From: Mariprofundus sp. KV
GTDB taxonomy: Bacteria > Pseudomonadota > Zetaproteobacteria > Mariprofundales > Mariprofundaceae
DNA: 64,000 nt
Assembly (NCBI RefSeq): GCF_013387475.1
Contig: NZ_VWNB01000001.1
Location: forward strand, 90,559 to 154,558
Reading direction: 5' to 3'
The position numbers and the translations under genes were made by a program. The notes beneath the pieces are model-generated. The model was given only the letters and a program-made list of their open reading frames with translations, searched no databases and had not been told where the DNA came from. Positions 1-64,000 of the stretch are shown here, piece after piece (the first letter of the stretch is position 1; every line of letters begins with the position of its first letter).

Positions 1-70
1 CAATAGCCGCAAGCCTGAGATTCTGCTCGGGCTCAATATTGGAGCCCATGCCAATCAGCACCTGGACCAT
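1..70 (-). CDS. folK: 2-amino-4-hydroxy-6-hydroxymethyldihydropteridine pyrophosphokinase, N-terminus only
   Basis: Only the first 23 codons are in the window; the gene runs off the left edge. The visible start reads MVQVLIGMGSNIEPEQNLRL, which matches the opening beta strand and the G-S-N-x-x-P-E/x-N-L motif of HPPK. The family transfers pyrophosphate from ATP to 6-hydroxymethyl-dihydropterin in folate synthesis. Its ATG shares one base with the folB stop (TGATG), so it is translationally coupled to folB, which makes the preceding substrate. The folB-folK order supports the call despite the short fragment. Confidence 0.8.
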   Translation of the reverse strand, partial: MVQVLIGMGSNIEPEQNLRLAAI

Positions 71-435
71 CAGTCGATGCACCCCCGCTCAATAAGCACC
101 GCAACATTCTCAGTACCACGCACAGCCCCCGGCTTGGACATTTTCAGGCGCAACCACGGTACTGCGAACTCGTTCATCAGAATCTGCGCACACTGCTCTG
201 CCAGCTTCTCGATCAACCCGAAGCTCGAACCCTCAACAAACGATATCAGTCGTTTGGATACCGATTTATAGTCCAGTGCATCTTCAATATTATCCGATGC
301 TGCAGCCCGCGAAATATCCCAGGCCATCTCCAGGTCAAGCCGCACAGTCTGGCGAATCTCCCGCTCCCAGTCATAGATTCCAATCACGGTCCTGATCTCC
401 AATCCCTCAATCAGCACAAGGTCTTTAACGCTCAT
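70..435 (-). CDS. folB: Dihydroneopterin aldolase
   Basis: This 121-residue protein is the usual FolB length. FolB cleaves dihydroneopterin to 6-hydroxymethyl-dihydropterin and glycolaldehyde in folate synthesis. Family signatures are visible: an early LVLIEGLEIRTVIGIYDWER strand-loop, the DYKSV segment near the middle, and the glutamate/lysine regions EKLAEQ and LKMSKPGAVRG near the C-terminus. A start 12 bases further upstream exists, but the chosen ATG has GGAG about 6 bases ahead of it. It overlaps folK by one base in a folate operon. It is divergent from the zinc-finger gene at 537. Confidence 0.93.
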   Translation of the reverse strand: MSVKDLVLIEGLEIRTVIGIYDWEREIRQTVRLDLEMAWDISRAAASDNIEDALDYKSVSKRLISFVEGSSFGLIEKLAEQCAQILMNEFAVPWLRLKMSKPGAVRGTENVAVLIERGCID

Positions 436-536
436 GACATACTCCATATATCTTTTTCAGATGATGAAAACTTGACACTTTGCCATTTTGCACCATTATT
501 CGCCGCGCTTTTTTTGGTGCAAGGAGAGGGGTCCCA

Positions 537-713
537 ATGAGTAGTGTCGCAATTAAATCAACTGAAGAGATCGTTTCATGTTCAGACAACGGTCAGCACC
601 CTCTGATCTACATCAGCCTGAAACCGGGGCATGGCCAGTGCCAATACTGCGGTCAGAAGTTCATCCGCACGACAACAACCGACTCCGCCAGCACCGAAAA
701 AAAAGCAGCCTGA
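537..713 (+). CDS. Small CHCC-type zinc-finger protein
   Basis: A 58-residue protein carrying the zf-CHCC pattern: Cys15, His32, Cys35 and Cys38, with the spacing C-x16-H-x2-C-x2-C. This family is related to the NDUFS6 subunit of complex I, but free-standing bacterial members have no firmly assigned role. The ATG follows an AGGAG sequence about 10 bases upstream. An in-frame start at 480 has no ribosome binding site. The C-terminal tail is Thr/Ser/Lys rich and looks disordered. The gene stands alone, converging on rlmB with a 13-bp gap. Confidence 0.8.
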   Translation: MSSVAIKSTEEIVSCSDNGQHPLIYISLKPGHGQCQYCGQKFIRTTTTDSASTEKKAA

Positions 714-726
714 AACAGCTTCCGGC

Positions 727-1482
727 TTAACCTTCAACGCGCTGCCTGTTGATCTCAAACAGAGCAACGCCTGTCGCCACCGATACATTCAATGACTCCA
801 CATGGCCGGGCATCGGGATACTGATCAACTGATCACAACCCTCACGCACCAGCCTGCGCATACCCTTACCCTCAGAACCCATCACCACCGCCGTCGCACC
901 CTTCAGTCCGGCTGCATAGATCGAACAATCAGCCTCTCCTGCCAGCCCGACAACCCAGAAACCCACCTGCTGCAGCTTCTCCATCGCACGCTTCAGATTG
1001 GTCACCTGCAACAGCGGCAGTCGTGCCAGTGCACCGCAGGCAGCCTTGCTCACAACAGGCGAATGCAGATCGGCAGCATGGTCCTTGGGCACAATCACCC
1101 CGACACAACCTGCCGCCTCAGCGGTGCGCACACAGGCTCCGAGATTGTGTGGATCGGTCACCTGATCCAGCAGCAGCACCATAGGCCCGGCATCCATATT
1201 CAGCGAATCAAGCCACTGCTCAAAGGAGAGCCCCTTCCTGGCTCCGGCAACAGCCATGCGGGCCACCACACCCTGATGCGGCACACCATCAGCAAGGCGA
1301 GCCAGCGCATCTTTCTGCATGAAATTCACCCTTAAACCTTTCTTTTTGGCCAGATGGATCAGCTCATTTAAGCGCGGATGCGATTTACCCCGCTCAATCA
1401 TCAACTCATCAATCGCATCACCTGCATCAAGTGCATGTTTGACGGCGTGAATACCGGCGATCACATTTCCATTACTGTTCAT
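727..1482 (-). CDS. rlmB: 23S rRNA (guanosine-2'-O-)-methyltransferase RlmB
   Basis: A 251-residue SpoU/TrmH-family (TrmH group 3) SAM-dependent methyltransferase. RlmB makes the 2'-O-methylguanosine at G2251 of 23S rRNA in E. coli. The N-terminal RNA-binding domain (GIHAVKHAL) is followed by the knotted SPOUT domain. The three SpoU motifs are visible: DQVTDPHNLGACVRTAEAAG, VVMGSEGKGMRRLV and IPMPGHVESLNVSVATG. The ATG at 1482 is preceded by GGAGAAGT and overlaps the end of the DHH gene by 11 bases, so the two are probably co-transcribed. A longer frame reaching 1566 has no better start. Paralogues such as TrmH are shorter. Confidence 0.93.
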   Translation of the reverse strand: MNSNGNVIAGIHAVKHALDAGDAIDELMIERGKSHPRLNELIHLAKKKGLRVNFMQKDALARLADGVPHQGVVARMAVAGARKGLSFEQWLDSLNMDAGPMVLLLDQVTDPHNLGACVRTAEAAGCVGVIVPKDHAADLHSPVVSKAACGALARLPLLQVTNLKRAMEKLQQVGFWVVGLAGEADCSIYAAGLKGATAVVMGSEGKGMRRLVREGCDQLISIPMPGHVESLNVSVATGVALFEINRQRVEG

Positions 1483-2431
1483 ACTTCTCCCTGAATGCGT
1501 CGATAAATGCATCATACATCGCTGCCGGCAGTGCATTGATGCCGGCTGCCGCTTTTCTGCCACCACCGGTCGGGAACATCATGCAGAGCTCATCCGCGCC
1601 GGTTTTATTATTCAACGGAGCGCGCACGCTGATGCGGAACTCACCACCTGGAAGCGCGGTCAAAAGCGCATGCGCCCGATCCGGATACTGACGAGCAAGC
1701 TCGTTGCCATAGACACCGGAGACACGCCGCGTCCACGGCGCATCCTGCAGCACCACCACAGCGATATACTCCTCCTCGACTGCCAGTGTAAGATTGCGCG
1801 CCTGAGCCATATCGGCCTCATAACCCTCAGCGAGTCTGGCGAAGTCAGCCGACTCAGCGATAAAAGCGAAAGGGTCAGCGTAGGGTGAGATGGCGCGATA
1901 GAGATCGGCCGGATGAAAATGGAGATCTTCAGGTGTTACGCCATATCCGTTGTAGTTGATCAGCGTACCGAGCTGCTCCAGCTGTGAGAGCCGGGCATCG
2001 GAGAGCTTCAGCGGGGCGGCTGCGGCACGGGCTGAATCAAACAGATTGTCACCAAATGCTGCCGTAACAGCCCACGGCAGATGCGCACCATCGAGATAGC
2101 TGTTAACCAGCAGACTGGTGCAGGTATCGGCCGAAGTATCAATTCGGGCCTGCAGACGATCCGACGTCGGGATCTCCCCGGCAAAATGGTGATCGCAGTA
2201 AAAGAGTTCAGCACCAGCATCAAGCAGCCGCAACAGATCATCGCGGTTTTTATCCAGAGATATATCCAGCACAGTCAGCTTATCTCCAGCCTGAGCCTCA
2301 ACCTTTTTCAGCAACGAAATATCGCGCTTCACGCCGGTAACCAGCTCGGATTTGCGCGGACAGGAGAGCCTCAACTGGTGCAGGGCGCAGATGCCATCGG
2401 CGTCGCCATTAAATATATCAAAACAGGTCAT
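1472..2431 (-). CDS. DHH-superfamily phosphoesterase
   Basis: A 319-residue protein with the hallmarks of the DHH phosphoesterase superfamily: FNGDADGICA near residues 7-16 (metal-binding aspartates 10 and 12) and a CDHHF motif at residues 79-83. A glycine-rich GGGRKAAAG near the C-terminus resembles the DHHA1 substrate loop. Members hydrolyse phosphodiester bonds in nanoRNA, cyclic dinucleotides, polyphosphate or DNA; the substrate here cannot be told. It lacks the RecJ length. The start MTCFDIF places the first motif as in relatives; a start 45 bases further upstream is less likely. It is co-oriented with and overlaps rlmB. Confidence 0.75.
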   Translation of the reverse strand: MTCFDIFNGDADGICALHQLRLSCPRKSELVTGVKRDISLLKKVEAQAGDKLTVLDISLDKNRDDLLRLLDAGAELFYCDHHFAGEIPTSDRLQARIDTSADTCTSLLVNSYLDGAHLPWAVTAAFGDNLFDSARAAAAPLKLSDARLSQLEQLGTLINYNGYGVTPEDLHFHPADLYRAISPYADPFAFIAESADFARLAEGYEADMAQARNLTLAVEEEYIAVVVLQDAPWTRRVSGVYGNELARQYPDRAHALLTALPGGEFRISVRAPLNNKTGADELCMMFPTGGGRKAAAGINALPAAMYDAFIDAFREKYEQ

Positions 2432-2589
2432 GGGCAAACCCTTCGCAACCAGACCTGCAAATGCAAGCAAAAGCACAGAATCGATGAATTAACAATAGGC
2501 ATAATATTTATGCTCATGTATAACTCGTAACTCGCGATAGAGTAGAAGCTCAGTATCAACTCTTTTCCCTGCCGCCAGGAGGCCCTGCA

Positions 2590-3849
2590 TTGAGCAACTT
2601 CAACATCAACCTGCATGAGCTTGTTTACAGCCTTTCAGATGCGCTGGATCTGGTCGGAGTGGTGCAGATTCATCACGGTAAACGCGTGGGATTCATGGCT
2701 GCTGAGTGCGGCAGGGAGATGGGACTGAAGGCCTCTACGCTCGACAGCCTGTTCCAGGCCGCCATTCTGCACGACTGCGGTGTATCCAACACCTCAGTAC
2801 ATGCCCGACTGGCCCAGTTTGAGTGGGAGAAGGTGCACGGCCATTGCGAGATTGGTGCCGCCCTGCTTGGCATCACGCCGCCGCTGGCCCACCTCTCGGA
2901 TGTTATCCTGCATCACCATACCCACTGGGACAAACTCAAAGAGCTCAACCTTCCAGACGATGTAAAACTCATGGCCAACCTGATCTTCCTGGTTGATCGT
3001 GTTGATGTTCTCTCCCTGCATGCGCAGGTAAAAGATGCCAATATCCTGCTCGGCACCGATGCGATAAAAGAGAAGATCGTCGAAAACAGCGGTACGCTGT
3101 TCAATCCGGAACTGGTCAATGTTTTCCTGGAGGTTGCCGACTCCGAAGCCTTCTGGCTGTCACTGGAACGTGAGCATGTCGATGGTTACGTCTATGAGTG
3201 GATAGCCCACGAAACCACTCGCCCCATCCCGTTTGAAGATGTCAAAAGTCTGGTCAAGATTTTCTCCCATATCGTTGATGCAAAGAGCCCCTACACCTAC
3301 GAACATTCGCAGGGTGTTGCCAATCTGTCGCAACACCTGGGTGAACTGTTTGAAGTTGCGGAACATAACTGTGATATGCTCTATCTGGCCGGCCTCTTAC
3401 ATGATATCGGCAAACTGAGAGTGCCTGATGATGTGCTGGAGAAATCAGGCAAACTCTCCAATGTTGAGTTTAAAACCATCCAGCGCCACAGCTTTGACAC
3501 CTTCAATATCCTGAAGAAGATTCGCGGCTTTGACGATATCGCCCTCTGGGCAGGACAACATCACGAGCGGGTGGATGGTGGTGGCTACCCCTACCATGCC
3601 AAAGAGCACAGGCTATCCTTGGAGGCGCGCATCGTAGCTGTAGCCGATGTCTTTCAGGCGCTGGCTCAGGATCGCCCCTATCGCCCGGCTTTAACCCCGG
3701 CCGAGATCTACTCTATTCTCTCCAATGACTCCAACGTCGGCAAACTCGACGCGCGAGTTGTTGAGATGGTGGGGGAGCATCTGGAATCCTGCTGGCGCAA
3801 AGCCACACTGCAGGATCAGAAAGAGGCCGCTGCCGCTAAAGCCCACTGA
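2590..3849 (+). CDS. Tandem HD-domain / HD-GYP putative c-di-GMP phosphodiesterase
   Basis: A 419-residue cytoplasmic protein with two HD-type domains. The first (about residues 20-200) keeps an HD pair at 61-62. The second is a full HD-GYP domain with HDIGK at about 271 and HHERVDGGGYP from about 324. HD-GYP proteins hydrolyse c-di-GMP to GMP through a bi- or trinuclear metal centre. No signal peptide, receiver or membrane segment is visible, so the N-terminal HD domain is the likely regulatory part. The start codon is TTG, supported by a perfect AGGAGG at 2577-2582, seven bases upstream. It is divergent from the DHH gene, with about 160 bp between them, and convergent with radC. Confidence 0.88.
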   Translation: MSNFNINLHELVYSLSDALDLVGVVQIHHGKRVGFMAAECGREMGLKASTLDSLFQAAILHDCGVSNTSVHARLAQFEWEKVHGHCEIGAALLGITPPLAHLSDVILHHHTHWDKLKELNLPDDVKLMANLIFLVDRVDVLSLHAQVKDANILLGTDAIKEKIVENSGTLFNPELVNVFLEVADSEAFWLSLEREHVDGYVYEWIAHETTRPIPFEDVKSLVKIFSHIVDAKSPYTYEHSQGVANLSQHLGELFEVAEHNCDMLYLAGLLHDIGKLRVPDDVLEKSGKLSNVEFKTIQRHSFDTFNILKKIRGFDDIALWAGQHHERVDGGGYPYHAKEHRLSLEARIVAVADVFQALAQDRPYRPALTPAEIYSILSNDSNVGKLDARVVEMVGEHLESCWRKATLQDQKEAAAAKAH

Positions 3850-3899
3850 TCAGAGCTTCTTTCTCAATCTCATATTGGCGAGAAAATGACACATGCAGA

Positions 3900-4574
3900 T
3901 TAAAACCAGCCCTTCTCTTTGAAGGAGAACACCTCTCTGCCAGCGATGAGAAAATGGTCGAGGAGTTTAATATCCAGTGCGGCGCACGCTTCTGATAACC
4001 GTTTGGTCAACTCGATATCTTCGCGGCTGGCATGCGTGGTGCCACCGGGATGGTTATGGAAGAGGATCAGCCCTTTGGCATCGAGCTCCAGCGCCCGTTT
4101 CATCAGATTGCGAGGAAATACTGCGGTGCGATCCACGGTGCCTTCAAAGAGTACCTGTGTGGCGATATGGCGGTGCTGCTGATCGGTGAAGATGGCGCCG
4201 AAACACTCCATGCCACGCCCCTGCACAAGAATACGCAGATGATCTTTTGCCCGTTCAGGGCGGTCGAACACCTTTTTGCCCGGCAGATCAGAGGCGAGAT
4301 AGCGTAGCTCTGCCTGACGGATCAGCATCAGAAACAGTGCCCCCTTCTCACCCATGCCGGAGACCTGCGCCAGCTCGGCTACAGAAGCATCGAACACACC
4401 GGCCAGCGTGCCGAAAATATCCAGCAGCCGCTTGGCAATCGGTTTCACATCAACACGCGGAATAGCGTAGGTGAGCAGCAGCTCAAGCACCTCATAGTCA
4501 TGAAAACCGTCAAAGCCATGGGCTGCAAAACGCGCTCTTAAACGTTGGCGATGGCCTCTGATCGTTGCGTCCAT
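3900..4574 (-). CDS. radC: RadC-family JAB/MPN-domain protein
   Basis: A 224-residue protein of standard RadC length. An N-terminal helix-hairpin-helix-like region (ELLLTYAIPRVDVKPIAKRLL, then VSGMGEKGA) precedes a JAB domain. The JAMM zinc motif is FHNHPGG around residue 171, followed by SREDIELTKRL. Despite the name, a DNA-repair role for RadC is doubtful; the biochemical function is unknown. The start is MDATIRGHRQRLR; an in-frame ATG 27 bases upstream is possible. Its 5' end faces the glutamate dehydrogenase gene across about 80 bp, so the two promoters must share this space. Confidence 0.9.
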   Translation of the reverse strand: MDATIRGHRQRLRARFAAHGFDGFHDYEVLELLLTYAIPRVDVKPIAKRLLDIFGTLAGVFDASVAELAQVSGMGEKGALFLMLIRQAELRYLASDLPGKKVFDRPERAKDHLRILVQGRGMECFGAIFTDQQHRHIATQVLFEGTVDRTAVFPRNLMKRALELDAKGLILFHNHPGGTTHASREDIELTKRLSEACAALDIKLLDHFLIAGREVFSFKEKGWF

Positions 4575-4654
4575 ACTCTTATCAAAGCCGATCACCATCA
4601 ACGCGTCAAACAGAGGCGATTGCCCTCCCTCCCGCCAGCACCTATGCTGTGACC

Positions 4655-7600
4655 ATGCGACAGCTTCGCTCCCAGCTCATCGACCTGCTTGATCAGGCGC
4701 GCCAGCAGCACCGTATAGAGATCGTTCCAAAACGGCTTCTGGCTGTGCTGGTTAAGGATTTCCTCGCCCTGCTTCCCAAGGGTAAAAGCAAACGGGTGGC
4801 GCTCTCAGCACGCACCCTCACCCACGGCAATCTTCACCGCCATATATTCACCATCCGCTGCCCTGATCAGGCCTTCTACCTTGATGCCATCAAAGGGTAT
4901 CTGCTCAAGTGCGACATCCAGCCTATAGGCCAGCAGACCATGGTTGCAAAAATGGAGTGTGATGATGAGTTCTGCTCCCTTGAACTGCGCAAACCGGACG
5001 CTCGGGATGAGGCGAACTTTATGTTTATCGCCCTGCACATCTCAGCCACGATCACGCCCGATATAGAGCCGTTGAAAAAAGATATTCAGGCGATTCTGCA
5101 GGCAGTTGATCTCTCGGTTCGTGATTACCAACCCATGCAGAAACTGGTGGCCCGGGCTGTAGCCGGATTGATGGCAGACGATAGTGACGGCGCATCGCTT
5201 CTCGACTGGATGAATGACGCCCACTTCCTCTATTTCGGCATTATTCACGACAACACGCGCTTCGGCGTGGCAAAAAAGAGTCGTGTGCTTGATCGCATCG
5301 CTCCGGGACTGCTCGATCAGATCAACACTACACAACCAGCGACAGAGATAGGTCTGCGCTGGCTCAGCCTGAGTGCCTGCGCCCAGTACCTCTATAGTGC
5401 GGCCAGCGTAGAGGTGGTGCGCGCCAGCTGGAGAGGGGCTAAAGGTGAGATGCAGCAGATTATACTTATCGGCCACTTCTCCCGCAGCGCTCGCTACGCC
5501 AATGCCAGCTACCTGCCGCTTCTGGCCCGCCACTGGCGTGAACTGGCCGGTGACACACTGCTGCAGCACTCGGCATTTTATCGTCGCGAAATTCGCACCC
5601 TGTTTGACCGCATGCCCAAGCGTATCCTTCTGGCCAGTAAGGGCAGCGACTGGCTGGAGCCCCTTAAGGAGATCATTGATCTGGCCGGCCCGATGCAGCT
5701 GGTCGCCCGTCTGATCCCTGTACTCGAGGGCAACAGCGATATCCTGATGATTACCGTCACAGCCAAACGCTTCGGCCCAACCGTCATGCAACATATGCTG
5801 CAGGCGCTCGCCGCTGCCGGGCAGATCACCCATGGCTATGACACATTCGGTATCGGCCCCCATCGCATCATCCTTATCGGCATTGATCGCAGCTCGCCAG
5901 CCATCCAGCAGAACAACCTCGAAGAGCTTATTCGCCACTGCATTATCTTTTGGAAAGATATCGCACGCGCCGAAGTGATGCGCCATTCCGACATTTTTGA
6001 TATCCCGGCAACCCTGAATGAACTGGAACTGATTCCACCGCTCTATCAGGAACTCTTTCCACCAGCCCAGTTCACCCGTGACCTGCAGATGCGCGAACGC
6101 GTTCTGCAGAGCGGACGCACACGCGTTTATGTAACCCCGCGTGCCAAAGCGACAGGCGATGAGGTGGAGCTGCACATCTATTCACTCAAGCAACCTTCGC
6201 TGGGCACGCTTGTAGATACCATCCGCGCCTTTGGCCTGGACCCAATTCAGGAGGCGGTTGTCCCCTTTGGCAGAGATCCGGACTGCCTTGAAAACCCCGA
6301 TGGCCGCTGTGGCTGCATTCATATCAGCTCACTCACCTGCCGCGCCCCCCGCCATCTGGACAAAGAGGATGCCCAGAGGCTGCGAAGGGGTCTGGCTCAG
6401 GCGCTTAATGATGAAGCCGACCACGATCCGATCAATGCGCTACTGATTACAGCCCGACTTGAGATCGATCAAATTGCTGTAGTGATTACACTGCGCAATC
6501 ATCTGATTCAACTGATCCCCGATGCTGCAAAACTGCCGCTCTCGGATATGATTTTGCGCCACCCCGAGGTGACCGCCGCACTGCACAAACTCTTTGCAGC
6601 CCACCATCTGCCAGCCATGCCGGAGAGTTTTCTTGCCGAAGCCCGTGAGCTGTTCCACGAGGCGATGGGCAGCATCAGCAACCTCTCTGACGATCGCTGG
6701 TTCAGAGCATTGGCCGAACTTGTCGAAGCATCACTGCGCAGCAACGCCTTTATTCGCCAATTCGGTGAACCTGTCGGCATCAAGATTGACCCCGGCAAAC
6801 TGAGCTATGCGCCGGAGCCCAAGCCCTATCGGGAGATCTTTGTTCACGGCGTCCATATCGAAGGTGTCCACCTGCGTGCCGGCCCCATTGCACGTGGTGG
6901 CCTGCGCCACTCTGACCGCCCATCCGATTTCCGCACCGAGGTACTGGAGCTGATGAGCACACAGGTGGTAAAAAATGGCCAGATCGTGCCCACCGGTTCC
7001 AAAGGAGGTTTTGTTGTGCGCGGCGGCACTGGCTCCTCGTTTGTACTGGATCAGTACCGCACCTTTATTGATACCCTGCTGGCACTGACCGACAATATGG
7101 ACAGGGCAGTTACCGTTGCGGCAGAGGGGATTCGCATCGCCGCAAGTGATGCCAACGACCCCTACCTTGTGGTTGCTGCGGATAAAGGTACAGCCCGTTT
7201 TTCTGATGATGCCAATGCGCGTTCACTGCAGGCCGGTTTCTGGCTTGGTGATGCCTTTGCCAGTGGAGGCCGCTTTGGTTATGACCATAAGCAGGTAGGC
7301 ATTACTGCGCGCGGAGCCTGGGTATGTGTGGCGCACCACTTCGGCAAACTCGGCATCGATGCATACAACGATCCGATCAGCTGTGTTGGCATTGGCGATA
7401 TGGGTGGTGACGTATTTGGCAACGGCATGCTGTTAAACCCCAATCTGCGACTGATTGCCGCCTTTAATCACAGGCATATCTTCCTTGATCCTGAGCCGGA
7501 TGCGACCGGAGCATTTGCCGAGAGGCAGCGCTTGTTTGAGCAGACGGGAGGCTGGGAGAGCTACAACCAGCAGCTGATCAGTCAGGGGGGTGGCGTTTTT

Positions 7601-9226
7601 GAGCGCAGTGCCAAATCGATCCCACTGGCCAGCAATATACGCAAACAGCTGATGTGTGAGGAGACAAGCCTCTCAGGCGAAGCACTGATCAGGGCCATTC
7701 TCTCTGCACCTGTTGACCTGCTCTATAACGGCGGTATCGGCACCTATATCAAAGCGGCCTCGGAGAGCCATGCTGATGTGCGCGATCCCGGCAACAATGC
7801 GGTACGCATCGATGCCACACAACTGCGTTGCAGGGTGATCAGTGAAGGGGGCAATCTCGGGCTGACCCAGAAAGCACGCATCGAATATGCAGTCGCTGGT
7901 GGCATCATCAATACCGATGCAATGGATAATGCAGCAGGTGTGGATATGTCTGACCATGAGGTGAATCTGAAGATTCTTCTCTCCCCGCAATCAGGAAACA
8001 AAATATCCTTTGATAAGCGCAACAGTCAGCTCAAGTCGCTGACTGAAGCGGTTACTGCCGACTGTCTGAATAACAACCTGCTGCAGTCGCGTGCCATCAC
8101 GCTGGCCGAAGCGGCTGCAAGCCAGCACCCGCTTCGCCTGCGCAGGCTGCGTGACCATCTTACGCAGCAGGGCTGGCTGGGTGAAGCCGTTGCGCCGCGC
8201 ATGCAGGAGGATGAGCTGCTGCATCTTCGTCCACAGCTCTCAGTGCTGCTGGGTCAGGAGAAGAACCGCATCCATGCCCGACTCAGCGCTGAATCATTCC
8301 ATCAGCATGGTGCCTTTAACCAGCAGCTGCTCAACAGCTACTTCCCTGATGCCCTGCACAAACGCTTTGCTGCAAAATTTTCAGATCATCCTCTGGCCTC
8401 TGAGATCATTCACACCGTGGCGAGTAATCATATCGTCAACCATCTCGGCCTTGGTGCAGTTCACCATCTGGAGAGCATGGTCGATCACTCGGTGAGCCAC
8501 ATCGTTGAGGCACTGCTGATCAGTGAGGCACTTCTCGAGGTTAAACCACTTCGCGATGCGATATGGCTCAAGGTTACAGAGCCCGATCAGGCGATTGCTC
8601 TGCAGCAGCAACTGCAGGAGCAACTCTTCCACTTTGCTGAAGAGCTTCTGCGCCTCTGCCCGATTGACCGGCTTGATCAGGCGTGGCTGAAAAAACAGCG
8701 TAGTGGCCTGGCACGTTTCCGAGATAAATTGATGCTGGAGAAGAGAGCCGAACCTGATGTGGGCGGACTGGAGGCAGAGGGACTTGAGCAACTGACAGTT
8801 CTGCCTGAACTGGCTCATGCCGCCTGCGCACTGCATATCTCCTCAATGCATCAGATGCCACTAAACCGCTGCCTTGCAGCCAGCAGAGCCTGTATGCAGC
8901 TGCTGCCGATCAGAGCGATGGAGCGGCAGTTGCGTTCATCTGACTGGGGCTCTGCAGATGCCCACAGCCTGCGCCGGGAGTGGCTGCAACGGCTGGTTAT
9001 CCTGAAAGAGAAAGCGATCTGCCAACTACTGGATGCGGGTGGCAGTCGTTATGATGCAACTGCAAAGGAGAGATGGCACCAGCACTCTGCCTGGGTAAAG
9101 GTTGAGCACCTGATGCGTAGTGAGGCTAGTGATACGAACCAGCCAGCTGAACCGCGTCGCGCCGAATCAAGGCGCATGCAACTACTGCTGGCATTGACCC
9201 GGTTAGAATCTATTATCGAAAGCTGA
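4655..9226 (+). CDS. gdhB: NAD-specific glutamate dehydrogenase, large (180 kDa) class
   Basis: A protein of about 1523 residues in the large bacterial NAD-GDH family (Bac_GDH), which oxidises glutamate to 2-oxoglutarate and ammonium with NAD. The long N-terminal ACT-like regulatory region is followed by the catalytic core from about residue 720. There GPIARGGLRHSDRPSDFRTE and PTGSKGGFVV carry the conserved glycine/lysine substrate site. The dinucleotide region follows, with VGIGDMGGDVFGNGML near residue 910. Length is close to the 1500-1650 typical of the class. ATG 4655 is chosen because earlier codons overlap radC and are low-complexity; no clear ribosome binding site was found, and GTG 4649 is an alternative. 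It stands alone. Confidence 0.93.
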   Translation: MRQLRSQLIDLLDQARQQHRIEIVPKRLLAVLVKDFLALLPKGKSKRVALSARTLTHGNLHRHIFTIRCPDQAFYLDAIKGYLLKCDIQPIGQQTMVAKMECDDEFCSLELRKPDARDEANFMFIALHISATITPDIEPLKKDIQAILQAVDLSVRDYQPMQKLVARAVAGLMADDSDGASLLDWMNDAHFLYFGIIHDNTRFGVAKKSRVLDRIAPGLLDQINTTQPATEIGLRWLSLSACAQYLYSAASVEVVRASWRGAKGEMQQIILIGHFSRSARYANASYLPLLARHWRELAGDTLLQHSAFYRREIRTLFDRMPKRILLASKGSDWLEPLKEIIDLAGPMQLVARLIPVLEGNSDILMITVTAKRFGPTVMQHMLQALAAAGQITHGYDTFGIGPHRIILIGIDRSSPAIQQNNLEELIRHCIIFWKDIARAEVMRHSDIFDIPATLNELELIPPLYQELFPPAQFTRDLQMRERVLQSGRTRVYVTPRAKATGDEVELHIYSLKQPSLGTLVDTIRAFGLDPIQEAVVPFGRDPDCLENPDGRCGCIHISSLTCRAPRHLDKEDAQRLRRGLAQALNDEADHDPINALLITARLEIDQIAVVITLRNHLIQLIPDAAKLPLSDMILRHPEVTAALHKLFAAHHLPAMPESFLAEARELFHEAMGSISNLSDDRWFRALAELVEASLRSNAFIRQFGEPVGIKIDPGKLSYAPEPKPYREIFVHGVHIEGVHLRAGPIARGGLRHSDRPSDFRTEVLELMSTQVVKNGQIVPTGSKGGFVVRGGTGSSFVLDQYRTFIDTLLALTDNMDRAVTVAAEGIRIAASDANDPYLVVAADKGTARFSDDANARSLQAGFWLGDAFASGGRFGYDHKQVGITARGAWVCVAHHFGKLGIDAYNDPISCVGIGDMGGDVFGNGMLLNPNLRLIAAFNHRHIFLDPEPDATGAFAERQRLFEQTGGWESYNQQLISQGGGVFERSAKSIPLASNIRKQLMCEETSLSGEALIRAILSAPVDLLYNGGIGTYIKAASESHADVRDPGNNAVRIDATQLRCRVISEGGNLGLTQKARIEYAVAGGIINTDAMDNAAGVDMSDHEVNLKILLSPQSGNKISFDKRNSQLKSLTEAVTADCLNNNLLQSRAITLAEAAASQHPLRLRRLRDHLTQQGWLGEAVAPRMQEDELLHLRPQLSVLLGQEKNRIHARLSAESFHQHGAFNQQLLNSYFPDALHKRFAAKFSDHPLASEIIHTVASNHIVNHLGLGAVHHLESMVDHSVSHIVEALLISEALLEVKPLRDAIWLKVTEPDQAIALQQQLQEQLFHFAEELLRLCPIDRLDQAWLKKQRSGLARFRDKLMLEKRAEPDVGGLEAEGLEQLTVLPELAHAACALHISSMHQMPLNRCLAASRACMQLLPIRAMERQLRSSDWGSADAHSLRREWLQRLVILKEKAICQLLDAGGSRYDATAKERWHQHSAWVKVEHLMRSEASDTNQPAEPRRAESRRMQLLLALTRLESIIES

Positions 9227-9365
9227 GACGGTAACAGGGACTGCTGCCCTGATAACGATTTTGAATGTGAATCAGACCTGTAGCAGATCAAATAACCGCA
9301 TGAAGTTGAAGGGGCATGTTTACTTACAAGCCAAAGTAGCTAATCATCGGCTATGTTTCCGCTTT

Positions 9366-9374
9366 TGCTATGAT
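9366..9374 (+). promoter_or_regulatory. Candidate extended -10 promoter for the small lipoprotein
   Basis: TGCTATGAT matches an extended -10 element (TGn then TATGAT), about 32 bases before the lipoprotein start codon. No convincing -35 is seen, which is usual for extended -10 promoters. This is pattern recognition only. Confidence 0.35.
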
Positions 9375-9405
9375 AAGGTGGAGCATCACTTAACGGGAGG
9401 TGACC

Positions 9406-9633
9406 ATGACTATAAAAACCGGCGTTGTATCAATGATCATCATTGCCATCTCCTGCATACTGGCAGGCTGCGCCTCAGATGAGCGGCAGGTAAACTATAA
9501 AGCTATTGGTGAAGAGACGTGTCGCGACCATGGCGGCCTTCTGCTCGTTGATCAGGCTGGAGAGACCACCGTTTACACCTGCAAGTCCGGTATGACTTAC
9601 AAACTGAAAGAGCCCGACCTGCTGGTCTACTAA
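9406..9633 (+). CDS. Small putative lipoprotein
   Basis: A 75-residue protein with a lipoprotein signal: a hydrophobic stretch followed by ILAGC, with the lipidated cysteine at about residue 22. The mature part (about 54 residues) has two further cysteines, in ETCRDHGG and YTCKSG, that could form a disulphide. No family is recognised. ATG 9406 follows GGGAGG by five bases; an in-frame GTG six bases upstream overlaps that ribosome binding site and is rejected. It lies alone between the glutamate dehydrogenase gene and the converging DUF924 gene. Confidence 0.75.
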   Translation: MTIKTGVVSMIIIAISCILAGCASDERQVNYKAIGEETCRDHGGLLLVDQAGETTVYTCKSGMTYKLKEPDLLVY

Positions 9634-9678
9634 CTATCCACGCTCGTTTAACCAGGTCAGGCAACAGTTTCTATATGA

Positions 9679-10227
9679 TCAGAATGAGGAGTCGGGTTGC
9701 TTTAAAAACCGGAGCTCTTCAGGCGTGGACTCTCTTCCCAGAACGGCATTGCGATGCGGATAGCGGCCAAAGCGATCAATGATCATCTTATGCTTGAGTT
9801 CAAACTCAAGATTAAATTCGACACCCGGCTGATCAAACAGTTTGACTGCCTGACTATGAATCGCCATCGATTCACTATGCATATAGGGCATATAGAAGAA
9901 GGCCTTTTCAGGTGCATCAAACTCCTGATCCGCCCCGATGCGCACCGCCTCCTGTGCCAGCACCAGCGCCATACCATCGCAGGCAAAAGCTTCAGGGCGA
10001 TCGCGCCAGATATTTCGTGAAAACTGATCGAGGATAATAACCTCAGCCAAACGCCCGTTCGCATCCTCACGCCACTGATAGAGTTTACCTGCTGCCGCAT
10101 CACTGTGCAGCTCACCAAAGCGCTCCGCTATCTCGCGATCAAGGGCCTCATCTTTCACCCACCACTGACGTGGCTCAAGCTCTGCAAACCAGAACTGCAG
10201 AACATCCAGTGCATAGACGGAGTTCAT
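9679..10227 (-). CDS. DUF924 family protein
   Basis: A 182-residue protein matching the DUF924 family. The typical opening VLQFWFAELEPRQWWVKDEALD is followed by ILDQFSRNIWRDRPEAFACD, a PYMHSES segment and IDRFGRYPHRN. These conserved helices form an all-helical TPR-like fold; the biochemical role is unknown. It is the last gene of the pyrimidine operon. Its ATG overlaps the pyrK-like stop by four bases (ATGA), so it is translationally coupled. Length is normal for the family. Confidence 0.88.
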   Translation of the reverse strand: MNSVYALDVLQFWFAELEPRQWWVKDEALDREIAERFGELHSDAAAGKLYQWREDANGRLAEVIILDQFSRNIWRDRPEAFACDGMALVLAQEAVRIGADQEFDAPEKAFFYMPYMHSESMAIHSQAVKLFDQPGVEFNLEFELKHKMIIDRFGRYPHRNAVLGRESTPEELRFLKQPDSSF

Positions 10228-11096
10228 GCGAATTCAGGCAGCAATTCTGCGGGAAACACCGGCCCGTCAACACAGACACGACGATATTTCTCTTCCCCAT
10301 TCTCAACTGTTTTAACTACGCATCCGGCACAGCCCCCAATACCGCAGGCCATATGCTCTTCAAGGCTCAGGAAGGTCGGCAGATCAAACTCTCGCCCTAC
10401 CCTTGCCACCGCATGCAGCATCGGATGCGGGCCGCAGGAGAGCAGCACACAACGCTTGCGTTCCTCATCACTGAGGGCGGCCAGATAATCACGTGCCAGA
10501 TTAGGCACATGTCCCTCATAACAGCCATACAGCCCGGCATTGGAGGCCAGCCGCGACGGCACCTCCCGCTCCTCGAGTGAACGAATCGCCAGAATCGCGT
10601 TACCATTCACACCGGGCAGCAGCGTGGCTGATGGTTTCAGTGCGAACGGAAATTCGACTTCAGAACCTGCAAACACCACACAATCGCCACCCCTGCCGTA
10701 TAGATGATCAGCAGCAAAGATCATCGGAGGAATACCGACACCGCCACCAATCAATATATAACGTTTTGAGGTGTCGGAAAGATCAAACGGTTCACCAATC
10801 GGGCCGAGCATCGGAATAGTGTCACCAACCTTTCGCTCCGAGAGCAGACGGGTGCCTTCACCAATCGCTTTATACAGAAGATCCACCGTACCACGTTCCG
10901 GATCAGTGAGCATGATCGAGATCGGCCGGCGCAGCGCCCGCTCATCAGAGACGCGCAGATGCACAAACTGACCAGGTTTGGCTTTGGCTGCAGTTTTGGG
11001 CGCTTTCACGCGCATCACAAACTGATCCCCGGGATGGGTGATATGGGCCAGCACCTCAGCCTGCTCTTCAAAAATTGTACCCTGATGATTAGCCAC
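10224..11096 (-). CDS. pyrK: PyrK-like dihydroorotate dehydrogenase electron-transfer subunit
   Basis: A 290-residue flavoprotein with a ferredoxin-reductase-like fold. RRPISIML in the N-terminal half is the FAD-binding motif, and LIGGGVGIPPM is the NAD-binding glycine loop. A C-terminal [2Fe-2S] motif, CGIGGCAGC followed about 16 residues later by a fourth cysteine in YRRVCVDGP, is the PyrK signature. PyrK passes electrons from the PyrD FMN to NAD in class 1B dihydroorotate dehydrogenase. The likely start is GTG with AAGGGG upstream, overlapping the pyrC end by eight bases. No pyrD is adjacent, so either it lies elsewhere or this reductase serves another partner. Confidence 0.82.
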   Translation of the reverse strand: MANHQGTIFEEQAEVLAHITHPGDQFVMRVKAPKTAAKAKPGQFVHLRVSDERALRRPISIMLTDPERGTVDLLYKAIGEGTRLLSERKVGDTIPMLGPIGEPFDLSDTSKRYILIGGGVGIPPMIFAADHLYGRGGDCVVFAGSEVEFPFALKPSATLLPGVNGNAILAIRSLEEREVPSRLASNAGLYGCYEGHVPNLARDYLAALSDEERKRCVLLSCGPHPMLHAVARVGREFDLPTFLSLEEHMACGIGGCAGCVVKTVENGEEKYRRVCVDGPVFPAELLPEFA

Positions 11097-12378
11097 ACAC
11101 GTCCCCTTCTGCAAACACAATGCGACCCGCTTTGACGGTGTGAGTCACCAGCCCTGTCATCGTTTTACCATGCCAGGGTGTATTCTTTCCTTTTGATACC
11201 ATCTTCTCACGATCCACCATCCAGGTTGCATCAGCATCAAAGATGGTGACGTCTGCCTCAGCACCGACAGAGAGTGTGCCTGCATCCAGCCCCAGCAAAC
11301 GGGCCGGATTGCTTGTCATCTTGGCGATCAGTTCGGACATCGTCAGAACACCGGCGCGTACCAGATCAAGCGATACCGGCAGCATCGTCTCAAGACCGAC
11401 AATACCGAACGCAGCACAGGAGAGGCCGCAACGTTTATCATCCTCGTGATGGGGCGCATGATCAGTGGCAATCACCTCGATGGTGCCATCCCGCAGCCCC
11501 TCGATCACCGCCAGACGATCAGCTTCCGTTCTCAGTGGCGGACTCATCTTGGCATCGACGTTGTAGCCCAGCACCTCCTCTTCGGTGAGTGCGAAGTGGT
11601 GTGGTGCCGCTTCAGTAGAGACCTTCAACCCTTCAGCACGAGCCTGGCGCACCATTGCTACGCCGCCCTGTGTGGAGATATGAGCCACGTGGTAACGGGC
11701 ATCGGCCTTGCGGGCCAGCATAATGTCGCGGGCGATCATCGAATCCTCACCCTCTGCAGGCATACCGGAGACACCAAGCTGGGTAGAGATCCACCCCTCG
11801 TTAATGGCACCACCAGCGGTCAGCTGTTTCTCCTCGGCGTGCTGAATCACCATGAAACCGAAGCTTGAGGCATACTCCAGTGCCTTGCGCATCACACCGG
11901 CATGCCAGATCGGCAAGCCATCATCGGAGAATGCAACACAACCGCAGCGCGAAAGTTCGCGCATCTCGGTCAGCTCTTTACCTTCAAGGTTTTTGGTCAC
12001 CGCACCGATCGGATGTACATTGCAGAGATTCACCTGTTTAGCTCGCGCAATGATCTGCAGAGCAATGCCTGCATGATCGATATGGGGGCCTGTATTGGGC
12101 ATACAGCAGATCGAAGTGACACCACCGGCCACTGCCGCACGTGAGCCCGACTCAATATCCTCTTTCCACTCCTGACCCGGTTCGCGCAGGTGCACATGCA
12201 TATCGATCAGCCCCGGGCAGACTATCTTCCCATCCGCATCGATCTCCCGCTCAGCCTCACCATCATAGGCGCCTATGGCGACAATCTTGCCATCTTTGAT
12301 CCAGAGGTTGGCTACCCCGTCGACAGCGTTTGCCGGATCGATGATATGTCCATTTTTAATCAGCAGTGTGCCGCTCAT
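11089..12378 (-). CDS. pyrC: Dihydroorotase (class I)
   Basis: A 429-residue amidohydrolase that interconverts carbamoyl aspartate and dihydroorotate, step three of UMP synthesis. The metal motif HVHLREPG is at residues 61-68, MPNTGPHID follows, and DHAPHH near residue 308 holds the catalytic aspartate, so it looks active rather than being one of the non-catalytic PyrC' forms. Its start overlaps pyrB by four bases (ATGA), and pyrK-like overlaps its end. This fits the pyrR-pyrB-pyrC order of Pseudomonas and relatives, except that there PyrC' is often inactive. Confidence 0.95.
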   Translation of the reverse strand: MSGTLLIKNGHIIDPANAVDGVANLWIKDGKIVAIGAYDGEAEREIDADGKIVCPGLIDMHVHLREPGQEWKEDIESGSRAAVAGGVTSICCMPNTGPHIDHAGIALQIIARAKQVNLCNVHPIGAVTKNLEGKELTEMRELSRCGCVAFSDDGLPIWHAGVMRKALEYASSFGFMVIQHAEEKQLTAGGAINEGWISTQLGVSGMPAEGEDSMIARDIMLARKADARYHVAHISTQGGVAMVRQARAEGLKVSTEAAPHHFALTEEEVLGYNVDAKMSPPLRTEADRLAVIEGLRDGTIEVIATDHAPHHEDDKRCGLSCAAFGIVGLETMLPVSLDLVRAGVLTMSELIAKMTSNPARLLGLDAGTLSVGAEADVTIFDADATWMVDREKMVSKGKNTPWHGKTMTGLVTHTVKAGRIVFAEGDVCG

Positions 12379-13376
12379 ATTAGTCTCCCCTGCGCCTGCA
12401 TCGCCTCTTCGGAGAGCTGTTTTCTGCTACTGCCGCCCATCTTCTTCTCTTCCTCCTGACCACCGCAGAGTGCCGCCAGCACAGCCATACGAATGGCTAC
12501 ACCATGCTCCACCTGATCAAGAATATGACTTCTGGCTGAATCGGCGACATCAGTGGCAATCTCCACACCACGATTCATCGGGCCGGGATGCATGACGATA
12601 CAGTCGGGGCCAGCGGCACGCAGTCGTTTACCATTCAGGCCGTAGGCCTCATGGTACTCGCGCACCGATGGAAAGGCGCAGTTGTCGGTCAGTCGCTCTG
12701 TCTGCACACGCAGCATGTACACCGCATCAGAGCCGGGCAGCGCCGCATCAAAATCGTGGAACACCTCACAGCCGTAACGCTCAATCTGGGATGGCAGCAA
12801 TGTTTTCGGTGCCACAACCCGCATCGTATAACCCAGCTTTTTCGCGGCCAGAAGATGCGAGCGGGCAACACGTGAGTGGGCAATATCGCCAACAATGGTA
12901 ATCACTTTTCCTGCTGGCGTTCCCCATGCCTGTTTCATAGTCAGCAGGTCGGTAAGGATCTGAGTCGGATGTTCATGAGCACCGTCACCGGCATTTACCA
13001 GTGCGGTATTGGGCAGGTAGTCGGCAAGAAATTCGCAGGTGCCGGCCAGCGAGTGGCGGATCACCAGCACATGCGGCTGCATCGCTGCCAGTGTCTGTCC
13101 GGTATCAAGCAGTGTCTCACCCTTCTTGGTGGCACTGGTTGAGGCGGAGATGTTGATGACATCGGCAGAGAGTCGTTTGCCGGCCAGCTCAAAGCTGGTG
13201 CGCGTGCGTGTTGAGTTCTCAAAGAAGAGATTGATGATGGTTTTACCACGCAGTGTCGGCGCCTTTTTCAGTGGTCTGCGGTTGATGTCGATAAAGGAGT
13301 CACCGAGGTTGACCAGATATTCAATCTGCTCCCTGTCGAGATCAGCAATGCCGAAGAGATGTTTTATTGGTCGCAC
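12375..13376 (-). CDS. pyrB: Aspartate carbamoyltransferase catalytic chain
   Basis: A 333-residue enzyme joining carbamoyl phosphate and aspartate in the committed step of pyrimidine synthesis. The carbamoyl-phosphate site STRTRTS is at residues 55-61. The ASTSATKKGET loop at 78-88 and a late HPGPMNRG motif are intact. The C-terminus carries about 25 extra charged residues (EEEKKMGGSSRK). There is no pyrI regulatory subunit nearby, consistent with a class A enzyme paired with dihydroorotase. Its start codon abuts the pyrR stop, and pyrC overlaps its end. Confidence 0.95.
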   Translation of the reverse strand: MRPIKHLFGIADLDREQIEYLVNLGDSFIDINRRPLKKAPTLRGKTIINLFFENSTRTRTSFELAGKRLSADVINISASTSATKKGETLLDTGQTLAAMQPHVLVIRHSLAGTCEFLADYLPNTALVNAGDGAHEHPTQILTDLLTMKQAWGTPAGKVITIVGDIAHSRVARSHLLAAKKLGYTMRVVAPKTLLPSQIERYGCEVFHDFDAALPGSDAVYMLRVQTERLTDNCAFPSVREYHEAYGLNGKRLRAAGPDCIVMHPGPMNRGVEIATDVADSARSHILDQVEHGVAIRMAVLAALCGGQEEEKKMGGSSRKQLSEEAMQAQGRLI

Positions 13377-13885
13377 TATTTCACCTGCCTCTGCTCAATG
13401 AGCCATTCTCCATCTGTTACCAGTTCAACATTGCAATCAGCCGGTGCCTCATGACTAAAGCCGAAACACTCAGCAGCAATCGGTAGCTGTCTGCCACCGC
13501 GATCCACCAGCACCGCCAGACGGATCGATGCCGGCCTGCCGTAATCAAAGATCTCATCCATCGCGGCGCGTATGGTGCGGCCCGAGTAGAGCACATCATC
13601 CACCAGCCAGATATCTTTGCCTGCAACATCAAAGGGAAGCTCACTGCGGCGCACCAGCGGATGCGGTGCAATGGTATCGAGATCATCACGGTAGAAGCTG
13701 ATATCAAGATTACCGCGATTCACCCTTGTCCCGCTTGCTTCAAGACGCTGCTGGATGGCATCTGCCACATCGGCGCCACCACTGTGGATGCCGACCAGAA
13801 AGAGTTCAGGGGCCTGCATGGCATCAGCCATTCTGTTCAGTGCATCTTCAACAGCCTGCGGCGTGTAGAGGATCGAATCTGTCAT
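13376..13885 (-). CDS. pyrR: PyrR-family bifunctional regulator / uracil phosphoribosyltransferase
   Basis: A 169-residue type I phosphoribosyltransferase. The PRPP-binding loop VDDVLYSGRTIRAA is at residues 95-108, with GIHSGGADVAD near residue 33. In Gram-positives PyrR binds pyr mRNA and attenuates transcription. In Pseudomonas-like bacteria it sits upstream of pyrB and its regulatory mode is less settled. I see no obvious PyrR anti-antiterminator in front of pyrB, since the genes overlap. It lies between ruvX and pyrB, overlapping ruvX by four bases. Confidence 0.92.
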   Translation of the reverse strand: MTDSILYTPQAVEDALNRMADAMQAPELFLVGIHSGGADVADAIQQRLEASGTRVNRGNLDISFYRDDLDTIAPHPLVRRSELPFDVAGKDIWLVDDVLYSGRTIRAAMDEIFDYGRPASIRLAVLVDRGGRQLPIAAECFGFSHEAPADCNVELVTDGEWLIEQRQVK

Positions 13886-14406
13886 GGTTTCAACTCCGGA
13901 TGTGCCAGTAGAAAATCTTCCAGAATGACGGCTGCCGCCGTCTGGTCAATTTTCTCTTTCACCTTTTTCTCGTTTAAGCCTTGGGCATAAAGGCGCTCTT
14001 TGGCGGTCCAGGTGGAGAGCCGTTCATCCTGATAAACAACAGGCAATGCAGTTGTCCTCTGCAGCTGTTTAACGGCAGCGCGGGCATCTCTTGCCTGCAC
14101 ACCCTCCGTACCATCCATGTTTTTGGGCAGTCCGGCTACAATGCCTTTGCTGCCGTACTCGCGGATAAGTTTAAGCAGCTGCTGCGGCCACCCCTTATCA
14201 TTACGATGCAGATAGGTGACGCCGCGGCAGGAGATGCCGAGACGATCACAAACAGCCACACCGATGCGCTTCATGCCGATATCAAGTGCAAGCAGTGGAA
14301 GTTGCAGGGGTTGGGTGGAATTTTCAGGTGAGGACTTTGAATGGGGCGATTCAGCTCCGGAATCGGGCTTCAAAGAATCAGTGGTTGAGCAGAATGCGGT
14401 CGTCAT
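13882..14406 (-). CDS. ruvX: Putative pre-16S rRNA nuclease RuvX/YqgF
   Basis: The core matches the YqgF/RuvX RNase H-like family: LLALDIGMKRIGVAVCD holds the first catalytic aspartate, GLPKNMDGTEG is the central strand, and YQDERLSTWTAKERL carries the next acidic residue, with IDQTAAAVILEDFL at the end. It is involved in 16S rRNA 5' maturation. From ATG 14406 it would be 174 residues, with about 40 disordered Ser/Pro-rich residues before the domain, longer than the usual 140. No good ribosome binding site marks this ATG, so the true start may be a later non-AUG codon. It overlaps both neighbours in the pyr operon. Confidence 0.88.
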   Translation of the reverse strand: MTTAFCSTTDSLKPDSGAESPHSKSSPENSTQPLQLPLLALDIGMKRIGVAVCDRLGISCRGVTYLHRNDKGWPQQLLKLIREYGSKGIVAGLPKNMDGTEGVQARDARAAVKQLQRTTALPVVYQDERLSTWTAKERLYAQGLNEKKVKEKIDQTAAAVILEDFLLAHPELKP

Positions 14407-15094
14407 TAAATCCGAGATTCTGCAGCGTTTCGGTGCATGCGTCCACCATTGCACTCATGCCGGCAAGACAGGCAACTGCGTTGGTGCCATCCGGCGCATC
14501 GCTCTTCAGCGCATGCTGCACATAACCGATAGGGCCATCCCAACTGTCGTGTCCCAGCTCCAGCGTGATGGATACTTCTATATTATGGCGCGAGAGTTCA
14601 GCCAGCTCTTCAGTCAGAAGCTGGTGCATCTCAGAGAGAAATCCGGCGTAGATCGCCACCCTGCCGAAATCCTCCCGGTGGCGGATAATGCTGTGCCAGA
14701 GGCTACGAAGCGGCGCGATGCCGGTACCCACACCAATCAGATAGATATCACTGCCTTTGTAGGGGGCAAGATCAAACCCTTTGCCCATAGGTCCCTCCAC
14801 CTCCAGCAGGGTGCCCGGCTCCACTTCACAGAGGTAGGCAGAGAGTGGCCCGGCATCCTTGATAAAGAACTCGTATCCATCCGGTTCATCGGGGCAGGAG
14901 GCAATGGCAAAATAGCCGGGGGCAGGATCATTTAATTTGGGGATACCAATGCGTACATATTGACCCGGGCGAAAGTTCCCCACCTGGCCGCGCAACGCTT
15001 CAAGCGAGAGGTGGATGACCGTATCCTGACAGTCTGGATCGGTCATACGGATATTCTCTTTCACCCGCATGCGATATGTAGAAGAGTACTGCAC
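14378..15094 (-). CDS. FAD/NAD(P)-binding ferredoxin-reductase-like oxidoreductase
   Basis: A 238-residue two-domain flavoprotein reductase. FRPGQYVRIG and GYFAIAS mark the FAD domain (about residues 40-75), and LIGVGTGIAPLRSL is the pyridine-nucleotide glycine loop. A late ACLAGMSAMVDA replaces the usual CGPxxMV. It lacks the PyrK [2Fe-2S] cysteines, so the partner is unknown; hydrogenase- or phenol-hydroxylase-type reductases are similar. The GTG start is preceded by GGAGG ten bases upstream. It is the first gene of the pyrimidine operon and is divergent from prmA across 53 bp, so the operon promoter must lie there or inside prmA. Confidence 0.75.
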   Translation of the reverse strand: MQYSSTYRMRVKENIRMTDPDCQDTVIHLSLEALRGQVGNFRPGQYVRIGIPKLNDPAPGYFAIASCPDEPDGYEFFIKDAGPLSAYLCEVEPGTLLEVEGPMGKGFDLAPYKGSDIYLIGVGTGIAPLRSLWHSIIRHREDFGRVAIYAGFLSEMHQLLTEELAELSRHNIEVSITLELGHDSWDGPIGYVQHALKSDAPDGTNAVACLAGMSAMVDACTETLQNLGFNDDRILLNH

Positions 15095-15147
15095 TTGAAA
15101 ATGACCTCCGGTATCAGGAGGGCTATTGCAACGAAGGGGAGCCAAAG

Positions 15148-16005
15148 ATGCAAGCATCAAAATGCATTGAACTGAAAATCCGGACGGATCTTATCTCAGA
15201 GGAGGCCTTTGAACTGTTGATCTCCTCACTGGGCGCACTCGGCTCAGCTGAAGAGACCGATGTGGATGCTGAATTAACCGATCGCATTGCATGGTTTGCC
15301 ATTGCAGAGGATGAGGCGCAGACCAAAGCGGCCATAGCTGATGCTGTAATCCTACAGGGCATAAGCCGGGATAGCATCACAATGGCAACGCTGGAGCAGC
15401 AGAACTGGGAGACCGCCTGGCAGAAGGATTGGCAGTCGATGGATATCGGCAACAACCTCAGGGTGCGCCCCTCATTCTGCGAGGCCGCTGATGATGGCCG
15501 AATCGATATCGTACTTGATCCCGGCATGGCCTTTGGCACCGGCACCCACCCCACCACACAGCTCTGCCTGGAAGCGGTTGAGCGCATCTGTGCCGATAAT
15601 CCCCCTGCTACACTGCTCGATATGGGGGCAGGCTCCGGCATTCTGGCCATTGCCGCATTGAAGCTGGGCGCAGGCTCTGCGCTGGCTATCGATATGGAAC
15701 CGGAGTCGGTGGAGGCGTGTGAAACCAATGCTGCCATCAACGGTGTGACACTAGAAGCAAAGCTGGATGACACACCGCCTGCTGACCAGTTCGATCTGGT
15801 CGTTGCCAATATTCTCGCCGGACCGCTGGTCTGGATGGCCAAAGAGCTGGCCCCCTGTGTCGGTGAACGACTGGTTTTATCAGGCCTGCTAACCACGCAG
15901 GTCGATGATGTGGCTGAGGCCTACATCAAAGAGGGGCTTTGTGAAACACGACGAGATGCACAGGGCGACTGGGCCAGCGTGGAGTTTTCACCACGAAGTC
16001 AGTGA
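15148..16005 (+). CDS. prmA: Ribosomal protein L11 methyltransferase
   Basis: A 285-residue SAM-dependent methyltransferase that trimethylates L11. The N-terminal ferredoxin-like substrate domain (about 1-75) leads to WETAWQKDWQ. The diagnostic GMAFGTGTHPTT is at residues 126-137, the SAM motif LLDMGAGSGILAIAA at 156-170, and the VANILAGPL motif near 230. ATG 15148 follows GGAG by six bases. Length matches the family. It stands alone, divergent from the pyr operon and converging on gltX six bases apart. Confidence 0.95.
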   Translation: MQASKCIELKIRTDLISEEAFELLISSLGALGSAEETDVDAELTDRIAWFAIAEDEAQTKAAIADAVILQGISRDSITMATLEQQNWETAWQKDWQSMDIGNNLRVRPSFCEAADDGRIDIVLDPGMAFGTGTHPTTQLCLEAVERICADNPPATLLDMGAGSGILAIAALKLGAGSALAIDMEPESVEACETNAAINGVTLEAKLDDTPPADQFDLVVANILAGPLVWMAKELAPCVGERLVLSGLLTTQVDDVAEAYIKEGLCETRRDAQGDWASVEFSPRSQ

Positions 16006-16011
16006 ATCCAG

Positions 16012-17400
16012 TTACTGCTTGAGAGCAGCCAGCCCGTTCTTCAGACGCGCCAGTGACTCATCCTTGCCGAGCAGACCAAGGGTAAGATCAATCGGTGGCG
16101 AGACAGGACCACCGGCCACGAGGATACGGATCGGCTGAGCAAGTTTGCCCATGCCCACCCCTTCAGCTTCGCATACCTGGCCAATCAGCGCATGTGCAGC
16201 CTCACCGGAGAAATCATCCATCGCTTCGATACCGGCAATAAACTTCTCAACCAGCTCGGTGGTACCCTCTTTGAAGTTCTTGGCTACCGCCTTCTCATCA
16301 TATGCGCTTGGTGCGGTATAGAAGAAACGTGCCCCTTCAGCCAGATCAACAAGATTCTTCGAGCGCTCCTGCAGTGATGCGATCACAGGCTCAAGATCCG
16401 GCCCTGCTGCGGTATCAACGGCCAGCAGACGCGCCACCTCAGCCACCAGATCGGCAGCCTCAGCTTCACGCATCCAGTGTCCGTTTAACCAATCCAGCTT
16501 CTGCTGATCAAAGCGGGAGGCCCCTTTGCCGACTGCCGCCAGATCGAAATACTCAATCAGCTGCTGGCGGGAGAAGACCTCCTCATCACCGTGTGACCAG
16601 CCAAGGCGCGCCAGATAGTTGTTCACCGCATGGGGCAGATAACCCTTCTCACGGTATTCGGTAATCGCTACTGCACCATGACGTTTGGACATCTTGGCAC
16701 CGTCGGGGCCGTGAATCAGTGGAATATGGGCAAACTGTGGAATCGGCAAACCCAGCGCCTGATAAAGCTGAATCTGGCGCGGGGTGTTGTTCAGGTGATC
16801 AGAGCCGCGTACGACATGGGTAATACCCATTGCCGCATCATCAGCCACAACCGCCAGGTTATAGGTTGGCGTGCCATCGGTACGCAGCAGGATCAGATCA
16901 TCCAGTTCAACGTTTGGGAAGGTTACCGTACCCAGCACCAGGTCATTGACGATGGTCTCCCCCTCGTCAGGAGAGCGGAAACGCACCACGAAAGGAGCCC
17001 CTTCAGGACGATCCGAGCGGTGACGGCAACGGCCATCATACATCGGCTTCTTGCCCGCCGTACGCTGCGCTTCGCGCATCTCATCGAGCTCCTCCTTGCT
17101 GCAGTAACAGCGGTAGGCGTGCCCCTCTTCGATCAACTGATCGACGGCAACGATATGCTCAGGTTGACGTTCAGCCTGAAAAACCGGCTCACCATCCCAA
17201 TCCAGTCCTAACCATTTCAGGCCGTCCAGAATCACTGCCGTCGCCTCTTCGGTGGAACGCTCGCGATCGGTATCCTCAATGCGCAGCACAAACTCACCAC
17301 CGTGATGGCGGGCATAGAGCCAGGCAAACAGGGCGGTGCGGGCACCACCGATATGCAGCATGCCTGTGGGCGATGGGGCGAAACGGGTACGAACTGTCAT
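16012..17400 (-). CDS. gltX: Glutamyl-tRNA synthetase
   Basis: A 462-residue class I aminoacyl-tRNA synthetase that charges tRNA-Glu. The start MTVRTRFAPSPTGMLHIGGA gives the HIGH-type motif near residue 17, and KMSKRHGA is the KMSKS-type motif. CYCSKEELDEMREAQR with CRHRSD supplies the zinc-site-type cysteines. The ATG is preceded by AGGAG at good distance; an extra ten codons upstream are unsupported. The C-terminal anticodon-binding domain ends with IRILVAGGPVSPP and GLLGKDESLARL. It could be discriminating or non-discriminating; the sequence alone does not settle this. Confidence 0.95.
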   Translation of the reverse strand: MTVRTRFAPSPTGMLHIGGARTALFAWLYARHHGGEFVLRIEDTDRERSTEEATAVILDGLKWLGLDWDGEPVFQAERQPEHIVAVDQLIEEGHAYRCYCSKEELDEMREAQRTAGKKPMYDGRCRHRSDRPEGAPFVVRFRSPDEGETIVNDLVLGTVTFPNVELDDLILLRTDGTPTYNLAVVADDAAMGITHVVRGSDHLNNTPRQIQLYQALGLPIPQFAHIPLIHGPDGAKMSKRHGAVAITEYREKGYLPHAVNNYLARLGWSHGDEEVFSRQQLIEYFDLAAVGKGASRFDQQKLDWLNGHWMREAEAADLVAEVARLLAVDTAAGPDLEPVIASLQERSKNLVDLAEGARFFYTAPSAYDEKAVAKNFKEGTTELVEKFIAGIEAMDDFSGEAAHALIGQVCEAEGVGMGKLAQPIRILVAGGPVSPPIDLTLGLLGKDESLARLKNGLAALKQ

Positions 17401-17540
17401 GGGATACTCCTGAACAACAATCTCTATCAATCGGGCGGCGCAGCATAACTGGAAGCAGGAGCTGTTTACAGGTTCCGATTTGCCAGCAGCCGATTGAGCG
17501 CGATAATTGCGCTTATCCCCAAGGCATGGAGAAGAGAATC

Positions 17541-17654
17541 ATGAGCGACAAACAGCACGATCAGGAAAATCCCGTCAAACGTTATCTGGGTATCGCTCTG
17601 TTTCTCATCGGCTTCCTGATGCTCGGCATGGCCATCTCAGAATTCCTCAAGTAG
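17541..17654 (+). CDS. Small single-pass membrane protein
   Basis: A 37-residue protein: a charged N-terminus (about 13 residues, Asp/Glu/Lys rich), then one hydrophobic helix of about 20 residues, YLGIALFLIGFLMLGMAISE. GGAGAAG lies about seven bases before the ATG, which argues it is translated. No family is recognised. It is squeezed between the divergent gltX and the convergent cmoM, six bases from the latter. An in-frame ATG at 17527 is possible but leaves no ribosome binding site. Confidence 0.6.
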   Translation: MSDKQHDQENPVKRYLGIALFLIGFLMLGMAISEFLK

Positions 17655-17659
17655 GAGCT

Positions 17660-18436
17660 CTAGCGCCTCTTTGCAATCAGATGCAGATAGCGCCCCATCT
17701 GCAGATATGGCGGCTGCCGCGCATACTTCATCTCGATACGCACCACCTCTTCGACAGGCCGCGCCTCGCGCATCTTGCGATCCATATAGTCATAGACCAC
17801 CCGCACACCGGCCCGGCTAAGCAGCTCAAAGTTCCACTCTTCCAACCAACCCTCGACCTCTTGCAGCGTTAACGGGTTATAGGGTGTCAAACCACCCTCT
17901 TCACCCTGCAGGTTATCACTCTCTGCCTTGCGCCAGTTGCCACGAATCAGATTGCGGAAGATCAGCGCATCACGGTTATAGAACATCAGCGAGAGATCAC
18001 CGCCCGGTCTGATCAGGGTGAGCAGATGCTCCAATGTCTCTTTCGGCTCTGCCACCCACTCCAGCACAGCATGGAACAGCACCAGATCAAACTGCCCCAG
18101 CGCATCGGCAGACATCTCCTGTACCGGGCCATGCAGACATTCAACAGCCACGTCCGGCAGTTTTTCAGCAAACAGCGTGCGGGTCTGATCCACCATCTTC
18201 CCGGAAAGATCGGAGAGCACCAGCTCATGGCCGAGCTCGGCCAGCTTCAAACCCATCTGACCCAGACCGCAACCGGCATCAAGAATACGCAGCGGCTTGC
18301 CAGCCGTCAGTTGCGGCAGCGTCTGCAACAGATGTTGCCAGACAATCGCCAGCCGCACCTCACCCTTGGCACTACCGTAGATATTACGTGCAAAGCGTTC
18401 GGTCAGATCATCAAAATTTCGATCAGAGTGGATCAT
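17660..18436 (-). CDS. cmoM: tRNA 5-carboxymethoxyuridine methyltransferase (CmoM-like)
   Basis: A 258-residue SAM-dependent methyltransferase. The opening DRNFDDLTERFARNIYGSAKGEVRL is characteristic of CmoM (formerly SmtA), which methylates cmo5U34 in tRNA to mcmo5U. The SAM loop LDAGCGLGQ is at residues 52-60, followed by DLSGKMV and the motif FHAVLEWV. Length matches the family. Other cmo genes (cmoA, cmoB) are not in the window. It converges with the 37-residue membrane protein gene. Confidence 0.9.
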   Translation of the reverse strand: MIHSDRNFDDLTERFARNIYGSAKGEVRLAIVWQHLLQTLPQLTAGKPLRILDAGCGLGQMGLKLAELGHELVLSDLSGKMVDQTRTLFAEKLPDVAVECLHGPVQEMSADALGQFDLVLFHAVLEWVAEPKETLEHLLTLIRPGGDLSLMFYNRDALIFRNLIRGNWRKAESDNLQGEEGGLTPYNPLTLQEVEGWLEEWNFELLSRAGVRVVYDYMDRKMREARPVEEVVRIEMKYARQPPYLQMGRYLHLIAKRR

Positions 18437-18530
18437 AGGTAGTCGCTCCCGATTCAGAGCGCCTATTATTTGGGCTTAGCAGTGATTAGCAAAGGAAACC
18501 TGCGCAGAGGGCAGCATAGATTCTGAAACG

Positions 18531-18740
18531 TTAAAACCGCCCGACAAAGTCTTTGGCAATATAGATGGTGGCATACCAGAGAATCAGCGAGAGTATAATC
18601 ATGCGCAGCGGCCTGCCGATATCCCTGCCGATCTTTTTCATCGGATGTTTTTTTACCAGTCCGCGAATCAGTATGGCCAGCAACAACAGTGCAGCCACGC
18701 CGTAGGTCATATAAAAAATCAGCCAGAGATCTCTGCTCAT
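18531..18740 (-). CDS. Small two-helix membrane protein
   Basis: A 69-residue protein with two predicted membrane helices (IFYMTYGVAALLLLAILIRGL and MIILSLILWYATIYIA) joined by a basic loop KKHPMKKIGRDIGRP. No family is recognised. It is divergent from the 18872 gene. The likely ATG lies at 18740; no strong ribosome binding site was identified. Hydrophobic coding potential and a clean gap of about 94 bp to cmoM argue for a real gene. Confidence 0.55.
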   Translation of the reverse strand: MSRDLWLIFYMTYGVAALLLLAILIRGLVKKHPMKKIGRDIGRPLRMIILSLILWYATIYIAKDFVGRF

Positions 18741-18871
18741 CGCTGCAGCTTAAACGATACAGCGATGAATGCCATCCTCATCATCAAATGAAACATACGC
18801 GACGGAAGATGATGTGTAGAGTGCCACTCCCGTCTGCAACCATGCAGCACGACAGATGCAGGAGCGACAAT

Positions 18872-19177
18872 ATGACAGCGCAGGCCACCCGATCCGATGA
18901 GAGTGAACAGAGTGTTGAAGAGACGCCGATTCAGCGAGTCACCATTGAAGTGTTAAAAGCCAAAGGCAGCAGCCGCACACCGCGCAAAGCAACGCTCTGC
19001 ATCATCCAGTCCGGTCAGTCTGAAAAATATGGCAGTGTACGTCTGGCCTGCACGCCGAATGGCAAAACATGGTACGTGGTAGCTGAACATCCCGGTGAAG
19101 GAGTAATAGCACCAGCGCCACTCAGGCATGAGAGGGAGGCGTACAATATGTTCAGCATTCTCTGCGAAGCGAAATAA
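18872..19177 (+). CDS. Conserved hypothetical protein, 101 residues
   Basis: The frame continues far upstream, but the ATG at 18872 has AGGAG seven bases ahead, so a 101-residue product is preferred. The first 25 residues are acidic and disordered. The rest (ITIEVLKAKG onward) looks like a compact beta-rich domain, with KATLCIIQSGQSEKYGSVRLAC and WYVVAEHPGEG. No signal peptide. I do not recognise a family. It precedes the DUF190 gene by 78 bp in the same direction. Confidence 0.6.
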   Translation: MTAQATRSDESEQSVEETPIQRVTIEVLKAKGSSRTPRKATLCIIQSGQSEKYGSVRLACTPNGKTWYVVAEHPGEGVIAPAPLRHEREAYNMFSILCEAK

Positions 19178-19255
19178 CCCTTTTTCTTGTATCCATTCCT
19201 CTTGTAACCCGACGTCACATAATACAGACTGGTTCGCGGAAGAGGAGGCAATCAC

Positions 19256-19588
19256 ATGACTGAGGGTCTGTGCCTGCGCATTTATTTAACTGAATCGTCC
19301 AGAATCGATGGCAAACCGGCAACGGAAGCCATTCTTTCCCTGTGCAAAAACGCAGGACTGCGCGGTGTTTCGGTGCTGCGCGGCATTGAAGGTCTGGGTG
19401 AGCACGGCATTCGTTCCACCTCATTTCTCGATCTCTCCGCCGATCTTCCCATTCTTGTAGAAGCCATTGATACAACCGATAAAATCAATCAGGCATTAGA
19501 ACAAATGAAATCACATCTGGGACAGTGCATGGTCGCCACCTGGCCGGTAGCACTGATGCGCTATGGAGAAAATGATGGAAATGATTGA
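19256..19588 (+). CDS. DUF190 (PII-like) family protein
   Basis: A 110-residue protein matching DUF190/COG1993: the opening LRIYLTESSRIDGKPATEAILSL, then AGLRGVSVLRGIEGLGEHG, LSADLPILVEAIDT and KINQALEQMKSHL. These are PII-like ferredoxin-fold trimers, often next to the CrcB fluoride channel; here no crcB is present. AGGAGG precedes the ATG. Its end overlaps the next gene, a Crp/Fnr-type regulator, by 26 bases, so the two are coupled. This suggests a small-molecule sensing role upstream of transcription, but that is inference. Confidence 0.88.
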   Translation: MTEGLCLRIYLTESSRIDGKPATEAILSLCKNAGLRGVSVLRGIEGLGEHGIRSTSFLDLSADLPILVEAIDTTDKINQALEQMKSHLGQCMVATWPVALMRYGENDGND

Positions 19589-20264
19589 GATGTTAAGAAA
19601 GGTACCGCTATTTGCCGAGCTCGATGAGGATGAGTTGAGAGCGGTCACATCACTTGCCAACAGTCTTGATATACCCAAGAAAAACATCGTCTTTCAGGAG
19701 TTCGATCTCGGCGACTCGATGTATGTGATACTTAAAGGGGAGGTAAAAATCTCCACCTACTCTGCCGAAGGTCGTGAAGTGGTTCTGGCCCTGCTTGAGA
19801 GAGGTTCATTTTTCGGTGAACTCTCACTGCTGGATGAGGAGCCGCGATCAGCCACTGTCACCACCATGGAGGACTCCAAGTTCGCTCATATCCGCAGGCG
19901 TGACCTGACCTCTCTGCTGCTTGAGCAGCCGGCCATTACACTGAAAATCCTTAAAGAACTGGCATCACGCCTGCGCCGCACCAGCCGTGTGCTTGAGCGC
20001 ATCAGCAGCATGGATGTGCCGCATCGCCTCTACGCCTATCTGGTGGATCACTGTAAACGATTCAGTCAGCCGGATGAGGATGACTGCTACTCCACCATCC
20101 TGCCCACCCATCAACTGCTGGCCGACCAGCTCTCAACCAGCCGTGAAACCATCTCTCGTGCCATCAGTCAGCTGAAAAAAGATGGTCTGCTTGTTCAGGG
20201 CGAAGGACGCGGAAAAATGCGTGTTGATGTTGATGCACTGGAAGATCGACTGGACGATTTTTAA
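19563..20264 (+). CDS. Crp/Fnr-family transcriptional regulator
   Basis: A 233-residue regulator. The cyclic-nucleotide-binding fold spans about residues 15-130, with GDSMYVILKGEVKIS and FFGELSLLDEEPRSATV, which resembles the phosphate-binding cassette FGELAL..RSA of cAMP-binding members. The dimer helix is followed by a winged helix with LADQLSTSRETISRAISQLKKDGLL (HTH about 185-210). No Fnr N-terminal cysteine cluster is present, so it is Crp-like rather than an oxygen sensor. It could respond to the cAMP made by the cyclase at 40506, though that is speculation. Several in-frame ATGs (19563, 19572, 19575) are possible starts. Confidence 0.9.
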   Translation: MEKMMEMIEMLRKVPLFAELDEDELRAVTSLANSLDIPKKNIVFQEFDLGDSMYVILKGEVKISTYSAEGREVVLALLERGSFFGELSLLDEEPRSATVTTMEDSKFAHIRRRDLTSLLLEQPAITLKILKELASRLRRTSRVLERISSMDVPHRLYAYLVDHCKRFSQPDEDDCYSTILPTHQLLADQLSTSRETISRAISQLKKDGLLVQGEGRGKMRVDVDALEDRLDDF

Positions 20265-20274
20265 AATATTTTTT

Positions 20275-20310
20275 TACCACAAAGGACACGAAGGACGCTG
20301 AGAAAGAAAC
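20275..20310. repeat. Intergenic ACCACAAAGGACACGAAGG-type repeat, copy A
   Basis: Reads taccacaaaggacacgaagg and continues cgctgagaaagaaac. A related degenerate copy is at 60964. Sequences of this ACCACnAAGnACACnAAGG type recur between genes in many bacterial genomes; their role is unknown. This copy lies between the convergent 3' ends of the Crp-type gene and the radical SAM gene. Confidence 0.5.
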
Positions 20311-20454
20311 AGAAATATCACGGGTTCCTGAATTTTGTCTGCTCAGCCGCGTAAGGGACAGATTGTACTCCTATTAATTCTTACTTCGTATACTCTGTTT
20401 ATCTCTTCGCCCGCCGGGCAGATTCACCTTATGCTTTCGTAGTGAAAAGCTTTT

Positions 20455-21300
20455 TCAGAGAGAGAGTTTAACTTTCAGGCCACTGGCTTCGATTCTTGCC
20501 GCCACCATCTCCATCCAGCCCGCATCAAGCGGCTTCAGATGTTTTGCCTCAGCCTGTAGTGATGGGCGTGCCAGACCGTAAAGCAGCACACCACAGAGAG
20601 GAACACCATCACGCTGCAGCTGCGCAAGAAACTCGATATAACGTTGCATCTCCGCCTCGGCTGGCGGTTGCTCATCCCAGGCCATCAGACAGGTTTGAAT
20701 CCATGTCGGGCAGAGCAGCGCCACCGCCTCGACCTGTTTGCGCAGGCGTGCCGCATCGAGTTTGATGCCATTGATACGCAGAATAGCCTCACTACTGACA
20801 GCATCGACTTTAACCCACACCTCACCATTGCAAGCTGCCATCAATCTTAAACCGCGCTGCACATCTGCCTTGTGCAGATAGGAGCCGTTACTGATCAGGC
20901 GCAGTGGCACGGAAAGGGAGAACTCGGACATCACCGCGAGAATCACCTCGACCACGGCATCAAAGGCCCGGCAACTGGTCGGCTCACCATTGCCTGAAAT
21001 GGCAATATCACAGAGCTGGCGACTGCCTTCAGCCACTCGCTGAAGCATAAAATCACCGTTAAGTATCTCATCGAGTAGCGTAGATAGCTCTCTGCGCAAT
21101 AGCTCCAGATCAATCTCGGGTGCTACGCCGCGCTTAAGACCGGGCACCTGGCAGTAGGTACAGTGCCAGTTGCAGGCGTTATTGGGGTTGAGGTTGATGC
21201 CAACCGAGACGCCACCGGCCCGGCGTGAGATGACCGGATAGACGTAGCGCATACCGACCGCATCGCGATCATGATTGCGACTGTGAAGTTGACTGCTCAC
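20455..21300 (-). CDS. Radical SAM protein
   Basis: A 281-residue radical SAM enzyme. The start region HSRNHDRDAVGMRYVYPVIS precedes NLNPNNACNWHCTYCQVP, in which Cys43, Cys47 and Cys50 form the CxxxCxxC cluster. ISGNGEPTS follows as the SAM-binding GGE-like motif. No second iron-sulphur cluster motif is obvious. The fold resembles COG0731-type radical SAM proteins; the substrate is unknown. The likely start is GTG 21300, just after the stop of the upstream gene; the ribosome binding site is weak. It converges with the Crp-type gene. Confidence 0.8.
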   Translation of the reverse strand: MSSQLHSRNHDRDAVGMRYVYPVISRRAGGVSVGINLNPNNACNWHCTYCQVPGLKRGVAPEIDLELLRRELSTLLDEILNGDFMLQRVAEGSRQLCDIAISGNGEPTSCRAFDAVVEVILAVMSEFSLSVPLRLISNGSYLHKADVQRGLRLMAACNGEVWVKVDAVSSEAILRINGIKLDAARLRKQVEAVALLCPTWIQTCLMAWDEQPPAEAEMQRYIEFLAQLQRDGVPLCGVLLYGLARPSLQAEAKHLKPLDAGWMEMVAARIEASGLKVKLSL

Positions 21301-21310
21301 AGATAAATAA

Positions 21311-21607
21311 TCAGGCGTAGGTATCGAGCAACAGACCACCGGCAGCAGGCAGAGGAGCACCACCTTTCTGGTTATAGGTTAGAGGCTGTTGCTGCTGTTG
21401 TTGCTGAAGGAGTTGCATCATATCAGCAGTGCGGGAGGGCATGCCGCGAAACATCTGACCTGAGCGGGTCGTGATTGCAGGCTCTTTTACAGCCTGGGCA
21501 TCGATAATCAGACTGTTATTGAATGGCGCAGACTGAGACTGCGGTGGAATAGCAACCGCAGGCGGGGAGGTATCAACCCGGAACATAAGACCTAAGGTAA
21601 CAGCCAT
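21311..21607 (-). CDS. Hypothetical glutamine-rich protein
   Basis: A 98-residue low-complexity protein rich in Ala, Pro and Gln with a run of seven glutamines (residues about 67-73) encoded by mixed CAG/CAA codons. No domain, signal or membrane helix is seen. It fills an otherwise empty 330-bp gap between bioA and the radical SAM gene in the same orientation, and a GGAG lies 12-15 bases before its ATG. These are weak arguments for a real gene; it could be spurious. Confidence 0.45.
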   Translation of the reverse strand: MAVTLGLMFRVDTSPPAVAIPPQSQSAPFNNSLIIDAQAVKEPAITTRSGQMFRGMPSRTADMMQLLQQQQQQQPLTYNQKGGAPLPAAGGLLLDTYA

Positions 21608-21629
21608 CGGAACAGCCTACTCCCGGCCG

Positions 21630-22922
21630 CTATTTTGAGTCAAACAGCGTACAGGCAGAGGTCATCGCAGCGGTGACACGACTCAGCTGTGCAGATGAGA
21701 TAACAAAGGGTGGCATGGTATAGATCAGTTTGCCGAACGGCCGCAGCCAGACACCCCGCTCTATCAGTGAGACCTGCACCGACGGCACATCCACTGCATC
21801 CTGCATCTCGATCACACCGATTGCCCCTTTAATGCGCACATCGGCCACACCCGGCAGCTCTCGACAGCCAGCAAGCTCCGCCTCCAACTGTGCCTCAATA
21901 GCCGCCACACGCTGCTGCCAGGGCGAGGCCAGCAGCAGATCGAGACTGGCATTGGCCACGGCACAGGCCAGTGGATTGGCCATAAAGGTTGGCCCGTGCA
22001 TCAGCACCCCTGAGCCATCGCTGTGAATGCCCTCACACACCTTTGCCGAGCAGAGCGTGGCTGCCAGACTCATATAACCGCCGGTCAACGCTTTACCGAC
22101 ACACATAATATCAGGATGAACTCCCGCCTGTTCAGAAGCGAACATGGTGCCGGTACGTCCGAACCCCGTAGCAATCTCATCAAGGATCAGCAGCAGATCG
22201 TACTCATCACAGAGCCTGCGCACCTGCCTCAAGAATTCAGGGGCATAGAAACGCATACCACCGGCGCCCTGCACAATCGGTTCAAGTATCACCGCCGCCA
22301 GCTCATGATGATGGGTTCTGATTCTCGACTGCAGTGATGCCAGCTGCGCAACATCCCACTGCGCATCACTGCCGGCTGTGGGTGCTTCGGCAAACAGCTG
22401 CTGGGCCAGCACACCGGAGAAGAGATGATGCATACCCGACTCAGGGTCGCAGACACTCATCGCACCGAAGGTGTCACCATGATAGCCGTTGCGAATGGTC
22501 AGCAGCCGCTGTTTTTCAGGCGAACCCTTAGCCTGCCAGTACTGCAGCGCCATCTTGATCGCTACCTCTACCGATACCGAACCGGAATCGGCAAAGAAGA
22601 TATGGGCCATATTCTCAGGTGCAATCTCGAGAAGCTTACTGGCCAGATCGGCGGCTGGCCGGTGAGTCAAACCACCGAACATCACATGCGCCATCTGTTG
22701 CAGCTGCTGCTCTGCCGCACGATTGAGCTCCGGCACGTTATAACCGTGGATGGCAGACCACCACGAAGACATACCATCGATGACAGATCTGCCATCCTCA
22801 AACTCCAGCTCAACACCGGCTGCCCGCATGACCGGATAGACCTGTGCCGGATTGATCATCGAAGCGTAGGGGTGCCAGACATGCTGACGCTCAAATGCCA
22901 GCCACTCCTCTTGCTGCTTCAT
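21630..22922 (-). CDS. bioA: Adenosylmethionine-8-amino-7-oxononanoate aminotransferase
   Basis: A 430-residue class III aminotransferase that converts KAPA to DAPA in biotin synthesis with SAM as amino donor. Features: an opening RQHVWHPYASM, DGMSSWWSAIHGY typical of BioA rather than generic class III enzymes, PLP-site ILDEIATGFGRTG, and the Schiff-base lysine in CVGKALTGGYM. Length fits. No other bio gene is nearby. Its start overlaps the holA stop by four bases, so it is translated from the leuS-lptE-holA-bioA run. Confidence 0.95.
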   Translation of the reverse strand: MKQQEEWLAFERQHVWHPYASMINPAQVYPVMRAAGVELEFEDGRSVIDGMSSWWSAIHGYNVPELNRAAEQQLQQMAHVMFGGLTHRPAADLASKLLEIAPENMAHIFFADSGSVSVEVAIKMALQYWQAKGSPEKQRLLTIRNGYHGDTFGAMSVCDPESGMHHLFSGVLAQQLFAEAPTAGSDAQWDVAQLASLQSRIRTHHHELAAVILEPIVQGAGGMRFYAPEFLRQVRRLCDEYDLLLILDEIATGFGRTGTMFASEQAGVHPDIMCVGKALTGGYMSLAATLCSAKVCEGIHSDGSGVLMHGPTFMANPLACAVANASLDLLLASPWQQRVAAIEAQLEAELAGCRELPGVADVRIKGAIGVIEMQDAVDVPSVQVSLIERGVWLRPFGKLIYTMPPFVISSAQLSRVTAAMTSACTLFDSK

Positions 22923-23908
22923 GGCTGCAGTCGTCCCGCTGCAACCAGATCAAGGGTCAGGCGCTCAATCACTACCGGACGATCTTCAATGGTCGCACCT
23001 TTCACCAGCTTCTCTGCACGGATGATGCGCTGCACGGCAAGTGCGAGTTCACTGCCCTTCCAGGCCCGCGACTCATCAGGAACCTTGCTGCGGGCATCGC
23101 CAAATACCTTGGCCGCCATAAGTGCATTGCGATCCCGTTGCGACTGATACCAGCGGTACATCAGCAACTGCTGCATACGTGTCCCCAGCCAGGAGATCAT
23201 CTGCACTTCAGCCACCTGCTGCTCTTTCAACAGTTGCCGCACCAGCCTCAATGCCTCAGGGCTACGCATCGCCACGGCATGACACCACTCCTCCAGTGCC
23301 CCCGGCGCACGCTCACCGAGCAGCTCTGCCACCACATCCAGTCCGAGTTCACGCCCCTCGCCGCTATCGTACCAGCTCAGGCGCTGAATCATCTGCCTGG
23401 CTGCCAGACGCATCCCGGAGAGCCGCTCACTCATCCAGACAACCGCATCCGGTGCTACCTTGAGGCCACTCTTTCTGATCTCAGCCTCCAGCCAGCGTGC
23501 AAAAGCAGCCTCATCGGGGCGACTGAATTCGCACTCGGCAACCGCCTTTTCAGCCTTCATCTTTTTATGCATGGCTTTTTTCCAGTCGACACCCGGTGCG
23601 CAGATGATCAGTCGATTCGTTGTAGAAACGGATGTGGCAAGCTTAAGCAGATGTTCACTCTGTTTGGGGTTGGCTGACTGGGCATTACGCACCAGAGCAA
23701 AGCAGACCGAGGAGCCGAACAGTCCTCTGTTTCGGGATTCACTCTCCACCCGTGCCAACTCATTGATATCAACGCGGATGCGCACAGCATCCTCAGCCCC
23801 TTCAGCCAGCAGCGCTTCGGCCGCCTCAAAGATGGCATCCTCATCCTCGCCGTGCAGGTAGTAAGCGTTACATTCAGCCGGCAACAACCGGGCCGGGCTC
23901 AGGCGCAC
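22919..23908 (-). CDS. holA: DNA polymerase III delta subunit
   Basis: A 329-residue HolA, the wrench that opens the beta clamp within the clamp loader. The opening CNAYYLHGEDEDAIFEAAEALL is typical; later LIICAPGVDWKKAMHKKMKA and WLEAEIRKSGLKVAPDAVVWM are the AAA+-like lid motifs. The start is GTG: an in-frame stop lies just upstream, so no earlier start is possible. It lies 32 bp after lptE and overlaps bioA. leuS-lptE-holA is a conserved proteobacterial order. Confidence 0.92.
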   Translation of the reverse strand: MRLSPARLLPAECNAYYLHGEDEDAIFEAAEALLAEGAEDAVRIRVDINELARVESESRNRGLFGSSVCFALVRNAQSANPKQSEHLLKLATSVSTTNRLIICAPGVDWKKAMHKKMKAEKAVAECEFSRPDEAAFARWLEAEIRKSGLKVAPDAVVWMSERLSGMRLAARQMIQRLSWYDSGEGRELGLDVVAELLGERAPGALEEWCHAVAMRSPEALRLVRQLLKEQQVAEVQMISWLGTRMQQLLMYRWYQSQRDRNALMAAKVFGDARSKVPDESRAWKGSELALAVQRIIRAEKLVKGATIEDRPVVIERLTLDLVAAGRLQP

Positions 23909-23940
23909 GGGAGATTCACCGCTTTAACCTGCATGTTGCT

Positions 23941-24453
23941 TCAGAACCCGGATCGCAAACGACCCAGCGCATCCTGCAACCACTGCTTGCGCAGGTCACG
24001 GAGCATCCGCTCACGAGATGCTTCGATACTGGTTGGGCCTCCGGCCACATAGACATCACCCTGCGTCTGGATCAGACCACTCTGCCAGCTGCTTTTGCCA
24101 TCCCGCTCTAGCGCCAGCGAGCCGGAGAAGGTCATATGGTACTGGGTCGCCACACCAGCCGCATCGTAGGCAGATGGTGTAAAGCGAAGCGGAGCAATGC
24201 TCACATTCAGATTGGCATGCCCCTGCTGATCAACCACATCCCTGGGCTCAATCAGTGCATACTTATCAGAGCTCAAACGCTGCTTCAGGTTGGCTATAAA
24301 CTGGCGATCACTCTCTCCGCGCACTATCAGCGACACTGTTTTCACATCCGCAGTGATGGCGCCCTCACTATCACCGTGCCCCACCAGATGATAACCGCAT
24401 GCGGATAACAGCAGTGCGGCTGTCATCAATGACGGCAGCAATAGCTTTCTCAT
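23941..24453 (-). CDS. lptE: LPS-assembly lipoprotein LptE
   Basis: A 170-residue lipoprotein. The lipobox LLSAC gives a lipidated Cys19, followed directly by GYHL, the LptE hallmark. LptE plugs the LptD barrel in the outer membrane and helps LPS reach the surface. The protein has the expected alternation of beta strands with a final amphipathic helix RMLRDLRKQWL. It overlaps leuS by four bases. No LptD is in the window. Its presence shows an LPS-bearing Gram-negative. Confidence 0.92.
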   Translation of the reverse strand: MRKLLLPSLMTAALLLSACGYHLVGHGDSEGAITADVKTVSLIVRGESDRQFIANLKQRLSSDKYALIEPRDVVDQQGHANLNVSIAPLRFTPSAYDAAGVATQYHMTFSGSLALERDGKSSWQSGLIQTQGDVYVAGGPTSIEASRERMLRDLRKQWLQDALGRLRSGF

Positions 24454-26912
24454 GCCGGTTTCACCACCACATTCAACAGCCGTCCCGGCACCAGAATCAC
24501 TTTAACCACCTGCATATTCTCCAGCCACTTGGCGATTGAGGCATCGGCTCTGGCCGCAGCCATCGCCTCATCCTGACCGGCATCTTTGGCAATGGTAATC
24601 TCGCCACGCCGTTTACCCTGCACCTGAACCGCGATGGTAATCTCATTCTGCTCAAGCGCGCTCTCATCCACCGACGGCCACTGACTGACAATAGCCATCT
24701 CGCGCATACCGATAGCCTCACCGATTTCGCAGGCAAAGTGCGGTACAAACGGCGCCAGCATCGTGGCCAGAACCTCAATGCCCTCGCGACAGGCTGCACT
24801 GCCAGCTTCCCCTTTCGGCTCAAAGGCCTGCAGCGCATTGGAGAGCTCCATCAATGCGGCAATAGCCACATTAAAGGCAAAGCCATGCTCAAAGGCGTGC
24901 GTGACACGCTGGATGGTTGAGTGAATGGTAAAACGCAGCGCTTTCACGGCTGCAGCATCATCCTCGCCGTCATGCTGCTCCTTGAGCTTCTCCAGCAGAC
25001 GCCAGACGCGCTTAAGGAAGCGATGACCACCCTCAACACCTGCATCATTCCACTCCAGCTCCTTCTCAGGCGGTGCGGCAAACAGGGTGAACAGACGCGC
25101 AGTATCAGCGCCGAAGCGCTCAATAATCGCCTTGGGATCAACAGTATTGCCTTTGGACTTGCTCATCTTGGTGCCATCTTTGAGCACCATCCCCTGCGTA
25201 AGCAGATTCCTGAACGGCTCATCACCGCCCTGTTCAGTGCTGAACAGACCGGCATCACGCATCAGCTTGTGATAAAAACGGGCATAGAGCAGATGTAGCA
25301 CGGCATGCTCCACACCACCGATATACTGATCCACAGGCGCCCAGCGCTGCATTGCACTGCTCTCAACCATCGCTGTATCACAGCGTGGCGATGTATAGCG
25401 GTTCATATACCAGGAGGACTCCATAAATGTGTCGAAGGTATCAAGCTCACGCACAGACGGCTTGCCACATTTGGGGCAGTCGGCATGTTTAAAGTCATGG
25501 CAATCCACCAGCGGTGAAGCGCCTCCGGTTGGTTGCAGATGGGTTGGCAGCTCAACAGGCAGCTGATCATCCGGCACCGGCACCGCGCCGCAATCATCAC
25601 AGTGAATCACCGGAATCGGCGCACCCCAGTAGCGCTGACGGGAGACCAGCCAGTCACGCAGTCGATACTGAACCCGCTCACAACCTTTGCCCTGCTCGCT
25701 CAACCACTGGGTAATACTCTGTTTGGCAGCAACTGAATCGGAACCATCAAACTGCGCCGAATTCACCAGTTCACCAGCTTCGGTAAAGGCGGCTGCGTCA
25801 ATATCCCAATCACCTTCAACAGGTTTAATCACCTGCTTGATCGGCAGATCATACTTCTTCGCAAAGGCGTGATCGCGCTCATCGTGTGCTGGCACGCTCA
25901 TCACTGCACCTGTGCCGTAACCCATCAGGACAAAGTTGGCGACCCAGACCGGCACCGAAGCGCCGGTTATCGGATGCACGGCATTAAAGCCGGTTGGCAT
26001 GCCGCGCTTCTCCATCGTTTCGATATCCGCCTCTTTGGTGGATATTCTGCTGCACTCATCAATAAATTTAGCCAGATCCAAACTGCTTTCAGCGGCCTTC
26101 TGCGCCAAGGGATGGGCTGCGGCCACGGCCATGTAGGTCACGCCCATCAGGGTGTCGGGGCGAGTGGTAAAGATATCCAGCGTCTCATCTGAGCCCTCAA
26201 GACGGAAAGAGACCTCGGCACCACTGGATTTGCCAATCCAGTTGCGCTGCATGCCGACAACCTTCTCAGGCCAGCCGCTCAGTTTATCAAGATCGGCAAG
26301 CAGCTCCTCGGCATAATCGGTGATGCGGATAAACCACTGTTTCAGATTCTTCTTGATGACCGGGGTATCACAGCGCCAACAGACACCATCAACCACCTGT
26401 TCATTGGCCAGCACGGTATGGCATGGATCACACCAGTTCACCTCGGCATCAGCCTGATAGGCCAGCCCCTTCTCCATCAGACGGGTAAACAGCCACTGCT
26501 CCCAGCGGTAATACTCAGGACGGCAGGTGGCAATCTCACGCGACCAGTCGTAGGAGAGGCCGAGACGTTTAAGCTGTGTGCGCATCTGATCGATATTGGC
26601 ATAAGTCCACTCAGCCGGTGGACGGTGATGCTTGATCGCCGCATTCTCAGCCGGCAGCCCGAATGCATCCCAGCCAATCGGATGCAGTACATTAAAGCCA
26701 TTCATACGCTTATAGCGTGCCACGGCATCACCCAGACAGTAGTTGCGCACATGGCCCATATGCAGGTTACCCGAGGGGTAGGGGAACATCACCAGACAGT
26801 AGTAACTCTCACGTGCGTCATCCGGATCATCGCAGGTGCTATCGATATCCGCATCGATCCATCGCTGCTGCCATTTTGCTTCAATCTGCTCTGCTTCGTA
26901 ACGCTCTGACAC
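24450..26912 (-). CDS. leuS: Leucyl-tRNA synthetase
   Basis: An 820-residue class I synthetase that charges tRNA-Leu. FPYPSGNLHMGHVRNY holds the HIGH-type motif, and DGTKMSKSKGNTVDP the KMSKS motif. The CP1 editing domain lies between, with DTLMGVTYMAVAAAHP and GYGTGAVMSVPAHDERD intact, so post-transfer editing should be active. A zinc-like insertion CDDCGAVP..CPKCGKP is present. It is the first gene of the leuS-lptE-holA-bioA run; the rpoH terminator lies 70 bp upstream, so leuS needs its own promoter. Confidence 0.96.
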   Translation of the reverse strand: MSERYEAEQIEAKWQQRWIDADIDSTCDDPDDARESYYCLVMFPYPSGNLHMGHVRNYCLGDAVARYKRMNGFNVLHPIGWDAFGLPAENAAIKHHRPPAEWTYANIDQMRTQLKRLGLSYDWSREIATCRPEYYRWEQWLFTRLMEKGLAYQADAEVNWCDPCHTVLANEQVVDGVCWRCDTPVIKKNLKQWFIRITDYAEELLADLDKLSGWPEKVVGMQRNWIGKSSGAEVSFRLEGSDETLDIFTTRPDTLMGVTYMAVAAAHPLAQKAAESSLDLAKFIDECSRISTKEADIETMEKRGMPTGFNAVHPITGASVPVWVANFVLMGYGTGAVMSVPAHDERDHAFAKKYDLPIKQVIKPVEGDWDIDAAAFTEAGELVNSAQFDGSDSVAAKQSITQWLSEQGKGCERVQYRLRDWLVSRQRYWGAPIPVIHCDDCGAVPVPDDQLPVELPTHLQPTGGASPLVDCHDFKHADCPKCGKPSVRELDTFDTFMESSWYMNRYTSPRCDTAMVESSAMQRWAPVDQYIGGVEHAVLHLLYARFYHKLMRDAGLFSTEQGGDEPFRNLLTQGMVLKDGTKMSKSKGNTVDPKAIIERFGADTARLFTLFAAPPEKELEWNDAGVEGGHRFLKRVWRLLEKLKEQHDGEDDAAAVKALRFTIHSTIQRVTHAFEHGFAFNVAIAALMELSNALQAFEPKGEAGSAACREGIEVLATMLAPFVPHFACEIGEAIGMREMAIVSQWPSVDESALEQNEITIAVQVQGKRRGEITIAKDAGQDEAMAAARADASIAKWLENMQVVKVILVPGRLLNVVVKPA

Positions 26913-26981
26913 CTGCTATCACTCCCGAAAAGGCTTTTTTGCCTGAAAAACTCAGATGCGGATGATGATGGCTATAGGCCC

Positions 26982-27014
26982 GAAAGAAAAGAGGCAGTCC
27001 CGAAAGACTGCCTC
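26982..27014 (-). terminator. Intrinsic terminator of the rpoH-like gene
   Basis: A perfect nine-base stem, GAGGCAGTC with GACTGCCTC and a six-base loop, followed on the minus strand by a T-rich tract (TTTTCTTTC). It sits just past the rpoH-like stop and ahead of leuS. Confidence 0.85.
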
Positions 27015-27041
27015 TGAAAATAGTTAAACCCGATCGTGTGA

Positions 27042-27866
27042 TTAGTGAACCACGGCCTCTTTGAGTTTTTTCATCGCCCGCGCTTCCAGCTGACGTACCC
27101 GCTCAATCGATACGCCGAACTCTTCAGCAAGGTCTTTCAGCGTTGCAGGCTCTTCGGAGATATGCCGACGCTCGACAATCAGGCGATCACGATCAGAGAG
27201 CGTGTTCATGGCACTGTAGAGGGCGCTCTTGCGATGATCCTCCCAGTTGCTTTGCATCGTGATCTCTTCGGGCGTTGCGCTATCAGAGGGCAGGCCATGC
27301 ACCAGCGCATCACCCTCATCATACTCGGCATCGAGTGAGACATCGCGCTGCAAAAATGCGTTGGCAGCCTCCTGATACTCGCCACCGCTAAGTCCGTAAT
27401 CAGCACCCACCTCATCAGCCCTGCTACCACCATCAAGTGCGGCAATCGCATTCTTGGCCTTCTGCAGACCTGCAAAAACGCGGCGCTGCAACTTGTTGGT
27501 ACCAAGCTTAACAATGCTCCATGAGCTGAGAATGTAGTCGTGAATCGAAGCGCGTACCCACCATGATGCGTAGGTCATCAGACGGAAACCCTTATCCGGG
27601 TCAAAGCGTTTTACCGCATGCATCAGCCCCATCGTGCCTTCCTGAATAAGATCCATCTCAGGCAGACCAAAATGACGGTACTCACGGGCAATAGCAGCCA
27701 CACCACTGAGGTTGGCAACCACCAACTGGCGTGCTGCATCGCGATCTTCATGGTCATGCCACAAGCGGGCCAGACGAATCTCCTCCTCACGGTCGAGGCG
27801 CTCCACTTTACGCATATCACGCGAAAAAAGAGCCAGACTTGTCATCTCTGCTGTTGTTGCTACCAC
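27042..27866 (-). CDS. rpoH: RpoH-type heat-shock sigma factor (sigma-32 family)
   Basis: A 274-residue sigma-70-family protein. Regions 2.1-2.4 read DLIQEGTMGLMHAVKRFDPDKGFRLMTYASWWVRASIHDYIL, close to sigma-32. QRRVFAGLQ at about residues 127-135 occupies the RpoH box (QRKLFFNLR in E. coli), and region 4.2 is LKDLAEEFGVSIERVRQLEARAMKKL. It would direct RNA polymerase to heat-shock promoters. The GTG start is preceded by GGAGG about ten bases upstream; ATG at 27845 is an alternative. A CIRCE-like inverted repeat and a promoter lie immediately upstream. It ends in a strong terminator. Confidence 0.9.
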   Translation of the reverse strand: MVATTAEMTSLALFSRDMRKVERLDREEEIRLARLWHDHEDRDAARQLVVANLSGVAAIAREYRHFGLPEMDLIQEGTMGLMHAVKRFDPDKGFRLMTYASWWVRASIHDYILSSWSIVKLGTNKLQRRVFAGLQKAKNAIAALDGGSRADEVGADYGLSGGEYQEAANAFLQRDVSLDAEYDEGDALVHGLPSDSATPEEITMQSNWEDHRKSALYSAMNTLSDRDRLIVERRHISEEPATLKDLAEEFGVSIERVRQLEARAMKKLKEAVVH

Positions 27867-27898
27867 CTGAAAATCACCTCCAAATCGATTTGAAATCC

Positions 27899-27925
27899 TT
27901 AGCACTCGGCATGCAAGAGTGCCAA
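27899..27925. promoter_or_regulatory. CIRCE-like operator (HrcA site) upstream of the rpoH-like gene
   Basis: The plus strand reads TTAGCACTC, nine bases, then GAGTGCCAA. This matches the CIRCE consensus TTAGCACTC-N9-GAGTGCTAA with one mismatch, including the exact nine-base spacer. It begins about 33 bases before the GTG start of the sigma gene and overlaps the last bases of the predicted -10. CIRCE is bound by the heat-shock repressor HrcA. The hrcA gene itself is not in the window. Confidence 0.85.
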
Positions 27926-27952
27926 TTTAATGATTAAAACAGTGTTAAGCAA
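27924..27952 (-). promoter_or_regulatory. Predicted sigma-70-type promoter of the rpoH-like gene
   Basis: On the minus strand TTGCTT (27952-27947) and TAAATT (27929-27924) are separated by exactly 17 bases. The -10 runs into the CIRCE element, so a bound repressor would block initiation. It lies between ligA's end region and the sigma gene. Confidence 0.6.
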
Positions 27953-27957
27953 GCCTG

Positions 27958-30520
<2,563 letters not shown>

Positions 30521-30546
30521 CTTTTCCACCTTACAACATCCATGTT

Positions 30547-30795
30547 TCAGTCCAATCCGGCCAATGCAGAGGTCAGACTATCCTGAGTGACCCGATGTTT
30601 AAAGAGCACCGCGCCATCAAGCACCAGCACCGGCACATCCAGCCCGAAACGCACAAGCAGTGCTTTATCACGATCGACATCCACCGCCTCCCAGCTGCAG
30701 AGGCCCTCTGCTGCACTGACTTCAAGCACAGCCTTAGCATCATCGCAAAGGCAGCAGTTACGCCGTGTCATCAGCTGGATATGCGGCAGACTCAT
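30547..30795 (-). CDS. Glutaredoxin-family small thiol protein
   Basis: An 82-residue thioredoxin-fold protein of the glutaredoxin-like DUF836 type. The active site RRNCCLCDDA has Cys14 and Cys17 in CxxC spacing plus an extra Cys15. DVPVLVLDGAVLF carries the cis-proline. It is cytosolic. It lies 11 bp downstream of degP in the same direction, so it is probably part of that transcription unit and next to the TlpA-like gene. Confidence 0.85.
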   Translation of the reverse strand: MSLPHIQLMTRRNCCLCDDAKAVLEVSAAEGLCSWEAVDVDRDKALLVRFGLDVPVLVLDGAVLFKHRVTQDSLTSALAGLD

Positions 30796-30806
30796 CGCCT
30801 GAAACC

Positions 30807-32219
30807 TTAATCGCTCTTTTGCGGCAATTTCACCAGTGCAAAGACCTGATCCCCACGCCGATCCATCATCACACGCAGCACCTCTCCATGTTTAAAGGTT
30901 TTAGCCAGTTTGGAGAAGGTTTTCATATCAGGCAGATCCTTGCCGTTAATACGGAAGATCACATCACCGCGCTGAATGCCTGCATTGGCGGCTGGCATAC
31001 CCTGCTGTACCTGCTGCACCACAACACCGGTTTTCACACGCGTACGCAGTCTGGCTGCCATATCAGCAGAGAGGTTCTCCACCACCATACCCAGACGCAC
31101 GTTGGAGCTATCCTGCTTAGGCTGATCACCACGTGCCACCTGATCATCCGGCATCGCTTCAACGGTAACACTCAGAACCTTCTGTTTACCATCGCGAATA
31201 ATGCCGACCTTCACCTTGTCACCAGGAGTGTGGCGAGCCACACGGATCGGCAGATCATGGGCTTTACGGATCAACTCACCATCAATCGAAATAATCACAT
31301 CACCGGCACGAATACCCGCCTTGTCGGCGGCCGATCCGGCTTCAACCTGCGGCACCAGTGCGCCGTGACGATCTTTCAGTCCGAGTGCCTTCATGGTCTC
31401 TTTATCAACATCGGTGATATGTACACCGAGCCGGGCGCGGGTCACATGCCCCTTCTCTTTCAGCTCATCAAGAATCGGTTTGGCAAGGTTAATCGGAATG
31501 GCAAAACCGATACCGTTGTTACCACCACTGCGTGAGTAGATAGCGGTATTGATGCCGACCAGTTCGCCTTTGCTGTTAAACAGCGGCCCGCCGGAGTTGC
31601 CGGGGTTAATCGCAGCATCGGTCTGAATGAAATCATCATAGGGGCCGGAACCGATCACACGTCCTTTGGCTGATACAATACCTGCAGTGACAGTCTGGGA
31701 GAGACCGAACGGGTTACCGATAGCAACCACCCAGTCACCCACACGCAACACATCGGAGTTGCCGATTTTTACTGTCTTAAGATTTTTGCCCTTCACCTTG
31801 AGCAGTGCCACATCCAGTTTGGAGTCGGTACCGATGATCTTGGCCTGCAACTCAGTACCGTCGCGCATCTTCACAACCACTTCATCTGCACCATCAACCA
31901 CATGGTTGTTGGTCACCACATAACCATCAGCCGAGATCACAAAGCCTGTACCCAGAGCATGCTTCTCCTGCTGCTGGCGAGGCATGTTGCGGAAGAAATC
32001 GTTAAAGAAGTCATCAAAAGGTGTGCCCTGAGGGCCACCAAAACCGGGCGGAAGGCCACCCTGCTGAGCCTGTTTGGCATGCTGGGTAGTACTGATATTA
32101 ACAACGGCATCGGCCTGCTCGGCAGCCAGATCGGCAAAACTTTCCGGCATAGCCTGTGCGGGCAGCGCCCATGTAACAGCAATCAATAACATCGGAATCA
32201 ATGGTCTGAAATAGTGCAA
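30807..32219 (-). CDS. degP: DegP/MucD-type periplasmic serine protease
   Basis: A 470-residue HtrA-family protease-chaperone. A signal peptide ends near LPAQA. The trypsin-like domain has the triad His106, Asp136 and Ser209 (VTNNHVV, LDVALL, NPGNSGGP), and two PDZ domains follow, which separates it from single-PDZ DegS. The start is TTG at 32219, preceded by AGGAG seven bases upstream; an ATG-initiated extension further upstream would hide the signal peptide. It removes misfolded envelope proteins. It follows rseC, as mucD follows mucC in Pseudomonas. Confidence 0.94.
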   Translation of the reverse strand: MHYFRPLIPMLLIAVTWALPAQAMPESFADLAAEQADAVVNISTTQHAKQAQQGGLPPGFGGPQGTPFDDFFNDFFRNMPRQQQEKHALGTGFVISADGYVVTNNHVVDGADEVVVKMRDGTELQAKIIGTDSKLDVALLKVKGKNLKTVKIGNSDVLRVGDWVVAIGNPFGLSQTVTAGIVSAKGRVIGSGPYDDFIQTDAAINPGNSGGPLFNSKGELVGINTAIYSRSGGNNGIGFAIPINLAKPILDELKEKGHVTRARLGVHITDVDKETMKALGLKDRHGALVPQVEAGSAADKAGIRAGDVIISIDGELIRKAHDLPIRVARHTPGDKVKVGIIRDGKQKVLSVTVEAMPDDQVARGDQPKQDSSNVRLGMVVENLSADMAARLRTRVKTGVVVQQVQQGMPAANAGIQRGDVIFRINGKDLPDMKTFSKLAKTFKHGEVLRVMMDRRGDQVFALVKLPQKSD

Positions 32220-32289
32220 GTAGTACTCCTTTGATAAATAGTCAGGGCGCTTTTTAAGCCCCCCAGATGAATAAAAGATGAAGATATTA

Positions 32290-32754
32290 CTAAACCGGCC
32301 GGATCGGGATATGGCATCCGCCATGGTTTACGATACGCAGCATGCGTACATCCAGATCAGCTTTTGCGCTGTTGCTACCACGCAACAGCAGCAGATAGGT
32401 TACCGGCACAGAGATCAATGCCGCCAAAGCAGCGAGCAACTCCTGCGCTGGCCAACCCATCTGCCCGGCCAACCAGGCCACGACTGCGCCTGTCAGCACA
32501 AACACCAGCATTGGCAGTGCATAGATGCGGAATGCCACCTTCAGGAGCAGCCCATCGGGCACCTCCAGCAGTACCTCATCACCAACTTCTGCTCCGATTG
32601 TATTTTTCACATGCAGATCAATCAGCCGCTCCCGCCAGGAGCCCATCGTTGAGCAGGAGGCCTTACCCGCACAATCACCGCAGGCAGAGGCACGACGACC
32701 ACGCACAGTCGCACTGTTACCATCTGTCTGAATCACGGTTACCTGCTGCTCCAA
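32290..32754 (-). CDS. rseC: RseC/MucC-family inner-membrane protein
   Basis: A 154-residue protein with the RseC layout: a short beta N-terminal domain, a cysteine cluster ACGDCAGKASC (Cys25, Cys28, Cys34), then two membrane helices (FRIYALPMLVFVLTGAVVAWL and LLAALAALISVPVTYLLLL). RseC proteins modulate envelope stress or reducing power to SoxR; the role is only partly known. The start chosen is TTG at 32754 with AGGAG five bases upstream, which aligns with the family's start; ATG 32790 has no ribosome binding site. It precedes degP; rpoE, rseA and rseB are missing. Confidence 0.82.
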   Translation of the reverse strand: MEQQVTVIQTDGNSATVRGRRASACGDCAGKASCSTMGSWRERLIDLHVKNTIGAEVGDEVLLEVPDGLLLKVAFRIYALPMLVFVLTGAVVAWLAGQMGWPAQELLAALAALISVPVTYLLLLRGSNSAKADLDVRMLRIVNHGGCHIPIRPV

Positions 32755-32913
32755 TATAACTCCTGCCTCATCCTGACACGGCAAACGCATCAGAGCGGCG
32801 TATCTTATACTAATCCATTCACAGATTGCCATCCCCTGCCCGATGCACAAATTACCCCTGCCCCAAAGCGCTAAATGTAGCCTGAGAAGAAATCCGGCGT
32901 AGGGTTGGCCGCC

Positions 32914-34503
32914 ATGGAAAGCGGCAAAAAGCGCCTTAAGGCGGACTACCTGATTATCGGCAGCGGCGCTGCCGGCCTGCTGGCTGCCCGCCGTCTGGCT
33001 GAACATGGCAGTGTCATCATCGTCAACAAAGGTTCGTTTGAGGACTCCAGCACCTGGAATGCACAGGGCGGCATCGCCGGTGTGCTCTCCGGCAGCGACT
33101 CGGTCGCCTCACATGTCAAAGACACACTGGAGGCCGGCGGCGGCCTCTGCCATCCTGATGTGGTACAGGCCATCATTGAGCGCGGCACTGATATTATCGA
33201 AGAGCTGATCGCCATCGGCACCCGCTTTGACCATGAAAATGGAACCTTGCACCTGACACAGGAGGGGGGACACAGCAGCCGTCGCATCGCCCACTCCCAG
33301 GATGCAACCGGACGCGCCATCGGTGAAGCGCTGCTCTCCAAGGTGGCACCGCACCCCAATGTGCGCAGGCTGGAGCAGCATACCGCCATTGACCTGATCA
33401 CCACGCGCAGAATCGGCCACGGCATTGATAATCGCTGCCTTGGAGCCTATGTATTGACCCCTGAGGGGCATGTGCTGACCATTGAGGCGCAACAGACCAT
33501 CCTTGCCACCGGAGGTGCAGGCAAAGTCTACCTCTACACCTCCAACCCGCACGCTGCTTCCGGCGACGGCATCGCCATGGCCTGGCGCGCCGGAGCTCCG
33601 GTGATGAATCTTGAGTTCATCCAGTTTCATCCCACCTGCCTGTTTCACCGTCAGGGCTCGAACATGCTGCTCTCCGAGGCGCTGCGCGGCGAGGGTGCCT
33701 ATCTGGTTGATAGCGAAGGGCGACGCTTTGTTTTTGATTATGATAAACGCGGTGAACTTGCCCCTCGCGACATTGTCGCCCGCGCTATCGATTATGAGAT
33801 CAAAAAACAGGGCGTCGACTGCATGTATCTTGATGCCCGCCCTATCGGCCGCACGCAGCTGCTCGAACATTTCCCCAATATTCATGAACGGCTGCTGAAA
33901 CTGGGGCTGGATATCACCACACAGCCGATCCCCGTCGTTCCGGCTGCACACTATATCTGCGGCGGCATCAAGGCCGATATCCACGGCCGCACCGAGATTG
34001 ATTCACTCTACGCCATCGGCGAGACCGCCTGCACAGGACTGCATGGCGCCAACCGACTGGCCAGCAACTCGCTGCTGGAGTGTCTGGTGATGGCTGAGTT
34101 CTGTGCCACCGATATTATAAAGCGTGAAGCCAAACCGCTGCCGCCCATCCCCGCCTGGGATGATAGCGGCATTGTGCCGGAGACCGAGCGCATCCAGATC
34201 AAGCAGAACTGGGATGAGATTCGCGCCACGATGTCTCACTACGTTGGCATTGTGCGCTCTGATGAGCGCCTGCGCCGCGCCAAGCGCCGCCTCTATCTGA
34301 TCCGTGAAGAGATCGCCAGCTACTACTGGAAACATCCGGTCAGTCAGGATCTGCTGGAGCTGCGCAATCTCGAACTGATCGCGGAGTTGATTATTACCAG
34401 TGCCCAGCAGCGCCTTGAGTCGCGTGGTCTGCACTACTCCACCGATCACCCTGAGACAGATGAACAGGCAAAAGATACCATCCTGTGGCCCAACACCCTC
34501 TGA
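32914..34503 (+). CDS. nadB: L-aspartate oxidase
   Basis: A 529-residue flavoprotein that oxidises aspartate to iminoaspartate for NAD synthesis. YLIIGSGAAGLLAARRLAEHG binds FAD. WNAQGGIAGVL, GGHSSRRIAHSQDATG and HYICGGIKAD, GLHGANRLASNSLLECLV are the succinate-dehydrogenase-superfamily substrate motifs. A C-terminal helical domain (RAKRRLYLIREEI) is present. It is divergent from rseC-degP. No nadA or nadC is nearby. The ATG at 32914 is preferred to TTG 32905. Confidence 0.95.
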   Translation: MESGKKRLKADYLIIGSGAAGLLAARRLAEHGSVIIVNKGSFEDSSTWNAQGGIAGVLSGSDSVASHVKDTLEAGGGLCHPDVVQAIIERGTDIIEELIAIGTRFDHENGTLHLTQEGGHSSRRIAHSQDATGRAIGEALLSKVAPHPNVRRLEQHTAIDLITTRRIGHGIDNRCLGAYVLTPEGHVLTIEAQQTILATGGAGKVYLYTSNPHAASGDGIAMAWRAGAPVMNLEFIQFHPTCLFHRQGSNMLLSEALRGEGAYLVDSEGRRFVFDYDKRGELAPRDIVARAIDYEIKKQGVDCMYLDARPIGRTQLLEHFPNIHERLLKLGLDITTQPIPVVPAAHYICGGIKADIHGRTEIDSLYAIGETACTGLHGANRLASNSLLECLVMAEFCATDIIKREAKPLPPIPAWDDSGIVPETERIQIKQNWDEIRATMSHYVGIVRSDERLRRAKRRLYLIREEIASYYWKHPVSQDLLELRNLELIAELIITSAQQRLESRGLHYSTDHPETDEQAKDTILWPNTL

Positions 34504-34778
34504 ATCGCATCTGTCTGCTGGCCCGCATTCGTGGTCGCGTGCAGGGCGTCTGTTTTCGCCACTACACACAACTCGAGGCCAATCGTCTTGGCCTGCACGG
34601 CTGGGTGCGCAATCTGCCTGATGGCGATGTTGAGGCCTGTATCGCCGGCCCTGAGCCTCAGATAACCCTGATGAAACAGTGGCTGCATCACGGCCCGACT
34701 CATGCCAGTGTTGAGCATGTCGAATTTTCACCATCGACACTGCCGGATAGCTGGGAGAGATTTTCCATTCGTTACTGA
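34485..34778 (+). CDS. acyP: Acylphosphatase
   Basis: A 97-residue protein of normal acylphosphatase size, which hydrolyses acyl phosphates. The phosphate-binding loop RGRVQGVCFRHYT contains the catalytic Arg25, and HGWVRNLPDGDVEA contains the catalytic Asn43. The end SWERFSIRY is also typical. The start appears to be GTG 34485, overlapping nadB by 19 bases; no strong ribosome binding site, so a later start is possible. It is in the nadB-acyP-hemH run. Confidence 0.9.
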   Translation: MAQHPLNRICLLARIRGRVQGVCFRHYTQLEANRLGLHGWVRNLPDGDVEACIAGPEPQITLMKQWLHHGPTHASVEHVEFSPSTLPDSWERFSIRY

Positions 34779-34797
34779 GATGAGAAGGGATGCATTC

Positions 34798-35808
34798 ATG
34801 CCATACAGTGCCAAACAGACATTTGAACATAAACAGGAGCCTGCCGTCGGTATCCTGCTGACTAACCTCGGCACACCTGATGCACCCACCACGGCGGCGG
34901 TGCGCACCTATCTCAGGGAGTTCCTCTGGGATCCGCGTGTGGTTGAGCAGCCGCGCTGGCTCTGGTGGCTGATTCTTAACGGCATCATTCTTAATACCCG
35001 CCCGGCCAGATCGGCAGCACTCTACGCCAAGGTGTGGAGTGCTGAGGGCTCACCTCTGCTCGCCACTGGTAAACGCCAGCGTGAAAAACTGGAGGCCGCA
35101 CTGCGCGAGCACATTGCGCAGCCGCTGCATGTTGAGCTGGCCATGCGCTACGGCAACCCATCGATCCGCAGTGGTCTTGAAGCGCTGCGAGAGAAGAACT
35201 GCAGTAGCATCGTTGTGCTGCCACTCTATCCGCAATACTCCGCCACCACCTCAGGCTCCACCTTTGATGCCGTAGCTGAAGCCCTAAAAACGTGGCGGCG
35301 TGTACCGCAGTTGCAATTTATCGATGCCTACCACGACTATCCTGCCTATATCGAAGCGCTGGCAGAGAGTGTTCGCAACCACTGGCAGGAGCACGGGCAG
35401 GCAGAGCGACTACTGCTCTCCTACCACGGCATTCCCGATTCCTATTTTAACAACGGTGACCCCTATCCCTGCCACTGCCGCAAAACCACCCGCCTGCTGC
35501 GCGAGGCGCTGGGGCTGGATGAGACCCAACTGCAGATGTCATTTCAATCCCGCTTCGGCAAAGAGCCGTGGGTTCAGCCCTACACCGATGAAACACTGGA
35601 GCGCTGGGGCAAGGAGGGTGTTGAGAGTGTGGATGTGATCTGTCCCGGTTTCCCGGCAGATTGCCTGGAGACCATTGAGGAGATCGGCATGGAGAACCGA
35701 GATATCTTCCTTGAGGCCGGTGGCAAAACCTACCGTTATATCCCGGCACTCAATGATGGAGAGAGCCACATTCAAGCCTTGGCTGAGATCATTTTGACAC
35801 AAATCTAA
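34798..35808 (+). CDS. hemH: Ferrochelatase
   Basis: A 336-residue enzyme inserting ferrous iron into protoporphyrin IX. VGILLTNLGTPDAPTTAAVR opens the domain. PLYPQYSATTSGS is intact, SYHGIPDSYFNNGDPYPCHC holds the metal-binding histidine, and CPGFPADCLETIEEIGMENR carries the glutamate. The two cysteines YPCHC and the C-terminal region resemble E. coli-type enzymes. The ATG follows AAGGG by eight bases. An earlier in-frame ATG nine codons upstream is less likely. Confidence 0.95.
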   Translation: MPYSAKQTFEHKQEPAVGILLTNLGTPDAPTTAAVRTYLREFLWDPRVVEQPRWLWWLILNGIILNTRPARSAALYAKVWSAEGSPLLATGKRQREKLEAALREHIAQPLHVELAMRYGNPSIRSGLEALREKNCSSIVVLPLYPQYSATTSGSTFDAVAEALKTWRRVPQLQFIDAYHDYPAYIEALAESVRNHWQEHGQAERLLLSYHGIPDSYFNNGDPYPCHCRKTTRLLREALGLDETQLQMSFQSRFGKEPWVQPYTDETLERWGKEGVESVDVICPGFPADCLETIEEIGMENRDIFLEAGGKTYRYIPALNDGESHIQALAEIILTQI

Positions 35809-35898
35809 GAAGCCCTGATTGTCGAATCGACACAATGGTCGATCATTAGCAAATACCGTTATGTCTCTTGTTTACAGAAAAGCGTTTACTTGTTTAGC

Positions 35899-37056
35899 CT
35901 ACTGATGCTCTTCCTGAATCTCCAGAATTTCATCCAGGCAGTTAAAAAATGCATCTACAACCTGCGGGTCAAAATGCGCCCCTTTTTCATTCTTTATAAG
36001 CGAAAGTGCATCCTGTAATGGCCAGGCTTTTTTGTACGGCCTCTCATTGACCAGAGCATCGAACACATCGGCAACAGCAACGATCCTAGCCGCCAAGGGG
36101 ATCTCCTCGCCCTTCAATCCATCCGGGTAACCGTTGCCATTCCACTTTTCATGGTGGTGCAATGCAATTTCTTCACTCAGTTTAAGAATCTCAGTATCTG
36201 AACCTCTGAGTATTGAGGCGCCTTTGTTCGAGTGGGATTTCATTTTCACCCACTCATCAGCATCCAGCTTGCCGTTTTTACCTAAAATAGCATCAGGAAT
36301 GCCCACCTTGCCAACATCATGCATAGCGGAAGCATGGAATAGACCCTCCTGCTCTTCTATCGAAAGCCCAAGCTCCCTGCCAAGTATTTTTGAACTGTAT
36401 CTAATTCTTTGAATGTGCTTGAAGGTGTCCTCATCCTTGTACTCTGCAGCATACCCAAGACGTGCAAGCGTCTCTAAATATGCTTTCCTCAGGGACTCCT
36501 GTAGTCTCATATTGATGATGCTAACAGCCGACATCACTGCAAAACTTTTCGCTATCCCCAGATTTAGCTCATGAACAAGCTCCTCTTTTGGATTGATGAT
36601 TTCCAAAGCGCCGATAATTCCTTCGGTCGGATGTCGCAAAGGAATCGCTAATATTGATTCCGTCTTAAAGCCGCTTAATTTGTCTATGGAACCATCAAAT
36701 TTATATGGCACAGATTCTGACAGATGATAGGGGTCATCAACCTGAAGCAGTTCACCGGCCATAGCTACGTGGCCAGCAATACTACTGTGATTTAGAGGTA
36801 TTCTCAGATCATCCCCATTTTGATCCCTTGATATGGAACTAGTGTCGATTTCATCATTTTGAAACGACAAAAAGTCAAGGAAATCACCGTCTACAAAAGC
36901 GATACTGCCAGCAGGGGCCTCAAAAATCCGCCGGGCATGCTTAAGGACCTTCTCTACAAATATGGTTTGATCCTTCTCCATCTCAATGTCTACTGCTGCA
37001 TCAAAAATAAACATCAGTGTCTGCTTAGCTTCTTTACTTGAAATCTCTTCAAACAC
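35899..37056 (-). CDS. GAF-HD-GYP putative c-di-GMP phosphodiesterase
   Basis: A 385-residue soluble protein. A GAF domain spans about residues 20-180 (DGDFLDFLSF, SSIAGHVAMAGELLQVDD, ILAIPLRHPTEGIIGALEIIN). The C-terminal HD-GYP has HDVGK, HHHEKWNGNGYPDGLKGEEIPL and RIVAVADVFDAL, with all metal ligands intact. The start is GTG, preceded by AGGAGG five bases upstream. It would degrade c-di-GMP in response to a ligand at the GAF domain. It is divergent from the FecR/Slam/cyclase cluster, with an operator-like palindrome in the 201-bp gap. Base composition is more A+T-rich than hemH. Confidence 0.9.
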   Translation of the reverse strand: MFEEISSKEAKQTLMFIFDAAVDIEMEKDQTIFVEKVLKHARRIFEAPAGSIAFVDGDFLDFLSFQNDEIDTSSISRDQNGDDLRIPLNHSSIAGHVAMAGELLQVDDPYHLSESVPYKFDGSIDKLSGFKTESILAIPLRHPTEGIIGALEIINPKEELVHELNLGIAKSFAVMSAVSIINMRLQESLRKAYLETLARLGYAAEYKDEDTFKHIQRIRYSSKILGRELGLSIEEQEGLFHASAMHDVGKVGIPDAILGKNGKLDADEWVKMKSHSNKGASILRGSDTEILKLSEEIALHHHEKWNGNGYPDGLKGEEIPLAARIVAVADVFDALVNERPYKKAWPLQDALSLIKNEKGAHFDPQVVDAFFNCLDEILEIQEEHQ

Positions 37057-37153
37057 AGCAACCTCCTGAAAATCCCACAAACGACTGTATACCCATAAGC
37101 TATAGCACACACAGAAAGTAAAGTATATGCTTCCTAGCAAAGATGAATGTTGC

Positions 37154-37168
37154 TGACCAGCGTGGTCA
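37154..37168. promoter_or_regulatory. Perfect palindrome TGACCAGCGTGGTCA, candidate operator
   Basis: Two six-base arms (TGACCA and TGGTCA) flank GCG. It lies 98 bases upstream of the HD-GYP GTG and about 90 bases before the FecR gene start. It overlaps a weak -35-like TGGTCA for a possible -10 TATAAC at 37186-37191 on the plus strand, 17 bases away. A divergently acting regulator is plausible; the protein is unknown. Confidence 0.45.
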
Positions 37169-37257
37169 ATCTGGCAATTACAGTCTATAACTTATCCAGT
37201 ATGGGTGAACTATTTTTAAGTCTTCGTGATAGTTGTTGCACATAGGAGGAATGGTTC

Positions 37258-39012
37258 TTGATCTCTTTTCGTAGGCATTCGAATCACAAAATCATCCTGC
37301 CTCTGGTCATGGTGGCTACTGTCTCTTGCTGCAATGCTGTTCTGGCTGCCGATCAAATTACATTCGTAGATGATGGGCAACTTGCCCAAATGAATTCTGT
37401 AGGAGCATTTTCTGCAACCATCAATAAGGTGAATCACCTAAAAAAAGGTGCAGCCAATCCCATCGACGCAAAGATCGGCAGTGGCGTTGAGATTAAGGAT
37501 CTTGTAACAACGCTGGAAAGGTCTCGAGCTCAAGTAACTTTCGTGGATAAAACGGAACTTCGAATAGCCTCCTCATCACAGGTTGAAATTACAAAGTTCA
37601 TGTTCGACAACAGCAAATTGAAAGATGGATCTTTAAAGATACTCCGGGGCACGCTTCGCGCCATCGTTCATCATGATATTTCCGAAAACCCCCATTTCGA
37701 AGTTGTCACCCCCACTGCTGTTGCAGCAGCCCGTGGCACCGATTTCTTCACGATCGTCAAAGGTCTTTCAACCCGATTTGTCTGCCATGACGGCATGGTG
37801 GAGATCAGGAACATCAACGCAGGCGTGGCCGGAACAGAGATGTGCGCAGCGGGGCAAACTGTTGATGTCACAGAGGGGACCCCACCCTCCACCCCGACAG
37901 CAACAGATCCCGAAGTCCTTGAACAACTGCTGGAGGCCACAGAGATGACACCTGCCGCCCCTATAGAGTCGGCGCCTGCACAGGGTACTGGAGCGGTGGA
38001 GGTCGCAGCTGCAGAGGGAGCCACCATAAGCGCTACCACGACAGCTCTGGGTGTAGCCGCCCTTGGCGCAGTGGCTGTTGGCGCCGTCGCTTCCAGCAAC
38101 ACCCCAGCCGGAGCCATTCCTGCCCCTACTGGCACTGTTACATTGGAAGACTCTGTTTATGTCATGCAGCAGTGGAATGTTGCTGCCTCTCCCCTGGGCG
38201 CGGCAAGTGGCCCGGATGCCAATCATGTTGTGACTGTTACTCGCGATGCTGGCGGCAACATCACCAGCGTTACCATCGCTGGCACCCATAACGTTCCCGG
38301 CGGCACCAACAACGGTCCTTTCAGCTACACATTCAATACACCGGTCGCGGCCAATGAACTTGCTCTAGGCGGCGCCGCCACAGATACCCCCGCCGCTCTA
38401 GGTGCAGGCCCCAACTCTGTTATTCTAAATCAGATTGAGGGGCTACCGATCGTAGCGTATCAATATGTATCTCTATTCCACTGGGGGGTGCAACTCAATC
38501 TGGATGACTGGCTCGCCGGCTCCGGTGTCACTGGCACACTAACACCGCTAGCATCGATCCCAGCCGCTGGTACCGGCACCTATACCGGTGTAGCTCAGGG
38601 CTGGATCTATTCAACTGCCGCTCTGATTGATCATGACTTCCGCTTCAACTCTACCTTGAATGTGACAGCCGATTTCGGCACAAATCAGATCACCAACTTT
38701 GCAACCACAGGCACCATCACCAACGCCAATCTTGGTGGTGGACTCTATGGCGCCAATGTGGCCAATCCTAACTATGACCTGAATATGGTGCCTGCAGCCC
38801 CGGGAACAATTACCGGCAACACCTTCACTGTTGGTGTTGTCAATGTTGGTAGTGGTTTTACCGGAACAGCAAATGGTGGCTTCTTCGGCCCTGCCACCAA
38901 AGCACCTGCGACAGGCGGTGCCAATGTTCCTGCCAATATCGGAGGTGCATTTACCGCATCACAAGCCACTGGCCCAGTTGGCCGAATGCATGGCGTGTTT
39001 GTTGGCCAATAA
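37258..39012 (+). CDS. Secreted FecR-domain protein with Slam-cargo-like beta domain
   Basis: A 584-residue exported protein. A Sec signal peptide (residues 1-30, cleavage near VLA-AD) has no good lipobox, although Cys24 and Cys25 occur inside it. A FecR domain spans about 70-165, followed by an acidic Pro/Thr linker. An Ala/Gly-rich hydrophobic segment lies at about 255-285. The C-terminal beta-rich half (about 290-584) is Gly/Thr/Asn rich and ends with GGFFGP (about 540) then IGGAF (about 561). That pattern resembles the TbpB/hemophilin barrel recognised by Slam translocators. The TTG start has AGGAGG eight bases ahead. It lies directly upstream of the Slam-like gene, hence a likely cargo (inference). 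Confidence 0.72.
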   Translation: MISFRRHSNHKIILPLVMVATVSCCNAVLAADQITFVDDGQLAQMNSVGAFSATINKVNHLKKGAANPIDAKIGSGVEIKDLVTTLERSRAQVTFVDKTELRIASSSQVEITKFMFDNSKLKDGSLKILRGTLRAIVHHDISENPHFEVVTPTAVAAARGTDFFTIVKGLSTRFVCHDGMVEIRNINAGVAGTEMCAAGQTVDVTEGTPPSTPTATDPEVLEQLLEATEMTPAAPIESAPAQGTGAVEVAAAEGATISATTTALGVAALGAVAVGAVASSNTPAGAIPAPTGTVTLEDSVYVMQQWNVAASPLGAASGPDANHVVTVTRDAGGNITSVTIAGTHNVPGGTNNGPFSYTFNTPVAANELALGGAATDTPAALGAGPNSVILNQIEGLPIVAYQYVSLFHWGVQLNLDDWLAGSGVTGTLTPLASIPAAGTGTYTGVAQGWIYSTAALIDHDFRFNSTLNVTADFGTNQITNFATTGTITNANLGGGLYGANVANPNYDLNMVPAAPGTITGNTFTVGVVNVGSGFTGTANGGFFGPATKAPATGGANVPANIGGAFTASQATGPVGRMHGVFVGQ

Positions 39013-39051
39013 ACCTAAGTGGAGCTGAGGGGCGAACTTTCAAGGGCATCG

Positions 39052-40392
39052 ATGCTTTTTCGGTTAGCGGCGATCCTTGGCCTCTTACTCACCTCTTTCA
39101 CCACTGTCGCCGAGACTACCGGTGCAAACACACTACCTGTAGTCGCATCATCAGAAAACACTCAGGCAACTCCCGAGGAACTAGCACAGGTAGCGACACA
39201 ACTGCTGATTGAGAGAAAACTGGACATGGCTGCTCTGATCGTGGCAGAGCTACTGAAACAACCTGCACCACCGATGCAGGCTCTGTTTGTTGCGGGCAAA
39301 CTGGCTGAATTGCGCAGCGACTGGAATAGCGTAATCCTCTTTTACCGGGCAATGCTTGAGCGTGACCCCTCGGTTTTACGTATACGCCTTGATCTAGCTC
39401 GCGCCCTGCTCATGAACGGCGATACCGAAGCCGCGCAGCACCATTTTCAACGGGTACTGGGTGAGCCCGGACTTCCGGAGAGTGTGCGTGCCAATGTATT
39501 GTTGTTCCTCGATCAGATCGACAGACTGACCTTCAGCCAGACCCTCTCGTTTGAGGTTCTTGGAGACAACAACATCAATCAGGCCACCGCCAGTGAGGTA
39601 GTGATCATCGGTGGCCGTCGTTTTATCCTTAGCCCAACTGCACGCAAGAGAAGCGGCAAAGGCCTCGGCCTTAACTGGCAAGGGCAGTATCGCTTTGGCG
39701 ATGCACGCCAGTTCAGCCTGCGAGCCGTTCTCCAGCATCAAAACTACCCCTCGGCTAATCAGTACAACCTGACCTATCTAATGGCTTTCGCCGGCTGGAC
39801 AAAGCAGTGGAGTCCAGCGCATTCGCTCTCTTTCGAAGCCGGCGGACACGCCTCCTTTTATGGCGGACACAACCTGTTTGACGGAGCGGCATTCCGCATA
39901 TCAGATATTTATCGCACAACATCAGGTTGGACATTCAACCCGGCACTGGAGAGCAAGCAGTTGCGCTATCCTGACTATCCGCTTCGTAACGGCTGGCAAC
40001 AGTGGCTCACAGTTGACATGACCAAAGCAATGCCCAGCGGCCTGGTCTGGAGCACCGGCGCAAGTATCGGACGCAACAAGACTCACGATGAAATTTATAA
40101 CTTCATCTCATCTGGGGCCAAGCTGGGGTTATCTCTGGAGCTACCCTTACGGGTAACAGCATCAGTGATGCTGAATTATCTGGAGACCCGCTATGCGGGC
40201 AGAGACCCGTTCTTCGCAGAGCGCCGAAGGGAGAAAAAGCAGTCAGTAGAAGTCGGCCTGATCCCGCTGACACTGAACATGAAGGGGTTTGCACCACGCA
40301 TTGTCTTTGGTCATATTAAGAACTGGTCAAATATCGATCTGTATCAGTTTCAGAGAACATATGGCAAGCTTGCTTTTGTACGCGATTTTTAA
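39052..40392 (+). CDS. Slam/DUF560-family outer-membrane translocator-like protein
   Basis: A 446-residue outer-membrane protein. After a signal peptide (about 1-20, ending TVAE), residues about 35-160 form TPR-like helices (AALIVAELLK..QALFVAGKLAEL..VILFYRAMLERDPSVLRIRLDLARALLMNGDTEAA). The rest is a beta-barrel that opens with LSFEVLGDNNINQAT, the typical first-strand motif of DUF560, and ends in phenylalanine (KLAFVRDF) as Bam-inserted barrels do. Slam proteins export surface lipoproteins or soluble cargo across the outer membrane (type XI secretion). ATG 39052 has AAGG seven bases upstream. It follows the FecR cargo candidate by 39 bp. Confidence 0.78.
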   Translation: MLFRLAAILGLLLTSFTTVAETTGANTLPVVASSENTQATPEELAQVATQLLIERKLDMAALIVAELLKQPAPPMQALFVAGKLAELRSDWNSVILFYRAMLERDPSVLRIRLDLARALLMNGDTEAAQHHFQRVLGEPGLPESVRANVLLFLDQIDRLTFSQTLSFEVLGDNNINQATASEVVIIGGRRFILSPTARKRSGKGLGLNWQGQYRFGDARQFSLRAVLQHQNYPSANQYNLTYLMAFAGWTKQWSPAHSLSFEAGGHASFYGGHNLFDGAAFRISDIYRTTSGWTFNPALESKQLRYPDYPLRNGWQQWLTVDMTKAMPSGLVWSTGASIGRNKTHDEIYNFISSGAKLGLSLELPLRVTASVMLNYLETRYAGRDPFFAERRREKKQSVEVGLIPLTLNMKGFAPRIVFGHIKNWSNIDLYQFQRTYGKLAFVRDF

Positions 40393-40505
40393 TGCGTCAA
40401 GCAATAAACGGACGAAGCTTGTCCGCTCCTGAGGGATATCGGCATGACCATAAACAAATGCGATGACAGCTTCTGATCTGCCCGCAATGAGCATGAGACT
40501 ACGGT

Positions 40506-42548
40506 ATGCGCGTCGTTAAACATAAAGGCCCCTATTTTCTACTGGCCTCACTTATAGTTGCCACGGCCATCTTTGTAACTGTCACACCGCCGATGTTTGT
40601 CGACTACCTGGAATCCAAAACTTTCGACATTCGCACGCTGCTGCGGGGTGAGCGGTCCGTCAGGCCGGATATTGTCATTGTCGCTATTGATGATAAGACA
40701 CTGGAACAGTTCGCACTGAATGTCTGGACACGTGGGTATATGGCTACACTGATCGACAAGCTCACCTCAATGCAACCAAAAGTGATCGGCATTGACTACC
40801 TCTACCAGCTTCCGGAGGTGAGCAAGGGGCTGGAGTCATTACGCGAACTTAACAGATCATACCAAAGACTGGCATCGGTGGATAAAAACTTTCTTGGCGA
40901 ACTTCAAGCTATGGAGCAAATCAACAATGTTGATGCCTCACTCATTGCTGCGGTCAACAAGGCAGGAAATGTTGTACTGGCCTTTGCCCCGCATGTATTT
41001 GAAGCCATGGCATCGATTGATAGTAAAGCGAACGTTCAGCTTCCGGGATATATGACCTGGCATGCATTCATGCTGAGCAAACCCGGGCCAGCATACAAGC
41101 CTGTGTTGGCTCAGACCGCGCTGACACCATTTGAGGGATTGGCAGAGGTGGCTGCAGCCATTGGCCATGTCTATTCGCTCTACGATCAGGATGGCGCCAT
41201 TCGCTGGGAGCCTCTTTACGTCAAAATGGGGGCTGATATTTATCCTTCTTTTGGACTGGAAATTGCAAGGAAGTTTAAAGGTCTGAGGCAGCAGGATGTG
41301 AAGGTGATCACGGGCGACCGAATCATCATGGGGGAGAAGATTGATCTGCCTACAGACATTTCCGGGCGCATTCTGATCAACTATCCTGGTAAACGCGGAA
41401 AATTCACCACCTATTCGGCCATCGATATCCTTGCAGACACTATTCCAGCCACTGAACTGCAAGGTAAAATAGTGCTGGTCGGAGCCACGGCTCTTGGCAC
41501 TGGTGATATCCATGTCACTCCTTTTACTGAACTCGCAGGTGTAGAGAAGCAAGCAACAGTGGTTGAGAATATTCTCAGCCTGAACTATCTGGTGAAAGAG
41601 GAGCTAACCACACTAATAGATATCGTCGCCATTATTTGCTTTGCCTTCATTATGGCACTTGTTGTTCCCTACTTCGGTGCATTTGCTAGCGGCCTGTTTT
41701 TCGGCTTTCTTCTTATCGTCTACCTGGGATTAACGCAGTACGCCTTTGTCGCCCATAATATCTGGGTACATGTCGTTGTACCTGCACTGACGCTAAGTAT
41801 TCTCTATACGACATTAACAACATACCGCTTTTTTACAGAAGAGCGCCTGGCCAGGCAGATTCGCAATACCTTCTCCAAATATACGACCGAAAAGATAGTC
41901 ACAGAATTAATAGATCACCCCGAGATGGCAAAACTGGGCGGCGCAAGAAAAAACATCACAGTTCTCTTTTCCGATGTACGCAGTTTCACAACATTCTCGG
42001 AGAACCATGAGCCGGAGGAGGTTGTTGAAGCCCTGAACGAATTCCTCTCTGCGATGACTGAGGTGATCATGGCATGGGATGGAACTCTGGATAAGTTTGT
42101 TGGCGATGAGATTATGGCTTTCTGGGGGGCTCCTGTAGCGCAGAAAAATCACGCTGAACTGGCCGTGGGATGTGCTCTGGCGATGATGCGGCGACTGCAT
42201 GAGTTGCAAATAAAGTGGCGCACGGAGGGGCGAGCTGTACTCGGCATCGGAATCGGCATCAATACAGGTGAAATGGTTGTCGGCAACATTGGGTCTGAAA
42301 AGATGAAAATGGACTACACCGTGATTGGTGATGCGGTAAACTTAGGAGCACGCGTTGAGGCTCTGACTCGCAACTATGATACCGACATCATCATCACTGA
42401 ATTTACACTCAACCAGATCCGGAAGCTGTTATCCAGAAGTGAAAACCCTGAAATCTCCTCTCATTTACAAGTAACTAAATTGGATGAGGTTAAAGTAAAG
42501 GGCAAAGAGAATGCTGTTGTGATCTATGCCCTCTCTGAAATTGAATAG
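40506..42548 (+). CDS. CHASE2-domain adenylate cyclase
   Basis: A 680-residue inner-membrane receptor. One N-terminal helix (about 8-28) is followed by a periplasmic CHASE2 domain (about 30-345), three membrane helices (about 365-440) and a cytosolic class III cyclase (about 482-640). Metal aspartates are Asp490 (FSDVRSF) and Asp534 (KFVGDE). Lys530 and Asp603 (DYTVIGD) are the adenine-specifying pair; Asn612 and Arg616 stabilise the transition state. All are present, so cAMP production is expected. It lies 113 bp after the Slam-like gene and probably senses something in the envelope, perhaps related to the exported FecR protein. Confidence 0.9.
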   Translation: MRVVKHKGPYFLLASLIVATAIFVTVTPPMFVDYLESKTFDIRTLLRGERSVRPDIVIVAIDDKTLEQFALNVWTRGYMATLIDKLTSMQPKVIGIDYLYQLPEVSKGLESLRELNRSYQRLASVDKNFLGELQAMEQINNVDASLIAAVNKAGNVVLAFAPHVFEAMASIDSKANVQLPGYMTWHAFMLSKPGPAYKPVLAQTALTPFEGLAEVAAAIGHVYSLYDQDGAIRWEPLYVKMGADIYPSFGLEIARKFKGLRQQDVKVITGDRIIMGEKIDLPTDISGRILINYPGKRGKFTTYSAIDILADTIPATELQGKIVLVGATALGTGDIHVTPFTELAGVEKQATVVENILSLNYLVKEELTTLIDIVAIICFAFIMALVVPYFGAFASGLFFGFLLIVYLGLTQYAFVAHNIWVHVVVPALTLSILYTTLTTYRFFTEERLARQIRNTFSKYTTEKIVTELIDHPEMAKLGGARKNITVLFSDVRSFTTFSENHEPEEVVEALNEFLSAMTEVIMAWDGTLDKFVGDEIMAFWGAPVAQKNHAELAVGCALAMMRRLHELQIKWRTEGRAVLGIGIGINTGEMVVGNIGSEKMKMDYTVIGDAVNLGARVEALTRNYDTDIIITEFTLNQIRKLLSRSENPEISSHLQVTKLDEVKVKGKENAVVIYALSEIE

Positions 42549-42600
42549 AAGCAAATAGATTCACGGAATAATTTCGACCAATACAGTGTGTGAGAATGCA

Positions 42601-43437
42601 TTACTGATAGGCTGGATCGAGCACCTTGATGCGTGACTCTTTCTCAACGCTTTCATACCAGCGATCAAGCTGGTTTTTCTCCAGAATACTGATGATCTCG
42701 TGGCGCACCTCATCCAGTGGTTTCTGCATGGCTGCACGGCGCCCGAGCAGTTCAATCACGTGCCAGCCAAAACGGGTTTTAACCGGTTGGCTGATGCCAT
42801 TCTCCTTCAGTTCAAAAGCGACATCATCAAAGGCTTTAACCATCACACCGCGCTGAAACCAGTTGAGATCACCACCACGTGATCTGTTGCTGTCATCCAG
42901 CGACTCACTGGCAGCCAGTGCGGCGAAATCACCTTTGTTGCGCAACTTTTTAATGATGGCCAGCGCCTGCTTATGTGTAGCAACGAGAATATGGCGGGCA
43001 TGCACCTGTTCAGGCACCGCAAACTCGGCAAGGTGCTGCTTGTAGTAGGCGGTAATATCACTCTCCTGAATCTTCTCCATATGCGCCAGCTGCCACTGCC
43101 GGGCTGCCTCGATAAGAATCTGACGACTGGCATTTTCGATGCGCTGGCGTGTAGCAGGATCGAGATCAAGCCCCATCTTCCTGGCCTTCTGACTGATGGC
43201 GTGGCGACGGATCAATGAGCGCAGAATATGGGCGCGGGTGTGCACATCGTTGCGGTAGCGGTTCATCTCATCGGGCAGCAGCGCCAGCTCAAGATCGATG
43301 TCCGATTCATGGATCGTGATGCCATTCACCGTCGCCACCACAGGGCTGGGGTTGAGCGGTTCGGCAAGCGTAAGCTCATCCTGCTGCTGGCAGGCAGACA
43401 ACATCACCAACAGGGTTGCCACTAATATAACTCGCAT
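42601..43437 (-). CDS. Parvulin-type peptidyl-prolyl isomerase lipoprotein
   Basis: A 278-residue lipoprotein: lipobox MLSAC with Cys16, then a SurA-N-like helical region (DIDLELALLPDEMNRYRNDV..LIRRHAISQKARKMGLDL) and a PpiC domain (ARHILVATHKQALAIIKKL, SRGGDLNWFQRGVMVKAFDDVAFEL, ISQPVKTRFGWHVIELLG). It probably assists folding of envelope or exported proteins, in the manner of PrsA or SurA. It lies convergent to the CHASE2 cyclase and divergent from the CstA-type gene. A role for the exported FecR protein is possible but unproven. Confidence 0.88.
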   Translation of the reverse strand: MRVILVATLLVMLSACQQQDELTLAEPLNPSPVVATVNGITIHESDIDLELALLPDEMNRYRNDVHTRAHILRSLIRRHAISQKARKMGLDLDPATRQRIENASRQILIEAARQWQLAHMEKIQESDITAYYKQHLAEFAVPEQVHARHILVATHKQALAIIKKLRNKGDFAALAASESLDDSNRSRGGDLNWFQRGVMVKAFDDVAFELKENGISQPVKTRFGWHVIELLGRRAAMQKPLDEVRHEIISILEKNQLDRWYESVEKESRIKVLDPAYQ

Positions 43438-43530
43438 CTAATCTCCTCTTGTCCAGCGTGGGGGCTAGGGTAGCGTCGTGCTCTGCTTCAACCAAGCATC
43501 ATGAATATGAGATTATCGGGAGGATCACGA

Positions 43531-45237
43531 ATGACACCAGTTGTCATGGCCATCACAGTACTCTGCCTCTACCTCATCTTCTTCCACTTTTATGCCAAAC
43601 GGATTCTGGCCAGAAAGGTGTTTGAACTCGATGATAGCAACGAGACCCCCGCGCATACCATGCGTGATGATGTCGATTACGTCCCTGCCAATAAATTCAT
43701 CCTCTTTGGCCACCACTACGCCTCCATTGCCGGTCTTGCACCGATGCTCGGGCCTGCCATTGCGGTGATCTGGGGCTGGGTTCCTGCCCTCTGCTGGGTG
43801 GTGTTTGGCACGCTGCTGGTCGGTGCCGTGCACGATTTCTCCGCACTTGTGCTCTCGATCCGGCACAAGGGGCAGAGTGTCGGCACCATTGCCCGTGATG
43901 TGATCAGTCCACGCACCCGCCTGCTGTTTCTGCTGGTGATCTTCTTCCTCGTAGCGCTGGCTATGGGCGTATTTGTACTGGTGATCTCAGGCCTCTTCGC
44001 TGCTCCGGATCTCGCCAACATTCCGAAAACGTCACATCCAGAAGCGATCTTCCCGACCTACTCGCTGATGCTGATCGCCATGGTGATCGGCTTCCTCGTT
44101 TATAAAAAGAACATGCCGCTCTGGCCGATGATCGGGCTCGGCTTTGTGCTGATGCTGCTGACCACCTGGATCGGACTGGATATGCCGATCACCGGCTTTA
44201 CAGCAGGAGACTGGACCTGGGCACTGCTGGTCTACGCCTTTATCGCCAGTGTACTGCCGGTCTGGCTGCTTCTGCAGCCGCGCGATTTTCTAAACTCACT
44301 GCTGCTCTATCTGGCGATCTTTGCCATGCTGGCCGGTTTCTTCCTGCTTGATCCCGACTGGGCGGCACCGGCCATCAACCCCAATCCGGTCGGTGCTCCG
44401 CCACTGCTGCCATTCCTGTTTATTGTCATCGCCTGCGGTGCAGTCTCCGGCTTCCACGGTCTGGTCGCCTCCGGCACCACCTCCAAACAGCTGAACAGAG
44501 AGAGTGATGCGCCGTTTATCGGTTATGTCGGCATGATCGGTGAATCGCTGCTGGCACTGCTGGCTGTACTGGCCACCACAGCCGGAGCCTTCTCATCACG
44601 TGCTGACTGGGAGTCCTTTTACGGCTCATGGGACAAAGCGGTCGGCCTGCATCAGAAGCTCGGCATCTTCATTCAGGGCAATGCCAACTTCATCCATCAG
44701 CTCGGTGTGCCACTCGACTACGCCGCCGCATTTATCTCCGTGGTGGTGGTCGGTTTCGCCATGACCAGTGTCGATACCGGCGCACGACTGCTGCGTTTTA
44801 ATCTCGAGGAGATCGGTCAGACCATCGGTGTGAAAGCGCTGGGCAACCGCTATCTGGCCACTTTTCTGGCTGTTGCTGCCATCGGCTTCTTCGCCTTCTT
44901 CAAGGTAGATGGCAAACCTGCAGGACTCTTCCTCTGGACGCTGTTTGGCACCACCAATCAGATCCTTGCCGGACTCACCCTGCTCACCGTCACCATCTAT
45001 CTCTACCGTAAGAAAAAACCGATCCTCTACACCCTGCTACCGATGCTGCTGGTACTCGGTGCCACCATTGCCGGCATGGTGATGGGAATCTTCGGTGCCA
45101 TTGCTAAAGAGCAGTGGACGGTTGCAGCCGTTGGTGCGGCCATCTTTATGCTGGCCGGCTGGGTGCTTGTAGAAGCGGCGCTGGTGGTCAAAAAAGTGAA
45201 GCAGGAGAGAAGCCCCGATTATCCTCCCTCCCCCTAA
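43531..45237 (+). CDS. CstA-family carbon starvation / peptide or pyruvate transporter
   Basis: A 568-residue polytopic membrane protein of the CstA family (peptide or pyruvate uptake). Recognisable segments: RKVFELDDSNETPAHTMRDDVDYVP, KFILFGHHYASIAGLAPMLGPAIAVIWGW and FHGLVASGTTSKQLNRESDA. ATG 43531 follows GGGAGG by seven bases; ATG 43501 is less supported. It is shorter than E. coli CstA (about 700), in line with the shorter CstA-like subgroup. It precedes dnaE by 43 bp. Substrate cannot be told from sequence. Confidence 0.9.
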   Translation: MTPVVMAITVLCLYLIFFHFYAKRILARKVFELDDSNETPAHTMRDDVDYVPANKFILFGHHYASIAGLAPMLGPAIAVIWGWVPALCWVVFGTLLVGAVHDFSALVLSIRHKGQSVGTIARDVISPRTRLLFLLVIFFLVALAMGVFVLVISGLFAAPDLANIPKTSHPEAIFPTYSLMLIAMVIGFLVYKKNMPLWPMIGLGFVLMLLTTWIGLDMPITGFTAGDWTWALLVYAFIASVLPVWLLLQPRDFLNSLLLYLAIFAMLAGFFLLDPDWAAPAINPNPVGAPPLLPFLFIVIACGAVSGFHGLVASGTTSKQLNRESDAPFIGYVGMIGESLLALLAVLATTAGAFSSRADWESFYGSWDKAVGLHQKLGIFIQGNANFIHQLGVPLDYAAAFISVVVVGFAMTSVDTGARLLRFNLEEIGQTIGVKALGNRYLATFLAVAAIGFFAFFKVDGKPAGLFLWTLFGTTNQILAGLTLLTVTIYLYRKKKPILYTLLPMLLVLGATIAGMVMGIFGAIAKEQWTVAAVGAAIFMLAGWVLVEAALVVKKVKQERSPDYPPSP

Positions 45238-45280
45238 CTGGACGGGTGCAAAATCTCTATCGCGTGGCTAAACTCGCGGA

Positions 45281-48200
45281 ATGCGTTTTGCTCCTTTTGC
45301 CCATCTTCATAACCACTCCGATTTCTCACTGCTGGGGGCAACCACACGTGTAGGCGATATGCTCAAGAGGGTGGCGGAGCTCAAGCAGCCTGCCGTTGCC
45401 CTGACCGATTATGGCAACCTGTTCGGTGCTATTGAGTTCTACTCCAAAGCGATGCAGATGGGTATCAAGCCGATCATGGGCTGTGAAGTATTCCTCTGTG
45501 ATGATCATACCAAACGTGTTTCGGAGGGGCCGCGCGGCCCGCGTTTCCCGCAGATGGTGCTGCTGGCACGCAATAATCAGGGTTGGAAGAATCTGCTCAA
45601 ACTGATCTCCATCTCCTACATCGACGGCTTCTACTATAAACCACGGGTCGGCAAACCGATGCTGGACCAGTACAGCGATGGCCTGATTGCCCTCTCCTCC
45701 GGCTGGAATGGCGAGGTAGAGCAGCTGCTGCAGAAGGGTGATCGCAAGGGGGCCAAAGCTGCCGCCCGCGCCTACAAAGAGATGTTCCACGAACACTGCT
45801 TCTTCCTCGAGATTCAGCGCCACGGCAGCAGTGGTCAGGAAGAGGTGAACCGTCAGGTGATCGAGATTGCCCATGAACTCGACATCCCGCTGGTTGCCAG
45901 TAACAACAGCCACTTTCTTGAACGTGATGATTTCAACTCGTTTGAGGCGATACTGGCACTGCAGCAAAACCGCACGCTCAATGATGATGTCTCCGGCATC
46001 TTCACACCTGAGCACTACATCAAATCGTATGAGGAGATGCAGGATCTCTTCTCGGATATCCCGGAAGCCCTTGAAAACAGCCTCCACATTGCCAATCGCT
46101 GTAATGTCGACCTGCGCTTTTACAACTATCAGCTACCCGATTTCCAGCCACCTGAAGATATGGATCTCAACGCCTATATGCGCCAGCAATCCCGTGAAGG
46201 ACTTGAGCTGCGCTGGCCAACAATTCTGCACGGTGAACCCGAAGCGGATCGTGAGGTCTACAATCAACGCCTTGAGTTCGAGCTTGATATCATTGAGAAG
46301 ATGGGTTTCCCCGGTTACTTCCTGATCGTATCGGACTTTATCCTCTGGGCTAAAAACCACGGTATCCCGGTTGGCCCCGGCCGAGGCTCGGGTGCCGGCT
46401 CGCTGGTCGCCTATGTGCTGAAAATTACCGATCTTGATCCGATCAAGTATGGCCTGCTGTTCGAGCGATTCCTCAACCCTGAACGTGTATCGATGCCCGA
46501 TTTCGATATCGACTTCTGCATGAGCCGCCGCGAAGAGGTGATCCGCTATGTCACCGAGAAGTATGGCGAAGAGAAGGTTTCTCAGATCATCACCTTCGGA
46601 AAGATGAAGGCCAAAGCAGTAGTCCGCGATGTCGGGCGTGTACTCGGCATGGAGCTCTCCAAGGTCAACCTGATCGCCAAGCTGATCCCCAACGATCTGA
46701 AGATGACACTGGAGAAAGCGCTGGTTGATGAGCCGAAACTGGCCAAGATGGTGGATGACGATGATGAGGTAGCACGTCTGTTTGAGCTGGCGCTGCGCCT
46801 TGAGGGGTGCCATCGCAACGCAGGCAAGCATGCTGCCGGTGTAATTATCGGCCGCCAGAATCTTGATGAGACCGCACCTCTGTTCAAGGTGGCCGGTGAA
46901 GAGGGCAAGGTTGTCCAGTGGGATATGGGCAACAGCGAGAAGATGGGACTGATCAAGTTCGACTTCCTCGGCCTGAAAACGCTGACGGTGATCGATATCG
47001 CCTGCAAACTGATCAAACAGTATGACCAGCGCCCTGAAGCGCAGGCCTTTAACATCGAAACCATCCCGATGGATGATGCCGCCACATTCAGGCTGATGCA
47101 GCGCGGCCAGACCGGCGCCGTGTTCCAGGTGGAGTCATCGGGTATGCGCGATCTCTTAACCCGCCTGCTGCCCGACTGCTTTGAAGATATCATTGCACTG
47201 GTGGCACTGTATCGTCCCGGCCCGCTGGAGTCGGGCATGGTGGACACCTTTATCGAGTGTAAACACGGCCGTCAGGCGATCGTCTATCCGGTGCCGCAGC
47301 TGAAGAAGATTCTGCAGGAGACCAACGGCGTTATTCTCTATCAGGAGCAGGTGATGCAGATCGCCCAGGTACTGGCCGGATATACGCTCGGTCAGGCGGA
47401 TATGCTGCGTCGCGCTATGGGTAAAAAGAAAGCATCCGAGATGGCCGAACAGCGCCAGATCTTCATGGATGGTGCCGAAAAGCTGAAGGTGCCGCTCGAC
47501 AAAGCGGAGCAGATCTTCGATCTGATGGAGAAATTTGCCGGTTACGGCTTTAATAAATCTCACTCTGCCGCTTACGCGCTGATCTCCTATCAGACCGCCT
47601 ACCTGAAAGCGCACTACCCGCAGGCCTTCATGGCCGCCACACTCTCCTGTGATATGGGCAACACCGATAAGGTAGCCACACTGGTGACCGACTGCCGCAA
47701 CATGGGCATTGAGATATTGCCACCACATATCAATGAGTCGGACTGGGAGTTCAGGCCGGAGGGTGAAGCGATTCGCTACGGCCTGGGCGCCATCAAAGGG
47801 GTGGGAGAGGCGGCACTCCGGGAAGTGATTGCCGTACGCAGGGCCGACGGCAAATTTGAAAGCTTTGAAGATATGATCATGCGCTCACCCGCACGCACGC
47901 TCAACAAACGCATTCTTGAAGCACTGATTAAAGCTGCGGCACTATCCGGCCTGATTCCTAACCAGCGGGCTGCACTTGAAGGGTTGTCAGAGGTATTGGA
48001 GCAGCTTAGCCGCAAACGCAAGGAGTACGCCTCCAACCAGTCCACCCTGTTTGAGGTGGCTGAACCGCAAGCCGGTGATGGCGGCTTCCCGCTACTGCCC
48101 TCGTGGAATGCCGGTGAACAGCTGCAGGCCGAACGCGAAGTGCTCGGCTTCTACCTCACCGGCCATCCGCTTGAGGCCTACCTCAACAGAAGTCAGGGGC

Positions 48201-48772
48201 TGGGTGACTGTAATCTTGCCGAGCTCGGCCAGCGCCAGCATGAGAGTCAGGTGGTGGTTCCGGTCGGTATCTCCAGCATCCGCCCCTACAATGGACGCAG
48301 TGGCACCATGGCCTTTGTGCAGGTTGAAGATCTGCACGGGCAGGCGGAGATGATTGTCTTCGCCAAGCTCTATGCCGAAGTCGCCGAACTGCTAAGCTCT
48401 GACAAACCGCTACTGGTTGCAGCCAAGGTGGACACCTCCAAAGAGGATCCGGTATTGATTGCCGAAGCAATCACCACAGTCGATACCATTCTGCCGGAAC
48501 TGGTGCATGAGATTCAGATATCTACAGCCAGTATCGCCTGGGATGAAATGACACTGGCACGACTAAAATCGATGGCTACAGGTGGCAGTGCAAGGCTTGC
48601 ATTCCATGTACGGCTTGCAGACGCTAGTCTTGCGCAATTGATTACCGGCCCCTGCATCAGCTGGAGCGATGCGGTTCGGGATCAACTCGATGCCCGCTTC
48701 GGCACGGAATCGATTCGCCTGCGCTGCAAACCGTGGCAACCACCACGCAAGCAGCAGGCACGCAGAGGATAA
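45281..48772 (+). CDS. dnaE: DNA polymerase III alpha subunit
   Basis: A 1163-residue C-family replicative polymerase. The PHP domain opens [22 protein letters not shown]. Active-site aspartates are in [16 protein letters not shown], with [16 protein letters not shown] before them. The fingers, helix-hairpin-helix ([14 protein letters not shown]) and OB domains ([23 protein letters not shown]) follow. Its length is about that of DnaE1. It is followed by accA within 12 bases, a common proteobacterial order (dnaE-accA), so the two form one unit. Confidence 0.96.
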
Positions 48773-48783
48773 GAGAGGATTAT

Positions 48784-49740
48784 ATGGCCAACAGCTATCT
48801 TGAATTTGAACGCCCGATTGCAGAACTGACATCTAAAATTGATGATCTCTCGGGTATGGGAAAAGACTCCGGTGTGAATATTGCCGAAGAGGTCGAGCGT
48901 CTGAATGGCAAAAAAGACAAACTGGTAGAGCAGATCTACAGCAAGGCGACTCGCGCCCAGATCTGCCAGCTCTCCCGCCACCCTGACCGCCCCTACATCC
49001 TCGATTATATCCCGCATATGTTTGATGACTTTCAGGAGTTGCACGGCGACCGCGCCTTCTCCGATGATGGCGCCATAGTCGGCGGTCTCGCCAACTTCCG
49101 CGGCAAGAGTATTGTCGTGGTTGGACACCAGAAGGGGCGTGACACCAAAGAGAAGATCAAACGCAATTTCGGCATGCCAAGGCCTGAGGGTTACCGCAAA
49201 GCACTGCGCCTGTTCAAACTGGCTGAACGTTTTGAAATTCCTGTACTGACCTTCATCGACACTGCCGGTGCATGGCCCGGCATTGATGCTGAGGAGCGCG
49301 GCCAGAGTGAGGCGATTGCCCGCAACCTGCAGGAGCTTGCTGCACTGAAAGTGCCTGTAATCTGCACTGTCATCGGTGAAGGCGGCTCCGGTGGCGCACT
49401 GGCCATCGGCGTGGGTGACCGCATGTATATGCAGCAGTTCTCCACCTACTCGGTGATCTCGCCTGAAGGTTGCGCCGCCATTCTCTGGCGCGACCGCGCC
49501 CATGCCGATGAAGCGGCAGAAGCACTCAAACCCACCGCGCTGGATCTGCAATCACTCGGTCTTATTGATGCGATTATCCCTGAGCCGAAAGAGGGAGCCC
49601 ACCGCAATATCGAAGAGGCTGCTGAACTGATGGGCGACCTGCTGGAGAAATCTCTGGATGAGCTGCTTAATACTCCGCTAGATAAATTACTGAAGAGTCG
49701 GGCGGAGCGCTTGCGTAACCTTGGAGCCTTCAGCGGCTAA
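48784..49740 (+). CDS. accA: Acetyl-CoA carboxylase carboxyltransferase alpha subunit
   Basis: A 318-residue subunit that, with AccD, transfers carboxyl from biotin to acetyl-CoA for fatty-acid synthesis. The opening [19 protein letters not shown] is typical, and [19 protein letters not shown] and [19 protein letters not shown] are the carboxyl-CoA site motifs. The start ATG follows an AGAGG-rich site. It is directly downstream of dnaE. A 14-base inverted repeat (CCCTGCT..AGCAGGG) lies 60 bases past its stop, but no T-run follows. Confidence 0.96.
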
Positions 49741-49858
49741 CGCTGATCAATCCGGCAGCCCGGCAACATTCCACCCCGCTACCTAAAGGTGTAACGGACC
49801 CCTGCTACAACAGCAGGGCTAGAACCGTCACACCCCATTCCCGGCAGCCAAAAGGCAC

Positions 49859-49890
49859 AAAAAAAAGCACCCCGCCGAGGCGAGGTGCTT
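49859..49890 (-). terminator. Intrinsic terminator of the cold-shock gene
   Basis: On the minus strand a 12-base stem (AAGCACCTCGCC with GGCGGGGTGCTT, one G-U pair) is followed by eight T residues. It lies about 35 bases past the cold-shock stop. Confidence 0.85.
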
Positions 49891-49923
49891 AAGTAATTAG
49901 TGAAAACTAATTTTTGGTTATTC

Positions 49924-50127
49924 TTACTGAGGGTAAACGTTACGAGCCTGTGGGCCCTTCTGTCCATCTTCAACTTCGAATTCTACTTTCTGGCCTTCTG
50001 CCAAAGATTTGAAGCCATCACCCTGGATTGCTGAGAAGTGAACGAATACGTCGTCACCGCCGTCATCCTGTGCGATAAAACCAAAACCTTTAGAGTCATT
50101 GAACCACTTTACTGTACCTGTTGCCAT
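49924..50127 (-). CDS. cspA: Cold-shock-domain protein (CspA family)
   Basis: A 67-residue cold-shock protein. [12 protein letters not shown] and DVFVHFSAI carry the RNP1 and RNP2 RNA-binding motifs. It acts as an RNA chaperone. The reading frame is preceded by AT-rich DNA and a promoter whose start would give a leader of about 150 bases, as in cspA genes whose mRNA folds differently at low temperature. A strong terminator follows. Which Csp subtype it is cannot be told. Confidence 0.92.
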
Positions 50128-50281
50128 TTTAAAAATCCTCGATTAATCTAATTTAAATATTGCATAAACGTTATTTAGATGAGATTTTACTTAAGAGAAA
50201 TCAAGAAGAAACTTCCGAATCGGCCTAGAAAAACCACCAAAAACTATGTTCTGCGGAACGCACTGTATGTCAGCCTCAACC

Positions 50282-50290
50282 ATTATACCA
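50282..50290 (-). promoter_or_regulatory. Extended -10 promoter of the cold-shock gene
   Basis: On the minus strand TGGTATAAT is a perfect extended -10 (TGn-TATAAT). The predicted start would leave a leader of about 150 bases before the cold-shock ATG. No clear -35 at 17 bases. Confidence 0.6.
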
Positions 50291-50333
50291 GCAAAAGATC
50301 ACAAGCGTGTCGAATTCATGACACTTTTATAAC

Positions 50334-51305
50334 TTAATAAGCTTGATGTAGTCCCATGCCGGGCGCGGCAGGAGCAGCTACGGGAATCAGCTGTGGCTGA
50401 TCAACGGTACCGCCCACCAGTGCCTCACCTGCGAGCCCCGGCATACCTGCAGCCTGCAGCCTGCCACTTAATCTGTAGTTACCTGTTACCAGGATATCTC
50501 CGGTTGCATTGATCAGCGGGGAGAAGGCTTCAATGCTGCTGAGACTGTGGTTCATACCCCGTGTTTGCAGGTTAAATCGAATCAGATCATATCCTGCGGT
50601 GATGCCATTCAACATCACCTTGCCGGAACGCATGCGCACAGGACCATCAACCTGAAGCCCCTGTAACAGCGCCATCGCAGAGGTGCCACCAGCGGTGAGA
50701 TCCAGTTCGGCACTTAGAGCACCGCTCAACTGATGATGGGAACCGAGATCGGCAAGCAGCCTGCCAACCTCAACAGCATGCCCCTTTGCCCGGCCTGTGA
50801 TCACAACAGAGCCATTGCCTGCACGACTAATCTCTGCATCCAGGTTCACCTCCCCGCCATAGAGTTCGGCCTTAACCCCTTTTAGTCTGCTACGGTTGAG
50901 ATTCAGGTGAAGCTGGCCGCTCATCCTGTTGATATGCAGCAGCCGACTCCCTGAACCATTGTATTGAGGGATCCGGATCGCCAATACTGTGAAGTCGATG
51001 CCGTTCAACTGCAGTTCGCCACTGAGCAGCGGCATCAGTTCAAGAGAAGCGCTACCCGAGCCAGCATGCAGCATCGGAGCGTGATCAGCAGCTTTACCCA
51101 GCTGCAGATCCATCACATGTACCTGCGCAGATGGGAGCAGTCGGAAGGAGACATCAGCAACCTCAACAGGCATACCGACAGCCCTGGTTATCTGCGCCTC
51201 AACAACACGTTTAAGTGTTTCGGAGGGTATCAACTGCGGTGCCGCCCACAGCAGAAGGGCCAGCAGCGTGATAAACAGCAGCAGATTACGAAGTAATTTT
51301 CCCAT
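50334..51305 (-). CDS. Small AsmA-like envelope protein
   Basis: A 323-residue protein with one N-terminal membrane helix (NLLLFITLLALLLWAAPQLI) and a beta-rich periplasmic body. VEAQITRAVGMPVEVADVSFRLLPSAQVHVMDLQLG is the AsmA-family opening (bridge-like lipid-transfer/membrane-biogenesis superfamily). The C-terminal GYDLIRFNLQTRGM..YRLSGRLQAAG is the AsmA-C part. At about 320 residues it is much shorter than E. coli AsmA (617) but matches short relatives. The ATG after GTG is preferred, with GGAGGGGG ahead. It shares no operon with ompA-like because a terminator separates them. Confidence 0.75.
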   Translation of the reverse strand: MGKLLRNLLLFITLLALLLWAAPQLIPSETLKRVVEAQITRAVGMPVEVADVSFRLLPSAQVHVMDLQLGKAADHAPMLHAGSGSASLELMPLLSGELQLNGIDFTVLAIRIPQYNGSGSRLLHINRMSGQLHLNLNRSRLKGVKAELYGGEVNLDAEISRAGNGSVVITGRAKGHAVEVGRLLADLGSHHQLSGALSAELDLTAGGTSAMALLQGLQVDGPVRMRSGKVMLNGITAGYDLIRFNLQTRGMNHSLSSIEAFSPLINATGDILVTGNYRLSGRLQAAGMPGLAGEALVGGTVDQPQLIPVAAPAAPGMGLHQAY

Positions 51306-51327
51306 CACACCCCCTCCTCAAAAGCAG

Positions 51328-51354
51328 AAAAGCCCGACCATCGGCCGGGCTTTT
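51328..51354. terminator. Terminator of the OmpA-like gene
   Basis: A nine-base stem (AAAAGCCCG with CGGGCTTTT) with a nine-base loop. On the minus strand it lies just past the OmpA-like stop, and the stem ends in T residues. It separates that gene from the AsmA-like gene. Confidence 0.8.
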
Positions 51355-51368
51355 CGTTGTTCGGAGAT

Positions 51369-52049
51369 TTACTGAATATCAGAATCAGGAACGATCAGCA
51401 TCTCGACACGACGGTTGAGCTGTCTGCCCGCCTCAGTCTCATTACTTGCACGCGGCTGCATCTCTCCACGGCCATCGGTAATTACACGCCTTGAGTCAAC
51501 ACCACGGTCAGAGATATACCAGGCAACGGCCTGTGCACGCTGCACAGAGAGCTGCTGGTTGTACTCGGCAGAGCCGCGACTGTCGGTATGACCGGTAATC
51601 TTGATGGTAGTACGTGGGTAGCGCGCCAGAATATCAGCCACCTTATCCAGCGATGAGTGGAATGCAGGTGTCAGCTGCGCAGAGTTATAAGCGAATGAAA
51701 CTTCAGAGTTCATGGTGATCTTCAGGTTCTCGTTCTGCAGTCGCTCAATCTCAATCTGATTGGCACGGCGCTCATCTGCCAGCACGCGTTTGAACTCCGC
51801 CTCCTGATTATCCATATAGCGACCTGCACCGGCACCCAACACGCCACCTGCGGCACCACCAATCAACGCTCCGCGCAGCGCACCACCGGAGTGATCACTC
51901 TGATGGCCAATCACTGCACCGGCAATCGCGCCAATGGCAGCACCCATCGCGGCCTTCTCTTTGGTATGCCTGTTTGGGTCATCCGGATTGCTTGCACATC
52001 CGACCAGACCAAAACTGACGGCCACCATCAACAACATTACTCTTTTCAT
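51369..52049 (-). CDS. Glycine-zipper OmpA-family lipoprotein
   Basis: A 226-residue outer-membrane lipoprotein. The lipobox LVGC places the lipid on Cys18. A glycine-zipper segment follows (MGAAIGAIAGAVIGHQ and GALIGGAAGGVLGAGAG), then a short coiled region (residues about 80-105). The C-terminal OmpA peptidoglycan-binding domain has the D/R contacts in ITGHTDSRGSAEYNQQLSVQRAQAV and NRRVEMLI. It tethers the outer membrane to peptidoglycan. GGAGG precedes the ATG. An inverted repeat lies in its leader region. Confidence 0.9.
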   Translation of the reverse strand: MKRVMLLMVAVSFGLVGCASNPDDPNRHTKEKAAMGAAIGAIAGAVIGHQSDHSGGALRGALIGGAAGGVLGAGAGRYMDNQEAEFKRVLADERRANQIEIERLQNENLKITMNSEVSFAYNSAQLTPAFHSSLDKVADILARYPRTTIKITGHTDSRGSAEYNQQLSVQRAQAVAWYISDRGVDSRRVITDGRGEMQPRASNETEAGRQLNRRVEMLIVPDSDIQ

Positions 52050-52086
52050 CTCTTAATCCTCCGTAAAACGTAAACTGTTTGGTTCA

Positions 52087-52105
52087 TGATACACACTTTG
52101 TATCA
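52087..52105. repeat. Inverted repeat TGATACA-N5-TGTATCA
   Basis: Two perfect seven-base arms with a five-base spacer, 38 bases upstream of the OmpA-like start. It could be a protein-binding site or a leader hairpin on the minus strand. No T-run follows it. Confidence 0.5.
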
Positions 52106-52314
52106 CCCGGAAGCACATCGGCTCCAACGTTCTTATCCGGTATCAGCCGCTCATTGCAAGCTTAGCAGATTAACCGGCATATCTCACATTTTGATCTGCC
52201 AACTATAACATCCAGCCACAGGCTAGTTACTATGACCACCATCACCAAGGGGAATTTGCACGCCGGAATGTGCACTAACCTTGCCACTGAACGCTTTTCA
52301 TTCAGACTCCTGCT

Positions 52315-53145
52315 ATGGATGAACCGACCCTCAGGCTAACCACTTTTTTAACCATCTTTGGCTGCATGGCTCTGGCACAGGCGCTGGCACCGCGTCGGCC
52401 ACTGCGCTTTGGCTACCGTCGCTGGCCAGCCAATCTCGCTATTATCGTCATTGATATCCTGCTTGTGCGCCTGCTCTTTCCTGCCGGGGCTGTGGGTGCT
52501 GCGCTCTGGGCTGAAGCAAACGAAATTGGTCTATTCAATGTCATCGACCTGCCTGTCAGCGCAGAGATTGCCATCTCGGTTATTGTTCTGGATCTGATCA
52601 TCTACTGCCAGCATCTTGTTTTCCATGCAGTGCCACTACTGTGGCGACTGCACAGGGTGCATCACGCCGACTGTGAGATTGATGTCACCACCGGCCTGCG
52701 CTTTCACCCGATTGAGATTCTGCTCTCGATGCTGATCAAGCTCTCGTTTGTGATCGTACTCGGCGCCCCTGCTGCTGCGGTTCTAATCTTCGAGATTATT
52801 CTCAACGGCATGGCGATGTTCAATCATGGCAACATCAGATTGCCGAAAAAGCTGGATGCTCTGATGCGACTGCTGTTGGTGACTCCAGATGTACATCGCA
52901 TTCACCACTCGGTCATCCGGAGTGAGACCGACAGCAATTTCGGTTTTAACCTCAGCATATGGGACCGGCTGTTTGGCACGTGGCAGGAGCAACCCGAACT
53001 CGGGCATGAGAAGATGACTATCGGCCTGGAAGCAACGCAGCAGGCCCCCACCCATAATCTCATCTATATGCTGCGCTTGCCGTTTCAAGGTGAGTTGAGC
53101 CAGTATCCGAATTCAGACCAGCAACAGGAGAAGCACGATGTGTGA
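52315..53145 (+). CDS. Sterol desaturase / fatty acid hydroxylase superfamily protein
   Basis: A 276-residue integral membrane di-iron enzyme. It has several hydrophobic helices and the histidine boxes of the superfamily: HLVFH (residues 100-104), HRVHH (113-117) and HRIHH (about 197-201), with a further FNHGN. Members hydroxylate or desaturate sterols, fatty acids or carotenoids using oxygen; this one's substrate is unknown. It overlaps the next gene by eight bases and is followed by the AI-2E-family permease, so they form a unit. Confidence 0.9.
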   Translation: MDEPTLRLTTFLTIFGCMALAQALAPRRPLRFGYRRWPANLAIIVIDILLVRLLFPAGAVGAALWAEANEIGLFNVIDLPVSAEIAISVIVLDLIIYCQHLVFHAVPLLWRLHRVHHADCEIDVTTGLRFHPIEILLSMLIKLSFVIVLGAPAAAVLIFEIILNGMAMFNHGNIRLPKKLDALMRLLLVTPDVHRIHHSVIRSETDSNFGFNLSIWDRLFGTWQEQPELGHEKMTIGLEATQQAPTHNLIYMLRLPFQGELSQYPNSDQQQEKHDV

Positions 53146-53341
53146 TGAAAAGGTCAATCGCTGCGAATGCATCAGCAAAACATTCGAGCAGTTGAAAGGC
53201 TTTGAGAATCTTGAAGCCGCACAGAAAGCCACCGCATGTGGCGTTGAATGTGAAGGCTGTCTGCCCTATCTTAAACTTATGTTCGCTTCCGGCGAAACCG
53301 CATTTGACCTTGATGACCCGCGTCTGGTCGACTATCAATAA
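53138..53341 (+). CDS. BFD-like cysteine-rich small protein
   Basis: A 67-residue protein with Cys9 and Cys11 near the N-terminus and Cys34, Cys38 and Cys41 later, and Thr15 after the first pair. This resembles the C-x-C ... C-x(2,3)-C arrangement of bacterioferritin-associated ferredoxin-like [2Fe-2S] domains, though exact spacing is unusual. It could supply electrons to the membrane oxygenase before it. The ATG follows AGGAG by seven bases. It overlaps the hydroxylase gene and precedes the AI-2E permease by three bases. Confidence 0.65.
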   Translation: MCDEKVNRCECISKTFEQLKGFENLEAAQKATACGVECEGCLPYLKLMFASGETAFDLDDPRLVDYQ

Positions 53342-53344
53342 CCT

Positions 53345-54385
53345 ATGGATTCACGCAACAGCATGAATATTCTGATCCCCGCTGCCGCATTTGTCGTTGT
53401 GGTTGCAGGCATGCAGGCCGCTACCGACATGCTGGTGCCATTCCTGCTTGCCGCTTTTCTCGCCATTATCTGCCTGCCACCACTGAAGTGGCTGACTGAT
53501 CGTGGCCTCTCGGCAACCATATCGGTGCTGACCATCGCCATGACACTGATCCTGCTCGGAACCCTGCTCGGCATCTTTGTCGGCGCCTCCATTGCCGATT
53601 TCTCAACCAACCTTCCCACCTATCAGGCTCGCCTGAATGATCAGGTCGCATCTCTGATAAGCTGGCTCTCCGGCTACGGGATCCATCTTAACACACAGAT
53701 GTTACATGATCGCTTTGACCCCTCAGTAGCGCTTGGCATGGCAGGCAATCTGCTCTCCGGATTCGGCAACGCACTGGCCAACACCTTCCTAATTGTACTG
53801 ACCGTCATCTTCCTGCTTATTGAAGCAGCGGCTCTGCCACACAAATGGCGCGCAATCGGTGACAGGGCTCCATCCACCACTGGTATCGAAAAATTCCTGA
53901 GCAGTGTGAACTCCTATCTGGCGATCAAGAGCTGGGTCAGCATGGCCACCGGCACATGCATCACCCTCTGGCTCTCTCTGCTGGGTGTGGATCACGCCAT
54001 CCTCTGGGGACTGGTGGCATTTCTGTTCAATTTCGTTCCCAATATCGGCTCGATTATTGCCGCCATCCCTGCAGTGCTGCTGGCGCTGGTGCAACTTGGC
54101 GTTGGTGATGCGCTGCTGACCGGACTCGGCTTCATCGTTGTGAATCTGGTCATGGGTAATGTCATTGAACCACGCTTTATGGGCAAAGGTGTTGGTCTCT
54201 CCACCCTGATCGTTTTTGTTTCACTGGTCTTCTGGGGCTGGATTCTCGGTCCGGTCGGCATGCTGCTCTCGGTTCCACTGACCATGATTGTCAAACTCGC
54301 TCTGGAAGCGAACGAAGATACGCAGTGGATCTCAGTCCTGCTCGGCCCTGATATTGAGCCGGAAGAGCGTGCTAAAGAGGCATAA
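53345..54385 (+). CDS. AI-2E/PerM-family transporter
   Basis: A 346-residue polytopic membrane protein with about eight hydrophobic segments and the family motifs YLAIKSWVSMATG, LWGLVAFLFNFVPNIGSIIAAIPAV and WGWILGPVGMLLSVPLT. Family members export autoinducer-2 or other small molecules or work in sodium/proton exchange; the substrate here is unknown. It ends a three-gene unit with the hydroxylase-superfamily and BFD-like genes. A bidirectional terminator follows directly. Confidence 0.9.
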   Translation: MDSRNSMNILIPAAAFVVVVAGMQAATDMLVPFLLAAFLAIICLPPLKWLTDRGLSATISVLTIAMTLILLGTLLGIFVGASIADFSTNLPTYQARLNDQVASLISWLSGYGIHLNTQMLHDRFDPSVALGMAGNLLSGFGNALANTFLIVLTVIFLLIEAAALPHKWRAIGDRAPSTTGIEKFLSSVNSYLAIKSWVSMATGTCITLWLSLLGVDHAILWGLVAFLFNFVPNIGSIIAAIPAVLLALVQLGVGDALLTGLGFIVVNLVMGNVIEPRFMGKGVGLSTLIVFVSLVFWGWILGPVGMLLSVPLTMIVKLALEANEDTQWISVLLGPDIEPEERAKEA

Positions 54386-54411
54386 AAAAAGCCCCGACAA
54401 TGCGGGGCTTT
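54383..54411. terminator. Bidirectional terminator between the permease gene and a small membrane peptide gene
   Basis: A perfect nine-base stem (AAAGCCCCG with CGGGGCTTT) with a six-base loop. The minus strand has seven Ts after it, a strong terminator for the 31-residue peptide gene; the plus strand has three Ts and could serve the permease gene. Confidence 0.85.
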
Positions 54412-54436
54412 CATCCAAATTGTAATAAATTTCAGG

Positions 54437-54532
54437 TTATAACAGCACAACTGCAGCCCAGAATGCCAGTGCTGACCCACCAAATGCTGCTCCCAATCCT
54501 GCGCCTACCATACCATCATGCGTTTCATTCAT
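54437..54532 (-). CDS. 31-residue glycine-zipper membrane peptide
   Basis: A short gene with a perfect AGGAGG seven bases before its ATG. The product is MNETHDGMVGAGLGAAFGGS followed by ALAFWAAVVLL. The polar N-terminus is followed by a GxxxG-rich hydrophobic helix (VGAGLGAAFGGSALAFWAAVVLL) of about 22 residues. It is not related to any family I recognise. A strong terminator closes it, so it looks like an independent transcription unit of about 150 bases. Possibilities include a membrane-associated small regulator, a toxin-like peptide or a subunit of a membrane complex. Confidence 0.7.
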   Translation of the reverse strand: MNETHDGMVGAGLGAAFGGSALAFWAAVVLL

Positions 54533-54617
54533 ATCAAGACCTCCTATTAACTTCCGAGTCAAGTGATGGAATCAAGATATAGAAACCAACTAAATAAGTC
54601 AAGTATTATTTTGATGG

Positions 54618-54920
54618 TTACTCTTTCTCTTTTAACAACGCAGCCAGCCCTGCCAGCCCTTTAAAGCTTGAACCACTGGACTCTTCCCGTTTGATATCAC
54701 CATGCGCATCAGCCTCCATATACCGCTGATGCTCATTATCGTGACAGTAGATGCAGAGCAGCTCCCAGTTGCTGCCATCGGGTGGATTATTACTGTGGTT
54801 ATGATCCCGGTGATGCACAGTCAGCTCTTTCAACTGTTTACCTGCAAAGTCACGCCCACAACGGCCGCATACCCATGGGTAGAGTTTTAGCGCCTGTTCG
54901 CGATAACTCTCGTTACCCAT
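54618..54920 (-). CDS. yajD: YajD-like HNH nuclease protein
   Basis: A 100-residue HNH endonuclease-fold protein. CGRC (Cys18, Cys21), HHRDHNH, and CIYCHDNEH form the zinc/HNH motif, with YREQALKLYPWVCGRCGRDF as in YajD. No substrate or role is established. A Ser/Gly-rich C-terminal tail ends LAALLKEKE. Its ATG lies right after the stop of the upstream membrane-protein gene (overlapping TAGTG), so the two are coupled. Confidence 0.85.
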   Translation of the reverse strand: MGNESYREQALKLYPWVCGRCGRDFAGKQLKELTVHHRDHNHSNNPPDGSNWELLCIYCHDNEHQRYMEADAHGDIKREESSGSSFKGLAGLAALLKEKE

Positions 54921-54922
54921 CA

Positions 54923-55111
54923 CTAAAACTGCCTGGGGCCGAAATAGCTCTCGATCGATCCGAAGGTTGCACCCATCAGGGCGAAGGTGATCGAACCGAT
55001 AATCGACAGGATGATAAAAGCGGGAACTGAAGCGATCGCCATTTTCACCATAAACACAACCATCGACATAAATGGCATTTTAATATCTGTAATCGTAACC
55101 TGATCACTCAT
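54923..55111 (-). CDS. Small membrane protein, 62 residues
   Basis: A 62-residue hydrophobic protein with two likely helices (FMSMVVFMVKMAIASVPAFIILSI and GSITFALMGATFGSI) after a short polar start. The ATG follows AAGGAG by about six bases. No family is recognised. It is followed immediately by yajD and preceded by prlC in the same direction. Confidence 0.65.
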   Translation of the reverse strand: MSDQVTITDIKMPFMSMVVFMVKMAIASVPAFIILSIIGSITFALMGATFGSIESYFGPRQF

Positions 55112-55122
55112 GATAACTCTCC

Positions 55123-57171
55123 TTAATTTCCGGCCAGGCCGGAGTGACGCAGCAGCGCATCCACACTCGGCTTACGACCACGGAAGGCCACGAAGCCATC
55201 CATAATCTCCTTGCTGCCGCCGATACTGAGCAGCTCCTTACGCAGCCGGGCTGCAGTCCCGGCATTGAGTACCCCCTCCTCTTCAAAGGTGGCATAGACA
55301 TCTGCCGAGAGCACCTCTGCCCATTTGTATGAGTAGTAACCCGCCGCATAACCACCGGCAAAAATATGGCTAAAACTGTTCTGGAATCGATTGAACGATG
55401 GTGGGGAGATCACTGCCACCTCACTGCGCACCCGATCCAGCAGCTGCTGCACCGACTCACCACCTGCCGGGTCATACTCGCTATGCAGCAGCACATCGAA
55501 CAGTGCAAACTCAATCTGGCGCAACATGATCATCGCAGACTGGAAATTCTTCGCCGCAAGCATCTTATCAAACAGCGCATCCGGCAGTGCTTCGCCTGTC
55601 TGGTAATGTCTGGCAAAGAGGTCTACCACCTGCCGCTCCCAGCAGAAGTTCTCCATAAACTGACTCGGCAGCTCCACAGCATCCCACGGCACACCGCGAA
55701 TACCGGAGACACCCAGCTCATTCACTGTGGTCAGCATATGGTGCAGGCCATGACCGAACTCATGGAACAGCGTGGTCACCTCATCATGGGTCCACAGCGC
55801 TGGTTTTTCACCAACCGGCGCATCGAAGTTGCAGACCAGATAGGCCACCGGCAGCTGCAGGGAGCCATCGGGTTTGCGCCATCGCACAATGCACTCATCC
55901 ATCCATGCACCACCACGTTTATGGGCTCGCGCATAGGGATCGAGATAGAAGGCAGCGATCTTCTTTTCACTGCTATCGAACAGTTCAAAGTAGCGCACAC
56001 TCTCATGCCATTTCGGCACGTTCTCATTCTCACGGATTGAGATACCGTAGAGCTTCTCCACCAGCCCGAACATACCGTTCACAACACTCTTTTCAGGGAA
56101 ATAGGGCTTAAGCTCCTCCTGTGAAATCGCATAGGTTTTCAGACGCAGCCTCTCAGCAGCATAGGAGACATCCCAGGCCTGCAGATCATCCAGCCCCAGC
56201 TCTGCAGCGGCAAAGGCCTGCAGTTCAGCAAACTCCTGCTCGGCAATCGGTCTGCTTTTGGCTGCCAGCTCGCGCAGGAAACCGGTCACCTCATCCACAT
56301 CTCCAGCCATCTTGGTCGCCAGCGATGATGCGGCGTAGTGCTCAAAACCGAGCAGCGATGCCGCCTCGGCACGCAGAGCAAGGATCTCAACAATCACCGG
56401 CGTATTATCCAGCTCACCGCTTGAGGCGCGGGTCACATATTCACGATACATGGTCTCCCGCAGCTGCCGCTTCTCGGCAAACTGCATAAACGGCACATAG
56501 GAGGGTGCATCAAGGGTAATCAGCCAGCCACCCTCTTTCTCTGCCTGCGTGGCACGCTGTGCAGCAGAGGCGAGAATAGATTCCGGCAGTCCGGCCACAT
56601 CCGCCGCATCGGTAATATGCAGCTCAAAGGCCTGCGTGGCATCAAGCACATGCTGCCCGAATGCCGTGGTCAACTCAGAGAGTTTCATCTGAATGGCTTT
56701 AAAGCGCGCTTTGGCATCACCCTCAAGCTCAGCACCGGAGAGCTTGAAATCACGCAAGGCGTGTTCAATCACCTGCTTGCGCTCCTGCGACAGCTCAGCA
56801 AAATCATCCCGATCAGCCACCTTACGGATCGCCGCATAGAGCGCCTCATTCTGGGCCAGCTCACTCGACCACTCGGTCACCTTCGCCACACCCTGCTGGT
56901 AGATCGGGCGCAGCTCTTCAGAATCACAGACTGCGTTGAGATGGCCAATCGGCCCCCATACGCGCCCCAGAGACTCCTCAATCTGCTCAAGCGGCAGCAT
57001 CAGCGAATCCCAGTCAGGATCGGAAACATCGGTCAGTCCGGCGACTATCTCTCGGGCTCGCTCAAGCTCGGCATCAATAGCAGGCAGAACATATTCAGGT
57101 TTGATCTGATCAAAAAGTGGAAGTTCGGCAGTGATCCCTTTAAGGATCGGGTTGGTAGTAGAATCATTCAT
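55123..57171 (-). CDS. prlC: Oligopeptidase A (M3 family)
   Basis: A 682-residue zinc metallopeptidase that degrades short peptides such as signal peptides. The HExxH motif is in LFHEFGHGLHHML at about residue 470, with the third ligand glutamate in the following helix region (ELPSQFMENFCWE). YFSPEK-like TYAISQEELKPYFPEKSVVNGMF and the C-terminal FNRFQNSFSHIFAGGYAAGYYSYKW are M3 signatures. Length matches E. coli PrlC. It is cytosolic. Confidence 0.94.
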   Translation of the reverse strand: MNDSTTNPILKGITAELPLFDQIKPEYVLPAIDAELERAREIVAGLTDVSDPDWDSLMLPLEQIEESLGRVWGPIGHLNAVCDSEELRPIYQQGVAKVTEWSSELAQNEALYAAIRKVADRDDFAELSQERKQVIEHALRDFKLSGAELEGDAKARFKAIQMKLSELTTAFGQHVLDATQAFELHITDAADVAGLPESILASAAQRATQAEKEGGWLITLDAPSYVPFMQFAEKRQLRETMYREYVTRASSGELDNTPVIVEILALRAEAASLLGFEHYAASSLATKMAGDVDEVTGFLRELAAKSRPIAEQEFAELQAFAAAELGLDDLQAWDVSYAAERLRLKTYAISQEELKPYFPEKSVVNGMFGLVEKLYGISIRENENVPKWHESVRYFELFDSSEKKIAAFYLDPYARAHKRGGAWMDECIVRWRKPDGSLQLPVAYLVCNFDAPVGEKPALWTHDEVTTLFHEFGHGLHHMLTTVNELGVSGIRGVPWDAVELPSQFMENFCWERQVVDLFARHYQTGEALPDALFDKMLAAKNFQSAMIMLRQIEFALFDVLLHSEYDPAGGESVQQLLDRVRSEVAVISPPSFNRFQNSFSHIFAGGYAAGYYSYKWAEVLSADVYATFEEEGVLNAGTAARLRKELLSIGGSKEIMDGFVAFRGRKPSVDALLRHSGLAGN

Positions 57172-57271
57172 GAGCGGAACGATAAGTCACCCCCGCCCGG
57201 ACGCAAGCCTGAGGATAACAGGGGGACCTGCTTCACGGGGAGTTATGCCCATGTTTACCAGCTGTCAGAAC

Positions 57272-57305
57272 AAAAAAAAGCCCGGCACGAAGGCCGGGCT
57301 TTTTC
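57272..57305. terminator. Bidirectional terminator downstream of the KDDKS-repeat gene
   Basis: A perfect GCCCGGC/GCCGGGC stem with flanking A- and T-runs (eight A, five T). It lies 14 bases past the minus-strand KDDKS-repeat gene and about 100 bases before prlC's start, isolating the two. Confidence 0.85.
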
Positions 57306-57318
57306 AATAATAAAAAAA

Positions 57319-57540
57319 TCAGTGTTTGCTGTGGCCTTTATCGTGGCTCTTGTCGTCTTTACTCTTATCATCTTTACTCTTATCATCTTTGCTCTTGTCG
57401 TCTTTGCTAGGCTTATCGCCCTTGGATTTGCTATCTGACGCAGACTTGGAGTCATGGCCGTGGCTTCCTGCATAGGTGGCCGGTGCGACTGCAAATGAGG
57501 CTGCGATGAGCAGTGTGAACATAAAAATAAGCTTTTTCAT
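57319..57540 (-). CDS. Secreted KDDKS-repeat protein
   Basis: A 73-residue protein: signal peptide (about 1-24, ending in YAG) and a mature part of about 49 residues that is almost entirely Lys, Asp, Ser, with a few His and Gly. A pentapeptide KDDKS is repeated four times (residues about 45-64). Gly/His residues flank it (SHGHD, SHDKGHSKH). Such low-complexity acidic/basic histidine proteins may bind metal ions or surfaces; no family is recognised. The repeat is an imperfect 15-base tandem. It ends in a strong terminator. Confidence 0.75.
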   Translation of the reverse strand: MKKLIFMFTLLIAASFAVAPATYAGSHGHDSKSASDSKSKGDKPSKDDKSKDDKSKDDKSKDDKSHDKGHSKH

Positions 57541-57712
57541 GATATTATTCCCCGTGAATGTGAATTAAACCGCAGCGCAAAATGGCAGATTCAAAAAACA
57601 TTGTCACCTGACATTTTACACAGCAACAAGATGCAGCACCTTGAAACCTGTCACCATTATAAAACATGCTGGTTTCGTGACTATATGAGACACACGGTTA
57701 CACTTCCCCGCA

Positions 57713-58095
57713 CGGAGTGGTCTGGACGGTCGCGTTGGGTGCTTGCATCCACCGAGGAAAGTCCGGGCTGCACAGGGCAAGGCGCCGGTTAACGGCCGGT
57801 GAGGGCGACCTCGAGGAAAGTGCCACAGAGACTTAGACCGCCAGCCGCGCCTTCGGGAGCCGCTGGTAAGGGTGAAAAGGTGCGGTAAGAGCGCACCGCC
57901 CGATCTGGTAACAGAACGGGGCATGGTAAACCCCGCCTGCAGCAAGGCCAAATAGGAGAGCGCCAAGCGTGGCCCACGTTTGCTCTCGGGTAGGCTGCTT
58001 GAGCCTGCCGGTAACGGCAGGCCTAGATGAATGACCGTCTCCTCCCCTTCGGGAACGAACTGGAGAGACAGAACCCGGCTTACAGGGCCACTCCG
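57713..58095 (+). ncRNA. rnpB: RNase P RNA, bacterial class A
   Basis: The catalytic RNA that removes 5' leaders of pre-tRNA. The 5' and 3' ends pair (CGGAGTGG with CCACTCCG). Near the start, GAGGAAAGTCCGGGC is the conserved P4/J region. GGGTGAAAAGGTGCGGTAAG and ACAGAACCCGGCTTA are also universally conserved, and the P15 loop has the GGTAAACC tRNA-CCA-binding sequence. The size (about 383 nt) and these motifs fit class A. The promoter is not certain. It is followed by sspB on the same strand. Confidence 0.95.
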
Positions 58096-58155
58096 TATTT
58101 TATCTTTGCTCGATTACCGCTAGCGTTGGGAGACAATGGACACCAAGGAACTGAT

Positions 58156-58704
58156 ATGAGCTTAAGCTTCGCAGATGCCGCCAAAGCCAAACAGCTGCGG
58201 GCATATTTCGCTGAACATGGCCGCATCTATATTGTCGTGGATGCCACCAGTGATGATGTGGATATTCCAGCTTCACTCAAGGGGGATCCGGCCCTGCGTC
58301 TGGTACTCAACGCCCGCATGCCTCAGATGATCCATATCCGGGAAGATTTCCTTGAATCCAACTTCTCATTTTCCGGAGTCTCCTACCCCTGCAAAATCCC
58401 GATGTGCAAGATCTGGGCAGCCTACCTGCCTGAAGGGGATCTGGAGCAGGGCATTATCTGGGACGACTGCGTGCCGGAGATGATCAGAGCCATCGTTAAA
58501 GCGGTTCGCAGCAATATCTCCGATGAAGAGCTTGCGGCCGATGTCAGTGATGAGATGCAGGCCGCAGCGCCGGAACCTGACAGCGATGAGAAGGTGGTCA
58601 TCTCAACCATCACAGTGATCAATGGCGGTGGCTCAAAAGATGCCAATGTTTCGAATGAGGCGCCAAAAGAGCGTAAAAAAGGCCACCTGCGGATTGTGAA
58701 ATGA
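58156..58704 (+). CDS. sspB: SspB-like ClpXP adaptor
   Basis: A 182-residue protein. The N-terminal domain (about 1-125) matches SspB: RIYIVVDATSDDVDIPASLKGDPALRLVLNARMP, then FSGVSYPCKIPMCKIWAAYLPEGD. SspB binds SsrA-tagged proteins and delivers them to ClpXP. A long acidic, disordered linker (Ala/Glu/Asp-rich) ends in KGHLRIVK, which matches the XB tail that docks ClpX (LRVVK in E. coli). ATG 58156 has AAGGAA upstream. It overlaps DUF2066 by four bases. Confidence 0.85.
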   Translation: MSLSFADAAKAKQLRAYFAEHGRIYIVVDATSDDVDIPASLKGDPALRLVLNARMPQMIHIREDFLESNFSFSGVSYPCKIPMCKIWAAYLPEGDLEQGIIWDDCVPEMIRAIVKAVRSNISDEELAADVSDEMQAAAPEPDSDEKVVISTITVINGGGSKDANVSNEAPKERKKGHLRIVK

Positions 58705-59657
58705 TAAGACGGCTACTACCCCTCCTGCTTTTTCTCCTGCTTCCTCTTACCGCCCAGGCAGCCAGTGATGCCCGCATGCAGATCGAAATTCTTGCTGATG
58801 ATGAGAAGGGGCAGACGGTTGAGTATCTGCATAGCAACATCCGCAGTGTCGCCGATCTGGCACTGCCGCAGCTCTGGCAGCGCATCGTCTTGCAAGCCGA
58901 GCGGGGAAAGATCCCCAGCAACACCAAAGCCGTACTCTTCCTGCAGCGCGCCACTCCGGTTGAAAACGGTGTCTCGGTCACCTTTAACCAGCGCCGCGTT
59001 TTATCATTCCTGAAGAAGAACGACATTGCCCATATTCCAGAGCAGCCCAACTGGATTCTCTCTGTACAGCTCACCAACGCCTCTGGTCGTTCGATGCCTG
59101 AATCTGCCGCCATGCTGCAGGAGTACGCAGCGGAAACTGCTTCAGCATGGGGTTATGGCCTTGAAGGCGGCAGTGAGTCGCTGGTACTGCACTGGCGCTG
59201 GCTCGATAGCAGACAGATTACCCTGAGCGTGCGCGGCACATCCAGGCTGGGAGAGCTCTCAGAAACCCGCACTGTCACGACAGGTGACCCGTTCAGACAG
59301 CTAAAACCGTGGCTCTCCGAGATCATGCTGCAGGCGCGTGATGCCTACGCCTCCAATGCAACCCCGGCAGAGACAGCCCAAGCGCCTGTATTAGCAACTG
59401 AAAACACCGCTGACCCGCACAAGGCATTCCTGACCCTCACCATCGAGCGGCAGGCATCACTGCCTGAACAGGTACTCTTTGAAGAGGAGCTACGACGCGA
59501 TCCTCGCATTCTCGATCTCTCACTGAAGCAGGTGAACCGGGATGGTCAACAGTATCGCCTGCAACTGCGTGGTGCCGATGATCAGTGGCTCGCCCACTGG
59601 TTCAAACGCAGAGGATTAACGCTCTCACCAACCATCGAAGGGTGGGTGGCACGCTAA
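58701..59657 (+). CDS. DUF2066 family secreted protein
   Basis: A 318-residue protein with a signal peptide (cleaved near TAQA-AS). It resembles DUF2066, which in gammaproteobacteria lies upstream of hda: visible segments are ALPQLWQRIVLQ and VSVTFNQRRVLSFLKKNDI. The function is unknown. Between it and hda is a CDP-alcohol phosphatidyltransferase. It overlaps sspB by four bases. Confidence 0.8.
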   Translation: MIRRLLPLLLFLLLPLTAQAASDARMQIEILADDEKGQTVEYLHSNIRSVADLALPQLWQRIVLQAERGKIPSNTKAVLFLQRATPVENGVSVTFNQRRVLSFLKKNDIAHIPEQPNWILSVQLTNASGRSMPESAAMLQEYAAETASAWGYGLEGGSESLVLHWRWLDSRQITLSVRGTSRLGELSETRTVTTGDPFRQLKPWLSEIMLQARDAYASNATPAETAQAPVLATENTADPHKAFLTLTIERQASLPEQVLFEEELRRDPRILDLSLKQVNRDGQQYRLQLRGADDQWLAHWFKRRGLTLSPTIEGWVAR

Positions 59658-59673
59658 CTACAGACCTTCATCC

Positions 59674-60234
59674 GTGAACGATCGCATCCTCAACATCCCC
59701 AATATTCTGACGCTGGCCCGCATCGTCATTACCCCCTTTATTGTCTTTGCGATCATGGAGGGCGAGGCTGCGTTTGCACTGGTGCTGATGGGCATCGCCG
59801 GCATCACCGACATGCTTGATGGCGCCATCGCCCGTCACTTCAATCAGCGCAGTATTGTCGGCGCATTCATGGATCCGCTGGCCGACAAACTGATGCTGCT
59901 GAGCACCATCGTGACCCTCTTCTTCATCAATGAGATCCCGCTGTTCCTCTTTCTGGCTGTGGTCTTCCGCGATCTGGTGATCATGGTCGGTGCTATCGCT
60001 TATGAGGTGGTCACTGGCAAACTGGAGATGCAACCCACCATGAGTTCCAAGATCACCACGGTACTGCAGATCACACTGGTGCTGACAGTGCTCGCCGATA
60101 TGGCCTGGCAGCTCCCGGCTGAACTTTTCTATCAGGCAGTGATCTGGACTACCTTCGCCTTCACCTGCATCTCAGGCGTTCAATATATGGTGGTCTGGAT
60201 GCGTAAAGCGGTCACTGACGAAGACGCTGCCTGA
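59674..60234 (+). CDS. CDP-alcohol phosphatidyltransferase family protein (PgsA-like)
   Basis: A 186-residue membrane enzyme with five to six hydrophobic helices. The family signature D-x2-D-G-x2-A-R-x8-G-x3-D-x3-D is present from Asp46 (TDMLDGAIAR ... GAFMDPLADK). Such enzymes join a CDP-diacylglycerol lipid to an alcohol; PgsA makes phosphatidylglycerophosphate. The start is GTG with no clear ribosome binding site. It ends in TGATG, so it is coupled to hda. Confidence 0.85.
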   Translation: MNDRILNIPNILTLARIVITPFIVFAIMEGEAAFALVLMGIAGITDMLDGAIARHFNQRSIVGAFMDPLADKLMLLSTIVTLFFINEIPLFLFLAVVFRDLVIMVGAIAYEVVTGKLEMQPTMSSKITTVLQITLVLTVLADMAWQLPAELFYQAVIWTTFAFTCISGVQYMVVWMRKAVTDEDAA

Positions 60235-60953
60235 TGGGGAAAAATCAACTGCGCCTGCAGCTACCGCTGCCGGTGAGCTATGACTACCACAACTGGTTTC
60301 GCCATGAAGGTGTTGAGGATGCCTGCAATCGTCTGGCGCTGTGGACCGTGCATGGCGGCCGCATCTGGCTGAACTCCGAATCTGCAGCAGGTAAAACGCA
60401 CCTGCTGCGCACTATCAGTGCAGATCACCCCAGCATCGCCCTGCTCTCCATCGATGCAACACAGGCACTGGATGCAAGCTGGGCACTGGCACAGCAGTGG
60501 GTCAAACGACTCGAAGTCAGAAGCCACTGGATGATTGATATCGAGGCTGGTGATCTGCCCCAAGCCGCTGCACTGGCACTCTTCCACTGCCTTGAGCGGG
60601 CCCGCGATCTGCAACGGCCTGTGATTATCGCCTGGCGCGGCAATATTCAACTGCTGCCACCGGAGCTCTCATCACGGCTGCTGGCTATGGAGAGTGTTAC
60701 ATTAAGTCCACCACAGGATGATGAGGGACTGCTGCAGATCCTTGGCAACAGTGCCGGCAAGCTGCAGTGGGATATCCGCGAGCAGGTGTTGCAGTCGATG
60801 CTTACCTACCTGCCACGCCAGCTCGACATTCTGATTCCCGCCCTCAGAGAGCTGGAGCGCCTGTCGTTCGAGCAGAAGCACAAACCCGGCCCAGCCTGGG
60901 TGAAACAGCAACTGATCCGCATTGCCGAAGACCTACATCCCCGACTGCTCTGA
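60234..60953 (+). CDS. hda: Hda, DnaA-related regulator of initiation
   Basis: A 239-residue AAA+ protein related to DnaA domain III. The N-terminal QLRLQLPLP (residues 5-13) is the clamp-binding motif typical of Hda. SESAAGKTHLL is the Walker A-like loop and DIEAGDLPQ occupies the Walker B place. With the beta clamp it hydrolyses DnaA-ATP after initiation (RIDA). It lacks DnaA's DNA-binding domain. It is in a conserved DUF2066-hda order and shares a TGATG with the previous gene. Confidence 0.9.
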   Translation: MGKNQLRLQLPLPVSYDYHNWFRHEGVEDACNRLALWTVHGGRIWLNSESAAGKTHLLRTISADHPSIALLSIDATQALDASWALAQQWVKRLEVRSHWMIDIEAGDLPQAAALALFHCLERARDLQRPVIIAWRGNIQLLPPELSSRLLAMESVTLSPPQDDEGLLQILGNSAGKLQWDIREQVLQSMLTYLPRQLDILIPALRELERLSFEQKHKPGPAWVKQQLIRIAEDLHPRLL

Positions 60954-60963
60954 AAACAGCAAC

Positions 60964-60997
60964 GAACCACTAAGACACGAAGGCACAAAGAAAAAAC
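60964..60997. repeat. Intergenic ACCACnAAGnACACGAAGG-type repeat, copy B
   Basis: Reads gaaccactaagacacgaagg followed by cacaaagaaaaaac. Similar to copy A at 20275 (CCAC-AAAG-GACACGAAGG). It also lies between convergent genes (hda and the secreted-protein gene). Function unknown. Confidence 0.5.
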
Positions 60998-61048
60998 AAT
61001 CTCATAGACCAGAAACACTTACCCTTCCGGACAAACAGTCTTATACAA

Positions 61049-61864
61049 TTACTCGGCCTGCTCCAACAGTGCCCGAGCCTCGGCCACATAGGTAGAGAGG
61101 CGTTTACGCCAACCGGACAGCCAGCGGGATTCGTTGCGTTCGGCTGGTGAAAGCGATACACGCCGGGTCAGCATCATATCTGCTGAATCAGCAAAGGCTT
61201 CAATAGCCTCTAGCCCCGCATCGCGGCCCTGCATATGCTCCAATACCTGCAACAACCCCCAGCCCTTGCCGTGATAGCGCTCTTTGGGATTGCTGCCTTC
61301 CCCCTTGAAATTGACGTAGTCGATCAGGGCATACATGCCCATAGGAGATTTCGCCACCCGCTCAAACTGCTTGCGAATATGTTGCTCCCGGTCGCCATTC
61401 AGCCCCGCCAGAAGATCAGGAAGAGCCTGCTCAAAGCGCAACAGCATAAACTGCGCCTGTACTGATTTTGTCTCGATGAGCAACTGACGCAATTCAGAAA
61501 GGCTTGCTGATTGTGAGGCTGCCATAAAATGGGATCGATCCGGCCACGGATTTGGCCGAGTCGGATGATCACTCAGCCAACCCGGCAAGGTAACACCCTG
61601 CTGCTCCATAAAGAGCAGCAGTGCAGGAAAACTTTCGCTGAAAGGCTTTTCGCTACCTGCCGGATACCAGATGAAGTGGCCAATGCCGAGAGAGGCGAAC
61701 TGCTCTCCCTCATTCCACGATGTCAGACAGCTCTCTCTGGCTGCGCACTCATTGTGGAAAATCAATCCGGCAATCTGTTGCAACTCTGCTTCGCCGATAT
61801 CCCGTGCCGTAGCGGATAGCGGAAGCAGAAAAACAAGCAGCGCTAGGAGGAGGGATTTAACCAT
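61049..61864 (-). CDS. Conserved secreted protein of unknown function
   Basis: A 271-residue protein with a clear signal peptide (cleaved near SATA-RD). The mature part has a distinctive NECAARESCLTSWNEGEQFASLGIGHFIWYP segment, which occurs in a family of conserved exported hypothetical proteins, followed by several helices. A glutamate and two cysteines are near the start. The fold could be lysozyme/transglycosylase-like, but no motif proves that. It overlaps trmFO by 22 bases, so it is coupled to it. Confidence 0.7.
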   Translation of the reverse strand: MVKSLLLALLVFLLPLSATARDIGEAELQQIAGLIFHNECAARESCLTSWNEGEQFASLGIGHFIWYPAGSEKPFSESFPALLLFMEQQGVTLPGWLSDHPTRPNPWPDRSHFMAASQSASLSELRQLLIETKSVQAQFMLLRFEQALPDLLAGLNGDREQHIRKQFERVAKSPMGMYALIDYVNFKGEGSNPKERYHGKGWGLLQVLEHMQGRDAGLEAIEAFADSADMMLTRRVSLSPAERNESRWLSGWRKRLSTYVAEARALLEQAE

Positions 61865-63198
61865 GCATCCAGTGCGGCCAGTGCGAGATCAGAGACCGAA
61901 CGCCTGCGCTCTGCCCTTGAGAAGCGACGCTTGCCTTCGCGTTTTTTGCCCGGCGGCAGCAGACCGAAATTGATATTCATCGGCTGAAAATCCGCGCTTC
62001 GGGTCTGCGAAATATGGGCCAGAAGCGCACCATGCGCCGTATTCTCCGGTGGCGCTTCTGGCTCTTCACCATGCGCCAGGGCTGCCAGGAAACGGCCTGC
62101 CATCAACCCCATAGAGGCTGACTCCACATAACCCTCCACACCGGTGATCTGACCGGCAAAGAGCACGCGCGGATCAGATTTCAGACGCAGCGTGCCATCC
62201 AGCAGATCGGGCGATTTGATAAAGGTGTTGCGATGCAGTGAACCGAGACGGAAGAACTCGGCGTTTTCAAGACCCGGGATCATGGTAAAAACGCGTTTCT
62301 GCTCGCCATAGGTCATCTTGGTCTGGAAGCCGACCATATTCAGCAGGGAACCCATGCGATTATCACGCCTGAGCTGCACCACAGCATACGCCTTCTCACC
62401 GGTTTCCGGATGATCCAGCCCAACCGGTTTCATCGGCCCGAAACGGGGCGTATCCTCACCACGCTCGGCCATCTCCTCGATCGGCATGCAGCCTTCGAAA
62501 AAGGGGATATCCTCAAAATCTTTGCAAGCCACCTTCTCGGCACTGACCAGCTCAGCAATAAAGGCCTTGTACTGCTCGGCATTCATCGGGCAGTTGAGAT
62601 AATCACCGGCCTCACCCTCTTCGACATTTTTGTCATAACGGTTTTTCCAGTAGCAGATATCCATATTGATCGATTCAGCATCAAGCACCGGCGCAATGGC
62701 ATCAAAAAAGCAGAGGCGATCCACACCTGTAAGCTTCTGAATCTCATCGTAGAGGCCATCGGAGGTCAGGGGGCCGGAGGCGATCAACACCAGCCCCTCG
62801 GCAGGAATCTCGGTCACCTCTCCCTCAATAAATTCGATCAGTGGCTCGGCACGCAACGCTGCGGTGACCATCTCGGAGAACTGCTCGCGATCCACCGCCA
62901 ACGCAGTACCGGCAGGAATGCGGGATTTGTCGCCACAATCCATAATCAGCGAATCCATGCGTCGCATCTCTTCATGCAGCAGGCCCACCGCATTCTCAAG
63001 GTGATCGGCTCTGAATGTGTTGGAGCAGACCAGCTCGGCACAGTTGCCGGTGTTGTGGGCCGGTGTCATCTTCACCGGCCGCATCTCATGCAGGCGCACC
63101 GGCACGCCGCGTCTGGCCAGCTGCCATGCCGCTTCTGAACCGGCCAGTCCGGCTCCAATAATAGTTACAGTTTGAATGGATGGAGAGATATCGTTCAT
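61843..63198 (-). CDS. trmFO: Methylenetetrahydrofolate-tRNA-(uracil-5-)-methyltransferase TrmFO
   Basis: A 451-residue FAD- and folate-dependent enzyme that makes m5U54 in the T-loop of tRNA. VTIIGAGLAGSEAAWQLARRGVPV is the FAD motif. CAELVCSNTFRADHLENAVGLLHEEMR is family-specific, as is CPMNAEQY and GQITGVEGYVESASMGLMAGR. It is homologous to GidA/MnmG but much shorter. TrmFO is typical of Firmicutes, Alphaproteobacteria and some other Gram-negatives, and is absent from most Gammaproteobacteria, which use TrmA. Confidence 0.95.
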   Translation of the reverse strand: MNDISPSIQTVTIIGAGLAGSEAAWQLARRGVPVRLHEMRPVKMTPAHNTGNCAELVCSNTFRADHLENAVGLLHEEMRRMDSLIMDCGDKSRIPAGTALAVDREQFSEMVTAALRAEPLIEFIEGEVTEIPAEGLVLIASGPLTSDGLYDEIQKLTGVDRLCFFDAIAPVLDAESINMDICYWKNRYDKNVEEGEAGDYLNCPMNAEQYKAFIAELVSAEKVACKDFEDIPFFEGCMPIEEMAERGEDTPRFGPMKPVGLDHPETGEKAYAVVQLRRDNRMGSLLNMVGFQTKMTYGEQKRVFTMIPGLENAEFFRLGSLHRNTFIKSPDLLDGTLRLKSDPRVLFAGQITGVEGYVESASMGLMAGRFLAALAHGEEPEAPPENTAHGALLAHISQTRSADFQPMNINFGLLPPGKKREGKRRFSRAERRRSVSDLALAALDAWLNPSS

Positions 63199-63261
63199 AG
63201 GCCGATACGCTAGTCGGAAATTCGCACAAGGTCAGCGAAAGAAAGCAGCAGTATGCACCCT

Positions 63262-63306
63262 GCTCCTGGTTGTGGCTCAGGCGTACTCAGGCAAGACACC
63301 AGGAGC
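63262..63306. repeat. Inverted repeat GCTCCTGGT-N27-ACCAGGAGC
   Basis: Two perfect nine-base arms flank 27 bases that contain a doubled TCAGGC. It is in the 167-bp gap between nfo's end and trmFO's start. No T-run follows, so it is not a classic terminator; a leader hairpin or protein-binding site is possible. Confidence 0.5.
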
Positions 63307-63365
63307 GACGCTTAGAACACTAAATGAGTGACGAATAACGCTGCATGATTGCGGCTGAGGCGCAA

Positions 63366-64000
63366 CTACTCAATCAACGAGTAGAGCAGCTGAATCTCTT
63401 CGGGCCAAATGGTCTCATCAATCGTCTCCAGCACCATCGGGATATCGTTGAAGTGCTCACTGTTCATAATGAAGCGGAATACCTCCAGCCCCAGCTCCCC
63501 CTGCGTGAGTGAGTGGTGGCGATCCACACGTGATGCAAAGGCCGCCTTGGAGCCATTGAGGTGCATCCCACGCAGATAGTTAAAGCCAACCACTGCATCA
63601 AACTCAGAAAAAGTCCTCTCACAATCTTCAGGTGCGCGCATATCGTAACCGGCGGTAAAGGTGTGGCAGGTATCAAGGCAGACACCCACACGCGTTTTAT
63701 CTTCAACGCCATCAATAATCGCGGCCAGATGCTCGAAACGGAACCCCATATTACTGCCCTGACCACTGGTATTCTCAATCACTGCGGTCACACCTTCAGT
63801 TTGATCCAGCGCCCAGTTGATCGATTCGGCAATGCGCTTCAGGCACTCCTCTTCAGAGATCTTCTTCAGATGTGAACCGGGATGAAAATTGAGTAGCGGA
63901 AGCCCCAGCTTCTCACAGCGTTGCAGCTCATCAAGAAAAGCATGGCGCGATTTTGCCAAAGCCTCCTCTTCAGGATGACCCAGATTAATCAGGTAACTGT
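63366..64000 (-). CDS. nfo: Endonuclease IV, C-terminal part
   Basis: The C-terminal 211 codons or so; the N-terminus lies beyond the right edge. Reading from the edge gives [20 protein letters not shown], which is typical Nfo. Zinc-site motifs follow: [30 protein letters not shown], and [24 protein letters not shown]. The enzyme cuts DNA at abasic sites in base-excision repair. All the visible metal-ligand residues are intact. It ends 168 bp before trmFO. Confidence 0.95.

What the first reader, a model, noticed from the sequence alone, without database searches (positions are those of the whole stretch)
37258..42548. A FecR-cargo / Slam-like exporter / CHASE2-adenylate cyclase cluster
Three plus-strand genes encode an exported FecR-domain protein with a TbpB/hemophilin-like C-terminus, a DUF560/Slam-type outer-membrane translocator, and an intact CHASE2-adenylate cyclase. 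An HD-GYP c-di-GMP phosphodiesterase gene is divergent. The combination suggests a surface or secreted effector with its own exporter and a cyclic-AMP (and possibly c-di-GMP) control arm. FecR domains are best known from iron-citrate sensing at the inner membrane; here one sits on an exported protein. Slam systems are known (type XI secretion), but a FecR-domain cargo with a cyclase partner is, as far as I know, not described as a unit.
Basis: partly seen in the sequence, partly recalled or inferred. Interest (0 to 1): 0.85.

Follow-up and report, generated by a model that had tools for sequence, protein, structure and literature searches.

The report
FecR-tagged Slam cargo in cAMP operon
Three neighbouring genes encode an exported protein (a FecR domain joined to the kind of barrel used by proteins shipped to the bacterial surface), the outer-membrane exporter of the matching type, and a membrane-bound cAMP-making sensor; this is a new variant of a known envelope-sensing gene cluster and suggests that a surface-protein exporter can be wired to cAMP signalling.

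Summary
37258-42548 (+) encodes a Sec-exported FecR protein, a PF04575 Slam/T11SS outer-membrane protein and an intact CHASE2 class-III adenylate cyclase. The FecR protein's C-terminus (residues ~424-584) is a TbpB-type cargo barrel: an orthologue passes Pfam PF01298, a profile of authentic Slam-linked cargo hits it, and predicted models match NHBA, TbpB, HpuA and fHbp. The trio is intact in all four genomes of the genus that have the Slam, at two chromosomal sites; a relative has an empty site. FecR genes lie within 3 kb of Slam-family genes in 14 of 50 Slam-bearing genomes (0.2 expected). Not new: CHASE2-cyclase + FecR + TPR clusters are published for Campylobacterota, and an outer-membrane barrel (NsrA) acts upstream of CHASE2 cyclases in Sinorhizobium. 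New, as far as the held literature shows: the outer-membrane slot is a true T11SS protein and the FecR protein is built as its cargo. Most likely it is a trans-envelope sensor: Slam handles or displays the FecR protein, and the CHASE2 cyclase reads the FecR/outer-membrane state and makes cAMP. Export and signalling are inferred. The HD-GYP gene is a frequent but optional neighbour.

The parts
35899..37056 (-). GAF + HD-GYP phosphodiesterase (ORF open to 37140; ATG 37056 is the likely start). Accessory, not obligate
   Evidence: Pfam GAF 1e-6, HD_5 9e-36; L006 orthologue starts at this ATG; GC3 0.44 against window mean 0.60
37057..37257 (.). divergent intergenic region; Shine-Dalgarno AGGAGG at 37244-37249, 8 nt before the TTG start of FecR
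   Evidence: sequence; no promoter-like sites above chance
37258..39012 (+). FecR-domain protein with C-terminal Slam-cargo barrel, 584 aa
37258..37350 (+). signal peptide, about 30-31 aa, no lipobox (orthologues SILAMPASA / AVLCLPASA)
   Evidence: sequence and alignment A1; inference, no predictor run
37501..37803 (+). FecR domain (residues 82-182)
   Evidence: PF04773 E 2.7e-13; model residues 50-110 pLDDT about 82-91
38227..38517 (+). beta-rich region before the barrel (residues about 324-420), position of the 'pedestal/handle' of T11SS cargo
   Evidence: predicted strands, low confidence; inference
38527..39009 (+). TbpB_B_D-type eight-stranded cargo barrel (residues about 424-584)
   Evidence: orthologue PF01298 30.3 bits; cargo HMM 1.3e-11; hhalign 97.8% E 1.2e-12; PDB profile hits TbpB 1e-4; Foldseek NHBA/TbpB/HpuA/fHbp
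39019..40392 (+). Slam / SlipAM (DUF560, T11SS) outer-membrane protein, 457 aa from GTG 39019 or 446 aa from the likelier ATG 39052
   Evidence: PF04575 70.3 bits; L008 orthologue starts at this ATG; groups with cargo-paired Slams, 95/90
39148..39447 (+). N-terminal Slam TPR domain (residues 44-143)
   Evidence: PF24575 E 2e-8, 35.0 against cut-off 35.2
39544..40383 (+). Slam beta-barrel (residues 176-455)
   Evidence: PF04575 positions 5-286 of 288
40506..42548 (+). CHASE2-class III adenylate cyclase, 680 aa
   Evidence: PF05226 E 6e-54, PF00211 E 1e-25; catalytic residues present
40563..41651 (+). CHASE2 extracytoplasmic sensor domain (residues 20-382)
41949..42533 (+). class III cyclase catalytic domain (residues 482-676); D490, D534 metal, K530/T605 substrate, N612/R616 transition state
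   Evidence: roles from family knowledge
34702..35808 (+). left flank, ferrochelatase hemH; directly next to the PPIC gene in G050, which lacks the block
42601..43437 (-). right flank, PpiC-type rotamase lipoprotein; not part of the unit

Best explanation
This is a trans-envelope cAMP signalling module of the 'outer-membrane TPR-barrel + FecR protein + CHASE2 adenylate cyclase' kind, in the version where the outer-membrane slot is a true Slam (type XI) translocator and the FecR protein is built as its cargo. The FecR protein is exported by Sec (inferred from the signal peptide). Its C-terminal barrel is recognised by the neighbouring Slam, which threads or displays it at the outer membrane (inferred from the cargo-type barrel and the one-to-one pairing). 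The FecR domain then reports ligand binding or export state, directly or through the Slam's periplasmic TPR arm, to the periplasmic CHASE2 domain in the inner membrane, which sets cAMP output to CRP-family regulators (inferred from gene association, FecA-FecR precedent and NsrA-to-CHASE2-cyclase precedent). Shown here: domains, intact active-site residues, cargo homology, repeated gene association, presence or absence as a block. Not shown: secretion, cAMP change, any physical contact.
For: Domains and active-site residues. Cargo barrel by five lines: curated Pfam on the orthologue, a cargo HMM trained only on PF01298 proteins next to other Slams, which hits this FecR (1.3e-11), L052b (1.3e-11) and L053 (4e-7) but not FecRs from other contexts, profile-profile comparison, profile match to TbpB chains, and models matching NHBA/TbpB/HpuA/fHbp. 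Trio kept in 4/4 Slam-bearing genomes of the genus, at two sites. One FecR, one Slam and no PF01298 domain elsewhere in the genome. FecR within 3 kb of Slam in 14/50 genomes against 0.21 expected; 10 against 0.20 without this genus. FecR-Slam pairing is spread over more than one clade of the Slam tree. CHASE2 cyclase joins Slam-FecR again in L105 and L112. FecR + TPR-barrel OMP + CHASE2 cyclase recurs in L085, L089, L091, L093, L097. 17 cNMP-binding domains in the genome. Literature: PMC9239204, PMC7529298, PMC13001267, PMC12282271.
Against: No experiment and no complex model. Most FecR-Slam pairs (8 of 14 genomes) have no CHASE2 cyclase in the fetched neighbourhood, so the cyclase is not always part of it. 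Many FecR proteins beside Slam-like OMPs have no cargo barrel (Pro-rich or TPR-type C-termini), so FecR can work with such an OMP without being cargo. There is a 114-nt gap before the cyclase gene, so co-transcription is not certain. In S. meliloti the FecR-domain protein SMc02177 was not needed for signal perception by CHASE2 cyclases (PMC5498481). Structure models are only moderate (barrel blocks mostly pLDDT 70-92) and their alignments contained cargo sequences.
Confidence: 0.6

Rival explanations
1. Secreted or surface effector with its own exporter; the cyclase only regulates when it is made. The FecR domain acts outside the cell as a binding or adhesion module, as in FecR-like surface proteins of Leptospira, and no signal runs from it to the cyclase.
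For: Known T11SS cargo are surface or secreted binding proteins with a variable N-terminal effector and a C-terminal barrel (PMC12282271). The FecR domain matches Leptospira surface adhesin/lipoprotein models Lsa33 and LipL45 below their cut-offs. Most FecR-Slam pairs lack a cyclase beside them.
Against: FecR + TPR-OMP + CHASE2 cyclase recurs in genomes where FecR has no cargo barrel and there is no PF04575 exporter, so the FecR-cyclase link does not depend on the cargo role and is probably older.
Confidence: 0.25
2. The Slam and FecR-barrel form a stable outer-membrane sensor, not an export pair: the barrel stays in or on the Slam and nothing is released. The Slam has become a receptor scaffold like NsrA.
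For: NsrA, an outer-membrane barrel, acts with CHASE2 cyclases as receptor (PMC7529298). A separate Slam-family clade pairs mostly with FecR proteins, several of them without cargo barrels.
Against: The window's Slam groups with exporters that have ordinary cargo rather than with that clade (95/90) and covers nearly the whole PF04575 model; its partner kept a cargo-type barrel.
Confidence: 0.25
3. Chance neighbourhood of three unrelated genes brought by one horizontal transfer.
For: The block is compositionally atypical (GC3 0.44 HD-GYP, 0.50 FecR, 0.52 cyclase, 0.57 Slam against 0.60 +/- 0.05) and absent from the same site in G050.
Against: Trio kept at two sites in four genomes, FecR-Slam association about 67 times expectation, cyclase joining again in L105 and L112.
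Confidence: 0.03

Closest known systems
CHASE2-adenylate cyclase / phosphodiesterase / FecR-domain outer-membrane protein / TPR-protein cluster of Campylobacterota (PMC9239204)
   Same: CHASE2 cyclase with a FecR gene and a TPR-containing protein, often a phosphodiesterase; moves horizontally
   Different: The passages read do not mention Slam/PF04575 or cargo barrels; in the window the TPR protein is a Slam and the FecR protein carries a TbpBBD barrel
Type XI secretion system (Slam/DUF560) and its TbpBBD cargo (PMC8406197, PMC12282271)
   Same: PF04575 OMP with TPR; adjacent exported protein with C-terminal TbpB-type barrel; non-lipidated cargo is also known
   Different: FecR is in none of the listed cargo architectures (the word does not occur in either main text); no cyclase partner is described; experimentally verified systems are all animal-associated cluster 1
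S. meliloti NsrA - CyaD1/CyaD2/CyaK - Clr (PMC7529298, PMC13001267)
   Same: outer-membrane barrel upstream of CHASE2 cyclases and cAMP output
   Different: the NsrA barrel portion is about residues 600-1200, so it is a larger protein; the FecR-domain protein there (SMc02177) is a Clr target not needed for perception (PMC5498481)
FecA-FecR-FecI surface signalling
   Same: FecR domain in the periplasm linked to an outer-membrane barrel
   Different: no ECF sigma factor or TonB-dependent receptor beside it; the protein has a signal peptide rather than an anti-sigma domain plus membrane anchor
BiofilmReg operon: LysM-FecR + CHASE2 histidine kinase (PMC5192318)
   Same: FecR protein next to a CHASE2 sensor
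   Different: kinase output, LysM peptidoglycan anchor, no outer-membrane translocator
Magnetospirillum mtxA locus (PMC4439547)
   Same: exported protein gene followed by a CHASE2 adenylate cyclase gene
   Different: the paper reports no FecR domain in MtxA and no cargo barrel

Membership tests
Slam / T11SS outer-membrane protein | PF04575 barrel | tested here: met
   70.3 bits against cut-off 22, model positions 5-286/288
Slam / T11SS outer-membrane protein | N-terminal Slam TPR domain (PF24575) | tested here: inconclusive
   35.0 bits against cut-off 35.2, E 2e-8
Slam / T11SS outer-membrane protein | groups with cargo-paired Slams | tested here: met
   95/90 support for the clade that holds the window's Slam and canonical cargo-paired Slams, though some forks inside it are open
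Slam / T11SS outer-membrane protein | cargo-dependent export | not testable with these tools
   needs an experiment
T11SS cargo | C-terminal TbpBBD-type eight-stranded barrel | tested here: met
   the window copy itself is not reported for PF01298, its orthologue is over the cut-off
T11SS cargo | Sec signal peptide (type I or II) | tested here: met
   by inspection of four orthologues; no signal-peptide predictor was available
T11SS cargo | gene adjacent to a Slam | tested here: met
   6 nt from the Slam ORF; 4/4 genomes
T11SS cargo | Slam-dependent surface exposure | not testable with these tools
   needs an experiment
FecR anti-sigma regulators | FecR periplasmic domain PF04773 | tested here: met
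   E 2.7e-13
FecR anti-sigma regulators | adjacent FecI-type sigma factor and FecA-type receptor | tested here: not met
   none among the six genes of the neighbourhood scanned; this is the only FecR domain in the genome
CHASE2 adenylate cyclase | CHASE2 + class III catalytic domain with complete active-site residues | tested here: met
CHASE2-AC/FecR/TPR cluster (Campylobacterota type) | cyclase + FecR + TPR protein together, phosphodiesterase common | tested here: met
   GAF-HD-GYP divergent

The most novel reading that the evidence does not exclude
A type XI secretion system used as a signalling device: loading, export or ligand binding of a FecR-tagged surface cargo on its Slam is sensed across the periplasm by a CHASE2 adenylate cyclase, so that the state of a surface-protein exporter sets cellular cAMP. 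FecR-Slam pairing is found in more than one Slam clade, so this could be a general, undescribed class of cell-surface signalling.
Probability: 0.3. Interest if true: 0.85.

Novelty: new variant of a known kind. Interest (0 to 1): 0.62.

Why it matters
The ligands and partners of CHASE2 sensor domains are mostly unknown, and most T11SS proteins outside animal-associated bacteria have no known cargo. This locus offers a compact test of both: a predicted one-to-one exporter-cargo pair whose cargo bears a FecR signalling domain and whose next gene is a CHASE2 cyclase. It also gives a new T11SS cargo architecture (FecR effector + barrel) seen in several families, and a concrete candidate for how an outer-membrane barrel could talk to an inner-membrane cyclase, a step unexplained in the Sinorhizobium NsrA system.

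Tried and rejected
Promoter and terminator scans were no better than shuffles. A first neighbourhood pass with phmmer missed the FecR partners of other Slams; profiles found them. The iterated Slam profile also picks up generic TPRs, so counts were made with Pfam cut-offs only. The TPR-barrel proteins in L085/L089/L091/L093 do not reach PF04575 and align to the Slam only weakly (hhalign 95%, E 3.5e-8); part of that is TPR, so they are not called Slams. Rejected: the idea that HD-GYP is an obligate part (absent beside L007/L008), and the idea that the FecR C-terminus is just a low-complexity tail.
Full report
OBSERVATION. Pfam confirms FecR (PF04773, residues 82-182), SlipAM/DUF560 (PF04575, 70 bits, nearly full model), and CHASE2 + Guanylate_cyc. 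The cyclase has the class III active-site residues D490, K530, D534, T605, N612 and R616 (roles from family knowledge). The FecR gene starts at TTG 37258 behind a good AGGAGG. It encodes a signal peptide without lipobox, as do its orthologues. The Slam ORF begins 6 nt after FecR; by comparison with L008 its likelier start is ATG 39052. The cyclase follows after 114 nt.

THE C-TERMINUS. The window protein shows no PF01298 match at E <= 1, but its 58%-identical orthologue in L007 scores 30.3 bits against a curated cut-off of 26. An HMM built only from PF01298 proteins that sit beside other Slams (L041, L043, L050, L054) hits the window FecR at 1.3e-11, L007 at 5e-13, L008 at 3e-9, and two FecR proteins beside Slams in unrelated families (L052b 1.3e-11, L053 4e-7). 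FecR proteins from other contexts score no better than 0.17 (E-values for a 23-sequence set). Profile-profile comparison gives 97.8% probability, E 1.2e-12. A profile of the C-terminal region finds TbpB chains in the PDB at 1e-4. The full-length model is poor overall (pLDDT 53) but has a confident FecR core and a C-terminal multi-stranded barrel. Its twenty best PDB matches are Slam-type surface proteins of Neisseria and Pasteurellaceae or chimeras of them: NHBA, TbpB, LbpB, fHbp, HpuA. A model of the C-terminal 272 residues gives the same with better scores (NHBA E 4e-7, TMt 0.69). The alignments given to the predictor included cargo sequences, so the models are supporting evidence; the Pfam result on the orthologue is independent of them.

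CONSERVATION OF THE TRIO. In the window's class (78 genomes held) the Slam is found in 4 genomes by a single-sequence search, all of one genus. All four have FecR-Slam-cyclase in the same order. In two of them (L007, L008) the trio lies at another chromosomal site, without the HD-GYP gene. At the window's site, a relative without the trio (G050) has ferrochelatase directly followed by the PpiC gene: the whole HD-GYP + trio block is missing. The block is poor in GC3. So the trio looks like an accessory unit that arrives or leaves as one piece.

ASSOCIATION BEYOND THE GENUS. In 398 genomes of the phylum, 50 carry PF04575. FecR domains (PF04773) were located in these 50. In 14 genomes a FecR domain lies within 3 kb of a Slam; chance predicts 0.21. 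Leaving out the window's genus, 10 against 0.20 (assumes random gene placement and does not correct for relatedness). On a tree of 36 Slam-family proteins, most FecR-linked ones form a separate clade (100/99 for the clade that contains eight of them and one non-linked), while the window's Slam lies among Slams with ordinary cargo (95/90). The label needs 4 changes (at least 3 forced by well-supported branches) against 11.7 in shuffles. FecR-Slam pairing therefore has more than one origin, or has been lost repeatedly. The CHASE2 cyclase joins Slam-FecR again in two other families (L105: Slam, FecR, an Ig-domain lipoprotein, cyclase; L112).

THE WIDER FAMILY. Elsewhere in the same taxonomic family, the nearest cyclase relatives (45-57% identical) in part sit beside a FecR gene and a TPR protein with a C-terminal barrel-like region that does not reach PF04575 (L085, L089, L091, L093), some with large Ig or laminin-G surface proteins. 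The window's cyclase groups with L085 (100/98), and its FecR domain scores best against these. So the window version looks like a Slam-based variant of an older TPR-barrel + FecR + cyclase module. GAF-HD-GYP genes recur next to such cyclases (L089, L093, L098, L099, L100, L105), which supports a phosphodiesterase link in general, though not an obligate one.

MECHANISM. Best reading: Sec export; barrel recognised by the adjacent Slam; FecR domain reports outer-membrane or export state; CHASE2 cyclase converts it into cAMP. Precedents are FecA-FecR contact (textbook), NsrA upstream of CHASE2 cyclases (PMC7529298, PMC13001267) and the targeting role proposed for cargo barrels (PMC12282271). The genome has 17 cNMP-binding domains, so cAMP receptors are plausible. 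None of the functional steps is shown here. The main rival is that the FecR protein is simply a surface or secreted effector and the cyclase regulates it; the second is that Slam + barrel form a fixed receptor.

WHAT IS KNOWN. The CHASE2-cyclase + phosphodiesterase + FecR + TPR cluster is described for Campylobacterota (PMC9239204), the FecR + CHASE2-kinase operon for Burkholderia (PMC5192318), and a CHASE2 cyclase beside mtxA in magnetotactic bacteria (PMC4439547). Neither T11SS survey mentions FecR or cyclases in its main text, and the latest lists about ten cargo architectures without it. Hence: new variant of a known kind, with a new T11SS cargo architecture.

Noticed in passing
L052 (G239) 1-8288: Two Slam-family genes and three FecR genes in one 8-kb stretch, including a 1152-aa FecR protein with a TbpBBD C-terminus (PF01298 21.6 bits, just under cut-off).
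   Followed up: partly
L107, L108, L109, L110: Slam-family OMP beside a FecR-like protein whose C-terminus looks like TPR plus a CsgG-like domain (VLERAKLQKL.. motif): another FecR-Slam partner type without a cargo barrel.
   Followed up: no
L089, L093, L098, L099, L100, L105: GAF-HD-GYP genes with a large insertion in the HD region recur next to CHASE2 adenylate cyclases; they may be the phosphodiesterase of this signalling family and their substrate (c-di-GMP or cAMP) is worth testing.
   Followed up: partly
L093:7894-11248: In G049 the CHASE2 cyclase reading frame is broken into two ORFs of 508 and 320 aa, while the FecR, TPR-barrel and HD-GYP genes beside it are open.
   Followed up: no
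L112, L117, L120: FecR proteins with long Gly/Pro-rich C-termini paired with a distinct Slam-family clade; in L112 with a CHASE2 cyclase.
   Followed up: no
window 19563-20264: A 233-aa protein carrying the genome's best-scoring cNMP-binding domain (CRP/FNR-like) lies about 17 kb upstream of the trio; a possible cAMP receptor, linkage unproven.
   Followed up: no
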